From NCBI GenBank assembly GCA_034387635.1, contig JAOANU010000010.1, forward strand, positions 124,001-188,000: a stretch of 64,000 nucleotides of DNA, in the 5' to 3' direction. Below the pieces are notes generated by a model that was not told the origin of the DNA, searched no databases, and was given only the letters and a program-made list of their open reading frames with translations. The position numbers and the translations under genes are program-made. Numbering within the stretch: the first letter of the stretch is position 1; every line of letters begins with the position of its first letter. This DNA is from Rhodosporidiobolus odoratus. Its lineage: Eukaryota; Basidiomycota; Microbotryomycetes; Sporidiobolales; Sporidiobolaceae. Shown in pieces: positions 1 through 64,000 of this stretch.

Positions 1-94
1 CACGGGGACGTAAGGTGATTGCAACGCATGTTCGAAGGGTAACTTGGACAACGACTATTATGTTGACATAAATTTACGCTGAGCTGCTCTATGT

Positions 95-1530
95 ATGTAC
101 ATGCGACCGCTTTTTGACCAGCTACTGTACCTTATCAGTCCCTGCCTCGAGGCTGTGCACGACTTCGCCTCAACTTCGCAATCCGAGTCTTGGACGTCCC
201 ACGATTCATCACCATCTACCATTTCCAGCGACGCGGACACCTTACCTATACCAGTCTCGCAAACTATATCCCTGATCGGCCAACGGTTGCGCAACGCACC
301 AATCTTGTCCGCGGTGCATCCGGCCAAGTAACCGTCTCTCGCTCCTGATCAACCTAACCCGGCATTGAGCTCTATCAGCTCTTTCGCTCTTTCAGCTCTT
401 CCTACCTACTGCTCAAGTCGACTGCTCAGCTGGACCGGACGACGATGTCGGGACTTCATGGCCCAGTACCCCACGACCTCCGGCCCAGTGTGTTGCCGCC
501 TCTTCTCCTTCCCGAGGTTACATCTACAGTGACTGACTCCTTCTCGCGGACACGGCTGCTCAATCAGGCCTCGATCGTACGTAGCTTCCCTCCGTCTTCC
601 GGTCCAAACAATTCGCGATTGAGCCTTCCATCTTTTCACAGGTCGTCCCCCGACCACCGAAGAACAGCGCGCTTTCGCCGATTCGGGGTCACCGTGGGAA
701 GTCGGCGAGCACTCTCCAAAACCAGCTCAGCGGCTCAAGTGGTTGCAGAAGCGGCGTAAGCTCCGCCCGTATATATGCTTTTGTAAAGAAGTCCTGCTGA
801 CCACGTGGCAAGTGTGCAGGGGATAAGCGTGAGTCTTTCTCCTGATCGGGATAGCCGCATCCTGCCCTCAACCTGCCGTTCTCCAACATAGTCGAGGCCG
901 AGCTGGAAAAGCAAGATCCTTCAAACTTGTTGAATTTCAACCAAGGCCGCTTCCGAAGGAAAATTGGACACAATCAAATGGAGAAAGAGTCAAATTTCTG
1001 TGAGTTTGTTCGGCGCTGCTCCGGTCCTTGTGCTTTCGATGTTCCACCGTCATGATCCTGTTGACCGAAAATACCCTTATCATTTACAGACAAGACCAAG
1101 CCGCGTTTCGAGAAGGGGACCAATGAGAGATTCAAGCGTCTCGGCGATGAGTTCAACAATCGACACCAACAGAAGCATGACTGGGGAGACTTTCAGAACC
1201 AGGTCCAGAAATTGCAGCAGTTGGTGAGTTTTTTCAGTTTACCCATATCCAATCCTGGCCGAAGCCCCTCCTGCCCTTCGTTCTTGGTTTCACGCCGTCT
1301 GTCTCGAGCTCTGACACGATCGAAATGTTATGCCCGCAGAAGGAAGAGATCGGTAAGCTCGAAGAGGAGATTAAGCAAGAAAAGGCAGGCCGTAAAAAAG
1401 CCAAGCGCCAAGAGTCGTTTCAGGTCAAGCCACGTCAAGGCAAGGACGGTCAACCACCAAGCCCGGTGAGTGTCTTCAAGAGGGCAACCATGCCCCTGAG
1501 AAGAAAACGACAAGAGGAGTGATAGACAGT
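95..1530 (+). CDS. Uncertain multi-exon gene with charged coiled-coil-like C-terminus
   Basis: Function not recognised. The most protein-like pieces are near 640-765 (reads ..SPWEVGEHSPKPAQRLKWLQ..), near 890-1000, 1095-1215 (rich in K, R, N, Q) and 1340-1470 (Lys/Glu-rich, coiled-coil-like, KEEIGKLEEEIKQEKAG). They are separated by intervals with GTGAGT-type donors and CAG acceptors, for example about 1001-1092 and 1224-1340. The 5' end is not resolved. An ATG at 95 opens 78 codons and another ATG lies at 445, but the frame that joins best to the 640-765 exon needs an intron from about 515. One small cytoplasmic or nuclear coiled-coil protein is inferred. Exon boundaries, start and stop are all provisional. 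Confidence 0.35.
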
Positions 1531-2286
1531 CGAGGGGGACGAGACAGGAATTACTGTACATAGGTAACTCTGACCTGTCGAACACAGCCCAGTGTCCGAA
1601 CTATCTGACAACCTCCACTCTTGCAGGTCATGGCGGGTCCAGCACTCTTGTGAAACGGGCTGTGTCGTATTTTGGGTTTTCTAGTCAGTTCTTCGTTGTC
1701 GGTACCGGTCTTATCTATACCCCCTCGCTGCTCCAGCGCTTGAGTCGCCATCTCCTGTACACCGTCTGTCAATGGGCAGCGTGTGGTATATTACAGAACA
1801 TCGACTAGAAGCAATGGTCAAACAGGTTTCTCGTTACCAACAACCTTCTCAAGCTGCCGCAAAACGGCGAATTGTATGCCAATCCAGGACGTCCGCCTAC
1901 CCAGAGCACCGTTCTGGGGTGCACGAGCTAGATTGCGGCCCTGCACCAGCTCCGGCTTGTCAACCCGAGGGATAGCTGACAGTGTGTCAAGTTGATCCGA
2001 TTTGATTTTCCCTTCTTTCCCTTCACGAGCCCTCGAAAGCAGCTTGCCCTTCCATCGGAGGAGGTCAGGCTTTATCCATACACCTACAACTAGACAGCAG
2101 CCCGCACCTTGCGAGTCCGACAGCCTCGTTGCCTCCCTGCTCTCTTCAGCTTCCCTCGACAAGTCGTCCTCAAAGATCTTCTACCCAGCCAAAGAAGGGA
2201 CCCAGTCTGCTATATACGTCTGCGGCGTAACGAAACAAGCTAGCTAAGCCACTCGAAGAGCCTGTGCGCCGCGACGAGAAGAAATC
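1531..2286. other. Intergenic stretch, nothing assigned
   Basis: Short ORFs occur on both strands but none shows a recognisable motif or consistent splice sites. It probably holds the 3' end of the upstream unit and the promoter of the KH-like gene starting at 2287. Confidence 0.5.
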
Positions 2287-4458
2287 ATGGTGAGTTGCAC
2301 GACGACTTGTCCAGCCTAGTTCAACCTTTGTAAAGCTAGCCGATAGCCCTCACCCCTTACACTGACTTCTCCCTGTGCCTCTCCGCAGAGTCTACTGGGC
2401 GCATCGAGCAATTCGTCACATCTTCGCATCCTTCGTTACGTCCTCACCCTCCCTGTACCTCGACTCGTCAACGCACTCATCGGCGCCGCCGGCACCACGC
2501 AAAAGACCATCCTCAGAACAGCCGGCTTACAGTACCTGCACGTGGAAAACGGGAAGGGAAGAAGTAGAGGATTTGCGGAATTGGTGGGCTCGCCTAGTGC
2601 GATCAAGCACGCCTTGAAGATGATCCAGCGGGTCGTCTATGTTCAGCTCAGAGGACAGTGGACGGGAGAAGAGTGGAGGAAACTCTGCCAGAGCAACAGG
2701 CGATGGGTGCAGTTCGAGGCTTCGGCCTGCACAGCAGTCCCGACGGCAGGTGAGGTCTCGCTACCGGGTCCAACAACCTTGAAGGGACCGCGATGGACGC
2801 CTGTCGGTACGCTCTTACCTTCACCGACCCTGGGACATCCTTCACTTACGAGGTTTTGCCCGCAAACCCATTTCTCCCCGAAGCTCCCGGCGGCCCTGCC
2901 ACCGCGCCCCGCACAGCTCGATCTCGCTCTCCCGCTCCCGCACGACCTCCTATACCCCAGCGCCCTTCCACCTTGTCTCGCTCAACCACGCCACCTCCCC
3001 GTCCCGCCTCGCCATTTTCTGTCCGTTCTTTCTCTCCCTCTCCCTCTCCAGCTCCACCGCCTCCTCGAGCCAGAACCCTCTCCCCCCGTCCGCACCTCTT
3101 CCGCTATACGACTCTCCTGCCCTTCAGTGAGGTAGCCGCCGTAATCCTCGGCCGTCATGGCGAAACGCACCGTCGAATTCGGGAAGAAGCCGACCTTGAC
3201 GAGCTGAGCGTCACCGGTGAACGAGGCAGTAAGAGGCGATGCCTCGAGCTTGTCGGGTCGAGGGGAGGGATCAGAGCTGCCCTGCAGCTTGTCGCCGAGG
3301 TTGTGTACAAGCAGAGCCGGTGGAAGGAAGGGGATTGGGAAGTTTTGTTCGAGGACGAGTCGTGGGTTAGGTACGACGGGTGGAAGTGCGAGGAGCTGGA
3401 CGAGCGAGAGGCGATTTGGATTAGCAACCGCCAGCGCTCCGTGCCAATATGGAGCTACACCACCACCCTCCCCTTCCGCAACCTGGCGGATTCTTTCCGC
3501 CGGAACGGCGAACGAACCAGCGCTCGCATCAAGCGTAAATGCGGACTGTCGAGCCTCGAAGTCAACTTTGACGAACGCCGTCATGCGCATCTTCACCTCG
3601 TCGGGTCGAAGAAGGCGATTAGACGAGCGCTCGACGCGGTCTGGGAGCTGGTCTATCGCGAGGAGCGGTGCCGGTGGACGGAGTGGGAGTGGGACCGACT
3701 GGGAAACCACGAATGGGTCAGGTTCGAGGAGTGGCAGTGCAAGCGTGTTGGGAGAGAGGGTCGTTGTTCACCGAGTCCATCCAGGCGTCAAGGTCGTCGT
3801 TCCTCTTCGCCTCGCCCTAGGCAGCGCGCGTCACGTCGTCGGTCTCGTTCGCTCTCACCACCTCGAGGCAGCAGCGGGCGCAACGCGGCGCGCAGGGACA
3901 GCGGGTACGGAGAGTCGCCTGAGGGAAGGAGAAGAAGGCTCGAGGCAAGCCTTTCACCTTTGCCTGCGAGGCGCTTCTGCAGAAGTTTCAGCATGGAAGT
4001 AGGAGATATGGACATTGAGGAGGTCGCAGAGCTGAAGCTTGGGTCGGAGGAACATGAGGTCGAGGTAGAGGCTAGGGAGACGAAAAGGAGGAAGGTCGAC
4101 GAAGACGATCAAGTACGTCGTCTCTGCTTTCGCTCTGAATCATCGGTATCGAACTAAGTTCCTCGCCTCTATCCCGCAGCCCATCTCCACCTTCATCCCC
4201 CGTTCACCCGCCTCATCGCCCCGACCACCTTCCTTCGTGAACATGGCAAACGCGTCCGTCGCCTCCGCCAACAACACGACAGCCGCCGTAGCATCTCTTG
4301 CGGTAATCAGAACGCTTTCTGACGATCTCAGCCCGTCGCCTGTCCCTCTCTCGGACGGTATGGAGGGCGAGGCGAGGGAGGTGCCAGCATTCGACGAGGG
4401 CGAAGGAGAGACGGCGGCTCCGAATAACGATGTCGGCGGGCCAAACATAAGCGCTTGA
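2287..4458 (+). CDS. Triple KH-like domain protein, putative RNA-binding
   Basis: Four exons splice cleanly to 656 residues: 2287-2289 (ATG alone), 2389-2749, 2785-4112 and 4180-4458. Introns are 2290-2388, 2750-2784 (only 35 nt) and 4113-4179. Three related modules are visible. Each has a GxxG-like turn, a beta-rich middle and a final helix of the form LVGS-x3-I-x2-AL. The turns are GAAG at residues 33-36, GRHG at about 244-247, and a degenerate RRNG in the third. A W-rich tail (W-x-E/W-x-W..VRF/Y) follows each module. Linkers are Ser/Pro/Arg-rich, with RS-like runs after module three. KH domains usually bind single-stranded RNA or DNA, so a nuclear RNA role is inferred. A diverged relative lies at 39599-42747. 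Family assignment rests on motif shape only. Confidence 0.7.
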
Positions 4459-4840
4459 TGAGCTTGACGAAACAGCATAGCAGCTCGAAGTGATCGACGG
4501 CGTACGAAGCGAAATGAGGGTAGGAGAGGACCGCTTGTTGAGTAATTGGCGTCGCCTTCCGTCTGCAAGGATTACGTTTCGGCGAATCACCGCGTCCTTG
4601 AGTCTCTCATGAGTGACTCCCCAGCAGGCATAACTAGCGAGCCGGGCGAGACAAGCGCTTTTCGAAGGGGTTTCTTCCGACTGCTCTTCGCGAGTTCACG
4701 ACGAAACGCTCGGCGGCTTCGGAGAAGAGGCCGCAAAGCACAGCATTGCAAAGGCTCGAAATGCGAGGACGACGAGAGTAACAACGAAAGCATGCGGATG
4801 AATCAGGCAATACGGTAAAGAGAGAGAGAGAGCGAGAGTT
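4459..4840. other. Convergent intergenic region with GA microsatellite
   Basis: No gene seen. This is the 3' flank of the KH-like gene; a short (GA)n run sits at about 4818-4838, just outside the inverted-repeat boundary. Confidence 0.5.
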
Positions 4841-4911
4841 GATTAGGGTTACAGAGCTAGTAGGAGAGTAAGATAAGTAAGAGTCAAGTCGCTGAATTAG
4901 GTGCGCGGCGT

Positions 4912-6485
4912 TCATGCGCGCTTGGAGCGAACGCATCGACCGTTCTTGTAGAGGAAGCCGGGGAAGCATGAGGCTGTCGAGAAAAATGCAAGGTTAGAGA
5001 TGGCTTGGCAAGGCTGAGAGGGGAAGGATGGCGTACAGATCTCGCAAACACCAGCTGAGCAAGAGGCAGACTTGGCACCCGCAATGGTCTGGCAGTTGAC
5101 AGCGGACTTTTCGCCGGGGCAGCCACCGCCTGCACAAGGTAGAAGACAAAGCAAAGTCAGCTTCGATCTCTGCCTGTATAGAGGGAAAGGAAGAGGTACG
5201 CACAAGACTCGAGGCTGTTCATGACATCGAGGCACTCGTACCCACCGTTCGAACCAGTCGGGCAAGCGCGCTCACCGTTCGGGCACTTGGCCGCGTCCCC
5301 TTCGCGGGTCATGAGAGTGGCCTTGCGAGAGCGACGAGCGCGAGCCGAGGCGGGGAGGTGGCAGCTTCCTTCGTTGTTGGAGACGTACGGGGAGGAGCAT
5401 TCGCAGGAGGAGGTGCCGTCCGAGTGGCGGGAGAGGCGGCCGCCGGAGGAGGTAGGTGTGAATGGGGAGGCAGCCGTGAGAGACGCTCTGCGAGCACGAG
5501 GGGGAGGTTAGTGACGCATCAGGGTAGGCAGAATGAGAGTAGCATACAGCGAAGAAGCCGTCGCGGCATTTGCAGCCGCACTGACCAGAGCCGCAAAGAG
5601 GGTCGGCGTTGGCGGGGCAAGTCGGGCAGGCTTTTTGGTTCGAGCCGAGCTGAGGATGAGAGCCGTGTCAGTGATAGGCCGAGCTCGTCGGAGGCAGACA
5701 AGGACGCACGCTCAAGATCTCGACGCAAGCGCAGACATGGAGGAGGTTGCCGACAGTGACTTCAGCTTGAACACCAATGACGGCGTTGCCAGTGCACTGC
5801 AATGGGGTCAACGCGTAAGTAAGGGCGTCATCACAGGTGACAGCAAGAAGCGGGAAGGTGAACAGAGAAGAAGGGTAGGGCGCACCTGTTGCGGTCCGAG
5901 AATGGTGCCAAGAACGTCGACGTCGATCAAAGCACTCTTGCCAGAAAGGACGGACAGACCAGCAACGGAAGCCGCGCCGGAAGTGACTGTCGCGGTGGCG
6001 TCGAGGAGACCCTTCTTCGTGCTGAGGACGGTCGCATCGACGTCTGCGCCGAGGAGAGACTTGCCAGTCTTGCCGTTCTTGAGGACGTCCGCGTTGACGG
6101 TAGCGTCGAGGAGGGAGGAACCGGTCTTCGAGACGTGACCGACCGTCGCATCAACGTCGGCGTCGAGCAAGGACGAGCCCGTCTTGCCATTCTTGCCCAC
6201 GGTTGCATCAGCGTCCACGTCAAGGAGGTTCGAGCCGTGGCGATTGCCGGTGAGGACGCCAACCTTGGAATCGAGGTCGACCAGCGAGCTGCCGGTCTTG
6301 CCGTTCTTGAGGACTGAAGCGGTAAGGTCGGTGTCGAGGAGGCCATGACCGGGCTGGAGGACGTTGGCGTTGAGGTCGAGGTTGAGGAGGTTGCGCTCTT
6401 CGAGCATCGACGCTGAGCGCGGGATACTAAGCGCCGACGAGAGGGAAGCGGCGGCGAGAAGGGAGAGGGTCGCGAAACGGAACAT
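4912..6485 (-). CDS. CPL1/PriA-type secreted cysteine-rich protein, left copy
   Basis: Begins MFRFATLSLLAAASLSSALS, a clear signal peptide, so the product should be secreted or wall-bound. After the signal come about eight degenerate repeats of roughly 20 residues built on KTGSSLLDxDVDATV. A Cys-rich section follows (CACVEI, ACPTCPAN, CGCKCRDGFF) and then a C-terminal CPL1-type domain: CPNGERACP, YECLD, LESCGGCPG, VNCQTIAGA, SCSAGVCEI, SCFPGF and a final basic tail. CPL1 domains occur in basidiomycete secreted proteins such as Cryptococcus Cpl1 and mushroom PriA; the molecular function is not settled. Five introns follow from the plus-strand copy: donors after QQ, ILS, FFA, ES and CEI. A TATA box lies about 176 bp upstream. 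Start chosen at the Met of the signal peptide. The nearly identical inverted twin is at 37720-39295. Confidence 0.85.
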
Positions 6486-6660
6486 GGTGCTGACGAGGGA
6501 GGGGTTGTAACGAAAGACGAGGGTGAGAGAAGTGAAGGAGTGAACGCGTCGAGGAGACCGTGCGAGTCTGCGAGGATAGCGGCGGAATAAGGGAGAAAGG
6601 GAGAGTGAGTGAGTGAGTGGAATGAAGAGAGAAGGGAAGGAAGACAAGGAGACGCACCTC

Positions 6661-6666
6661 TTTATA
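6661..6666 (-). promoter_or_regulatory. TATA box of left CPL1-type gene
   Basis: Reads TATAAA on the minus strand in the context GGGTATAAAGAGG, about 176 bp before the ATG. The same element is preserved in the inverted copy at 37535-37540. Confidence 0.65.
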
Positions 6667-6836
6667 CCCTCGCAGTGATTGCCCAGCCCCCGCTTGTATG
6701 CTGCCTTGGTCCAGGAATGGCGGCGGCATTGTTCCGTCAGTCAGAATAGTGAAGATCGGAACATTGAAGGGAGGAGCAGGACGCGAAGAAGTTGGCTGAT
6801 CTCGACGCGGACCCCTGCGCAGGAAGAGTGCCTCTT

Positions 6837-7641
6837 GGGCTGCAGGACTGTGCTGCGTACGCGGGCGGGGCTCCGCTCGGCGGTCCTTGCAATAGCTTGA
6901 GGAAGGGTCGGTGCGTTGCGGTGCCAGTCGAACGAGTTCATCAGGAAGCTATGAAAAGAGGCTGAAGACGCAGAAGCAATGCTCGATCCAACACGCAGGC
7001 CACTGAGCCTGACGACCCGAGGGATTTCGAGTCACAGGGCGCCCTCGAGTGCTCTCCAGCAGCGCTCTACATGCCATCGGCGCTGCCCTTGTGATCCCCC
7101 TCGTCAGCTCTTCGCGTCGACGCCTCCGTATCAGCATCAACCTGCACGCATTTGCATGCTAGCGGCTTGCCATTGCATCAGAATTTAGTCTTGGCTGGTA
7201 CGGCTTTGTGCGCTGCCGTGAGCTTGGCGGAAGAGGGTGTGGTGACGCGGACGAGAACGAGTGCACAAGAGGCGCGAAAATGGCGACTGGGCGTGACTGT
7301 GTGGGCGCCGCCGCCTCAGCAAGACTCAGTTTGACTGAGTCATGATGCGGAGCGAGTAGACGAGTGCTGAGGACGACAATGCTGAGTTTGGCAACTTGCT
7401 TGCCTCATCAACATTTTCCCCGCCCCCACAAATCTGACCGCTTCAACTTCCGCCGTCTGCTCTTGCTCTCTCTATCTTCAGCCTCGTTGCTCTGCATCTC
7501 GCATCTCGGATTCAGTCTACCCCACACCTGTACGCGCTGGCTCTTCTCACCCAAAGAATGCCACCTGCTGACCTGTTCTCCTCCACTTGACCCTTCTCGA
7601 CACGTCGACAGTACTCAACCCTTGTCCATACCCCCAGTATC
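6837..7641. other. Intergenic region between inverted duplicate and GST gene
   Basis: No convincing gene. It should contain the GST promoter: pyrimidine-rich tracts at about 7440-7620 precede the ATG. Confidence 0.5.
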
Positions 7642-8707
7642 ATGGCCCAATTCACCCTCTACTCGCACGCTGGTGGCGTACGCTTTTTCCCTCCCTTGTC
7701 CCTTGCGTATCTGCTTCCTCGAAGCAAAGTGGAGGCTAACCCAGAATGTATCGTCCTGCAGCCCAACGGCTGGACCGTAGCCTTCCTCCTCAAGGCCCTC
7801 GGCCTCACCTACGACACCAAGTACCTCGACTTTGGCTCCAACGAGCAGAAGGCTGCCGAGTTCACCAAGTAAGCCTCAATCTTTTTCCCCTTTTCTCCTT
7901 CGAACGCCAAGCTAAACATACCTCTGCCTAGGCTCAACCCCAACGGAAGGATTCCCGCTCTCATCGACTCTGAGAACAACAACTACACCGTCTGGGAGTC
8001 CAAGGCCTGCATGCAGTACCTTGTCGAGAAGTGTCAGGGGCTTTTTCCTTTTCCCGGACTTCTTACTGATTGCTAACGCTTACGCGCCTTGTACAGACGA
8101 CAAGGAGCGCAAGTTCACCGTTGGCACAAGCGCTGAGGAGCAGGCTACCCTTCTCCAGTGGCTCTTGTGAGCCATTCTCTTTCGATTACCTGTTCGCGTT
8201 GTCCATGGCTGACCGAGCCCGTCCTCCGTCCCATAGCTTCCAGGCTTCCGGTCAGGGTCCCTATTTCGGTATGTCGCCATGTTACCCTGCTGCCTACGCC
8301 CGATGCGATCTTTATTATTGACATTGTTTTGCCGCCTTCAGGCCAGGCCGCTCACTTCAAGATATTCGCCCCCGAGAAGGTTCCCTACGCCATTGAGCGC
8401 TACGAGAAGGAGACTGCACGCGTTCTCGGCGTTCTCGAGTCTGTCCTCTCCAAGCAGGACTGGCTCGTTGGCGGCAAGTGCACGATTGCCGACCTTTCCT
8501 TCATCTCCTGGGTGAGCTTTCTTTTGCACGCCTCTCTTCATACATTCGCTGATTGTCTCTGCAAAACAGAACAACTTTGCCTTCGCTGCTCTCCTTCCCC
8601 AGGGCGTCGACGGCAAGAAGGAGTTCCCCTCGACCTACGCTTGGCACCAGCGCCTCCTCGCGCTTCCCTACGTTGCCGAGGCTCTCCAGGAGAAGGAGAA
8701 GCTCTAA
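7642..8707 (+). CDS. URE2-type glutathione S-transferase
   Basis: Conjugates glutathione to electrophiles or acts as a glutathione peroxidase-like protein in the cytosol. Spliced exons give MAQFTLYSHAGG, then PNGWTVAFLLKALGL, then LNPNGRIPALID (GST thioredoxin-fold motif with cis-Pro), WESKACMQYL (glutathione gamma-Glu contact region ES), FQASGQGPYFGQAAHF (hallmark of the URE2/Gtt-like group) and IADLSFISWNNFAF (GST-C N-capping box). Five introns fit: 7678-about 7761, about 7870-7931, one after VEK with donor GTCAGG and acceptor ACAG, one after WLF, and a later one splitting SW/NN. A sixth gap within GQGPYF also fits. The length, about 220 residues, is normal for the family. Prion-like N-terminal Asn-rich sequence of yeast Ure2 is absent, so a detoxification role is more likely than nitrogen regulation. 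Confidence 0.9.
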
Positions 8708-8962
8708 GCTATATATGGATAGACACAATAAGGCGATATGATCTGCGCACGCCATGAAAAAAGTAATCAGTTTTGCCATACCTTTCGCTGCTTTTCCGCT
8801 TACATCGTCTACTCTTTCGACGTCTCTGTCTCCGCCGAACCGCTTCCTTCGCTTTGGCCTCGTCCTCTTTCTTTCCGCGGACACCTCCTGTCTCTCCCAC
8901 ATCCGCGACATGTTGTTTTCTCACTGCCCAGCTCACGAAACAGCCGGCTTGTATAGCGAACC

Positions 8963-9529
8963 ATGCCATACGAGCCCGTCGCCCTCGCGGATCCCGACCT
9001 TCTCGCTTCTCCTTCTTCTGCGCCGCCCTTTGTTAACCTCGCGCCCCACCGTGATACCCCTTCCTCTGTACTATCAGGACAGACGAGAGGAGGAGACGTA
9101 GGGCGGGAGGTGGAGGGAATGCGGGGTGCATCGGTCCGTTTCCTTTTGATTTTCCTTTTCACCCTCGCTGACTCGTCATTGTTATGCCGGATTCAGCAGG
9201 TGGTTACCGATGCCGCTTCTCGCCCTCTATTCCGACCTGTAGCTCTCACCGAATCTCCCCCAGTAGATTACCTTACCCGAACCCCCGACCTCGAAGTCGA
9301 GTCGCAACCGAAGTCGGGAGAAAAACCTCACTCTCAACCTCCTCGTCTGCGGATCATTCCGTCCTTCAAGCGGTGGTGGGACTCTATCTCCCCAACGAGG
9401 AAGGCCCACTTGGGTTTGACGGCGCTGGCGCTTGTGGGGCTACTGGGGTTTGGGATTGGATCTGCGGTGAAAGGAGGGGATGGAGGGGGAGGAACAGGAA
9501 CAGGAAGGATGGATGATACCGGGACTTGA
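8963..9529 (+). CDS. Small single-pass, C-terminally anchored hypothetical protein
   Basis: Not recognised. The open frame codes 188 residues without splicing, but an intron from about 9133 (GTCCGT) to the ATTCAG near 9197 removes a hydrophobic stretch that looks like intron sequence and keeps the frame. The N-terminus is acidic/Pro-rich (YEPVALADPDLL). The middle is Pro/Lys-rich. A basic stretch RWWDSISPTRKAHLG is followed by one strong membrane segment (LTALALVGLLGFGIGSAV) and a Gly-rich tail, which resembles a tail-anchored or type II arrangement. It follows the GST gene by 255 bp on the same strand; no functional link is visible. Confidence 0.5.
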   Translation: MPYEPVALADPDLLASPSSAPPFVNLAPHRDTPSSVLSGQTRGGDVGREVEGMRGASVRFLLIFLFTLADSSLLCRIQQVVTDAASRPLFRPVALTESPPVDYLTRTPDLEVESQPKSGEKPHSQPPRLRIIPSFKRWWDSISPTRKAHLGLTALALVGLLGFGIGSAVKGGDGGGGTGTGRMDDTGT

Positions 9530-9846
9530 TGGTGGGTGTGCATGCGGCGTACAGGTGGAGAACGAGTGCGGTACATCGAGGTCCTGTATTTATTCGTAGC
9601 GTCCTCGACGCAACACTGGCTGAGAAGGCTTTCCAGTTTTCACTTTTGGTCCGCTTGACTCGGCGGGAGTGACCAAGATAGGCTTGATATCATTCCATAT
9701 CGACACAGAGCGCGGTCAACAGTGGATGTACAACAGGGGATGGTAGGGCTTCAAGAAAGAAAGGAAGAAGGCATGCACAAGCAAAGGAAAGGCACGACAA
9801 CCCGAAACGTCCAAGCCGCGTCCTCAATCCATGGCCACATCTCTGC
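9530..9846. other. Convergent intergenic region
   Basis: 3' flanks of the genes on either side; nothing else seen. Confidence 0.5.
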
Positions 9847-12800
9847 TCACTGCTCCTCCCCCTCCGTCGTCGTCCTGAGCGTAATCTCGCTCGCACCCGC
9901 TCTGCTGTCCCTCCTCGTCCCGCTCCTCCCCCTCTCCCTAGCCTTAACGCCTTCGTCCTCCGCCCCACTTTCTCTCGGCGCAACATACACCCTCCTCAAC
10001 CTAACCCCCGCCAAACACCCCACCGCTACCGCACTCAACCCGGCCGCCAACGCAAAAACCGCCTCACTCCATTTCCCAATACTCCTCATGAACACCACTC
10101 CAAACACGGCCGGTCCAACGACCTGACTGGCGAGACTTTGGACGACGCTCAAACTGGCGAAGAGTTTGCCGGCGTCTTGGGGGGAGGCGTGGGCTAGGGC
10201 TAGGGATTGGATGGCGGGGGTGGCGCCGGAACCGAGGGATTGGAGGAGGGCGGAAAGGAGAAAAATGGAGAGGTGGGAGTTTGAGGTGTGGGGCGGGAGA
10301 TGAGGGGCGAAGACGTAGAGGGCGAAGGAGGCAAAGTCGAGGAAAAGGGAGGAGAGGGCGAGGAGGAGGTCGAAGTCTGCGAGGAAGACGCCAAAGCGGA
10401 AAGTCAGCGAGCAGCTGGCAGAGATTCGGAAAGCGAGAGCAGAGTGACGCACGGGAGTCGTGTACAACCTTGAGCCACTTTTTCTCCTTCTCCCACAGCT
10501 TTGCCTTTTCTCCGTTCTCGTCTTCGAGCGGTTTCTCCCAGGTAGGGAGGGGCGCCTCTCTTCTACCCAGGACGCGCTTGATGAACATCGGCAAAAGGAC
10601 AGCAAGAGTAAGAACTCGAGAGGCGCCAATGAAAGACAGGAAGTAGCCGTCTTCGACGCCGGTCCAGGAGAAGGTGTAGTTGGCGTAGACTGCAAGGCAG
10701 AGCGGTCAGGTTAGGACCCCGTAGTGAGAGAGCAGTAGCGAAAAAGACGAAGCGGAGTGAGGGCATAGCAAGGATGACTGCGTGCCGAGAGGAGGAGAAA
10801 GGGGAAGGAGTGAGGAAGAACAGGAAGTCCACGTACGAAGTTTAGTCGACAAGACAGCCTGATTCGGGGACAAGAGCCAGAGCATCAGCGCAAATTCCTG
10901 TCAGAGTATCGCCCAGTCCAGGCCTGGGGGCGCAATACGAGGGGAAAGCAGAGAGGAAGCGGCACGCACCATAATCATCATGTAACTACCCCACGCTCCC
11001 GCAACTTTGGTCAACGTCCAGTCTCTCTTTACCAGCTGCTCATTCGCCTCATCCCCGTCCTTAGCCGCCCAAACTTCCTCCGGGTGATGATACTCTTCGA
11101 GATGTGCGCCCCAATCAATGGCACGGCGGGTGTCCACGTCTTCCTCCCCTGCTGCACTGGCAGGACTTGGCCCGCGAGTTGACGAAGGAAGAGTATGCGG
11201 AAGCAACATCGCCACCGGTTTGAGGAACCCAAACGGTGCCAGGAGAACCTCTTTGGTCCATTCCATCCATCCGACCGCGCCGCTCCCAGCTCGAGCAACC
11301 TTCCTAGCCTTCTTCTCATCTTCATGTCGGATGTTGGTAGCCTCCCTTCTCTCCTGGTCCAGACTCTCGGGCAGCACAAGTGTGGCGAGGAACAGATACC
11401 CGCCGTGAAGGGCGAGGGCGACGTAGAAGGGTGCGAGGGCGTTGCCGCCTGTTTGCGAGATGAGGACCGAACCGAGCAGAGGCCCGATGGCGATGCCGGC
11501 GAACATGAGGCCGCCAAGAAGGGAAAAGATATGGGCGCGGGAGCCGGAAGGGGTGACGTCGGAAAGATAGGCGGAGGTAGTGGCTTGAGCGGTGCTGAAA
11601 GAAGGACAAAACGGAAAAATCGGAACAGTAAGTCGAGGTTCTCCTTCAGCGGGAGAACATAGCGGTGCACACCTGTACCCTCCGAGCAGCCCGTCTAGCA
11701 AAGGGCCGACAAGCAAGAAATTGTAAGAAACGATGTGGTGGTACTTGACCGTTCTGCGCGGGCGATGAAGCAGAAAACAGTTTGGGTCAGTATCGCCTCC
11801 GCTGACGTGCTCGCGGCGTCCAGAAGTGAGGCCCGAAGTTCAGGTGCGGAAGACCTTCTCAATCCACCTGACCTCGCTCTTGGTGGCGTACCTGCATCAA
11901 TAGACGACACATGATAAGGAGAGGACATACACCAGGAAAACAGCGTCCATCAAGACAGTCCCGAACAGTGCAAGAACGAGGACAGGCTTTCTTCCTGTGC
12001 ACCAATACGAGGACGATCAGCTTTCCTTCAGAGTCTAGAACGGCTTGAAGCAAGATGAAGGAGGCGGACGACACCGTACCTTTGCGATCAGAGTAGGCGC
12101 CCCAGAAGCCTGTGGTGAGGGATGAGAGGATACCCATCATGAGAGAAAGAACCAGTGCCTGTCCAGATTGACGATAGAGGACAAGGCGCATAGGTACGAA
12201 TGAGGAGCAGAGCATGGATAAGTGGTAGAGCCTTGTCAGCGAGAGAGGCAGGGGCGAGCGAGCGGAGACAGGTGACGCACCAGTCGAGCGACCGCACTTT
12301 GCACGGCAGAGCTTTTGTGGCACTGTCTGCTCCATTCCTTATCCATGTCCAACTCCTCAACATTGAGACCGTCTTCTGACGTCCATGTTATCTTGATCAT
12401 GTCAGGAGAGGCCGGAGAAGATTCAGAAGGGACAGGATGAGGGGTATTCGAAGGATCCGTTACGAGGATTGGCGGCGGTGCCGTGACACCAGAGACGGAA
12501 GTGGGTAGGGCGCGGCAAACTAGCTGGGTATAAATTTCGATCTTTGGGGCTATGGTGAGACCCATAGAAAGCGAGATGGCGACTGTTTGTACAAGACCCG
12601 GTGAGCGGTAAAAGAGCGGAGGGGCGGAAGATCAGTCAAGTCAGTGTCCGGTCCCCATCATGGGGGGGGGAGATCGAGGAGCAAGAGGACTGGCAAAGGA
12701 AGACGCACGTGTGCCGGGCTGTACAAGTGGGCAATGGTAAGCGCGAACCAAACATAGGAGAAAAAGGCGGGTAGGATGAAGTTAAGCGGGACGGCAACGC

Positions 12801-13129
12801 ACAATGAACCAGATCGGACTAGGCCTCTTCCACCACGGCAGGTTCGCCCTCCTCCTGTGCACGCTCTCTGAGCCGTTCCTATGTTTCTTCTGTCCACTTC
12901 CCGCACAAGTCCGCTCGGCATCGAGGAGCCGACTGACCTCGTCGGCATCGGCGTCTCCTTCTAACGGTCCGGCCGCTTGTGCCGGTCCATCTGAGCCTGT
13001 GAGTATCTCTGTCCAGCTCTTTGTACGTTCTCCGATGGCGGGACGAGTTGACGGCGGACTGAGTAAGCTCTCGGGGACGACGGCGGGGGGCTGACCTTCA
13101 AGAATGGCGCCGTCTTCTGCGGTCGACAT
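9847..13129 (-). CDS. Major facilitator superfamily transporter (TetA/Hiat1-like)
   Basis: A multi-spanning membrane carrier, probably proton-coupled efflux; substrate unknown. The N-terminus is long and hydrophilic (MSTAEDG..). TM1 is built by splicing a 10-nt microexon (12709-12718, coding Pro-Gly-Thr) between introns 12719-12802 and 12583-12708, which gives WFIPGTLAISLSMGLTIAPK. The MFS signature loop is seen as GFWGAYSDRKG (about 12090-12130), followed by TTSAYLSDVTPSGSRA, GLMFAGIAIGPLLGS (antiporter-like Gly/Pro motif), a large central hydrophilic loop rich in Glu/Lys, and C-terminal helices such as LLSALLQSLGSGATPAIQS and VVGPAVFGVVFM. The C-terminal tail is Ser/Arg/Thr-rich. The unusually long loop between TM1 and TM2 (about 60 residues) is a noteworthy insertion. 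At least eight introns are needed. Assignment to MFS is firm; the subfamily is tentative. Confidence 0.82.
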
Positions 13130-13443
13130 GTCGCAGGATTCCCGAGGTTGTGCTGAGGTATTCTCCGAGACGGCTGAGGCTGGTGAGGAAAGAAGAAGAA
13201 GAGGCGAGATTCAAGTGGAGGTGGGGAGAGCGGAAGAAGAGCGAAGGACAACAGGGACACGGTCGAATGGTGTGGGGTGTAATCTGGTGATTCGATCTGG
13301 TGGAGTACGAGTCTGATTAGCTTGCAAGTAGAGTATAACTCGTAGATTGGAAAGTCGTTGATTCTCATCAGTTGATCGGATTTCGAATACCGTCACTCTC
13401 CACTTCAAACTCGTGTAATACAGCTTACGAGGATCGCCAGAGC

Positions 13444-15175
13444 ATGGTTAACTGGGCGGGAACATCCGCATCCATCTCGGCCGTCTTCCGCCCTTCAATC
13501 CTACAACCTCGACTGTCCATTCCTTCAATCGCAAACCTCGACTGGAAGCAACTACAGACCAAGGGGGGAATCACTGGCGTGGTAATTGACAAGGACAACT
13601 GCATAGTGAGCCCTACCTCGGTTCTCTTACCTCAGGGTGCTCCATCTGTGCTAACCTTCCTCACCCCGAAACAGGCGAAACCAGGTCAAGACTCACTCGC
13701 ACCCGACCCGCAACTGAGACACAGCTGGGAACAGCTGCTCCAAACCTTTGGTTCCGAGAATGTACTCGTCGTGAGCAACTCGGCCGGAACCTTGGCCAAA
13801 GACCCACTGTTGCTCCAGGTTCGCCCCTCTCTCTCCTCTTTCTTTATCCTCCGGCAGGCTGTGCTCACGCCAAATCTGTGGACAGGCAGAGAACGTCAGC
13901 CGAAACCTTCGTGTCCCCGTTCTTGTGCACAAAGCACCCAAGCCAGGCCATGCATGCGTCCGTCAAGTCGCCGCACACTTCCTCCTTCCCCGACCGCATA
14001 CCTCGGCTTCCACCCCTACTCTCTCATCCCTACCTGCACAACCTCATCAGCAAGCACACACAGGGCAAATTGTCTTCTCTCCCCTCGCTCGCGCCCTCTC
14101 TCCCCCTTCTTCCTCGCCTTCAACAACCAAGGCTCCCCGACCCAGAGCGCCCCGATTACTCGTCATCGGCGACCGACTCGCAACCGACATGATCCTCTCG
14201 CATCGCCTCTCCCGTCTCCCTCTCCCGCTCTCCCTGCCCTCCGAGTCGCCCATCCCGATAAACCGACGTCAGCGGATACTGGCCTTCTTCCACCGCGCGG
14301 CTCGGATAGAAGTCGGCCGCAAGGGAGATAGGATTGAGACGGTCGCAGTGCTCACCACCAGGCTGCACGCAAGAGAAGGATTCGGGACTACTGTGCTGCG
14401 AACCGTGGAAAAGACGGCGCTGTGGGCATTGCAGCGAAGTAGGAGGAGACCGCGGGCTAGTCTTGGGCGGGTGAACGGAACAGCTGGTACCAAGCTGGAT
14501 GGAGCTGAGGGGCAGACAGTGGAGGACATTGAATGGGAACGGCTCATCATCTCGTCCGACGCGCCGGCAGCTACAACTGTCCCCCTCAAGCCCGCCACCC
14601 CACCCGCCCTAGAGGCCAGGTCATCTCGCCCTTCAGCGACTTTCCCTGGCGCCTCGCCAGCTGTGACCGCCTCCCCCTCCCCTCCCGTCCCTTTCTTACA
14701 GCGCCTCCAAGCCCTCCCCACCACACTGTCGACTTTCCCTTCTACCCTTCAAACCTGGGCCGCCTCGCTTCCCCCTCGTCTCCTGACTTCTTTGCGACGA
14801 GCGACTCGCCGCGCCAGCCTGGACGCGCAGACCCGCCTTCCCCGCCTACTCGCCTCTTTACATTCCCCCCTCTCTCGCCTGATCTCGATTTATACTCAAC
14901 CGTCTTCGCTCGTTTCTCCTTCTACCGTCCCCAGGCTTCACTCCGCTGCGAAGCAAGCAGAGACAGCTTCATTCGGTGACCTAACCGTTCGAGCTGCTGA
15001 GAAAGCTGTCGAGAAGGTGGAAGGAGTTTGGGGCAAGGTTGAAGGGAATCTGAGGGGGGTAAGAGCCTTGGCGCAGGCTAGGGCTGAGGAGGTTGGACGG
15101 TTGAAGAAGGGGTTAGGGCTGCAGGGGCTGGGTGGGCGTAAAGGGGATAAGAGGCTGAAGAGGGAGGAAGTGTAG
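13444..15175 (+). CDS. GEP4: Mitochondrial phosphatidylglycerophosphatase (GEP4 family)
   Basis: Dephosphorylates phosphatidylglycerol-phosphate, the step before phosphatidylglycerol in cardiolipin synthesis, at the matrix side of the inner mitochondrial membrane. The start MVNWAGTSASISAVFRPS leads into LDWKQLQTKGGITGVVIDKDNC, the HAD-phosphatase motif with the DKDN nucleophile region typical of Gep4. VLVVSNSAGT (HAD motif II) follows, then VLVHKAPKPG (Lys of motif III) and LLVIGDRLATDMI (motif IV, GDR..TD). Introns lie at about 13606-13675, splitting the exon after DNCI, and at about 13819-13886. After the catalytic part the protein carries a long Pro/Ser/Arg-rich extension ending in a Lys-rich helix, longer than in yeast Gep4. 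The ATG at 13444 was chosen because it directly precedes the conserved part. Confidence 0.85.
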
Positions 15176-15350
15176 ATGACATCTGTTTTGGAGGAAAAGA
15201 GACGGTTGACGTCTAGACTTGCCACCTCTCGGCTCCTATGGTGCGAGATGAGGAAGAGACGGTACAGGGTGAAGAAACAAGACGGCAGGCGATCACAACC
15301 TACGACAAAAAACAGCAAGCTACTAAACCCCTTGTCAAGCTCTCAGCCTC

Positions 15351-16638
15351 TCATTCCCCTTTCGCAAGCCAACCCTTCTCATCCATCTTCTTCACCAAAC
15401 CATTCACCACTCCGGTCAAAGCCGAGATGGACTCAAAGCATTGCTTCATACCCTTCCTCAAACCTTGGACGTCTTCGCCCGAAAAAGCGGTTTCATGAGC
15501 CCTCTTCTTTCCCTTCGGATCGCTCGAGCCCCCAGCGTAGGTTGGGAAGGCTGACGAGGTAGTAGTAGAAGCGAAGGGAGGGGCGGCTAAAAAACCGGAA
15601 GCTGCAGAGGTTGAAGCCCCGGCCTCTAAGACGCTGGGTGGAGACTCCTCGTCGGAAGAGGGTGTGAAACGAAGGCGCTGCTTCGTCTTCTTGACGCTCG
15701 CAGTCGTAGACGCAATAGAAGGCTTGTAGGCGGACGGAAGGGCTGAAGTGGGCTGAGGCGAGGGAGTGGAAGATATCGCTGGTGAGGATGAGGATGGAAA
15801 AGAAGCTTCGAGCTGCTTTTTTCTGGCTACTACGGCGTTACGAGCAGAACGTCGGCCAGGGATAGCAGCAGTGGTGCGCCTGCGAATACCTTGGCCGCCC
15901 TGGTTAACAGGTTGAGAATTGTACGCCGACCAGTCGTAAGAATCCGCTCCGTCGGATTCTTCGTTGTCGGAAGATTCCGAAATCGACAGGTCGGACAATT
16001 CGGCTAAAGCTTCTTGGGCCTCCAGGCGCTTCTGGTCGTCTGTTGAGAATATCGCAGCTGAGCAAAGGCAGAAAGAGACAGATTGAGTGTGGAAACAGAC
16101 GGACCATCCTCCTTTTTCATCCTCGCCTCCTCTTCCTTCTCCTCCTTTCTCTGCAGCTTCCGATGACGCGACTTGATGTCGAGCCTCGTCCGAGACCCTT
16201 CGAGCTTGTCCAAAGCATTGGCCCAGCGGTAGACCTTTTTGCCATTTGCCCTAGTCGAGAAATCGATGTTGCGGACGATGTTGTCCTCGCTCGCGGTCCA
16301 GGGGCGTTTGGAAGGGTCGGCTTCGCGTGATCAGGGCGCAAGAAAAGGTCAGCTCCCTCGACCGAGCCTCTGCGAGCGCAACACAAACAGGAAAACGCAC
16401 GCTCATCCTCCTCGAGGATCACAAGATCCCCCTCGTCAGCCCTCTCCTTCACCTTGGAGTTGACTCGCTTCTTCTCCATCAACAAGAGGTACCTCGCCTT
16501 GTACGCCTTGGCCGTGCGTTTGTTCTTGAGAAAGTCGCCTACCATCTTACAGTGATCCAAATCGTGGATGATCGGTTTGACGGATCGGATGACTTTGAGT
16601 AGGCAGCGTTCCTCGCGGGTAGACCAGGATCCAGGCAT
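15351..16638 (-). CDS. Protein with two SANT/Myb-like helical domains
   Basis: Not a named family I recognise. Exon 1 starts MPGSWSTREERCLLKVIRS, a Myb/SANT-like helix pattern with W near the start and KAYKARYLLLM at its end. After an intron at about 16330-16400 a second module reads RPWTASEDNIVRNIDFS..YRWANALDKLEGSR..IKSRHRKLQ, again W-x2-ED and a basic recognition-like helix. A Lys/Glu coiled coil (KEEKEEEARMKKED) follows. A second intron (about 16045-16108) joins to DDQKRLEAQEALAELSDLSIS. The C-terminal half is Ser/Pro-rich with SSDEESPP, then GKKRAHETAFSGED and a closing helix. DNA or histone-tail binding in the nucleus is inferred from the SANT-like folds. A tandem relative with the same order lies at 16843-18004. 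Confidence 0.6.
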
Positions 16639-16842
16639 GTTACCGTGGAAGCGAAACGGAGAAGGAGGAGAAGAAGAGGGTGAAAAGTTGGAGGAGAAGA
16701 AGCGGAACCGGAACTGAGAAGGCCAAAAAGTCGGGGAACATACTTGCACCGCTCTGCACACACCTCGAGCGCAGGGCTACGCGCACTCTCAAGCGAGATC
16801 CCCCTGCTAGTGCTGAGGCCTAGCTGTCTCGCCGCCCATGTA

Positions 16843-18004
16843 CTAGTTTTTCGCCCTCTCCCTTGCTTCGTCCAATTTCCCCTCAATCTCTCTCAGCCAT
16901 CTCACCGCTTCTGCGCCCATCTCGACCTCGGCCCTTATGCAGATCAGCCTCGTGCTGATATAGTCTGCTTCTTCTCCTGTGAGCGGAGCATCGCGGGCAC
17001 GCTTCTTTCCTCGCGCGGTGTCGCTTAAGGAGTCGGAAAAGGGGGAGGATGTCGGAGGTGGCCCGGGTGAGTGCAAGGCGAAAGACGAGGATGCTTGCGG
17101 GGGTGAGGTAATAGACGACGAGGCCTGTGACGGAGGGGGAAAGGCGGACGAGGAGGGGTATCGCGGGGCAGGAGGTAGCGAGAACACGGAAGAAGTGTAG
17201 GGGCTGCTGCCGGAACCTTTAGCCGCTCTGAGAGGGTGGAATCAAAAGCTGGCCGGAGACGCAAGTGCTGGGAGAGGGTCGAAGCCATGTAGCTGGGTGG
17301 AGCTGTTTGTGAAGGTACAGGTACGGGGGCCGGGGAAAAAGCGAAAGTAGAACGCACAGTCAATCGACGGGTCCCCGCCTTTTACCTTGTCATTCGTCAC
17401 GGTCCAGATCCTCAGCCTCCTCCGCAGCCGCTTCTTCCGGTCCCTTCCGCTCGAGTTAGCGGAAGCGCCTCTGGATATGCTCGACATCACGGCATCCCCC
17501 CAGCGCGGTGAAAGCGCCTCGCCAATCCCGCTGTCTCTTCCTGTTCGGGCGAGCATCTCCCGTCCACCATTGGTCTTCCTTCAACCAATGTTGCGAACGA
17601 CCGTGTCTTCTTGCTTGGTTCACGGACGTCCAGGCGAGGAGACTGCAAGGGCAAAAGTCAGACAACCGACAACAGCCGAATGTCAACGGAGCACCTTGAA
17701 GAGACGTACAGATCTGCTCGCTGACAATCACCAAACCGTTCCTCTCCATGGCATAGCTCGCCTGCTGCCTGTTTTTCCAAGCAACCTCGGCAACCTCCCT
17801 CTCCCGCACCACCTTGCTGTACTGATTTTTGTACGCAAGCGTACTCCGATGCATGCCGAGCTGGCCTGGAAGCTGCTCCCACAGCTGTTTGTCGGGCCTC
17901 TTCTGGTACCGGTCCGTCAGTCTGCCGTACTGGTCGGTTTTGAGGATCTGCTGGACGGTCTCGTAAAGGCGGGACTACTCGCCCTCGCGCCAGATGGGAG
18001 CCAT
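16843..18004 (-). pseudogene. Degenerate tandem paralogue of the SANT/Myb-like gene
   Basis: Starts MAPIWREGE, then meets an in-frame TAG at 17975-17977, exactly where a Trp would complete the W-x5-W pattern. The frame then continues SRLYETVQQILKTDQYGRL..KQLWEQLPGQLGMHRSTLAYKNQYS and, after a likely intron (about 17635-17705), WRGAFTALGGCRDVEHIQRRFR, which aligns with RWANALDKLEGSR..IKSRHRKLQ of the neighbour. Here a TAA (17456-17458) replaces the expected Lys before LERKGPEEAAAEEAED. The C-terminal exon (16843 to about 17187) is open and ends GKKRARDAPLTGEEADYIS.., parallel to GKKRAHETAFSGED in the neighbour. Two stops at conserved positions argue for decay. I found no splice pair that removes both and keeps the frame. 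Confidence 0.55.
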
Positions 18005-18435
18005 GATCGATAGCGTGACTAAAGTACAGGGTACGAACGAGGGCAACTGAATAGCGGAAGCGGTTGCGTCGAGCAGGATGAGGGTGTGAAGGGGGACAAG
18101 TGAGCGAATGTATGCGAAAGTGCTCATCATACACCGCCGCCATGCTGCCATATATGTGCCGGGCAGGCTGACCTGCATCTTGTCAGGCTACTCATGCTGT
18201 AGATAGACAGCCCAAAGGCACAAAATCCGAAGTTGAGAAGGTTCGCAATCGCTGGCGACCCTGGGGTGCAAACGAGCGGCCCGCAGAGCCCACCTGTGAC
18301 CGAGCACGAGAGATGCATCGATTGTGGTCGAAGAATGCATAGCAGTGCGGTAGAACGGCAGGATGCGACTCTGGAGCAGAGGGAAGAGGAACTGTACAAG
18401 AATCCGATTGCGCTGAACCGCGGTGCCACGAGGCA
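18005..18435. other. Intergenic, nothing assigned
   Basis: Upstream flank of the degenerate SANT-like gene up to the edge of repeat copy 1. ORFs here are not conserved at the second copy's flank. Confidence 0.5.
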
Positions 18436-19258
18436 AGTAGAGCACAGCGCTGTGCTAGAGCTTGTAGATGAAGGGGAGGTGGTGGCTGAGGGGTCAAGTG
18501 AGGCCGACCATATAGTTGCTGAGGGCTTGAGCAAACTCGGTCGCAATGTCAAGCTCAGGGTCGGGGTCTGCCATCGGAGTGTCCACCATGTTGCTCAGGT
18601 GAACGCGAGCCAGAGGGAAGGACAAAGGAGAGAAGGGTAAGAGAGGTGGAACCCGAGAAGAGGGGAGTGAGAATGTCACGGAGTTACCGGAGACAGGAGG
18701 TCAAACTAGGCTATAAAGGCGAGAGCTACGGGGTTTCCTCTCTCTCCTTCCTTCTCTTCACTGCACCTCATACCTCTGGCTCTCCTCTCAGAGGGAGTCA
18801 GAGTTCTCCTGTAAGTTCTTGCTCCTCCTCCTTCCTTCACTCCCTCTTCCTGCCTCTCATGAACAGACTGATGACCTGACTCCTGTCTCTGTAGTGTCAT
18901 CCCTGGGTGCAGTCCTCTCCCCCTCTCTCCATCGTGCTTGAGGTCATCGTTGCACCTGTGAGTCATGCCTTTCCTCCTCCCTACTTGGTTTGTGGACTGA
19001 GCCTGGGGTGATCCGCTGCAGTTGGCACGGTGCGATCCGCCTTGACCCGCCTTCCATTTTCTTCTCGACCCACCTATTCTCTGTAAGTCCTGCCTGTTTC
19101 TCGCTACTGGTGACGGGTAGTGGCTGAGCTGTTCACTTTGCAGACTCAGAGTAATGTGGGTTTTTCTCTTCATACCAAGTCGATCTCTGGAGGAAACACC
19201 AGAGCGAGGATGTCTCCCACCCTGTAGGTTCAGGAAAGCGTGTGACTCCTAGCATGAA
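18436..19258 (+). repeat. Copy 1 of dispersed 0.82-kb element
   Basis: Nearly identical, in the same orientation, to 41068-41892. Shared sequence begins AGTAGAGCACAGCGCTGTG and ends CTCCTAGCATGAA. Near the left end is TGCTAGAG and at the right end CTCCTAGCA, which form a short imperfect inverted pair with TG..CA termini, as in a solo LTR. Inside, on the plus strand, a TATAAA (18712-18717) is followed by three intron-like intervals: GTAAGT..CTGTAG, GTGAGT..CTGCAG and GTAAGT..TTGCAG. No long plus-strand ORF follows; the last exon could code about 32 residues. It sits 25 bp beyond the stop of the aminopeptidase gene, probably in its 3' UTR. Being a repeat is certain; LTR identity is only a possibility. 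Confidence 0.85.
18712..18717 (+). promoter_or_regulatory. TATA box inside repeat copy 1
   Basis: TATAAA in the context GGCTATAAAGGCGAG, retained in copy 2 at 41344-41349 and followed by a pyrimidine-rich leader and the first GTAAGT donor. Confidence 0.5.
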
Positions 19259-19282
19259 ATGCGACTCTGTCTCTACTAATCT

Positions 19283-22215
19283 CTACTTGTTGTCAAGCCC
19301 AAGGTCCTGCAGTACGAGGAAAGAACCACATCAACCACTGAGTAGAGGACCTGCTGGGGAAGCCAAGCAGTCGATAGTAGCGCACCTTAGCCACCAATTG
19401 CCTAGCAATAGGGTGCAAGAACTTGACGCCGTAGTCGAGGAACGTCTTCTTCGCCAATTCCGGGTCGACACCGTTGATAGCGCGGTAGGTCGGGCGAGCG
19501 TACTTCATACTGCGAGTAATGCGCAATGCTTCAGCATCAAGCAGGTGGCGGGGTGCGGAAGAGATAAGCACGCACCGGCCTTGACCACGGATCCATACAG
19601 CGGCTTCTTTGGCGTACAAGCCAGCCTTCAAGGTGAGCAGGTACCACCGAAGCTGCGCGTGTTACTTCGTGATGAGCTGACCAGCTGTTCTGCACCCTTC
19701 TAGAGGTCGTTGTACAAGACAGCCAAGGCCAAGTCGAACGCACCTTGATCTCCGGGTTCCCATTCTCGTTCGTACCGTAGACCTCCCCGAGTGCCTCGAT
19801 CACACCGCCCTCCTTCGAGTCGAAGGCATCATACGTCCCCATCGTCTCGAGGAAGAGTACGAACTGGGTAGCAGACCACCCCTCGATGTCTTTCTTCGAG
19901 AAGGCCTTGAGCAGATCTTCTTTCGAGGAGGTGCGGGAGGATTTCCAGCGAGTAGCGAGGGCGTAACAGGCGGTAGCGAGGGAGGTATCGTACTCCATCT
20001 ACGGGTATGTTTCGTGAGTGCGGCCGAGTGTCGAAAGTGGGGTATCGCGCACCTTGACTGGTAACTCCAACCCTTCACCGTTGATCCAGGCATCCCAATC
20101 AACCTGATCCTTGAGCAGCTGAGCCTTCTCAGGGTATCGGTTCCAGTAGCCCCTGTGACAGGAGCGTGATCAGTGTAGTCTGGTGAGATATCGCTCAGGA
20201 AGGTGGACACACCAGAAGTGCTCCTCCCATTCCTTCGTCGTCAATGCCTTGCCCGCAAAGGTCTTGATGTAGTCCTTCTGGTATGCTGTCGGCGAGCAAC
20301 ATCATAAATAGTTTCAGCGGGATTGCCCGAAATGGAGTGGTTCGAGCAAGACTAGCTCACGGTTAAAGACCTCGAGTCCGCCAACGACCTTCTCCAGATA
20401 GTAGAGGAAGTTGGCACCCTTGTCGTCTGTAGTAGGCATATCGTTACCCAAGCAGTCAGTAATCGTCGCACACGGACGAGGTCAAGAAGCTTACATGCCA
20501 CGCCGGAGTAAAGATCGTCCGGGTCTTCTCCAGAGCTGCCTCGACAAGGAGAACGTCAGCTGCATTCGAGGAGAGTAGACTCTACCACGTACACATAAGG
20601 AATATGCAACCTCTGCCCCTTCTTCTCTCCCTTCTCGAACCGTTCCAGGTCGTCTCTCAGGCTTTTTGCACCGAGGACGTACTCAAAGTCGCGAGCGGCA
20701 GAGCCGTGAAGCTTGAGAGCGATCAGTCGCTCGGTATAGGTAGTCCAGCCCTACAGATACCCGTCAGCGATGACGCGAGGTCGACAAGGAGAAGCAAGAC
20801 TCGCCTCGTTAAGCCAGAAAGAGTCCCAGTCTGCACAGCCGATCGAGTTACCGTGCCACGAGTGTGAGCATTCATGAGCGAGGACGTCAACTTGTGACCG
20901 GTCTCCGACGATGAGGGCTGGGGTAAGGAAGGTCATGTTGGGGTTCTCCATCCCGCCGTAGGGGAATGAGGCGGGAAGGACGAGAGCGTCGTAGCGTCCC
21001 CATACGTAAGGCGTGAGGAGTTCTTCAGCGATGTGGACAATCCTGAGGGGGGAAAGGGGTGTGTACCATAAGTATGACGATTCAGGGTGGGCAGAATGGC
21101 GGCACAACGGAACAGCGGCTTACTTCTCCGCATCCTCCTCAAACTCCCACTTGCACTTCTCCACCACTCCAGGTTCCGCCCAAATACCCGTTCTCTCGCC
21201 CAACTTCCTGAATGCCAATTCTCCGCCAGCAATCGCGACGAGGTACGAGGGGATAGCAATGCGCTGTTCCCACTCGTAGACGCGAGGGGTGCCGTCGATG
21301 GGTGCTTCTTTGGCGCCAAGAGGGGGGGAGGTACGGAGGGCGCTGAGGAGGATGGGGAGTGGAGAGGTGATTTTCGCGGAATACGTGAGCTTGACGGCCG
21401 GAGTGTCCTGAATAGCTGCAGGTGGAACGAAGCGTCAGGGCGACTGTAGACAAAGCCGAGATGGCGGTTACGACGAACGGATGAGCGATCGACAATGGAT
21501 TGCCTGGCATTGACCTGCCGAAAGCAGAGAACGTCAACAAGCAGAAAAGCCAGCAGGAAAGGAAAACCAGACAGACTGTACATGAAGGGATACTTCCCAC
21601 TGTCGGTCTGCTCCTTCTCGAGCCACCCAAGCGCCGTGCATTCGTCGGTGGTAGCGTACTCGACCACAACCTCGACCGTTTCTCCCTTCCTGTACTTGCG
21701 GTCAAGCTTGATCGTCAGGGCCGAACCGTAAGCCTTGTGTCGCTTGGGCAGTTCAAAGCTTAATTCCTTGTCGGGAGAGGCGGCTAGCGAGCACCGCTTG
21801 ATGGAGAGGTAGGAGGAGTCGAACACGGCCGTGTCCTGAAGAAGCAGAAAAGGCATCTGAGCACTGGTCGGATCGCAGGGAAGGGGAGTTGGACATACGA
21901 CGCCGTCTTGCAAGACATCCATCCTGTGGGTAGCCGAACCCTTGATAATCCGCTGGGCCCAGTCTACCTGCCAGTCAAGGTGAAGGTGTTTGGTCGCGAC
22001 ATGGCGATAGTTCGACTGTGTGATAACCTGTGAGACTCGAGATCGGTCAGTAGCTCTGTCACCGTAAGCGCACTTGAGTGCGGTCCCGCCGGAGGCGTGA
22101 GAGGGCGATGCAGACTGAAGTGGGGAGGGGGTCGAGGAGGAGGGGCCGGCGGGTAGAGCAAGAACAGGCAATTAGGGATTACGTCGTTCTCGGAGGTAGG
22201 TGCTACAGCTTGCAT
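19283..22215 (-). CDS. M1 aminopeptidase, leukotriene A4 hydrolase family
   Basis: Zinc metallopeptidase removing N-terminal residues in cytosol or nucleus; family members also have epoxide hydrolase activity. Exon 1 reads [11 protein letters not shown] and splices to [23 protein letters not shown]. Family motifs follow: [10 protein letters not shown], the exopeptidase signature [11 protein letters not shown], and the zinc site HECSH-x18-E ([18 protein letters not shown]). A GC-AG intron (20751-20804, donor GCGAGT) falls directly after the zinc-binding Glu. Later segments [24 protein letters not shown] and the helical C-terminal domain ([26 protein letters not shown]) match the LTA4H ARM-like end; the last codons give DLGLDNK then stop. 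Full length is about 620 residues, normal for the family. At least nine introns. Copy 1 of the 0.82-kb repeat lies just past the stop. Confidence 0.92.
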
Positions 22216-22511
22216 GACTGCTCAGGTCAATCCAGAGAGCGATGGGAGCAAGTGAGAGAGGGAGACTGTCAAAGGGAGAGATCCGACGAGGTGGAGCTGC
22301 CGCGCTCAGAGGAAACAGATCTGCAACACCAAATTAGCTGAAACGTACACTAGTGCCCAACGATTGTAGTACTCTGTGTGTCTGTATTTTCGGCTCAAAG
22401 CTACGCCGAGACGGCGACGAGGACAGCATGCTGCTTTAATTCACTTGATCTCGGATTAATCGCCTCGCTCACCTTGTTCACGTCTTCACGCTGACACCGC
22501 GCACAACTAAC

Positions 22512-23352
22512 ATGTCAGGCCGACGACTAGCAATCTCACTACTCGCATCCACCTCTACCACCCTCGCTCCCACGGCTCACATCTCCTCCGCTCCTCTCAC
22601 TCGTCTTTTCTCATCAACCCCCCTCACCTCAGCCGCAGCACCCGGAACCTCCGCCAGTGGTCGTCCAAAGCGTGACGTTACCTCGTACGGTCTCGGTCGG
22701 GCCTCTCGCGTCCCCAGGAGCAAGTGGCCGAAGCAGGCTGAGACGGAGACCTCGGGTCACCCCCTCTGGCGCTTCTTCCACGATGAGCAGAGTTTGGAGG
22801 TACCGGACAAGCGATTGGACAACACAAGTACGTCCACTGTCCCTTCCCAGCGTCAGATAGGCGTGCTGCAGTGCTGATCTTGATTATTCCCCAGGTCGCT
22901 CCTGGACTTCCCTCGAGCTCCGCCGTAAGAGCTTCGAAGACCTTCACCAACTGTGGTACGTCCTGCTGAGGGAGCGCAACGTCCTCCTCACGCAACGGGA
23001 AGAAGCGCGTCGTCTGCGAATCGATTTGGGATCCTTCGGTGCCGTGCCGGAAAAGCTGAGATTGGTGCGTTGCGTTTCTTCTACCTTTCCAGTTGACTCA
23101 CATTGCAAACCCAGCTACCCCAATGATGAGCGCAAGCTAACTATATGTTCGCCTTCCTCGTCCTACCCCTTTCTTCGCCTTTTCCCCCCCATCGTTTAGT
23201 GTCAAAAATCCATGGCTCGCATCAAGCAAGTCATCAGCGAACGGCGGCATGCGGCACTTCAAGCAGCCGAGATCTTGCGATCAGAGGGCAAGGCGGATCA
23301 GGCCTTGGTGATGGACGGCGAAGCGGTCAAGTTGGGCGAGTTGACGCAGTAG
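22512..23352 (+). CDS. Mitochondrial ribosomal protein uL29m (MRPL4/MRP-L47 family)
   Basis: Structural protein of the large mitoribosomal subunit. Three exons (22512-22827, 22895-23064, 23200-23352) encode 212 residues. The N-terminus [20 protein letters not shown] is Ser/Thr/Arg-rich with no acidic residues, as expected for a mitochondrial presequence. The core [28 protein letters not shown] is the defining uL29m motif. [20 protein letters not shown] continues the long helix. The gene is divergent from the aminopeptidase with about 300 bp between the ATGs. Introns of 67 and 135 nt have GTACGT and GTGCGT donors. Confidence 0.92.
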
Positions 23353-24119
23353 AGCTGGACGGGGGTGCATGTGTAAGCTTGGCACGTTCAGAAGCTTCGC
23401 CATGAGGCTCAAGGGACCGGCGCGACTGTCGAGAGCGAAAGAGGATTAAGGCAGCGAGCATTCAAGCCCGAGTGTGCCGCTCAATGTCTCGCCTACTGGG
23501 GGCTTTGCTTGGCTTCCACTGCCGATGCCTCCATACAGTGACCAGGTAGTGGAGACTATCAGGCTCCCCGTATGTATCTCACCGCCAACAACTCCACAGC
23601 AACTTTCTAGCCACGACTCTCTGTGAGCGACTGGGGCGCGTGCCATAGCCGGCTTTGCGACATAGCCATCCTATTGCTCGAGAGGACGAAGCGACTCGAG
23701 AGCCAGCTCTCGATCGTTGCTCATGCCCATGCACGACTTTCAGCAAGTCTCGTAGAATCGTCGTGATAACCACAAAGGCAGGGCAGCCCATCGGTCATCA
23801 TGCGCTACGCTACCAACAAGAAATAGAGAATATCGATGCGGTTCGCAGGATAGGATCCAACGTGTTGAGAAGCAGGAAGGAAAAGGGCTGGGGGAAGGGG
23901 CAAGGGAGGGTTATAGTCCGTCAAGGGTAAACAAAGGTAAAAATTTCCGTTATAGATGGCATGAAAAGAATGATCCGACGAGGCATAGATAAAGATGAAT
24001 AGGGAGAGAGGCGAGGTCGAGACTCGTCAATCAAGGAGAGATCCGGGGGAGAAGGTGGCGCTACCTAGCTGCCGAGAAGTGGGGACGAAAAGAAAGGGAG
24101 AAGAAGGGAAGGGAGGCGT
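23353..24119. other. Convergent intergenic region, nothing assigned
   Basis: 3' flanks of two convergent genes. Short ORFs only, no motif; purine-rich near 23870-24110. Confidence 0.5.
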
Positions 24120-25650
24120 TTAGGCGACGCAGGACTGGGAAGACGCGTCCCACTCGAAGCCCTCGGTGCAGGACCAGACCTCGCCTATAAGGGTCACAGC
24201 AGACAGTCAGTACTCGACTGGCAAACAGGAAAGGAAAAGGCCTGGGAGGGTGCGAGAAGGCAAAGACTTACAGACACCGGCAACGCAACCAACGGACTCG
24301 GCACCCTCGATGGCAGTGCAGTCAACGCCACCCTGGTTGGCGCAGGCACCGCACTGCTCAAGGTTGGACTGGAGGAAGTGAAAGAAAACAGCGTCAGGAC
24401 GGTAGGAAACAGACAATATGAAGGAAAGATCCAAGACTTACCGAAGTGTCGACGCACTCGAAGCCACCGGCAGCAACGGCGCAGGCAGAGTGGGAAGCGG
24501 GGCAGAGGTTGCGGCGGTGGAGCTCGTTGCGGCGAGCGCGGGCATAGCCAGAGGGAGCGGCGGCGGTGGCGCAGGTACCGGTGGTTTGGTCGCAGGTGAG
24601 GCCGTCAGCGCACTTGAAGTTGGGGTCGTCCGAGCAGTCCTCGCCGAGCTGGGCGTGAACGTCGCAGTTGCCGACGTCGAAGTTGCAGTAGCCTGAAGGA
24701 AGGGGGAATTGTTAGCTCCGGGTTGTAAGCAGGAAACCGACACAGTCGGAACTCACCGGAAGCGCAGAACTGGTTGAAGACGGCGTAGTTGACGTCGTCA
24801 GGGAGGCTGATGTCACCGACAACGTAGTCCTGGCAGCTATTGGTGAAGAACACAGTCAGGAAATGAACCCGGATCAAGAGCGGGCTGTAACGTACAACGA
24901 GCCAATGGCACCGCAGGCGTTGGCGTCGGTCACTTCCTGATCGACGGAAGTGCAGCTAGAATAGGACACACACCGGAAGGTTAGTCAGGTACTACCAAGG
25001 CGTGCTGAGAGAATAGGTAACTTACTAGAGGTAACCAAGGCAGTTGCCGTCGTCGCCGGCGCAAGCCTGGTTAAAGCCACCCTGGCAAGTGCCGTCGGGG
25101 CCACAGAGACCGTTGTCGCCTGCCGTTCAACAGACTCAGCATGCCGTTCACTATGTCGCGCGAGAGATGCGAGGCTTACACTGGTCATCGCTGGTGCAAG
25201 CGGCGCCGTCGATACCCTGCAGACCGATGGATGACTGTTCAGCGTATTGCGTGGCGCATCGCGGTCTTGGTAATGCCAACGTACGCAGAAGTAAGCACCA
25301 GTCTCCTCTTCGATTTGGCAGGCAGCACCAACGGGGGGAGGGTTGTTGCCCTGGGTGCCGTCAGCGATACCAGAGCCGGGGGAGATGAGGTCGTTGCACT
25401 GCGATTGATCTGCGGGTACATGCGAGCAATTTCAAAAGCGTGAGCATCAGTATCAGCGATGTCGAGCGACGCGCGGCAGGACGCGTCCTGCGTTGCGGCG
25501 AAATGATTCGTGCCGCCTGGATGCGAACGTACCGGCAGAGAAGGTGTTGTCACCGTTGATGATGGTGCAAGGGAAACGACCGTAACCGCTCTGGGCGGAG
25601 GCGAGGCCGGCGAGGGAAGCAATGGTGGAAAGGGCAAGAACGGAGCGCAT
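24120..25650 (-). CDS. CPL1-type secreted cysteine-rich protein, third family member
   Basis: Starts MRSVLALSTIASLAGLASAQ, a strong signal peptide. Seven introns split small Cys-bearing exons: IEEETGAYFC, GIDGAACTSDDQ, CDNGLCGPDGTCQGGF, NQACAGDDGNCLGYL, CQDYVVGDISLPDD, VFNQFCASG, YCNFDVGNCDVHAQLGEDC and CDQTTGTCAT. The C-terminal CPL1-type domain reads ECVDTSSNLEQCGACANQ, GVDCTAIEGAESVGCVAGVC and WSCTEGFEWDASSQSCVA. Secretion and a cell-surface role are inferred. It is clearly paralogous to 54387-56012 (same intron pattern, same FEWDASSQSC ending) and only distantly related to the 4.9/37.7-kb pair, from which it differs by an all-Cys N-terminal half instead of the 20-residue repeats. Confidence 0.85.
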
Positions 25651-26091
25651 CGTGATTGATTTGTTTGAAAGAGTGACTGAGGTAAGGGGGGGCCGAGGAG
25701 AGTGTGCTTGTAGGAAGAGGAGAATATCCCCAGAGAGCGAGGTGAGGGAAAGGAAGAGGCAAGAGAAGGAAACGCGCTCAAGAAGGTTCTCGCGATCTGC
25801 TTGTTTGGGGTCGCCCGGAAGTCCAAAAAATCTTGCAAGAATCGCCGGCCTCGAAGCCTTTCCCGGCTTGTTCCCGGCAATTTGTGCTCCAAGTTCGTTG
25901 AACTTCTACCGCTGGACCGAGAGTCTTGCGCTTTGACGCGTCTTGGGCGCGCGTTCACTGCATCTCGAGAACTCTGGCGCAACTCTGGCGTCTGTTGGGC
26001 GGGCCTCGAAGGCTCGTCTGCAGCGGCAGAACGAAGGACTTCCGGCAACGACGCAACAGACGAGAGGGGAGAAGCAGGTCAGGTGTGTCGT
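25651..26091. other. Intergenic region upstream of CPL1-type gene
   Basis: Likely promoter of the minus-strand CPL1-type gene and 3' flank of the next gene. Nothing else seen. Confidence 0.4.
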
Positions 26092-26895
26092 CTATACTGC
26101 GCGACGAACCGCTTGTACACGCCTCGGTGGACGCCTTGAGTGCGTTACGGTACACATCGAACATCCGAGCGCGAAGCATCGAATGGACGTACCAGACGAA
26201 CCGAAGAACGCGCCAAAGATGACTCGCGGCACACACCCGATTTGAGAAGGCCAAACGGCGTGGAAAAACTCGTACATCGGGCTGGTAAGCAGAGCCCTCG
26301 CAGAGCTACTGACTTGTGCAGCGTCTGCGCAGGGAAGACTGGCGTGAACGCCCGCCAGCTGCACTACGGAACGGCGAAAGAGCGGAGGAGCAGATAAAAG
26401 TCAGCATTGGCACTTTTCTTCGGGTTTTCGGTCGCTCGACGACTTTGCCGAGTGTAGACGCTCAGGCATACCACGAGCCTGTCAGCTAGTTCGTCCCAAA
26501 CCGCCCTCAGGTTCGCGTTATTGTCCCCTTCCTTGGAGTAGCGAGAAAGCTTTTCCTGACCCTGCCACCGCACCGTCAGTATCATCATCGCCCCTCTCTT
26601 GACTCCATGCAAGCTCTGCAAGCTCGAATCCCATCTCCCGGCGGCTGAGCGAAAGCCAGGGAGCGGCGAGAAGATTCGCAAAGCCATCGCTGACGTTGGC
26701 CGGCATACCTAATCGATACCTAATCTTCCTGACTTCCTGCACAGGATCCCTCGGACGTCCCGCTCCTTCTCCCTCTCCCTCGGCGCCTGCACGGGAGTGG
26801 AAAGCCGTAGCCAAGGAGTGTACGTAACGGTCCGTGGCGGTAAGGCTGTGGAAGAGCGGGTGCGGCGGGGAAAAAAAAAAGACGCGAGATCGCAA
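26092..26895 (-). CDS. Unrecognised small multi-exon gene
   Basis: No family recognised. A consistent splice model exists. An exon after the acceptor near 26838 reads TATDRYVHSLATAFHSRAG..VRKIRYRLGMPAN. An intron GTCAGC..TTGCAG follows, then SLHGVKRGAMMILTVRWQGQ and YSKEGDNNANLRAVWDELAD, then a GTATGC donor and a probable last exon starting QLAGVHASLPCADAAQ. The phase across the middle intron is exact, which supports coding. The true 5' exon (upstream of about 26860) and the stop are uncertain. It lies on the same strand just downstream of IWR1. Confidence 0.4.
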
Positions 26896-27058
26896 ACGAG
26901 GACGGGACGACGCGCGACGCGTTCTTTCAGGACGACGGCGGGAACAGCTACATAGTGTCGCTTAACTATGAGCTGTCAAGAATAAACACAATAGAGGTAA
27001 AGGTAGCCGTGCACGGCAAAAAGCCTTCGACTTGCCGACGCTCACCACCCTGAATAAA

Positions 27059-29299
27059 CTAATAATCCTCCTCACTCTCCCCACCACCGCCCCTTTCCCC
27101 AAACCCCCATCTCCCACCACTCATCCTCATACCCCCATCCTCCTCACTGTCCCCGCCATTATCCTCGCTGTCTCCCGAGTCAGTAGCAGGACCAGGAGAG
27201 AAATCGCCGTCATCTGAGGAGGAAGGTTGGTCCTCGCCATCGGGGTAGTCGTTGCGGTAGTCGTTTTCCTCTGAAATAAGGTGATCAAAGATGGTGGGGC
27301 AGGCCGAAGGTCGGTGATTAGTGGGCGTCGGAGAATCGGGCCAAGAGCGGGGGAGATTCGGGAATCAGGTCATCAGCGGGATTTCAACAACAAGAACAAT
27401 CCAGCGTAGCCCCTCGGATCAGTGGCGGAGGGGCTCTACCGGCGCAGAGCTGGATGTACGGAGTGCAACGCACCGTTCGAATCTTGATCCGCCTCATCTT
27501 CCTCCTCGCTACCCGGGTCCTCATCCTGCTCATGCAGCAAGAGATCCTCCTCAGAAGCAGACGCGAATCCAGCCCTACAAGAAGCGCACTGTCAATACTG
27601 ATCCTGCGTCGTCACAAGTAGATCAGGAGGAGCAATGAACGAGGCCAACTCACAGTTGCCCAATCCTCTTCAACCCATCCAAACTACCCACATCAAACCC
27701 ACCCCCTGCTGCATGTCCAGCTTCCTGACTCGCCGACGCCGGCTTTCCATCTTTCCCGCCAGCAGCAATAGCAGCAGCAGCGGCCAACGAAGCTGAAGCA
27801 GAAGGCAGAGCGCGATAGTAGACGTCGTAGACATATTCGCCAGGCTCTTCTGTTGACTCGTCTTCTTCGTTCGAAGAGGAGGAGGAGGAGGAGATGGAGG
27901 CGGTGTCGGCGGGAGGAGGAGCGGGAGGGAAAGCAGATGGGAGGAGACTGGTAGATGGCGCGGTGGAGGAGGATGACGGGGTGAGGGAGTCTTGCACTGT
28001 GTAGGATAACAGCTGTCAGTAAGGATGAGATAGGTCGGCACGAGTCGGCAAGGACTAGAGCGAAACTACCAGCGCTGAGAAGGGAGAGACCACTCACGGG
28101 TAAGATACTCTCGCAGCATATCCCCAAACTGATCCATGGCCACCTTCTCCCTCTGTTGCGTCTCTCGATCCTTCCCTCCACCACCCATCCGTTTCTGTTT
28201 CTCCCTCTCTCTTCTCCTCCTCTCCCTCTCCCTGTCCTCCGCGGCATACTGATCTGCCTCAGCGACTGCCTCATAAATCCTCACTCCCTCCTCTTCTCCC
28301 TCCTCCGCTTCTTCATCACTCTCCGCCGCCTTTACCTTCGCTTCAGCAGCAGCAGTAACAGCGGCAGCCCGTTTCCTCTCCGCCTCTCTAGAATCTACCA
28401 CCCGAGGCGGTCTCAACCCCCTCCTAACCTCGTCGTCCTCCCTCTCGCTCTCCAACTTGGCTCTCCGTTCTTCCGCCCTCACCTTGTCCCGCTGTTGCTC
28501 GACGATCCTGTACCTCAACCTCTTCTTCTCTTCATGAAACTCTGCGGCTCGCGGGGAACTTTGTCCTTCTCGATTTGCGGCTGAGCAAGACGAGGACGAG
28601 GCGGCGGCTCGAGCGGCGCGAAGGGATGAAGGGAGTTTACGGCCTCCGCTGGGTGAGCCGGGGAGTTTGAGTTTGGGAGAGGAGGGGGCGGAACCGGAGG
28701 GGGTTGAGTGGAAGGAGGAGCGGAGAGAGGTGGAGCTTGCGACGCGGGAGGGGGGGGAGGAGATGGAGCGGGCATGGGGAGGGTGGAGGAGGAAGGATTG
28801 GATGCGGTCCTTTGAGTCGGTCAACAAGGCGCGTCAGTCATGCTCGTGATGGGCGGTATTCGCGCGGCAGCAGTTCACCTTGAGGTTTCGGGTTTTGGTG
28901 GGGGAAGAGAAGGAATCGAGGGGGACGGTTTCGGCGAAGCGGAAGATGCCTGCGGAGACGACGGGTTACTGAGCTACTGGTGAGATAGGTGCGGCTTTTC
29001 AGGAAGCAGGATCTGACCTACCTCTAGCCTGAGTGGGTTTCTGCTCCTCCTTGTCCGACTGTTGAGCGGAGGGTGTCGGGTTTGCCTTTCTTCGTTTTGT
29101 ACTAGGTTGAGGAGTTTCGATGACTGCACAGGCAGGAACCATTGTCAGGGAGAGAGTGTGGGGATGACCAAGTTGAGCGAAGTGAGGAGAGCGACAGCGT
29201 ACCGAGGGCGTCGAGGGGAGTTGGGTGGTCGGTTCTCCTCCTCTTGATGCGCAACAGTGAGAAGTGCTGCTGCTGTGACTGCGGCTGTGCTTGAGCCAT
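27059..29299 (-). CDS. IWR1: IWR1-family RNA polymerase II nuclear import factor
   Basis: Iwr1 binds assembled RNA polymerase II between the two largest subunits and carries a nuclear localisation signal for its import. The N-terminus MAQAQPQSQQQHFSLLRIKRRR..PLDAL matches the family opening motif (LRIKRKR..PLDAL). The middle is Ser/Pro-rich, then Glu/Arg coiled coil. The conserved C-terminal part is unmistakable: YVYDVYYRA, DGLKRIGQLGFAS, EDLLLHEQDEDPGSEEDEAD, DSNEENDYRNDYPDGEDQ, followed by a long acidic/Ser tail. About six introns. It shares a compact divergent promoter of about 160 bp with the gene at 29457. It is longer than yeast Iwr1 because of the low-complexity middle. Confidence 0.88.
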
Positions 29300-29456
29300 T
29301 TTATGGGGTAGATTCAAGGGGAGAGAGGGGAGAGAGGACGAGGACGAGGAATGGATTCGCTTGGTTACAGTACCGCGTCTTGACCTCACAGTGCTACGCT
29401 GGACTGGACAAGGTTGGGCTACTAGAGTGTACCCTGATGCACCTCCCCCCGCTAGC

Positions 29457-31395
29457 ATGTCAATTCTCGTTGATCCCCCTCCCGCCGTTCCCCCTCTTGA
29501 ATCCACCACTTCCTTCACTTCATTCAAGCACTCTACCAACGACGATGATCTGCTCGCTGAAACTCTCACAGACTCGGTCAACACCCCAGACCGAGACTAC
29601 ACGGACGACTTGGAGGACATCGTATCGTACGCTCTCCCCTCTCTTCCCCCCCCCTGGCTTTTGCTCCGCCGCAGCGAGCGATCTCGTTCTCATGGAATTC
29701 CCCCTTTGCAGCATGTCGGTAGCACAACAGCTACACTCGAGAAGGTCCCACTCCAACATGCACACCTACCTCCCTTCCTCGCCCCCGATACCTCCCACCG
29801 CTTCCCCACCTCTCCCACAACCCTCATCCAGGTTCCCCTCTCCCTCCCCCGCCCGCTACCCCTCCGACAGCGAAGATGCATCGCCTCGGTTGAACACCCT
29901 TAGTCGCTCGCACAGTACAGGCGCGGGGAGAGCCGGCAAGCACAGGCCCTCGGCAATACCTCGACCCGGCGGAGGGAAACTCAGTCGAACTCCCAGTCCC
30001 GAGCTCGGACGGGGAAAAGGGTCCCTCGCTCCCTCAGACGGTGAAGGATCCGGCCGAGAGCAAGACCGCGGCTGGGAGACTCTCCAGGTTGGCGGCGCTG
30101 CTACCTCGCCGTCCGCCCCGCCCGCCCAGCGAAAAGCACTTTCGCCTTCTCCTGCCCGGGCAGCCCACCCGCCAAAGCTAAACGGAAACTCGCCAGCTTC
30201 TACCCCTCGAGGTCTCGTCAAACCTGCTGCTTCCACGCCCATGGGTCGAGCAAAAACTCTCGATTTCCCCATCACTTCCTCCTCGGCACCCTCTCAGTTG
30301 GGTACCCCTTCCAATCCTGCTTCGACGCCTACCTCTCGACATCGACCCTCGGCCACCTCGACAACTTTACGACCCTCCCCTTCTCCCAGCTCTGCCACCA
30401 CGCCCCGCAAGCGAGCCCAAACCCAAGCCCCGCACTTGAACGGGTCCTCTCCAGCTTCTTCCCCTTCAATGCGGGGCAAACCCATCCCTTCCCAATCTCC
30501 CGTCCCCACCACCTCCTCCTCCTCCTCCTCCAACCGCGCTCGTCGACCCTCTGCACCTCGCACGACTACTAACCCTTCCCCGTCCACCACCACGAGACCG
30601 AGCCGTCGAAAATCCCTCTCTACGGCTCAAGAACTCTCCTCAATCCGTACCCGAGCCAACGCAGATCCCATCTCGTCCTTTCCCTCCCCCTCGCCTCTCC
30701 CCTCGTGGTCGACCGATCCAGCCCCCTTGGTCTACCGAACGAGTAAAGGAGATTTGGCGTTCGCTTCGGCGAGTCTTCAACAGGGAGAAGAGGATTTGAG
30801 GAGGTTGAGACCTGAGGATAGGGTCCTTCCGGCTGTGGCGAGGAGGTTGGAGAGGGAGAGGTTGGAGCAGCTCGAGAGGGAGAAAGAGGCGGGAGGGGGA
30901 GGGGGAGAGGGGATGCTGGTGAATGAGTGGGGCACGGATGGGACACCGAGGAGTGGGGTTAGTTGGAGGGGGCGGGAGACGAGGTCGGGGAACAACACCG
31001 GGCAGGCTGGAACGCGCCCGACGGCAGGAGAGGAAGAAGATCAAAGGGATGGGGAGGGAGAGGGACGGCCAGATGAGGCGAGCGCGACGCAGGACTCGAT
31101 GGGGCGAACGGGGGACAATCAGCCGCTGCGACCAGTGCTTCAGCCGACGATGGCATCGGATCAACCCGACGTGGGACGACGCGGCAGTGTTCCTTTCCAA
31201 GCCTACCTTTCAGCACACCCCGAATCATCTCAACCTCCTCGACAGGCCGGAGACGAGATTGCGACCGTGTCCCCGGCAGGCGCAGGATTCTCTTCAGTCC
31301 CGGCTAATACTGAGAAGCAGAGCAAGGAGGCTTTCCCGCCCTCTCGAGCCGAGGATGAGAAAGACGGCGGGTGTTGTCGTTGTATCATTTGCTAA
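29457..31395 (+). CDS. Ser/Pro-rich protein with C-terminal lipidation-like CCRCIIC
   Basis: Function not recognised. Exon 1 (29457-29627) starts MSILVDPPPAVPPLESTTSF and splices with donor GTACGC to SMSVAQQLHSRRSHS after the CAG at about 29750; the phase is exact. The bulk (about 29.8-30.7 kb) is extremely rich in Ser, Pro, Thr and Arg and probably disordered. A more ordered segment follows, PLVYRTSKGDLAFASASLQQ and a helix RVLPAVARRLERERLEQLERE. The last seven residues are CCRCIIC, so a CaaX-like box (C-I-I-C) is preceded by two further Cys. Prenylation plus palmitoylation and peripheral membrane attachment are inferred. Total about 600 residues. Confidence 0.7.
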
Positions 31396-31863
31396 GCCGT
31401 CTCGTTTCTTCAATCTCCTCGGCCCCCTTTCCTTCGTTCTACCGTATTTCGTCTGTATTTCGTCTGTAAACCTATACCTTCGTCCTTTCGCTCTTTATTC
31501 CCCCCTTTCCCGACGCCGCACAAGCATACCCACCCTCGTGTTCCCTCGTTCTCGTCTTTCCTTCTTTGTACGACTCCTCGTCGTTTCTGTCACTCCCTCC
31601 TCCAAGGATACCCTAGCAGTTCAGTCTTTCGATTCCTCCTTTTCTTCGTCTTTCTCCCCCTCATTTCGCGGTTTCGGGTTATCGTTCCGTAGTTTCTTCT
31701 TGTTGCTGTGGATAATTGTTTCGTCCGTCCGGGCACAAGCCATCGTCCTACAAAGAAGCCCTTTTGAGTCGTTCCATACTCTGCGACGCGACGTACTTTC
31801 GTTCGAACCAAACCAAGGACTGACAAAAAAAACACACAGACACCTCACTTACATCGAAGACGA
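31396..31863. other. Convergent intergenic region
   Basis: Pyrimidine-rich 3' flank between two convergent genes. No gene seen. Confidence 0.5.
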
Positions 31864-34800
31864 TCAAAATTCCCTCCTGATCAGTCCGTCCCTCGACAGC
31901 TCGGCAACCTTCTTCGCCTCGTCCTCAAAGACGCCGGTCGACCTGCAACCTCGAGAAGCGGATCAGTCCTCCTTCAGAAATCGAACGTCGGAAAAGCTGG
32001 TCAATGAGCTCAGACGTACCAAGACGTCTGCGTCAACAGCTCTTCCAGTCTTGCCTCTTCGCCGTTCTCTCCGTAACCTATGCCAAGAGCGCTGACTTGA
32101 CCGAAGAGGTCGTCGGCGAGTTGCTGTCGAAGCTGAAGAGACGTAGAGAGCTAGAATCAGTAAGGGTCCCGGTTGTTATGGACGGAGGAAGAAGGACGAG
32201 GAAGAGGAAGAGACGAACCCATGACTGGGAATGGCAGAGGAATAGCGGGACCTTCTCAGCTGCGAGAGGTGCAATGTGAGGGAGGGCTAGAAAAGCCGTC
32301 ACGCTGTCCTCCAAATGGGGGTCAGCAATCTTGTCTGGGGCGAAGAGGGACTATCAAGGGAGAGAAAGGACAACAGAAGGCGGAGAAACATACACCTTCC
32401 CTTGCGCCGTCAACCTCTGCGGATTCTTGACCTTCGCCACCCCATTAATCGCCAGCCCAAAGAGCACTCTAAGCGCTTTCTCCCCCTGTCCGGACTCCTC
32501 CAGCGCGACTTCGTCCAAACAGCCGACTTCAGCGAGGGACGAGAGGAGACCGAGGAAGGGCAGAAAGAAGCGGTTCGAGGCAAAGTTGGTTTTGCCTAGG
32601 GTATGGAGGGCCGACAGCAGAGTCAAGAGGGAGAGCTCGTTTGAAGATCCGGCTGGGCACGTAGGCGGGAGGGAGAGGGCAAAATCGAGGAATGGCGTGG
32701 AAGAGGAGTATTGAGTCTGTAGAGTAAGTTCCAAAGGTCAACGAACGCGGTGAAGAAGTGTAGTTGGCGGAAAACGTACGGACGCCAGTACAGCACCCTC
32801 CAGTATCGAGTCACGGTATTCCGGCACAGCCAGTAAGGGCAGTATCTTCTCCGAGGCCCACGCCAGGTTCCGCCAGCTCTGGCTGTCAGCGCTGTGACAG
32901 TACAGGGTCAGCGTACACCATGACCGAGAGCCAGCGACTAGAACAACGCACCGAGCGAACCCCTCCCACACCTCTTTGTTTCTCAGCAGAATCACATCCC
33001 GCTCGCCTTTTGGCCTCTCCCGATCAACCTCCCGCAGCTGAACCAAAGCCCGTCCTGCCACCTCCCGGACAATGTCAAGCCTCTCCACAGCCTGCTTGGC
33101 CATGCCAGCGACGACCTTGTCCACAACGTCTTGCGAGAGTGCAGCTGGACAGCCGGAAGAGGCGTCGAGGAGCGCAGGGAGGAGGCGGGCCCAACTGTTG
33201 AGGGTTACGACGCGAACCCAGCTTCCGACGTCACCGCGTTGATCGGTCGTGTAGTCGGTGAAGCCGAGAAGGAGAGTGTCAAGGGAGGAAGGAAGGAGGT
33301 GGGCTGTATCGGATCGCAATAGAGGTAAGCTACACTGCGCTACGACGACCAGCGACAGATAACTCACCGATCAACGCTACTGAAGTGTTCCGAGTGAGCA
33401 GAGAAGCAAGCGCTTCTACTCCGTTGCGCCTTGCCTCGATCGTCGCAGCCTTTCTCGGATCCTGCGAATTTGCGTTATGAGTTTGCCATTACGTGACATG
33501 AGAACCAAGAGAAGACGCACCTCGCGGCTCACGAAAACAACCAGGCGCTTCAGTAATTTCGGTAGAAGCTCGCTATGCTCGCGCGAGGCAGGGCTGAAGT
33601 CGACCTTGCCCAAGACGAGAACGGCTGCTTGTTGTCGCGTTCCGCTGCGATAATCGAGCTCTGCGATCAGCGTGAGAACCGGCGAGGGTAAACGTCAGCT
33701 CATAGTTCCAAAGATAAGTCTGCGCCGCCGATAAGGGGTATCAACGAGTGGATATCGAGGAGGAGAAGACTCATCTCTCGACCTCCTTGCCGCAGTCTAC
33801 CGCTTTCGAGACAGCTTGCATCGCATGACCCGCTCTAGCATGCACTTCTTCGCTCATATGCTCGCACGCCTTCGATACCAGCTCGAACCAGTCGGACGGA
33901 ACCAGAGTCGCGGCTTCTGAAGAAGAGGAAGACGGGGCGGCGGCGGCGAGAGCCTGAAGAGCAGCAGCGAGCACGGGAGGAGAGGACTTGAGCTGTCGAG
34001 TGCAAGAGATGTCGAGGGCGGTTGTTGTCTGAAAGATCTGCAAAGTGTACTAGGCCACCTTGAGCTTTCAAAACCAGGCGCGGGAGAAGAACAGAAGGAA
34101 CGCACCTTCAAGCGAAGCTGGTCCTGGGTCTGTTGGGGAAGGTCTGATGTATTGTTGGCTAGGGCCGCGAGAGAAAGTAGAAGCCCGTGCAGCTTGGCCG
34201 TATCCTTGGTTTCCCCGACCTTCTCGATCTGCATGAAAGCGAAGTTAGCCCATCCATCAGAGACATGTATGCGGAACGTACCTGTCTGGCAACCAAGTCT
34301 GGAGCCAGCGTGACAGAGTCGAGAGCTACGACTGCGCCCAGAGCTTTTGCGCTTAGCGTTCGCAGATCCGAGTCGTAATGCGAGATGCCGACTTCGACCA
34401 GATGACGAAGAACGGCCGGCCGATAATCTTCATGTCTGCGGAGAGTCCGAAAATCAGTGACCCGATGACCAGGCCTACTCGAACAGGTGAAGGGGCGCCG
34501 CTTCGTTCGAGGCGTCCCGTTGAAAAACTCGAAAGCCGTAAAGCAATGGCGGCAAGTTGAGAATTTCGGAGAAAGGCGACGCACTCGGCAACCGAAGGAC
34601 AGGCTTCGAGGTAAGCACGATGGCGCACAGAGACAGTGAAGAAGTCAATCTTGCGAAGGACGTCGATGCCGTTCGGGAAGATGCTCTACGGGGGGGAGTG
34701 AGGTCAGCGCAGACCCTCGAGATTACCATGACCCGCAAAAGCTATCGAGAGGCAAAACACCGTTAGAAGAGAAGCCGGGAGAAAAAAGTACGCACCCATC

Positions 34801-36781
34801 GACCGACTCCTTCTTGGAAAGCAGCGCTCGCCGCCCTTCTCACCTGGACTTCCCGGTCGAACAGCGCCGTGCAGACCAGTGTTGCAGCTATTCTCTGAGC
34901 ATGCGGTTGAGCGAAGGACGTTGGTAATGTGCGCGAGAGGGCCCAGAAGACATAGGCTGCCGAGTCGCGGGCGGAGGTACCGAGTGAACGGGAGAGGTAG
35001 AGGTGGTCGAACGCGAGAGCCTGCAGGAGAACTCGTTCAGTCAAGTAAGCGCCGTCTCGTACGAGGCTTCGACGAACCTGAAGCACGCTGTCGACCACTC
35101 GGCTGATCTGTTCTCCTGCTTCTTCTCCTTTGCCCAACAGTCCTCGCCTGGCCATCTCGCCGCAAGCCAAACAAGCTCCCTGGATCTTCCCCTCAGCTCG
35201 ATCAGCGAGTCCTTGCTCGTTCGCTTCGGCCAGAGCTTCTTCCAGCGTCGATAGTACGGCATCGATGACCTGGTTGGCAAAGGAAGGAGGGAGGGTTTCG
35301 CACAGCCGTGAGAGGTATTTCGCAGCCGAGTACCGCGGCAGTGTGTCCTGTCGAGTCGCAAGAGGATCAGATAGGTTTCGACGTGATCGTCAGTATCGTA
35401 GCTGAAGCGTGAACCGTGAACAACTGAACAAGCGTACAGAATGACCCAGGCCTTCCATTAGCTCGCCAATAATGACTTCCACTGCCTCGGGCACATCGTC
35501 TTCGGCCAGAATCGCGTCGCTTTGACCACGCTCGCCGAGCCGCAGCAACGCAAGTCGACCAGCAACTTTACATCGCATCTTGGCCATCAAAGCACCTCCT
35601 TTGTTCGTGGAGTAATCGGTGGGAAGGAAGGCAAGAAGGTGGTATAGACGACTCCAGTGAGCGAATAACCGATCCGGCGGGGCGTCGTGTAATACTGTCG
35701 CTAGGACGACTAGGTGCGCTGTGGTCTGAAAGAAAGGAGATCGAACGGTCGGAAGAAACATATCGTGGAAGCGGACAGCGTCAGCTTGGTATGCGTGTAT
35801 CGGTAGGTAGGCATAGGACGGACACAGCGGGGAAAGGAAGTCATGACGCACAAGGGTAGGGTTTTCTTCCGTCGTAAAGCAGGTCTCGCAGGCTTGTAAG
35901 AAATCGTCGAGCGGTGCGTCCTGCCTGTCGATCAAAGACAGGCGGTGAGCGCTGGTTAGGCACGCTATACTGCTTGGATAGGATCATGTGCAATCGGGAC
36001 TCACCGACTGAAGAACTTGGCCAGTACTTCTGCTCCACCATCTCCTTCCTTACTGGCCCACCTCAGTGCTTCGAACCCGATCTGTTCGATTGTGGCAGAT
36101 GCGGTCGCATCTAGACGTGCGAGATCGAATGGGAGTCGGACGACGACAGAAAGCCAGAGCAGGAGGACGTAACGTAGTTCCCAGGATGCGGAAGATAGGG
36201 CAGACGAGGAGGAAGTGGATGGTTCGGCAGGGTTGTAGCTGGACAACAGGAGGGGTAGAAGTAGCGAGAGGTCCGACGCCTCGTGTGGAAAGAAGCGGAC
36301 TGTATGGGAGCAGAAAAGGCTCAGCTTTGCCAACAGCTGCATGAGTGAAAAGCAAAACGGGGGACCAGGCGACTTACCGATAACCTTGCTGCCTCGTACC
36401 TTGGTCAGGTAGTAGACTAGCCTCGCAGTCCGGTTCAAGCGCGTGCTCGAGAGCGGCGGGTCGGGCAGGCGTACTTGTTGGCGGAGATTGACCACAAGAG
36501 GGGATACAAGCAATTCGAGAGAAGGGTCAAGAAGGTGGGGCTGTTCTTGGTACTCGTCGAGCTACACGTTGTGCTTACAGTGTCAGCTTGCAGACCCTGT
36601 TAGGCCCTGTGTGCGAGTGGACGGGACTGACCATTGCACACAACTCCATCACCACGCCATCCTCCCGTCGATCCTCGTCTGCGCCGGGTCGAGTGCCATA
36701 GTCGAGACGAGTCAGCTGTTTTGTGCCGGCCACGAAGTCTTGCGCGTGTGCAAAGCTTGACAAGAGCGAGTCGTCGTTCAT
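31864..36781 (-). CDS. Tubulin-folding cofactor D (TBCD/Alp1)
   Basis: A HEAT-repeat chaperone that captures beta-tubulin from cofactor A and forms the TBCC/TBCE/Arl2 supercomplex making alpha/beta-tubulin dimers. From the start MNDDSLLSSFAHAQDFV, helical repeats run through QEQPHLLDPSLELLVSPLV, WELRYVLLLWLSVVVRLPFD (the cofactor D N-terminal signature), DTLPRYSAAKYLSRLCETLP, ARDSAAYVFWALSR, VQVRRAASAAFQEGVGR, FPNGIDVLRKIDFFTVSVR, VGISHYDSDLRTLSAKALG, DVGSWVRVVTLNSWARL (C-terminal signature) and ENGEEARLEELLTQTSW. The last exon reads STGVFEDEAKKVAELSRDG and ends at a TGA at 31864-31866. More than fifteen short introns split the gene. An in-frame ATG upstream (36865) could extend the N-terminus by 28 residues; I prefer 36781. 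It shares a promoter of about 220 bp with the small gene at 37003. Confidence 0.9.
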
Positions 36782-37002
36782 CGACAGAGAGAGAAAAGTT
36801 TCTGGCGACTGTTTTCCGCTTTCCCTCAAGTCCACACCGCTGATCGCTGCTGCTTGCCAGCCCACATCGTGTCGCAGTACCGAATCTTACGCCCGCCGAC
36901 GCTCAACCTTTGTCCTCGCGCTCTCCTCGCCGGTTTCGTCTTGCCCTCTTCCACCTCATCAAACATCTCTTGTCGTGGGGTTCACAGCGTCGGGCAGAAG
37001 CA

Positions 37003-37459
37003 ATGAGCGCTCAGATCAACCTGAACAAGTTAGTACGTGGTCGCGCGCGAGTGTCGCCCCCTGGGTAGCTGTCTGAAGGCCATCAAGCGAGGACTCATTG
37101 CCAGGGGGACAGGGGTTACAGCTGATGGAGCGTAGAGCACCGCTTAGAGACCTACAGGAGGCTGCGCAACTTGAGCTTTTCAGCGTGGCATAGGCAGCTT
37201 CGGCTCGGGACGCTAACCCTAGGCTCTCGCGTGCCAAACTTTCGATCTTACCGCACAGAGTCTTCTGCTTTACGCTGCATCAGTGCGCAAGATTCGGCAA
37301 TTGCGACTTGATACTAGCGGATTGGCTCCTCGCCTCCACCCGAAGAACAGACGTGCAACTCAAAAGAGGCACTCTTCCTGCGCAGGGGTCCGCGTCGAGA
37401 TCAGCCAACTTCTTCGCGTCCTGCTCCTCCCTTCAATGTTCCGATCTTCACTATTCTGA
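37003..37459 (+). CDS. Putative small helical protein running into the repeat
   Basis: Not recognised. A three-exon model fits exactly: 37003-37032 (MSAQINLNKL), intron with GTACGT donor to 37157, 37158-37184 (EAAQLELFS), a 38-nt intron 37185-37222 with GCTAAC branch and CCTAG acceptor, then 37223-37459 (ALACQTFDLTAQSLLLYAAS.. to stop), 97 residues in all. The first two thirds look like an amphipathic helical protein. The last 32 codons (from about 37364) lie inside the inverted duplicate and are also read from the left copy (KRHSSCAGVRVEISQ..). The genuine 3' end may therefore have been lost or replaced. It is divergent from TBCD. Confidence 0.4.
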
Positions 37460-37534
37460 CTGACGGAACAATGCCGCCGCCATTCCTGGACTGAGACAGC
37501 ATACAGGCGGGGGGCCGGGCAATCACTGCGAGGG

Positions 37535-37540
37535 TATAAA
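37535..37540 (+). promoter_or_regulatory. TATA box of right CPL1-type gene
   Basis: TATAAA in GAGGGTATAAAGAGG, 180 bp before the ATG, conserved with the left copy. Confidence 0.65.
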
Positions 37541-37719
37541 GAGGTGCGTCTCCTTGTCTTCCTTCCCTTCTCTCTTCATTCCACTCACGCACTCACTCAC
37601 TATCCCTTTCTCCCTTATTCCGCCGCTATCCTCGCAGACTCGCACGGTCTCCTCGACGCGTTCACTCCTTCACTTCTCTCACCCTCGTCTTTCGTTACAA
37701 CCCCTCCCTCGTCGGCACC

Positions 37720-39295
37720 ATGTTCCGTTTCGCGACCCTCTCCCTTCTCGCCGCCGCTTCCCTCTCGTCGGCGCTTAGCATCCCGCGCTCAGCGTCGGTG
37801 CTGGAAGAGCGCAACCTCCTCAACCTCGACCTCAACGCCAACGTCCTCCAGCCCGGCCATGGCCTCCTCGACACCGACCTTACCGCTTCAGTCCTCAAGA
37901 ACGGCAAGACCGGCAGCTCGCTGGTCGACCTCGATTCCAAGGTTGGCGTCCTCACCGGCAATCGCCACGGCTCGAACCTCCTTGACGTGGACGCTGATGC
38001 AACCGTGGGCAAGAATGGCAAGACGGGCTCGTCCTTGCTCGACGCCGATGTTGATGCGACTGTCGGTCACGTCTCGAAGACCGGTTCCTCCCTCCTCGAC
38101 GCTACCGTCAACGCGGACGTCCTCAAGAACGGCAAGACTGGCAAGTCTCTCCTCGGCGCAGACGTCGATGCGACCGTCCTCAGCACGAAGAAGGGTCTCC
38201 TCGACGCCACCGCGACAGTCACTTCCGGCGCGGCTTCCGTTGCTGGTCTGTCCGTCCTTTCTGGCAAGAGTGCTTTGATCGACGTCGACGTTCTTGGCAC
38301 CATTCTCGGACCGCAACAGGTGCGCCCTACCCTTCTTCTCTGTTCACCTTCCCGCTTCTTGCTGTCACCTGTGATGACGCCCTTACTTACGCGTTGACCC
38401 CATTGCAGTGCACTGGCAACGCCGTCATTGGTGTTCAAGCTGAAGTCACTGTCGGCAACCTCCTCCATGTCTGCGCTTGCGTCGAGATCTTGAGCGTGCG
38501 TCCTTGTCTGCCTCCGACGAGCTCGGCCTATCACTGACACGGCTCTCATCCTCAGCTCGGCTCGAACCAAAAAGCCTGCCCGACTTGCCCCGCCAACGCC
38601 GACCCTCTTTGCGGCTCTGGTCAGTGCGGCTGCAAATGCCGCGACGGCTTCTTCGCTGTATGCTACTCTCATTCTGCCTACCCTGATGCGTCACTAACCT
38701 CCCCCTCGTGCTCGCAGAGCGTCTCTCACGGCTGCCTCCCCATTCACACCTGCACCTCCTCCGGCGGCCGCCTCTCCCGCCACTCGGACGGCACCTCCTC
38801 CTGCGAATGCTCCTCCCCGTACGTCTCCAACAACGAAGGAAGCTGCCACCTCCCCGCCTCGGCTCGCGCTCGTCGCTCTCGCAAGGCCACTCTCATGACC
38901 CGCGAAGGGGACGCGGCCAAGTGCCCGAACGGTGAGCGCGCTTGCCCGACTGGTTCGAACGGTGGGTACGAGTGCCTCGATGTCATGAACAGCCTCGAGT
39001 CTTGTGCGTATCTCTTCCTTTCCCTCTATACAGGCAGAGCTCGAAGCTGACTTTGCTTTGTCTTCTACCTTGTGCAGGCGGTGGCTGCCCCGGCGAAAAG
39101 TCCGCTGTCAACTGCCAGACCATTGCGGGTGCCAAGTCTGCCTCTTGCTCAGCTGGTGTTTGCGAGATCTGTACGCCATCCTTCCCCTCTCAGCCTTGCC
39201 AAGCCGTCCTTAACCTTGCCTTTTTCTCGACAGCCTCATGCTTCCCCGGCTTCCTGTACAAGAACGGTCGATGCGTTCGCTCCAAGCGCGCATGA
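37720..39295 (+). CDS. CPL1/PriA-type secreted cysteine-rich protein, right copy
   Basis: Same protein as the gene at 4912-6485, with very few substitutions (for example SASVLEER here, SASMLEER there). Signal peptide MFRFATLSLLAAASLSSALS, about eight 20-residue KTGSSLLDxDVDATV repeats, a Cys-rich centre and a CPL1-type C-terminus. Introns: donor after GPQQ (GTGCGC) to CATTGCAG; after EILS (GTGCGT) to CCTCAG; after FFA (GTATGC) to CTCGCAG; after LES (GTGCGT) to GTGCAG; after CEI (GTACGC) to CGACAG. The last exon reads SCFPGFLYKNGRC and ends SKRA. Introns are as conserved as exons between the two copies, so the similarity is recent or maintained by conversion rather than by selection on the protein alone. 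Confidence 0.87.
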
Positions 39296-39598
39296 ACGCC
39301 GCGCACCTAATTCAGCGACTTGACTCTTACTTATCTTACTCTCCTACTAGCTCTGTAACCCTAATCCGCCTTGCCCTCTGCCTCGCATTACCTGCTTCGC
39401 ACGCTTCGTTTTCCCCTCGTCGTTTCTGTCTTTTCTGGGTCTTTGCAAAGCTGTGCTTCGCCACGTTCCTCTCTGTGTGGTGCCGTTCTCAAGGGCTGAA
39501 TCGACAGCCACCAGCGACCGAGGAAAACTACTATTGTCGTGCAAGCGAAAAGAAGGACACAGAGCTCAGCAAGCTTTGCCTCCCCACCTGATATCTCC

Positions 39599-41067
39599 TC
39601 ACCGCCTCCTCCATCCTTCCTTGTTGCTGTCGGTGTGGCGGTGCGAATGGTCGTCGTTGAAGCGAGGAAGCGGAGGCGAATAGCCACAGCGAGGCTGCGT
39701 GTGATGGAGGCGCACTTCACCTGGATCACGACGAGGCGGCGAAGACGGTTGAAAGGGGCAGGGCTGTAGAGGATCACATACAGGCGAAAGGTGTGCAGGG
39801 GTCAATGCGAGGAGGATGACGACCGGACGCAGAAAAGAAGGAAAGCGAGACGTACTCCCGCCTGCACATCGTCCTGCACTCGCCTTCTTTTCCTCCCTCC
39901 ATCTCCCATTCTTGCTTCATCGTAGCTCCCCCGCTGCTCGTTCGCCCTCCCATGCTCATCCCAGCTGCTCCGCCTCTTTCTCCCAGTATATTCAGGCGCA
40001 TATTTCGAGCTGCTCGGAGCTGCAAACGCAGGAGGTTCGCCATCAAGGCTGGCACCGTAGCGCACGTCGCGCTCAGTGGGCCGACCGAGAGGTCGATCGC
40101 GAGGTCGCGGTGGTGAGGAGGAATAGCTAGCGTGCGACGGACGGAAAGAGGAAGGTGAACCGTAGTCAAGATTCCAAGGTGAATCGGCTGGGACGGCGTC
40201 TGCAGCTTTGGCAGACAAGTCAGTTTCTATCATTTGCGGAACGGGACAAGGCAAAACGTCACGCCGACTCACCTCGCGGTCTCTCTGCCCTCCATCCCCT
40301 CCCAACAACCCTCTCCAAGTCCCGCAAAGCCGTCTCTAGACTCCTCCTCCCACCGTTGCCTTCGACCCTCAGCTCGAGCACAACGTCCCTTCCGCCGTCT
40401 GTTACTTCAAGCTTGAGAGAACAACCGGTGGTGGATTCGATAAAAGGGATGCAGGAAGCTGGGCCGACGAAGTGCGAGAATGCGTCGGGTGGGAGGCTGA
40501 GCGACCGAGGGTTGGTCAGTGATACACTTGTGTGCTTGTAGGACGTATCAAGAAGCGCGAGGACGCACTGCAGAGTATGAAGGAGCAGATCACGGTCCGC
40601 CCCGCCGACTTGAGAAGGTCGTCTCTCCCTTCTCTCCGTGTCCAGACGCTCAGAGGGCCCGCGATTGCTGTACTCGCTGTGATCGATGCAGCGTCTGGGC
40701 TCCGGAGAGTGAGCCCGCTTCGTGCCGTACCTAGGCGAATAAGGACGCGAGTAGTACGACGCAGGCGGGGCCGAAGCAGGACGAGCGGGTTGCAAGGAGG
40801 CAGGCGAACGCCGGCTGGTGCCCGGGGCGGCGCGGGACTGAAGGAGGTGTCGAATTTGGTACCGCTACGAGAGTTGTTGGCAGCAGGGATGTGATGCGGG
40901 CAAGGAGGGAACGACGGTAGCGGGCGACGGCGAGGAGAAGTAGGCGGGGAAGGGAGGGGCGACACGGCGATAGCACCGACTCGACGCTTGAGCGGGTGCA
41001 TCGGAGTAGGTTGAAGCTCGCTCTGGGAGAAGCGACGGCGATGACGTTCAGCCTGAGGCAACAGCTT
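39599..41067 (-). pseudogene. 3' part of second KH-like gene (downstream of inserted repeat)
   Basis: Contains a KH-like module around 40300-40480: FSHFVGPASCIPFIESTTGC, then SLKLEVTDGGRDVVLELRVE and RRSLETALRDLERVV. It is flanked by Arg/Ser/Pro-rich sequence (SYYSRPYSPRYGTKR, HSPEPRR). An intron (GTGAGT at about 40273 to GCTGCAG at about 40200) joins to an exon rich in R, S and D (PWNLDYGSPSSFRPSHASYS, RPRDRPLGRPTERD, GRKRRRVQDD). A GTACGT donor and CTACAG acceptor lead to the last exon ending at 39599. The frame just left of the repeat edge (LPQAERHRRRFSQSEL..) does not join the upstream part without assumptions. Whether the split gene still makes a product is unknown, hence pseudogene with moderate confidence. 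Confidence 0.5.
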
Positions 41068-41892
41068 AGTAGAGCACAGCGCTGTGCTAGAGCTTGTAGA
41101 TGAAGGGGAGGTGGTGGCTGAGGGGTCAAGTGAGGCCGACCATGTAGTTGCTGAGGGCTTGAGCAAAATCGGTCGCAATGTCAAGCTCAGGGTCGGGGTC
41201 TGCCATCGGAGTGTCCACCATGCTGCTCAGGTGAACGTGAGCCAGAGGGAAGGACAAAGGAGAGAAGGGTAAGAGAGGTGGAACCCGAGAAGAGGGGAGT
41301 GAGAATGTCACGGAGTTACCGGAGACAGGAGGTCAAACTAGGCTATAAAGGCGAGAGCGACGGGGTTTCCTCTCTCTCCTTCCTTCTCTTCACTGCACCT
41401 CATACCTCTGGCTCTCCTCTCAGAGGGAGTCAAAGTTCTCCTGTAAGTTCTTGCTCCTCCTCCTTCCTTCACTCCCTCTTCCTGCCTCTCATGAACAGAC
41501 TGATGACCTGACTCCTGTCTCTGTAGTGTCATCCCTGGGTGCAGTCCTCTCCCCCTCTCTCCATCGTGCTTGAGGTCATCGTTGCACCTGTGAGTCATGC
41601 CTTTCCTCCTCCCTACTTGGTTTGTGGACTGAGCCTGGGGTGATCCGCTGCAGTTGGCACGGTGCGATCCGCCTTGACCCGCCTTCCATCTTCTTCTCGA
41701 CCCACCTATTCTCTGTAAGTCCTGCCTGTTTCTCGCTACTGGTGACGGGTAGTGGCTGAGCTGTTCACTTTGCAGACTCAGAGTAATGTGGGTTTTTCTC
41801 TTCATACCAAGTCGATCTCTGGAGGAAACACCAGAGCGAGGATGTCTCCCACCCTGTAGGTTCAGGAAAGCGTGTAGACTCCTAGCATGAAT
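41068..41892 (+). repeat. Copy 2 of dispersed 0.82-kb element, inside KH-like gene
   Basis: Direct-orientation match to 18436-19258 with a handful of substitutions and a one-base insertion near the right end (GTGTAGACTCC versus GTGTGACTCC). The flanks differ completely from copy 1. GCTT occurs directly before the element and again just after its AGCATGAATT end, a possible 4-bp target duplication; copy 1 shows no such repeat. It separates the two halves of the second KH-like gene and lies on the opposite strand orientation of its TATA box relative to that gene. Confidence 0.85.
41344..41349 (+). promoter_or_regulatory. TATA box inside repeat copy 2
   Basis: TATAAA at the same internal position as in copy 1 (18712-18717). 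Confidence 0.5.
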
Positions 41893-42747
41893 TGCTTCCA
41901 GCAACTCGAGAAAAAGCTTCGCGGATTGCGGTTCGCGAGCCGGCTAGGCAGATGTGGGAAGGGACGTTAAACTTGTATTCGATGCGAAAGTGAGGTAGGA
42001 TTGCTTGACTCAGAATGTCGTGGATGGCCACCGCGCCGTTCTGCAGTAGGCGGAAACCAATATTCCGTCTGGGGAGGAGGACGAGGGTGGTGTAGACACG
42101 GAGGTGCGGCGGAGGTAGGCACGCTGGACGATAGACACAGCCAGTCCAGCGAGGAAGCTGTGTAGCAGAAGTCCAGAGTCAATGTCAATAGGAAGAGAAT
42201 GCCACCGGGAGGAAAGGATACCGACCTCCTGACAGCGAGGGGAGGTGCGCCTTCGAGTCGGAGCAGCGGATTGGTGGCTTTCCTGCAGATAGAAGCCATC
42301 AGACTCGACTAACGTTGCTCAACGGAAATCAAGCAGGGGCGGTGAGCGAGAGTGGAAAAGAGAGCGCACGCGAGAAGAGCTGCGGTACCGTTTCGTCCCA
42401 GGCGAAACGCCCCATTCCGATTCGCCGCCATCTTGAAGAGGCTTGGGGATATGTATGGGCATGTCAGCTTTCAAGGAGGTGTAGGGAGTAGACAGAAAAG
42501 AAAGACGCACGTTTCTTCCTCTCCTCTCGTCCTCGCTAATCCCTGAGGCTTGGCTGCTGGCGTCCGCACCTTCGGCTCTCCCATATGCACCGAGTGTACT
42601 TCTTCTCCCGCCTCCGTCCATGATGCTTGATCCCCCTCCCGATCTGCTGCTACCCCTTGGACTCCTCGAGGACAGAGCGCCGCTGCGGTTCGGCTGAGAG
42701 GGGCTGTCGGGGTCCGGTGACGAGCAATGAGCGCTCGTAGTGACCAT
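41893..42747 (-). pseudogene. 5' part of second KH-like gene (upstream of inserted repeat)
   Basis: Begins MVTTSAHCSSPDPDSPSQPN, a Ser/Gly-rich disordered start (GGGSSIMDGGGRRSTLGAYG, SQASGISEDERRGRN). An intron with GTGCGT donor follows. Near the repeat edge the frame reads VYTTLVLLPRRNIGFRLLQN, AVAIHDILSQAILPHFRIEY and HICLAGSRTAIREAFSRV. This lines up with module two of the gene at 2287 (YTTLLPFSEVAAVILGRHG..LELVGSRGGIRAALQLV), so it is a KH-like module whose end runs into the element. A stop is met a few codons inside the element. Exons between 42000 and 42500 are not securely placed. Confidence 0.5.
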
Positions 42748-43227
42748 CGCTAACGCTGTGTAGGGCTCGGATGAGGAGGAGCGGGTAAAGAGGCGAGGTT
42801 TGGGAGGATGAGGCGGGGACGACCAAGGGGAAAACCAAAGGAGGCTGAATCGCGAGCTGCTGACGGTGCACTAATCGGAGTACAGGGTAGCCACGGAATA
42901 TAGCGGCTCTGTCTGACGACGTGGGAAATGAGGGAGGAAGCACAAGGACAAAGTCGGCAGCGAGGGACAGGGAGGAAACAGCGGGAGATGTATCGCATCT
43001 CTGCCTTCTGCCTGACTATAAGCCTCACTCCGACTGCCGCAATTCGCCTGAGGCGGGATCTGGACGGAAAGGAAGGAGAACAGTAAGAAAGAAGAAAAGT
43101 CTGCTGCCACTTCGGACCCGGCGCTATACCACGACAAGGTGGTATCAGGGTACACAGCTTGTTCCGGTTGTCAAAGAGCAATGAGAACTGGCGCAGTCCT
43201 GACGGTCATTACCCTGATACGCGCGCC
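42748..43227. other. Intergenic region, nothing assigned
   Basis: Probable promoter of the KH-like gene. Short ORFs lack recognisable features. Confidence 0.45.
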
Positions 43228-44361
43228 TCAGTTCGGAGTACTCGTCCGCTTTGTTTTTTTCTTGCTATCCGGCTTCTTTGACCCGCTCGGGCCAAACGGC
43301 CTCCATTTCTTGAAGATCCGCGCCATAACAGACAAGTTCGGAGTGTCGGGGCCGGCTTGCTGACGAGTTTGGGGGACATGTGCTTGCCGCTTCTTCATCT
43401 TCTCGATCTCTTCTTTGGCGGCTTCGATCTCTTTGTCCTGCGAAGAGCCGGGCATGAGATAAATCAAGGTATGGGCCAGTATGTCGCAAGGACGTAAGAG
43501 GCACGCAGGACCGGGCGAGAAGGACAAGTCAGGAAGGGATGGACTACCAAGTACGCACCTTATTCTCAAGCTCTTCAACCTGTTCCGTGAAGATATTCCA
43601 CAAGTGCTCGCCTCTCTCTTGCTCATTGGGTTTGAGTCGTGCCATAAAGTCTTCGCGGGGGTGACATGGGCGTTGTCGATCTTGACGTTGTGCAACCCCT
43701 CGAGGGCGATTCGGATCTTCATGGCAGAGGGATGGTTAGATATCGTCGTTAGAGTCGACAGTTGACTGTGACACAGACTGTAGAGGGGGTGAAATTGGTC
43801 CCACGCACCTTCTATACGGCGCTGCCTCTTGTAGTTGGTTCGGATAGTTAGGTAAGGATCCCGTTGGTCGAGCTTTTCCTTGACTTTGCATGGCTGGAGG
43901 AGTCAGCATGATCGCTTACATCAAGGAAGGAGAACCGAAGGCGACTGACGCGCTCCGCCTGTAGAGATGGCAGATTGTCAACGTTCTGACTCGGAAAGAC
44001 CCGATGACTGACTAGGCCCAACTCACGGATTTTCTTCAGCCTCGCAAGCTCCTGTTTCTTACTTGGAAGAGGGATCAAGTCGACCGGTTGCTGCTGAGTT
44101 GAGCTCGTGTTTGCCGGCCGAACTGCAGACTTTTCAAATTTCCGTTGTTTAGCCGCCTCTTCAGAAAGACCTGTCATCATTGCCAAGGTTAATTCCGCCT
44201 AGTCTGCCGTCGTAACAAGCCCGGACGGGAAGGGGGATCTTATGCACCTTGCTCGTCGTCACCTGCGCGATGGACAGTGTCAGATTCAAGAAGTGCGATA
44301 GTCTCGAGGAATCAAACTTACTGTCGTCAGGGTAGTACACCGGTTCAACAGGCTTGGCCAT
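43228..44361 (-). CDS. Unrecognised charged coiled-coil protein
   Basis: No family recognised. Exon 1 MAKPVEPVYYPDD splices (GTAAGT donor) to a mini-exon giving SDDEQ. The next exon is GLSEEAAKQRKFEKSAVRPA..DLIPLPSKKQELARLKKIREL. A further junction, perhaps through a 9-nt exon (GCGGAGCGC), leads to PCKVKEKLDQRDPYLTIRTN and YKRQRRIE. Later exons read ARLKPNEQERGEHLWNIFTE, QVEELEN, and a Lys/Glu helix DKEIEAAKEEIEKMKKRQ ending with a basic tail KKWRPFGPSGSKKPDSKKKT. Small size, acidic start and basic tail suggest a nuclear complex subunit, but this is only a guess. Several exon edges are uncertain, especially 43640-43790. Confidence 0.5.
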
Positions 44362-44363
44362 CT

Positions 44364-45163
44364 TCAGCGCCGACGATGGGAGACCAGCACAGAAAGTGAA
44401 AGCAGGAGGAAGAGATAGCAAAGCGCCTGGGCAAGTTTAAGCTCCTCAGCGAGCAATAAGCACGAGCGGCAACTTCCGCGGAGGGTGTGAGAGTGTTGAT
44501 GCATTGCTGTGCAAAGGCGCGTCAAGCCGGGCTCCGGAAGCTCTGCCACTGCTCTGCCACAGCGCTCGAAGTCGTAACACACTTCGGGTCGAGTCGCATG
44601 TAGCTGTTGGAGGTGTGCGGGTGAGCTGACGGCGTGTGCGAGGCGAGCGAGGAGGGATATGCTGATGAGGCCAAATTTGTTAGTCCGCAGCAGGTCGGAC
44701 GACAGGGGCAAGAGTACGCACATTCGCCCTCGGCAGCCATCTGACGTTTCGGAACCTGTCTTGCTGTTGCTCATTGCACAGTCGAGAGGGAGGCTTCGAG
44801 GAATGGGCGAGAGGGGAGATTGCGCAGCGGAAGGCGAAGGGAGCAGGACGAGCTGTATCAGCAGAACGCAGTCAGAGGGGCTAGTCTGCGCTAGCAAAGC
44901 AGAACGAGAGAAGCTGACGCGGCGGAAAGAAGAGAAGGACGACATACAACACACGCGGGGGTTGAACGATTTCGCTTCGTGACACTGCTTGACCAGCTTG
45001 TAAACAGCACTCTGACCCTACAAGACAACCCTAGTAAGCCTCTGGTACTGTACTCAGCTCGCTCCATGTAGATCGACGTCTTTCTCACCTCGCCAAGCTG
45101 ATTCAGCCCAGCATCTTCCACCTCCTCCCTCACTCGACTGTAGCACACCGGATCCACACCCAC
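44364..45163 (-). CDS. Possible small gene, poorly resolved
   Basis: Exon 1 MGVDPVCYSRVREEVEDAGL and QLGE (45163 to about 45089) splices with GTGAGA donor and TTGTAG acceptor, in exact phase, to GQSAVYKLVKQCHEAKSFNP. Beyond that a long open frame continues to 44364 (including PEVCYDFERCGRAVAELPEP), but its stop lies only two bases before the ATG of the next gene, so the true end is probably earlier. The first ATG is only 21 bp from the ATG of the divergent AN1 gene, which is unusually tight. Paired Cys (QCHEAKSFNPRVC, CYDFERC) hint at a CHCH-like protein without proof. Confidence 0.3.
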
Positions 45164-45184
45164 CGCTAATCACTACCAAGATCT

Positions 45185-46359
45185 ATGGCCGATCAAGCCT
45201 TCCTCGACATTGGCCGCCACTGCTCCGAAGACAGCTGCCGACAACTCGATTTCCTCCCCTTCAAATGCCCCTGCTGCGCCAAACCCTTCTGTGGAGAGCA
45301 TTGGCGACCACCAGCAGGTCATGCCTGTGAAAAGTATGATCCAACTCTGGCAGACGTGCGTCCGATTCTTTCTTTTCTTCCTCTCTTTACCTTTTTTCCA
45401 GCTGCTCACCTCCTTGCCTCTTCTTACAGAACCGCGTCCCCTCCTGTCCCTTATGCTCAACCCCCATCTCCTTCCCTTCCAACACCGATCCCAACATCCC
45501 CATGGACACCCACCTCTCAACCTCCTGCCCCATCCTCCACCCTCATCTCGCCTCCGTCCCGAAACCTAAGCCTACAAACGAATGTCGCGCTCCGAAGTGC
45601 AAGACCAAGATGGTCGTCCCGATCAAATGCGACAAGTGCAGGGAATCGTTCTGCCCCAAACATCGGTTTGCGAGGGATCATGCTTGTCAAGGGGCGCAGT
45701 CGCAGACATCCACGGCTGTAGGAACGGGCGGAGGTATGAAGAAGATGTTTGGCGCATCGGGTGGTGCAGGGAAAGGCTCAAACAGCCTGTCCGGCTTGGC
45801 GGCTTTACGAAGAGCGCAACAAGCCGCATCGTCGCTGTCTCCCAAGTCTTCCTCTTCGACCGCGCCTGTTTCCTCCACCTCTTCCTCAAAGCCCTCGGCC
45901 GTCTCTTCCACTGCCTCCCTCTCTCGATCCAACAAGCCTTCTGCCACCTCCTCCTCTGCGCCCCTCGGCTCTGCCTCCAACCCCCTCGTCCTTTCCGACG
46001 ACGAAGACTCTGAAGTCCAAATCGTCTCTCCGCCTTCCTCGAAACCAGGCAAACCTCCCATAGTAACAGTGACAGGTGGGAAGAAAGCCCTCGCCAGCGT
46101 AGGAATGGGTGGAAAGGTTACCAAGCGAGCGTTACAGGAGCAGGAGAGTGCGAGAAAGGCTTTAGAGGCAAGGGCGAAGAAAGGGTGTGTTGGTGATCCG
46201 TTTCTCCCCATTCACGACTTTGCACACGCTGACTCGCTCGGCCCTCCCTCGTTCAGCTTACTTACCGAAGACGAGAAATTGCGCTACGCGACCCTCCAAG
46301 CTCTCGCGAGCAAGAATGGTGGGAAAGGCAACAAGGGCGAAGCCTGTGTGCTAGCATGA
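45185..46359 (+). CDS. AN1-type zinc-finger protein (ZFAND/Cuz1-like)
   Basis: AN1 proteins such as Cuz1/ZFAND1 link p97/Cdc48 and the proteasome under stress. Exon 1 (45185-45355) starts MADQAFLDIGRHCSEDSC and gives FKCPCCAKPFCGEHW, the first AN1 finger. Exon 2 starts at 45430 with NRVPSCPLC and carries a second AN1 finger: ECRAPKCKTKMVVPIKCDKC, ESFCPKHRF, DHACQG. A long Ser-rich region follows with SDDEDSEVQIV, a candidate SUMO-interacting acidic/hydrophobic motif. After an intron (about 46190-46257, GTGTGT to TTCAG) the C-terminus LLTEDEKLRYATLQALASK is helical. That last intron is a multiple of three with no stop, so unspliced transcripts would also be open. Confidence 0.85.
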
Positions 46360-46980
46360 TTCGAGGGGAGACGTGAGAAAGGAGGAAAGTTTTGTAGCAG
46401 ATTCCCTCAAGCATCCTTCGTCGTTCTCGCAGTCGCAGTCTTTCTTCGTACGTTGTTGACATCCCTACCTCGCATCCGCCTCAGCCCCTCAGAGAGCTTC
46501 CTGAGCTCCTCTCAGAGAACACGTCTTCTTTCTTCCTCTCCATCGGTCCTGCCTCATTAGGGCTCCCTCCGACGGGGCGAGAGACAGAGAGAGATTGCGT
46601 GAGACAAACGGAAGAAACTGTTGCCATGGCGAGCAGGGTGAAGCAGGCGCAGGGGTAAGTAGGTCATTGAAGAAACGGCAAGATACGTAACGAAAAGGAT
46701 CAAACAATCACGAGAGGAAGAAAAGGTGTGTAGGGGGGGGAAGGGGGGGGGGGCGGCGGGAAAGAAGGAAGCTACATGGGCGGGGGGACGAAAGGTGCTT
46801 GGTTGAAGGGGGAGGAAAGGGGAAATCTTTATAAACTGCGTGCGTGTGTATGTGTATATGTCAAGTCCGTTTCGTCTTCGTATCGTTGTCGTTATCGTCT
46901 TCGTCGTTCGTCTTCCTTGTACCATGATCGACCGGAAAGGGAAAAAATTGGCCAACCCAGCTGCAGCAAGAACCGGCTCG
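46360..46980. other. Convergent intergenic region with G-runs
   Basis: No gene. Contains G homopolymer runs at about 46733-46752, a possible sequencing or assembly weak point. Confidence 0.5.
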
Positions 46981-51797
<4,817 letters not shown>

Positions 51798-52515
51798 GTT
51801 GTGATGCTCTGGCCGGCTAAGTGTATCCTGCTGGGTCCAATGTGGCTCTGGTTCAGTGATAAGTGGGGAATGGGATGGAAGAGGTGCCGAGGAGAGCGGG
51901 GGCAGAATGCAGCGTGGACGATTCGAGTAAGGGTGCAAATTGAGCGGGCCAGTCGTACTGTAGTCCTCAGATGAGTCGCAGCAGTCTTCAGTCGGACGTG
52001 TGCGGCGTGGATCGAATCAACGTTGCCTCAAATAAACCTTCTCCTCCTCTACAGCCTGTCCCGCGTGCCGTACCTACGCCGAAGCACTGGCGGCTTGTGC
52101 AGAGTCGACTGCAGCTACACTTGCACGTCATGCTTCCCGCCTCCAGTCGTCTTCGCGTTTCGTTGGCTCGCATAGCCTATCCTCATCTCGCAACGTTACC
52201 TACAAGCTTGCGCCCCGTTAGCGTCGGCTGAGGCCACAACCAACGCCTTCACGACCGTAGAAAGCTCTGTCTGCTTCATTACCGGACTCGACATCCCGCT
52301 CGAGGGACGCGGAATCTTCGTCGCCGCGTTTTCTCATCCTTTCCTTCCTTCATTCCATCTCACTGTCCTTGGCGACCTTTCACGTCACGTTCTCGACGAC
52401 CATACTAGCTATTGAAACAAGCAATTGATTCCTAAGTCCGCTGATAAAAGCTACACACTCGCTTACACTTTCACCCCGATTGTGCTGTTCCTTCGACTCC
52501 TCCTTCTGTCCAGTA
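51798..52515. other. Intergenic region upstream of PKC1
   Basis: Probable PKC1 promoter and 3' flank of the zinc-cluster gene. No gene seen. Confidence 0.5.
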
Positions 52516-53518
52516 TCACATTTCGTGCTTCCTGCCTTCTCCGCCTTGTCCCATCACTCCACTCGCCCCAACAGCTGGAAGGAACAGGGTCGAGTCAAAC
52601 ATAGGCTGAGGTTGAAGCTGAAGGGGGCGGGAGTATGGGAGGATGTGGGTCGGGAGACGAGGAAGGGTCGAGAGCGAAGATGCTGGCAGGGGAAGGGGAA
52701 GGGACAGTCCGAGGAATCTGGGGGAAGGAGGCGAGGAGGCGACGGGCGGAGCGGGGGAGGAAAAGGCGGATTCGTCGGTGAGGGAGGGGGCGAGGTTCAG
52801 AAAGGTGGTCGGGGTTGAAGGGGAAGAAGCAGTGGGGAGAGAGCTGGTCGACGCGAAGGGGGTTTTGGTGACGAGCTCGGGAGAGTAGTGCGAAGCGGGA
52901 GGAGTAGGAAGAGACGACGAGGTGGCAATCGAGTTGTCCCCCAAGTTGACCTCTTCCCCTTTCTTTCCTTGCATCAACATCCTAACAAGCTTCCTCAAGC
53001 GTTCAATCTCTTCGCGGGCGGCAACCAATTCGTCCTCAGCCGAGACGGCGCTGCAGACGAGAGTGCGCAGCGGGAGAAAAGCGGAAGAGAAGCGGTGCGA
53101 CGGTTAGCCAGTCACGACGAAGTCGTCGAGGACAAGCTCACATAGGCTCAGCTCCGACATAGTAGCAACGCTTATGATGAAGTCTACAGCTGGCGCAGTT
53201 GGATTGACGATCGCTGCGAGAGGTGTAACGATGGGAGGTCAGCTCGGCGGAGTCAGCAACAACGCAGAAAGGCAAACGCACCATTTGACCTTGCGCTGAC
53301 GGCACTGCTCTCGGACGGGCCTTAGCTGGAGAAGGGATGGGCAGGGAGGAGAGACGCACCGGTTCACAGGCATGGTGTTTCCTATTCCTCGCCTTCTTTG
53401 CCTTGCCTCCCTCACTCTCCTTGGTAGTGTTCGCCATGTGGGGAGAGAATGGCTCGTCGTACTCGGTCGAGAGAAAGCTGAGATCAAAATCAGTTGATAG
53501 GAGGGATGAGAAGGCCAT
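52516..53518 (-). CDS. Zn2Cys6 binuclear-cluster transcription factor
   Basis: Fungal DNA-binding regulator. Spliced exons give MAFSSLLSTDFDLSFLS, a short acidic start, then a Lys/Arg patch KAKKARNRKHHACEP and the cluster CEPC-x6-C-x5-C-x2-C-x6-C (CRQRKVKCDRQSNCASCRLH). Two introns interrupt the cluster itself, with donors just after CEP and after KVK. A last intron separates it from a leucine-rich dimerisation helix (LVAAREEIERLRKLVRMLMQ). The remainder is Ser/Pro/Leu-rich and disordered; no fungal_trans middle-homology region is present, so at roughly 300 residues it is a short member. The targets cannot be deduced. The ATG at 53518 was preferred over an in-frame upstream ATG whose hydrophobic extension looks untranslated. 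Confidence 0.82.
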
Positions 53519-54386
53519 CTTGTTCAATCGAGATGCGGAATGAATAGGAGGATAAAAAGAAAAGAAAAGAAGAAAAAGAAAGGGATTGGTCATCGGCATT
53601 CGGGTCTGCGTGAGATAAGCTTACGCTGTGCCGCTTCGTTCGCGTGACTCAACCGCATCTGGCATGGCTGTACGTCGTTAGACCGTGCCGACTTCGTTCG
53701 AGGGCGGAGAGGCCCGAAGTGGAGGCGAGGCAACGCCGAGGTCCGGGTGGCTGCGTTGCGGGAGGGGGAGAAGACGCGCGTGGCAGGCCGCCTGTGTCGG
53801 CTGCACTGCAAGAGATCAGTGGACGCATCCGTATGGTACCGTCGTGGAGAGCAAGCATGAGGAACGCAGTCAGACGTTGAAAGCAGGACGAGGAGAAGCA
53901 CTGCACAAGGCTTGCAGAAGCGGATAAAGAGGGGGTCTGAGCTACGTAACGCCCTCAGAGAGGTCCCCAGCGTCTATCGCAGTAGACAAGGCTGTGTAGG
54001 CGCAGGTAGACTCGCAATGAAAAAACCCTTGACCTTCTCAAACCGCTCTCCTCGAATCCCTCCTAGCCTGCTTCGCACAGCTCGCCTCTACAAACAGCGT
54101 GCGTATACTCCTCTCGATGTGTCCGATTCCAACCAAACCGTCAACCGACGGGAATTCCGGCTTCTACACCTGCTTTACCTCGCGCCCTCCAGCCCTCAGA
54201 AAAAGTGCGATGCGACGAAGCTAACGATACATTTCTATATCCGTGCTAATCTACAAGCCCGAGAGTAAGAGAGACACAATCCCTTTGTACCCAAATCCGA
54301 CGACCCAGAGAGAGAGAGAGAGAGAAAGAGAGGAAGACCTGAAGAAAGATGCCCTGAGAGACCAGCTCTGGTAAAGCATTGGGTTT
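53519..54386. other. Intergenic region with GA microsatellite
   Basis: Promoter of the zinc-cluster gene and 3' flank of the next. (GA)n run at about 54308-54331. No gene supported. Confidence 0.5.
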
Positions 54387-56012
54387 TTAGGCGCGGCAAG
54401 ATTGAGACGAAGCGTCCCATTCGAACCCTTCCGCGCAGGCCCAGATCTCGCCTGTACCACAATCGTCGAAGGAATCGTCAGCGAGTGCTGGAGCAGAGAC
54501 GCCGAATAGAGAAGGAGCAGTGAAGGTGAACGTACAGATCCCGGCGATGCATCCCGTTGATTCGACACCTTCGAGAGCAGTGCAGTCCACACCACCCTGG
54601 TTGGCGCACGCACCGCATTGTTCAAGGTCGGACTGAAAAAGAAGGCAAGGCAGACGAACGGTCAGGCGCTGCGGAACGCTTCGTAGTCGGGGAGGAGAGA
54701 GCGTGAGGGCACAGCAGAGACTGACCGAAGTGTCGACACACTCAAACCCACCTCCAACCACCGCACAAGCCGACTGAGGTTGAGGGCAAACCGAGTGGCG
54801 ACGACCGTGGTTCAATTGCATCATCTCACTCCTCCTCGAGCGAGCGCGAGCAGAGGGTTGAGCAGCGGCCGTGACGCAGGTGAAGGTGGATTGATCGCAG
54901 GTGAGGCCGGTTGCGCAACCGTAGTCGACGTCGGTGCTGCAGTCTTGGCCGAGGGTAAAGTGGACGTCGCAGTTGGCCGTGCCGAAGTTGCAGTAGCCTG
55001 TGGAGTGGTGATAATTAGTAATGTTCCTCCGCGAAAGAAGGATAATTCGAAGCATACCGGAAGCGCAGAACTGGTTAAAGGTGTCGTAGTTGACGTCGTT
55101 CGAGGCAGTCAAGTCGCCTTGAGTGTAGTCTTGGCAGCTGCAACATTGTAACCGTCGGTCAGGCTTGGCTCGACAGCAATGGGAAGACGAGCGACGTACT
55201 AAGAACCGAAACCACCGCAAACATTGGCGTCGGTCTGGGTGTAGTCGCCGGCGAGGCAGCTGGAAGCGGGAGAAATAACAAGATTAGACGGGTGGCTTGG
55301 GTCGAAACGAAGAAGAGCAACTCACTAGAGGTACCCGAGGCAGTTGTTGTCCTCGCCCGCGCAGGCCTGCAGGAAACCACCTTGGCAAGTGCCGTCGGTA
55401 CCGCAGAGACCGTTGTCGCCTACAAGCAAGACGTGTCAGTACGAAGTCAAGATGTGCAGGACGCTCAGCGGAAATAGCTTACACTGGCTGTCGCTAGTGC
55501 ACGCGGCGCCATCGATACCCTATTTGTGAGATGGTAAGAAGGCGAGATCGCCGAGGAGAAAGAGTGCGTGCGGAAAGATGGAAAAACTCAACGTCAGCAT
55601 CGAACCGCGTAAGCACAGGCGTCGACGTACGCAGAAGTAAGCACCGGTCTCCTCTTCCATCTTACAAGCTGCGCCAGTGGGAGCGGGAGTGTCACCCTGG
55701 CCCGCTCCGGCAAGACCCTCACCGCTACCGGGTGAGGTCAGGTTGTTGCACATGGACGCGTCTGTACTCGAGCAAGAATGTTGGCAAGAGGTAGAGTGTA
55801 CAAGGTCAGCATCATGTCGCGGTGCGCGAGGGAAAGGCGCGCGCAGGAATGGAGAATGAGAAGGTCGATCAGGTCGCGAGATGTCAAGACTCACCGGGAG
55901 AGAAAGTGCCGTCATCGTTGACAACCGTGCAAGGGAAGCGACCGTATCCAGTTTGGGCGACGGCGAGCGAGGCGAAAGACGCGAGAGTTGGGAGAAAGAC
56001 GGCGGAGCGCAT
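54387..56012 (-). CDS. CPL1-type secreted cysteine-rich protein, fourth family member
   Basis: Signal peptide MRSAVFLPTLASFASLAVAQ, then TGYGRFPCTVVNDDGTFSPG. Short Cys exons follow in the same order as the gene at 24120-25650: MEEETGAYFC, GIDGAACTSDSQ, CDNGLCGTDGTCQGGF, QACAGEDNNCLGYL, NVCGGFGS, CQDYTQGDLTASND, YDTFNQFCASG, YCNFGTANCDVHFTLGQDC. The CPL1-type end is ECVDTSSDLEQCGACANQ, GVDCTALEGVESTGCIAGIC and WACAEGFEWDASSQSCRA. It is a paralogue of the 24-kb gene with conserved intron positions, about 30 kb apart and on the same strand. It is probably secreted and may be cell-wall associated. Confidence 0.85.
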
Positions 56013-56799
56013 ATTGTCAGACGAGTAACGAAGGTGTTGTTCAGCGAGTGTGGGAGGCAGTGCACGGAGAGAACGAGAATGGAGCAGCCGGATGACGGAG
56101 TAGAAGCGGAAGAAAGAAGAGAGAACGCGCTGCAGGTGTTCTTTGGCTCGGAAGACGCGTCGAGGTAAACGCGGCGCGACGAGAAGCGCGTCTCGGCAAA
56201 CAAGAAACGGCGGGGCCGGGTTCGCGCCGGGGAGTGACAGTGATACTGTACGAAGACGCCGACAACGTGGTTGTACGTGGTGTGCGGTCCGCTCCGACGC
56301 GCGCGTCCACCGTCAGCCCACTTGGCAGAACCTTGGCAACCCCGAGCGTTCCGAACAGAAAAGGGAATGGGAGGACTTGAGCGTAACCGTACTCGCAGTG
56401 AACGAAATGCAAGGGTAGCTGATCCGATGTATAAGATTTAGCTGTGCATGGCAACCAGTAGTCTCTGCAGTTGCACAGAAGATAGGACGGAGCCGAGACG
56501 GAAGGAAAGGAGAAAAACAGGCCATCAGCGGGTCAGCGTTGTGCGCTGTGGTGTCCCTACCTTGAAAGCTGCTGCCTCGCTCAGTGCGTAAGCAGGAGTA
56601 AGAGCCTACACTTGGACCAATCAGAGGAACATCCTTTGAATACCGACAACACTCTTTGCGACCTCCTCTCCGTCTGCCCCTCTCTTGACTTCATCGCTTC
56701 CACTCCCTGCCCCACTGCTCAGAGACTGGCAGAAATTGGCTAGTGCACACTCCGGCAAGCTCAAGACGATCCCCCGCCGGACACCGGCTCGACAACGTC
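56013..56799. other. Region between CPL1-type gene and Fanzor locus
   Basis: Promoter of the minus-strand CPL1-type gene and possibly the left end of the Fanzor locus. I searched by eye for terminal repeats matching 62568-62847 and saw none. Confidence 0.4.
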
Positions 56800-57903
56800 A
56801 TGGGTCATGCCGGCAAAGTCAGCGCGATCAACTCAAGGGCCAAAGACATGGCAGGACCGCATGGAGATCGCCAGCGCCTTCAAAGCACGGTAGCAACGCC
56901 GCTGGGCTTGTTCATGATCATAGCAGCGGAGAACAAGCACACAGGCAAGTTTCTCCTTCGGAATGGTGGGACGGGTGCTGAAACCGGTTGCCCTAACAGG
57001 TGACCTAGGCCGATCGCTTGTTTACATACGCGATCTCGCCGGTATCTTCTTCTCCCAGCACCAATGGTCCGTCCGTCGAGTCGCGGGCCTCCGCAAGGAG
57101 GAGGAGGTGCGCAAGATCATACGGCGTGAAGGCTTGATTGCCGTCACTGGGAGCGGCCGGGAGCTCAAGGCAGCAGCCAAAGAAGCAGGGTTCGACAGCT
57201 TCCACCTGCTGGATCTCGGCGACGGCCCCGACCGCCCCAACGGAAAAGATGAGGAGGCCGAGAAGCGGGCACGGGGTATTCGAAGCGAGCGAGTTACTCA
57301 GGGCCGGATGGCGTGCGGACGCTATCAGGACGAGATCGAGATGAACTGGAGCGCAGAGGACTTACCGGTGCGATGGCCTTGCTTGCCTGAACTAGAACTG
57401 CCGGACTGATCCCCTTTCCATTGTTTGTTCAGACTGAGCAACAGGAACTCGCAGCCGATCAAGCTTGGCACCACATCCTCCTAGGACCCCACAAAGCCGA
57501 TCGACTCGCGTACCAGCTGCTCGCAAGTGCAGACGACCGCCGCAACGGTCGCGGAACAACAGCAGAAGGATTTGCAGCAGTTCCGGTCATTCAAGGATGC
57601 GACGCCGAGCAGACGGAGACGCTCGTTCAGCTGATTGCCAGCGTCAAGGCAGGCTGCGTTGTGCGCGAGTCTCGGGACTCGGACTGGATCGACTTTCCTC
57701 CCCATCTTTCCCGCTTCCATGTTCGACCTCAGCTGGGCAAGGACTTTGCTCACCTCCCCCGTCCACTCCCTACGACCGACATTACGCTGCAGCTGGGACA
57801 ACCGCCAACAGAGGGCGGCCAGGGAGGAAGCGGAGAGGACGGTGGAAGAGGCGCAAAAACAGGAAACCTCGAGGAGGGACGGGTAGAAGTCGAGATGGAC
57901 TGA
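56800..57903 (+). CDS. Unknown 334-residue frame at the head of the Fanzor locus
   Basis: Three exons in exact phase: 56800-56965 (MGHAGKVSAINSRAKDMAGP.. to KFLLRNG), a 34-nt intron 56966-56999 with CCTAAC branch, 57000-57367 (DLGRSLVYIRDLAGIFFSQH.. to WSAEDLP), intron 57368-57432, and 57433-57903 (TEQQELAADQAWHHILL..). The product is 334 residues up to a TGA at 57901-57903. No family recognised; helical, Arg/Lys/Glu-rich, with a Gly-rich end. The same frame stays open beyond the TGA (EADAGDGKSLAASAAAERGE), so it could be the former N-terminal part of a longer Fanzor polyprotein or an independent partner gene. The ATG at 56800 is the first in frame, but an upstream exon is possible. Confidence 0.5.
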
Positions 57904-59235
57904 GAAGCGGATGCGGGGGATGGGAAGAGTTTGGCAGCGTCCGCGGCCGCAGAGAGGGGGGAGGAGGAAGACCTTTCGCCGGCATTTACGCGTCTCAACT
58001 TGATCCTGGGGTTGGAGGACGGCACGGACGATGATTTGAGGGATCTGTCCGAGGAGGAGGGGGAGGAGGAAGAGGAAGAGGAGGATTGGAGGGATGGAAG
58101 AGGGGTCAGGAGGTTGAGCAGGTCGAGCCGGAGGAAGGACGTAGGAGGAGAGGGAAAGGGGGAGGGGAAGGGAGCGGGAAAGACGGGTAGGCAGGGCAAG
58201 GGAGGACGGCGGGGCAGGGGCAAGAAGAAGGGTACCGAAGAAGGGGGAGGAGAACAGGGCGAGGGGGAAAGAGGGCACAAGAGGAAGCACAAGGCGGGAC
58301 ACAAAAAAAAACCCCCGGCTGGCCCCCCTCTCGGACCTCTGCCCGCCGCCGCCCTCTTCTCCGAGCCAGTAGAGCCGGTCCCAGGACAAGTTGTCGCCCT
58401 CATCGACACTCTCAAAGCCAGTAAAGTTCTCCCGGGCTGGGACCTATCACCCGAGGCCAAGGCGAGAGCGCGTGCCATCCAGGGCGACGACATCAGCAAC
58501 ATCGGGCTGCCCCACCTCGGCGAGGCCACGGTGTTCATGGACAAGCATAGGGAGACCCTTGAAGACGACGTCGCTTGGGCGGCGGCGGATCGCCTCGCTC
58601 CGCATCTACAGCAAGCTTTCAAGGAGCAGCTCAAAGCCCGCAAGGATTGACGGACGGGCAATCTCATCCCGGAATTCGAGGTCACGGTTGCCGTCGCGGC
58701 TGAGCTCATTCTCAGCGTCAACACCCGTCTAGGCAGACCCGTCACCTGCGGACCGAAGCGCACGATCTCGACCAACAACGACGCGACTGCGCACCACCTC
58801 ACCTTTGGCCAACAGCAGCTCACGGACAAGGGCACACGCTCGCAGCGTCAAGGTCGAGAGAAAACGAGCAGCGAGGCAAAGAAGAAGCAGGCGGAGGCAA
58901 AGAGAAACGAGGGCACAACCGTCAGCAGTGCCCCCCAGACGGCATTGCAGTACAAGGAGTTCCACGGTCGCGAGTTCCTGCCGTCGATCCTCGAGATGGT
59001 TCCGGAAGAAATGCCAAAGGTGAAGGAGAAGGGAGGCGAGGAGGACGATCGAGACGGGCAAGGAAACGACGCAGATGAGGGTTTCGGCGATGACAACTCA
59101 GAGTTAGACTATACGGACGACGACGACGATGGCGAGGAAGGAGAAGAGGACGGAGAGGAGGACGACGGCGGACAGCAAGAGGGAGCGACAAAGGGAGGCG
59201 GCCAAGCAGGGAAGCAGAAGGCCAAATCGCAGTAA
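57904..59235 (+). pseudogene. Interrupted coding frame between unknown ORF and Fanzor
   Basis: The reading frame of the exon at 57433 continues here with protein-like content but is cut by TGA (58648-58650) and TAA (59233-59235) after the TGA at 57901. Recognisable stretches: RLNLILGLEDGTDDDLRDLS, a long Glu run, a Gly/Lys/Arg-rich linker, VVALIDTLKASKVLPGWDLS, WAAADRLAPHLQQAFKEQLK, PEFEVTVAVAAELILSVNTR, LQYKEFHGREFLPSILEMV and an Asp/Glu/Gly-rich tract. TGA could come from CGA and TAA from CAA by single C-to-T changes. I tried GT-AG pairs around the first and third stops and they break the frame. Decay is the simplest view; separate small genes are the alternative. Confidence 0.5.
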
Positions 59236-59616
59236 AGCCAACGCCACAAGACTTCCGTCGATGACGATTGCGTCACTTCCCCGCCGTTCACCCACAAGTC
59301 CATCACCCGCACGCTGCGTCCAGAGGAGATCAACTTGACGCGGCGAGCACTCAAGGCGGGCGCCAAGGTCAGCTGCAGCGGCGCGGCGATTCGGCGGGCT
59401 CGTCGACAGGGCTCCACGCTACCGAGAGAGCGCCAGGTACGACAGAGCGACGTCGAGCAGGAAATAGTCGGCGTCAGGATCAACAACACCGCGACCTGGC
59501 TGCTGCGCGCTCACCACTTGGTCAGCGTTGCATCGGTCCCCCGCGCACGGCAGGCGGCCAGCGAGTATGTGGCGCAGCAATGCCAAACGGAAGCAGGTCG
59601 ACGTAACCTGAACAAC

Positions 59617-62567
59617 ATGAAGGAGAGGGATTTGAAGCACGTACTGGGACGAATGATAGGGATGGAGGAGCCGAAGAAGGGGGAAGAGGTATGTATCGTT
59701 CACCAATCCACGAGCTACAATGGACTGACTCGCTTGAGCAATCAGCGCTCCGTCTACGACAGGATGGACGACCAGACGAGGCCTTGCCGCCTGAGAAACG
59801 TGGATGAACGCGCCGTATTCACCTCGGCGTTCTCAGACGCCATCATCAACACCGCTCGGCGGGGAAACGACGTCCTGCGATTGCTTGCGAAGTACATCCA
59901 GGGCAACCTCGCCCGGCTACCGGAACTGCTGGTATTCACTCTCGCAGGTGGAGGGGGCGCGGAAGGGAGCGCAGCAAGCCTATCCTTCCTCACCAGCCCA
60001 GGCGGGGGGTTCGCGGCAGAGCGACTGCGCAAAATCGGACGCATCCTCGAGTACATACTCATAACGGACCCCTTCTCCCTCGCTTGGAGCCGCACCGGTG
60101 CACCACCAAGGACCGACACAGGCGCTCCGCCGGGGAAGAAGACGGAAGCCTCGAGAAGAGACCAGCAAGCGTCAGCGTACGGCAGCAAGCTCGAGCAAGT
60201 ACGTCATGCATGATATGGACGACGACGACGACGACAACGACAACGACGACGACGACGAGGTGCGAGATTACCCTGAGAAGCTGGTCAAGGAGGAAGAGCT
60301 GCGCAAGGTCATCAAAGCGTCGGCCGCGCCGTCCGCCTTTGCAAACGACTTGGTCAGGCTCATGGACCGCTTCCTCGCCTTTAGGCATCGAGAACTGGCG
60401 ACGTTCCTCGACGAGCGTGAAATTGGGCTAAGACAAGGCGGCGCGATGCCCAAGAACGGCCAAGCGAGAGCCGAGGACGGGCAACGCTTCCACAAGATTG
60501 GCGCTCGCAAGGCATTGGTGAGCTTCTTCTCAACCGTGCGGCAAATGGTTCAGCGGTCGGCACTGCCGGTGAGTGGATTCCCTCAGCCTCAACACGAACG
60601 ACGACCTGATTGAGTCTCATACAGTACTACGACCCGGATTGGGTCGACACAGGCGCGTCAAGTCTCGCGACAATGCTCGACCATCCCGACGAGATCATCG
60701 CAGCCGTAGAAGAGGAAGTCACTGCGCTAACCGAGCCGGCGTTCGAGAAACTCGCGGGACTGGCGACACGCGATCATCAGGCGGCGTTACGGGACCTCTT
60801 TGAAAGCCTTTACCGCCTGGTCGAGTTCCGCGCGGCGAGGGAGGACGGCAATGAGAAAGTGCTGAGCCGTGAAGAGTTGAGGGGGGAGGCAAAGTTAGGG
60901 GGGAAAGTGAGGGTAAAGGTCGCAGATGAGGTGGCAGAGGGCTTGAAGAAGACGGGAGACATCTGTCGGGAGAGATTTGGTCTCGAAGGGAAGAAGACCC
61001 TGTGGAACCAGTCGATCAAGGAGCTTGGCGCGACGTCGGAATTCCTCAATACCCTTGTCGATCTGTCCAAGCTACCTCCGTACTACCTCCCGACTGGCCA
61101 TTTCCGCATCTCCTCTACTCACATACGCTTTACGGTGGCCGATTTGCGAAGACCCAAGTCCGTTCCGAAAGGTGCAGCCGACTCACCATCACCGCATCGC
61201 ACATTGACGCTGACCCCTGGCCTGTTCATACGGTACAGACTTCGACGTCAAGAAGCACTCCACCGGCAACCTTTTCTTGCACCACGTTCGCTCCTCAGCC
61301 AGCAAGTCGAGCAATCTCAGCGTCAACGACTACGCGAAGCTGCTCCGCCCAATGGAAGAATTCATCGTCAACGGCGACGAGATCAAGTCGCGGCCCGTAT
61401 CACCCGTCGTGTCGAAGCAGGCAATGGAGTGGAAGACCGGCCTGAAGATGCAAGACGTGATCAACTTCAAGCAGACCGGCGCAACGGTTGACCGCGTCTT
61501 CCTACTCCATCGCCGCGTCCAGCTCGACTACAAGCACCCCGGCACCTGGAAAGGCCTACCACAAGACTGGGACGACGTCGCCAAGGCGGAGGGCCAGTCA
61601 GAGCTGCGCGACTTCATTGGGCAAGATTCAGATGGCGATCTCGACATCAAGAACACCTCGTTTGTCGGAGTCGACCCAGGCAACGTCTGCCCAGTTGCCG
61701 GCGCGGCCTCAGTACCAGTCAGCAGGGACGAAGGGAAGACCCGCCGTGAAGCCGGATTTGTCCTCAAGCGGGGCGTTTTCCAAGCGGCGGTAAAGGTTCT
61801 CAATCAGACTGCTTCGCACCGCAACAACAAGATCGCAGCCCTGTTCAACGTCGGGTCGCCTACTCCACCATTGCCGGGCGAATCAGAGTCCATCCCGGCT
61901 ATCCCCATCTTGAAGAAGCTCAGCACGGTCCGCTCGCAAGATCGTCAAGAAGCTCAGCGACGCGGCAGGATCAAGGCGAACCAGGTCGCAAGCGAGTTTG
62001 TTCATCTGGCCATGAACGCCGGAAAGCTGGCAGCAGATCCCAGCGCCATGAAGACAGACGAGTCGAGCGAGACTCACAATTATGTCGTCTTCGTCGGCGA
62101 CGAGGGGGGACAGAAGAACTCTGGCGGTCGTCGAGGAGCGGATAGAGGAGGTCCTCTGATTCGTCGCGCCGCCATCGAATGCCGAGCTCGCGGGATCAAG
62201 GCCAAGTTCGTCCGTACCCCGGAGCACTTCACCTCGAAGCGATGCTCAAAGCCCGACTGCAAAAGCGCCAATGGTCTGCGAAACGAGTGAGTAATTCCTT
62301 CCAATTCTGTTGAGTTCGAGCAAGCTGACACAGCCTGAGTGCAGGCTCTCCCATCCCCGCTACGCCTCGGGGAGCCCGTGCTATCGAGTTGTTGCCTGTG
62401 ATGGACCGGCCGGCCAGAATCGACCGCATGCCTCCCACCGCGACGTCAACGCCGGCGTCAACATCATCGCCAACGGGATCAGCTACCTTCGGAACGGTCG
62501 ACAAGCTTGGCAGCCTAGGGCAAAGTCTCAGACGAAGGGCAAGGGAAAGGAAAAGGGAAAGGCATAG
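59617..62567 (+). CDS. Fanzor: TnpB-type RNA-guided nuclease
   Basis: Eukaryotic relative of transposon TnpB/Cas12; characterised members cut DNA guided by an omega-RNA. Six exons join in exact phase: 59617-59688, 59746-60198, 60281-60568, 60625-61171, 61239-62286, 62345-62567, giving 876 residues from the first in-frame ATG. RuvC-I is FVGVDPGNVCPVAG (Asp599). The C-terminal core is PEHFTSKRCSKPDC..PCYRVVAC..HRDVNAGVNIIANG: Glu782, T785-S786, zinc Cys789, 794, 815, 821, and RuvC-III Asp836. Spacing from Asp599 to the TS pair is 185 residues and from the last Cys to RD 13, inside the published Fanzor signature. Glu742 (VFVGDEGG) sits at the RuvC-II-like site; Glu782, 40 residues later, could be the relocated catalytic Glu. 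An Asp repeat at 60215-60260 falls in an intron in this model. The N-terminal half is not recognisable. Confidence 0.88.
60215..60260 (+). repeat. GAC trinucleotide repeat
   Basis: (GAC)n with two interruptions. In the splice model it lies in intron 60199-60280; if that intron is retained it would code an Asp/Asn run. Confidence 0.8.
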
Positions 62568-62847
62568 GGGAGGTAGAAATTGGGGTGGCTGAAGGGTGGG
62601 CTTGATTTGGGTAGGAGGAGCGCTTGCCATGATGATAGGACTTCTCTCTCGTAGTACTGTGGCTTCTCTGTTGACTCTTTGTCGCTGTTTCCCCTCTCTC
62701 TTTCATCTCTCCCTTCCTGTAATCACGGGTCGCTTGATGCACACGAGAGGAATCAGAGAGCCGAGAACACAGGCTTGGTTTCATGCAACACACAAGTCTC
62801 AAGCGGGAAGAAAAGTAGACACTGACGAGAAGGAGGAACTACGAGTC
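62568..62847 (+). other. Non-coding 3' flank of Fanzor, candidate omega-RNA/element end
   Basis: 280 bp between the Fanzor stop and the convergent gene's stop, with no ORF. Fanzor guide RNAs normally start near the 3' end of the nuclease gene and reach into the right element end, so a guide scaffold would be expected here. I cannot fold the sequence or identify an element boundary, so this is positional inference only. Confidence 0.3.
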
Positions 62848-64000
62848 TCAAGTGTAACGAGTGCGCTTGCGGGAGGAGCTACCGTGATCGGCGAGTGCAG
62901 CCTGCGGTAGCGACTGGTGAGCACGAGGGAAAGAAAGGAGGGAGCAAGAGAGAGGGGACCGCACCACCTGCTCACGCAACTCGGTGTTCTGCCGGAGAAA
63001 CCAAGTCAGCTCGGAAAAGTAGCAAAAGTAAGAACGAGAGACCAGGCGTACCTCCTTCTTAAGCTCGGCGTTATCGAAGCGGAGTTGCTTGAGCTTGGCC
63101 TCAATTGGGCTGACGGGAGTATAGTCCTGCAGAACAACAAGTCAGGCAAGAAGAGTGGGAGAGGAGAAAGGGAGACAACGTACAAACTCTTTGATCTTGC
63201 CCGTTCCATCCTCAAAGGTGATACAGCCCACCAGCTCCTGAATCTTGCGCATAGCCGCATCTTCGCTCGGCAGAGGAGGGAAATCTTCGGCGCTCAATTG
63301 GGCGAGCTGAAACCTGTGGACGTCGCGATCTTCGAGGTACTCGTCGTAGCCTTGGGCCAGGGCGCATGTGAGCCCGTAGAAGATCTTGTAGTAGGCGCGA
63401 TTCTGGCTAATGTTGAGGTAGTACTTGCTGTCGTCCAGCTCGTGGCCGGTTAAATGGTGGGACAGGTTGGAAATGAGAGAGTGCGGAAGAAAGTCGCATG
63501 TCGGGTCGGGGAACGGGAGAGGAAGCTCGGCATGGAGGCTGTTCTTGTGAAGGTTTGCGATGATATATTCCTGGAGGAGAGTTGGGAGACCGGTCGTGAC
63601 TTGGCCGGCTTGAAGGGCGATCTTGAAGGCGCAACGACAGACGGGGGACAGGTCGCGCAGCCATACCCAGAGGCGACACTGGGCTGACTCGGGCGCATGG
63701 ATGTTGCCGCAGACAAGGTAGGGTCTGCGAGAACCAGTCCTCAGCAAAATATAGAGGAAGGGACAGAGGGGAAATGTACTCGAGGTAGTGAAGGTTTGTC
63801 TTCGAGATCTTGAACTGAGCGGGATACGGCTTACAACCATACTCGAAGCAGTAACAATGCAGGACTGCCAGAGCAAAGGGATCAGCAATCGTAACCGAGG
63901 CGCGGGAAGAGTGAGCGGAACAGGCATACAAGGCTCGAGATCGTCCAGTTTGGCCTGCTCAACAGCCTCAATGGTCTTGAGCGAGTTGCCGTGCTTGTCG
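62848..64000 (-). CDS. Unrecognised gene, 5' end beyond the window
   Basis: Partial; reads DKHGNSLKTIEAVEQAKLDD at the right edge and continues ALAVLHCYCFEYGCKPYPAQ, then LVCGNIHAPESAQCRLWVWL, FKIALQAGQVTTGLPTLLQE, HELDDSKYYLNISQNRAYYK, YDEYLEDRDVHRFQLAQLS and ITFEDGTGKIKEF. After introns come YTPVSPIEAKLKQLRFDNAE, LKKE, NTELREQ and AALADHGSSSRKRTRYT, a leucine-zipper-like helix with a basic tail, stop at 62848-62850. Five or more introns. The early part vaguely resembles the end of a fungal BTB domain (YCFEY.., LVCGNIHAPES), but I would not assign it. Convergent with the Fanzor gene. Confidence 0.55.

Follow-up and report, generated by a model that had tools for sequence, protein, structure and literature searches.

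Structures of Fanzor proteins are already in print. In the excerpted part of their 2013 paper, Bao and Jurka give the family signature as D-x(125,275)-[TS][TS]xx-C4 finger-x(5,50)-RD (PMC3627910), and an excerpt of a later paper (PMC10711439) gives a pattern in which a DPG is paired with a glutamate placed six residues ahead of the zinc ribbon's first cysteine, with the narrower spacings of 120-160 residues from DPG to E and a CxxC finger. According to the parts of PMC11423790 drawn on here, most Fanzor1 proteins have 600-700 residues, the residues of SpuFz1 are D383, E541, and D606, and the fifth strand and the TNB domain flank the glutamate of Fz1. Fz1 is described as widespread in fungi, and "ghost" elements without the protein have been described, in the excerpted part of PMC10432273. 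No paper in the literature searched paired Fanzor with "basidiomyc" or "Rhodotorula", and the part of the 2013 Fanzor species table covered here names no recognised basidiomycete among its fungi.

We analyzed a stretch of 64,000 nucleotides (the window, contig C10:124001-188000 of a 24.8-Mb, 45-contig genome) and found a real Fanzor-type gene in two broken copies, unreported for its host as far as the literature searched shows. The feature studied is likely the 3′ part of a decayed Fanzor1-type gene copy of a Sporidiobolales-like red yeast.

Fanzor signature and family evidence

A sequence-only reading of the window had placed a VDPG, a PEHFTSKRC, two cysteine pairs, and an HRDVNA in one frame, and all of these were recovered in a single spliced frame on the plus strand that ends in a TAG stop (Table 1). 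The spliced 3′ exons encode 883 residues, with D606 in VDPG, E789 in PEHFTSKRC, the zinc cysteines C796/C801 and C822/C828, and D843 in HRDVNA. The residue numbers given earlier (D599, 789/794, 815/821, and 836) are each seven lower, probably because of one splice site; that model came without exon coordinates, and the six-exon version discussed below is a reconstruction. The signature of Bao and Jurka is present in full (D606, TS 792-793, C796/801/822/828, RD 842-843) and was absent from all 20,000 versions of the 883-residue protein with shuffled residues. The DPG in RuvC-I and the E-x6-C (EHFTSKRC) of the later pattern are both present as well, with 180 residues between DPG and E and a Cx4C/Cx5C finger, which lie outside its narrower spacings.

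The catalytic exon found one homolog among 4,437 candidates, the Rhodosporidiobolus odoratus hypothetical protein JCM11641_002759 (Sporidiobolales, Basidiomycota; hereafter P0001), which is 89% identical over 123 residues and keeps the E, the four cysteines, and the RD. P0001 is annotated with 213 residues and lacks the DPG part, meaning that its gene model is incomplete or that this copy is broken. It is through this Sporidiobolales relative that the basidiomycete yeast host proposed earlier gains its support, and a red yeast is the likely host. As P0001 has VGSAGG where the window product has VGDEGG but retains the E before the zinc ribbon, the comparison makes E789 a better candidate for the catalytic glutamate than the VGDE stretch. 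This placement matches that of the Fz1 glutamate in the excerpt of PMC11423790. No homolog was found with residues 480-883 of the 883-residue model (0 of 5,489 candidates) or with residues 1000-1758 of the sister-copy read-through described below (0 of 7,987 scored candidates, hence no full-length relative).

The zinc-ribbon profile PF07282 (Cas12f1-like TNB/OrfB zinc ribbon) matched the catalytic exon alone with 12.9 bits and the same exon spliced to the last exon with 22.6 bits, a rise that supports the last intron. The profile check proposed for the spliced product thus gave an E value of 1.2e-4 with a score below the curated cut-off of 26.3. The same cut-off was not reached by P0001 (23.0 bits, E 8.7e-5) or by the joined product of a second family (23.2 bits, E 7.5e-5), and two of these three matching sequences, the window product and P0001, are close relatives. 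The transposase profile phrog_506 also matched the zinc-ribbon region (E 0.0038 for the window product and 9.2e-4 for P0001), and the NCBIfam search gave no match. Sequence searches of solved structures returned no match for the 883-residue product (E up to 1) or for profile A2 (E up to 10); with the second-family product and its profile they returned no Fanzor, the best match of the profile being LaTranC (E 0.048). AlphaFold2 modeled the catalytic exon (61214-62290) from only two sequences, P0001 included, with a mean pLDDT of 30.7, too low for a usable fold.

The second family lies in the same genome, where 14 matching pieces, the query's own place included, were found on C4, C5, C6, C7, C9, and C16. 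They form seven or eight places (L005 and L029-L034), depending on whether two groups on C5 belong to a single gene interrupted by an insert, and the frames looked at were truncated, broken, or had unsettled junctions. The motifs DPG, VGED, DEFRTSSMC, and CTGCGEFHDRD follow in this order, so that the DPG, E-x6-C, C4 finger, and RD are arranged as in the window product, with 237 residues from DPG to RD in the joined L030 product vs 238 in the window product. Outside the motifs there is little pairwise identity (Smith-Waterman score 51, reached by 8 of 1,000 shuffles). A profile-profile comparison with three sequences per side gave an E of 4.8e-4 and a probability of 32%, and its alignment runs through VVFVG, RGG, the ExxTSxxC region, and RD. 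The second-family alignment (A3) draws on three places only, and L005, owing to its broken frame, contributes just 83 residues to it.

These results bear on the question of whether the window encodes an unrelated zinc-ribbon protein that carries the signature by chance and is no TnpB or Fanzor. That would agree with Pfam matches that all lie under the curated cut-off and with the lack of a match among solved structures, but we judge it highly improbable given the shuffles, the shared motifs at the same spacing in the second family, the E, finger, and RD kept in P0001, and the agreement of two profile libraries. The Fanzor/TnpB identity proposed from the sequence is thus backed by PF07282, phrog_506, the published motif, the DPG with its displaced glutamate, the R. 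odoratus relative, and the second family.

A probable long gene with lesions in both copies

The gene lies in a repeat with a sister copy elsewhere in the genome. The exon chain of the sister comprises 1,759 codons, the final stop included, with 2 internal stops, whereas 300 shuffles held 57 stops on average and never fewer than 38; the remaining five frames of the chain contain 26 to 71. This frame, which rests on one sister copy, would most likely represent a single gene that encodes 1,758 residues or more and extends from 56984, or further upstream, to 62567. Removal of 57368-57432 keeps the 5′ exon in phase with the one that follows, and four other predicted introns, taken from the genomic sequence and with GT-AG ends, fit the frames of both copies (59689-59745, 60569-60624, 61172-61238, and 62287-62344), the third of them containing a one-base indel between the copies.

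Table 1 Positions of the Fanzor-type gene and its carrier repeat, counted from the first base of the window.
Feature	Position	Strand	Basis
Fanzor-bearing repeat unit, ~9 kb	56357..64000, +1,341 bases past window end (L006:1341)	+	Sister alignment
5′ exon of the long gene; true start further upstream	56984..57367	+	Open in both copies
N-terminal-extension exon; stops 57901-57903, 58648-58650, 59233-59235	57433..59688	+	Frames in both copies
Exon; extra base 60160; acidic tract ~60215-60260	59746..60568	+	Frames vs sister
Mid-protein exon	60625..61171	+	Open in both copies
Main catalytic exon: VDPG, PEHFTSKRC, first cysteine pair	61239..62286	+	Motifs, PF07282, dN/dS
Catalytic-exon codons: D (VDPG); candidate catalytic E (PEHFTSKRC)	61673-61675; 62222-62224	+	
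Last exon: second cysteine pair, HRDVNA (D codon 62442-62444), stop 62565-62567	62345..62567	+	
Open core, 726 codons spliced, internal ATG; D449, E632, D686	60206..62567	+	
Minus-strand gene in both repeat copies, without family match; continues past window end	63142..64000	-	

The long frame bears directly on the model first proposed, an intact six-exon Fanzor of 876 residues that starts near ATG 59617, here taken to be active today. Its reconstructed spliced frame is indeed open. However, that ATG is internal, since the same frame extends upstream and is open there in the sister save for one stop, leaving the proposed start codon mid-way in a longer frame. The clean six-exon set, moreover, avoids a stop only if 60199-60259 is spliced out, an intron that ends in GAG and that the sister does not use, reading straight through instead; this intron is needed because of the extra base at 60160 in the window copy. 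We therefore give this model hardly any credence.

Relative to the sister, the window copy carries three stops and, with its additional base, one frameshift in the long frame, which is accordingly not the uninterrupted gene of an active Fanzor; the sister's own breaks lie at L004:3290 and L004:5965. A sequencing error would be an easier explanation for the one-base difference than for the four lesions together. The earlier description of the enzyme half as intact holds for the 3′ half, open from 60206 to 62567, but not for the whole frame. As a full-length protein, the window copy is most likely inactive, judging by its reading frame.

Selection was estimated from the pairwise dN/dS of the two copies (Nei-Gojobori, stop and gap codons dropped, 500 bootstraps). 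The ratio was 0.19 (0.05-0.56) for the 5′ exon, 0.70 (0.46-1.10) for the extension at 57433-59616, 0.56 (0.32-1.22) for 59617-60156, 0.71 (0.31-2.09) for 60164-61171, and 0.38 (CI 0.25-0.59) for the catalytic exons. Both ends of the gene were selected during the divergence of the copies, and the middle is indistinguishable from neutral; the value for the extension is by itself insufficient to mark it as coding.

The open core makes up 41% of the spliced length, and each of the four lesions precedes it; by length alone this arrangement has a chance of 0.12 (~1 in 8) and is not significant. The window could instead contain two neighboring genes, the upstream one now broken and the other a Fanzor in its own right, ~726 residues long with its start near 60206, intact and possibly active. 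The core is of about the size of most Fanzor1 proteins, and its D449, E632, and D686 compare with D383, E541, and D606 of SpuFz1, so the core could be a complete enzyme if translated alone; the position of the lesions and the constraint on the catalytic exons would fit this as well. However, the single frame of the sister crosses the junction between the two supposed genes without a stop, and the sister carries a stop inside the core. The constraint, being pairwise, cannot be credited to the window copy for the time since it inserted, and the clustering of the lesions outside the core is of the kind that chance alone would give about once in eight cases. Two separate genes are thus unlikely in our view. 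With a single long gene, the favored reading, a truncated 726-residue product from the internal start is possible on the open frame, and the intact core of the window copy may still be made. If the core works without the N-terminal extension, the stops may be irrelevant to such a shorter product.

The carrier repeat and its surroundings

The repeat ends at position 65341 when the window is extended, and its sister copy (contig C3:975378-984354, G000) is 93.8% identical over 9001 alignment columns. Only 76% of the first 260 bases are identical between the copies, followed by 151 identical bases (56617-56767), which suggests conversion or a different constraint at this end (56357-56767). A third place, C21:286991-288235, holds a right-end fragment of 1,245 bases with the same right end as both copies, 99.2% identical to the window copy and 95.3% to the sister. 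The occurrence of the 9-kb unit at two places and of its right end at a third, all with unrelated flanks, speaks for mobility. The C21 fragment resembles the ghost elements in the excerpt of PMC10432273 but carries one end only. An F-box gene was suspected by eye as the insertion target at C21; Pfam gave no match.

Searches with the two repeat ends and the catalytic exon revealed no further copies, these counts being lower bounds. At the repeat copies, no terminal inverted repeats were found and no target-site duplication was convincing, a 5-base TCCGA pair near one copy being absent at the others; Helitron-like ends were not convincing either. No transposase, TnpA, or IS607-type resolvase occurred among the frames scanned. 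Each unit carries two genes, the Fanzor and the minus-strand gene of Table 1, and the C21 place retains only a short upstream piece of the latter. Seven 150-nt stretches were folded against shuffles in search of an omega RNA and gave z values from -0.17 to 1.53, with no candidate beyond chance, and Rfam had no match at gathering scores within the window.

Other repeats are present in the window: an inverted pair of 2.1 kb (4733-6857 and 37341-39461, 96.6% identical), with a 310-residue frame at 5808-6740 that has no Pfam match, and a direct pair of 0.83 kb (18436-19262 and 41068-41895, 98.9% identical). Two related, cysteine-rich-looking genes lie at 24119-25613 and 54386-55975 (-). A frame of the second, at 54387-55283 and directly upstream of the Fanzor repeat, matches the Pfam CPL1-like family with 37.6 bits.

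Proposed role and comparison with known systems

What is known of the family allows a role to be sketched for the working ancestors of this gene. Their protein would most likely bind an RNA that its own element produces and would cut matching DNA with a predicted RuvC-fold site, D606/E789/D843, beside the C4 zinc ribbon. Such RNA-guided cutting would, by analogy with the family, help the element persist.

Beyond the decayed gene itself, we tentatively consider, as a possibility with less than even chances, that Sporidiobolales yeasts have a large fusion Fanzor, in which ~1,000 residues containing both acidic and basic tracts extend a Fanzor1 core at its N terminus, on a 9-kb carrier with a second gene and with neither terminal inverted repeats nor target duplications. 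If true, the added part might serve as a further module for binding nucleic acid or protein, and the carrier would be an element not yet described. The chief interest of the locus lies in this long N-terminal part and carrier and not in a ready nuclease. The host range would widen if red yeasts do have a decayed Fanzor with so long an N-terminal part, and an intact full-length relative would allow the effect of a thousand-residue extension on an RNA-guided nuclease to be tested. The locus also illustrates how a relic can be labeled "intact" from motifs read in raw sequence when the first half of the gene goes unexamined.

Compared with the TnpB of IS605 and IS607, the gene shares the PF07282 zinc ribbon, by a match below the cut-off, and putative RuvC-type acidic residues but differs in being a spliced eukaryotic gene with a displaced glutamate and a long N-terminal part, and in having no companion TnpA among the frames scanned. 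On the basis of size and of the frames scanned, which include no IS607-type resolvase, Fanzor1 is preferred over Fanzor2 as its class. Unlike the Fanzor1 proteins, most of which span 600-700 residues in the excerpt of PMC11423790, the frame here encodes at least 1,758 residues, with a wider finger (Cx4C, Cx5C) and a DPG-to-E gap of 180; both of its copies are broken, and neither terminal inverted repeats nor target duplications were found at them. With SpuFz1, GtFz1, and PpFz1, as presented in the excerpted part of PMC3627910, it has in common the signature, the DPG, the glutamate before the zinc ribbon, and its place in a repeated element.
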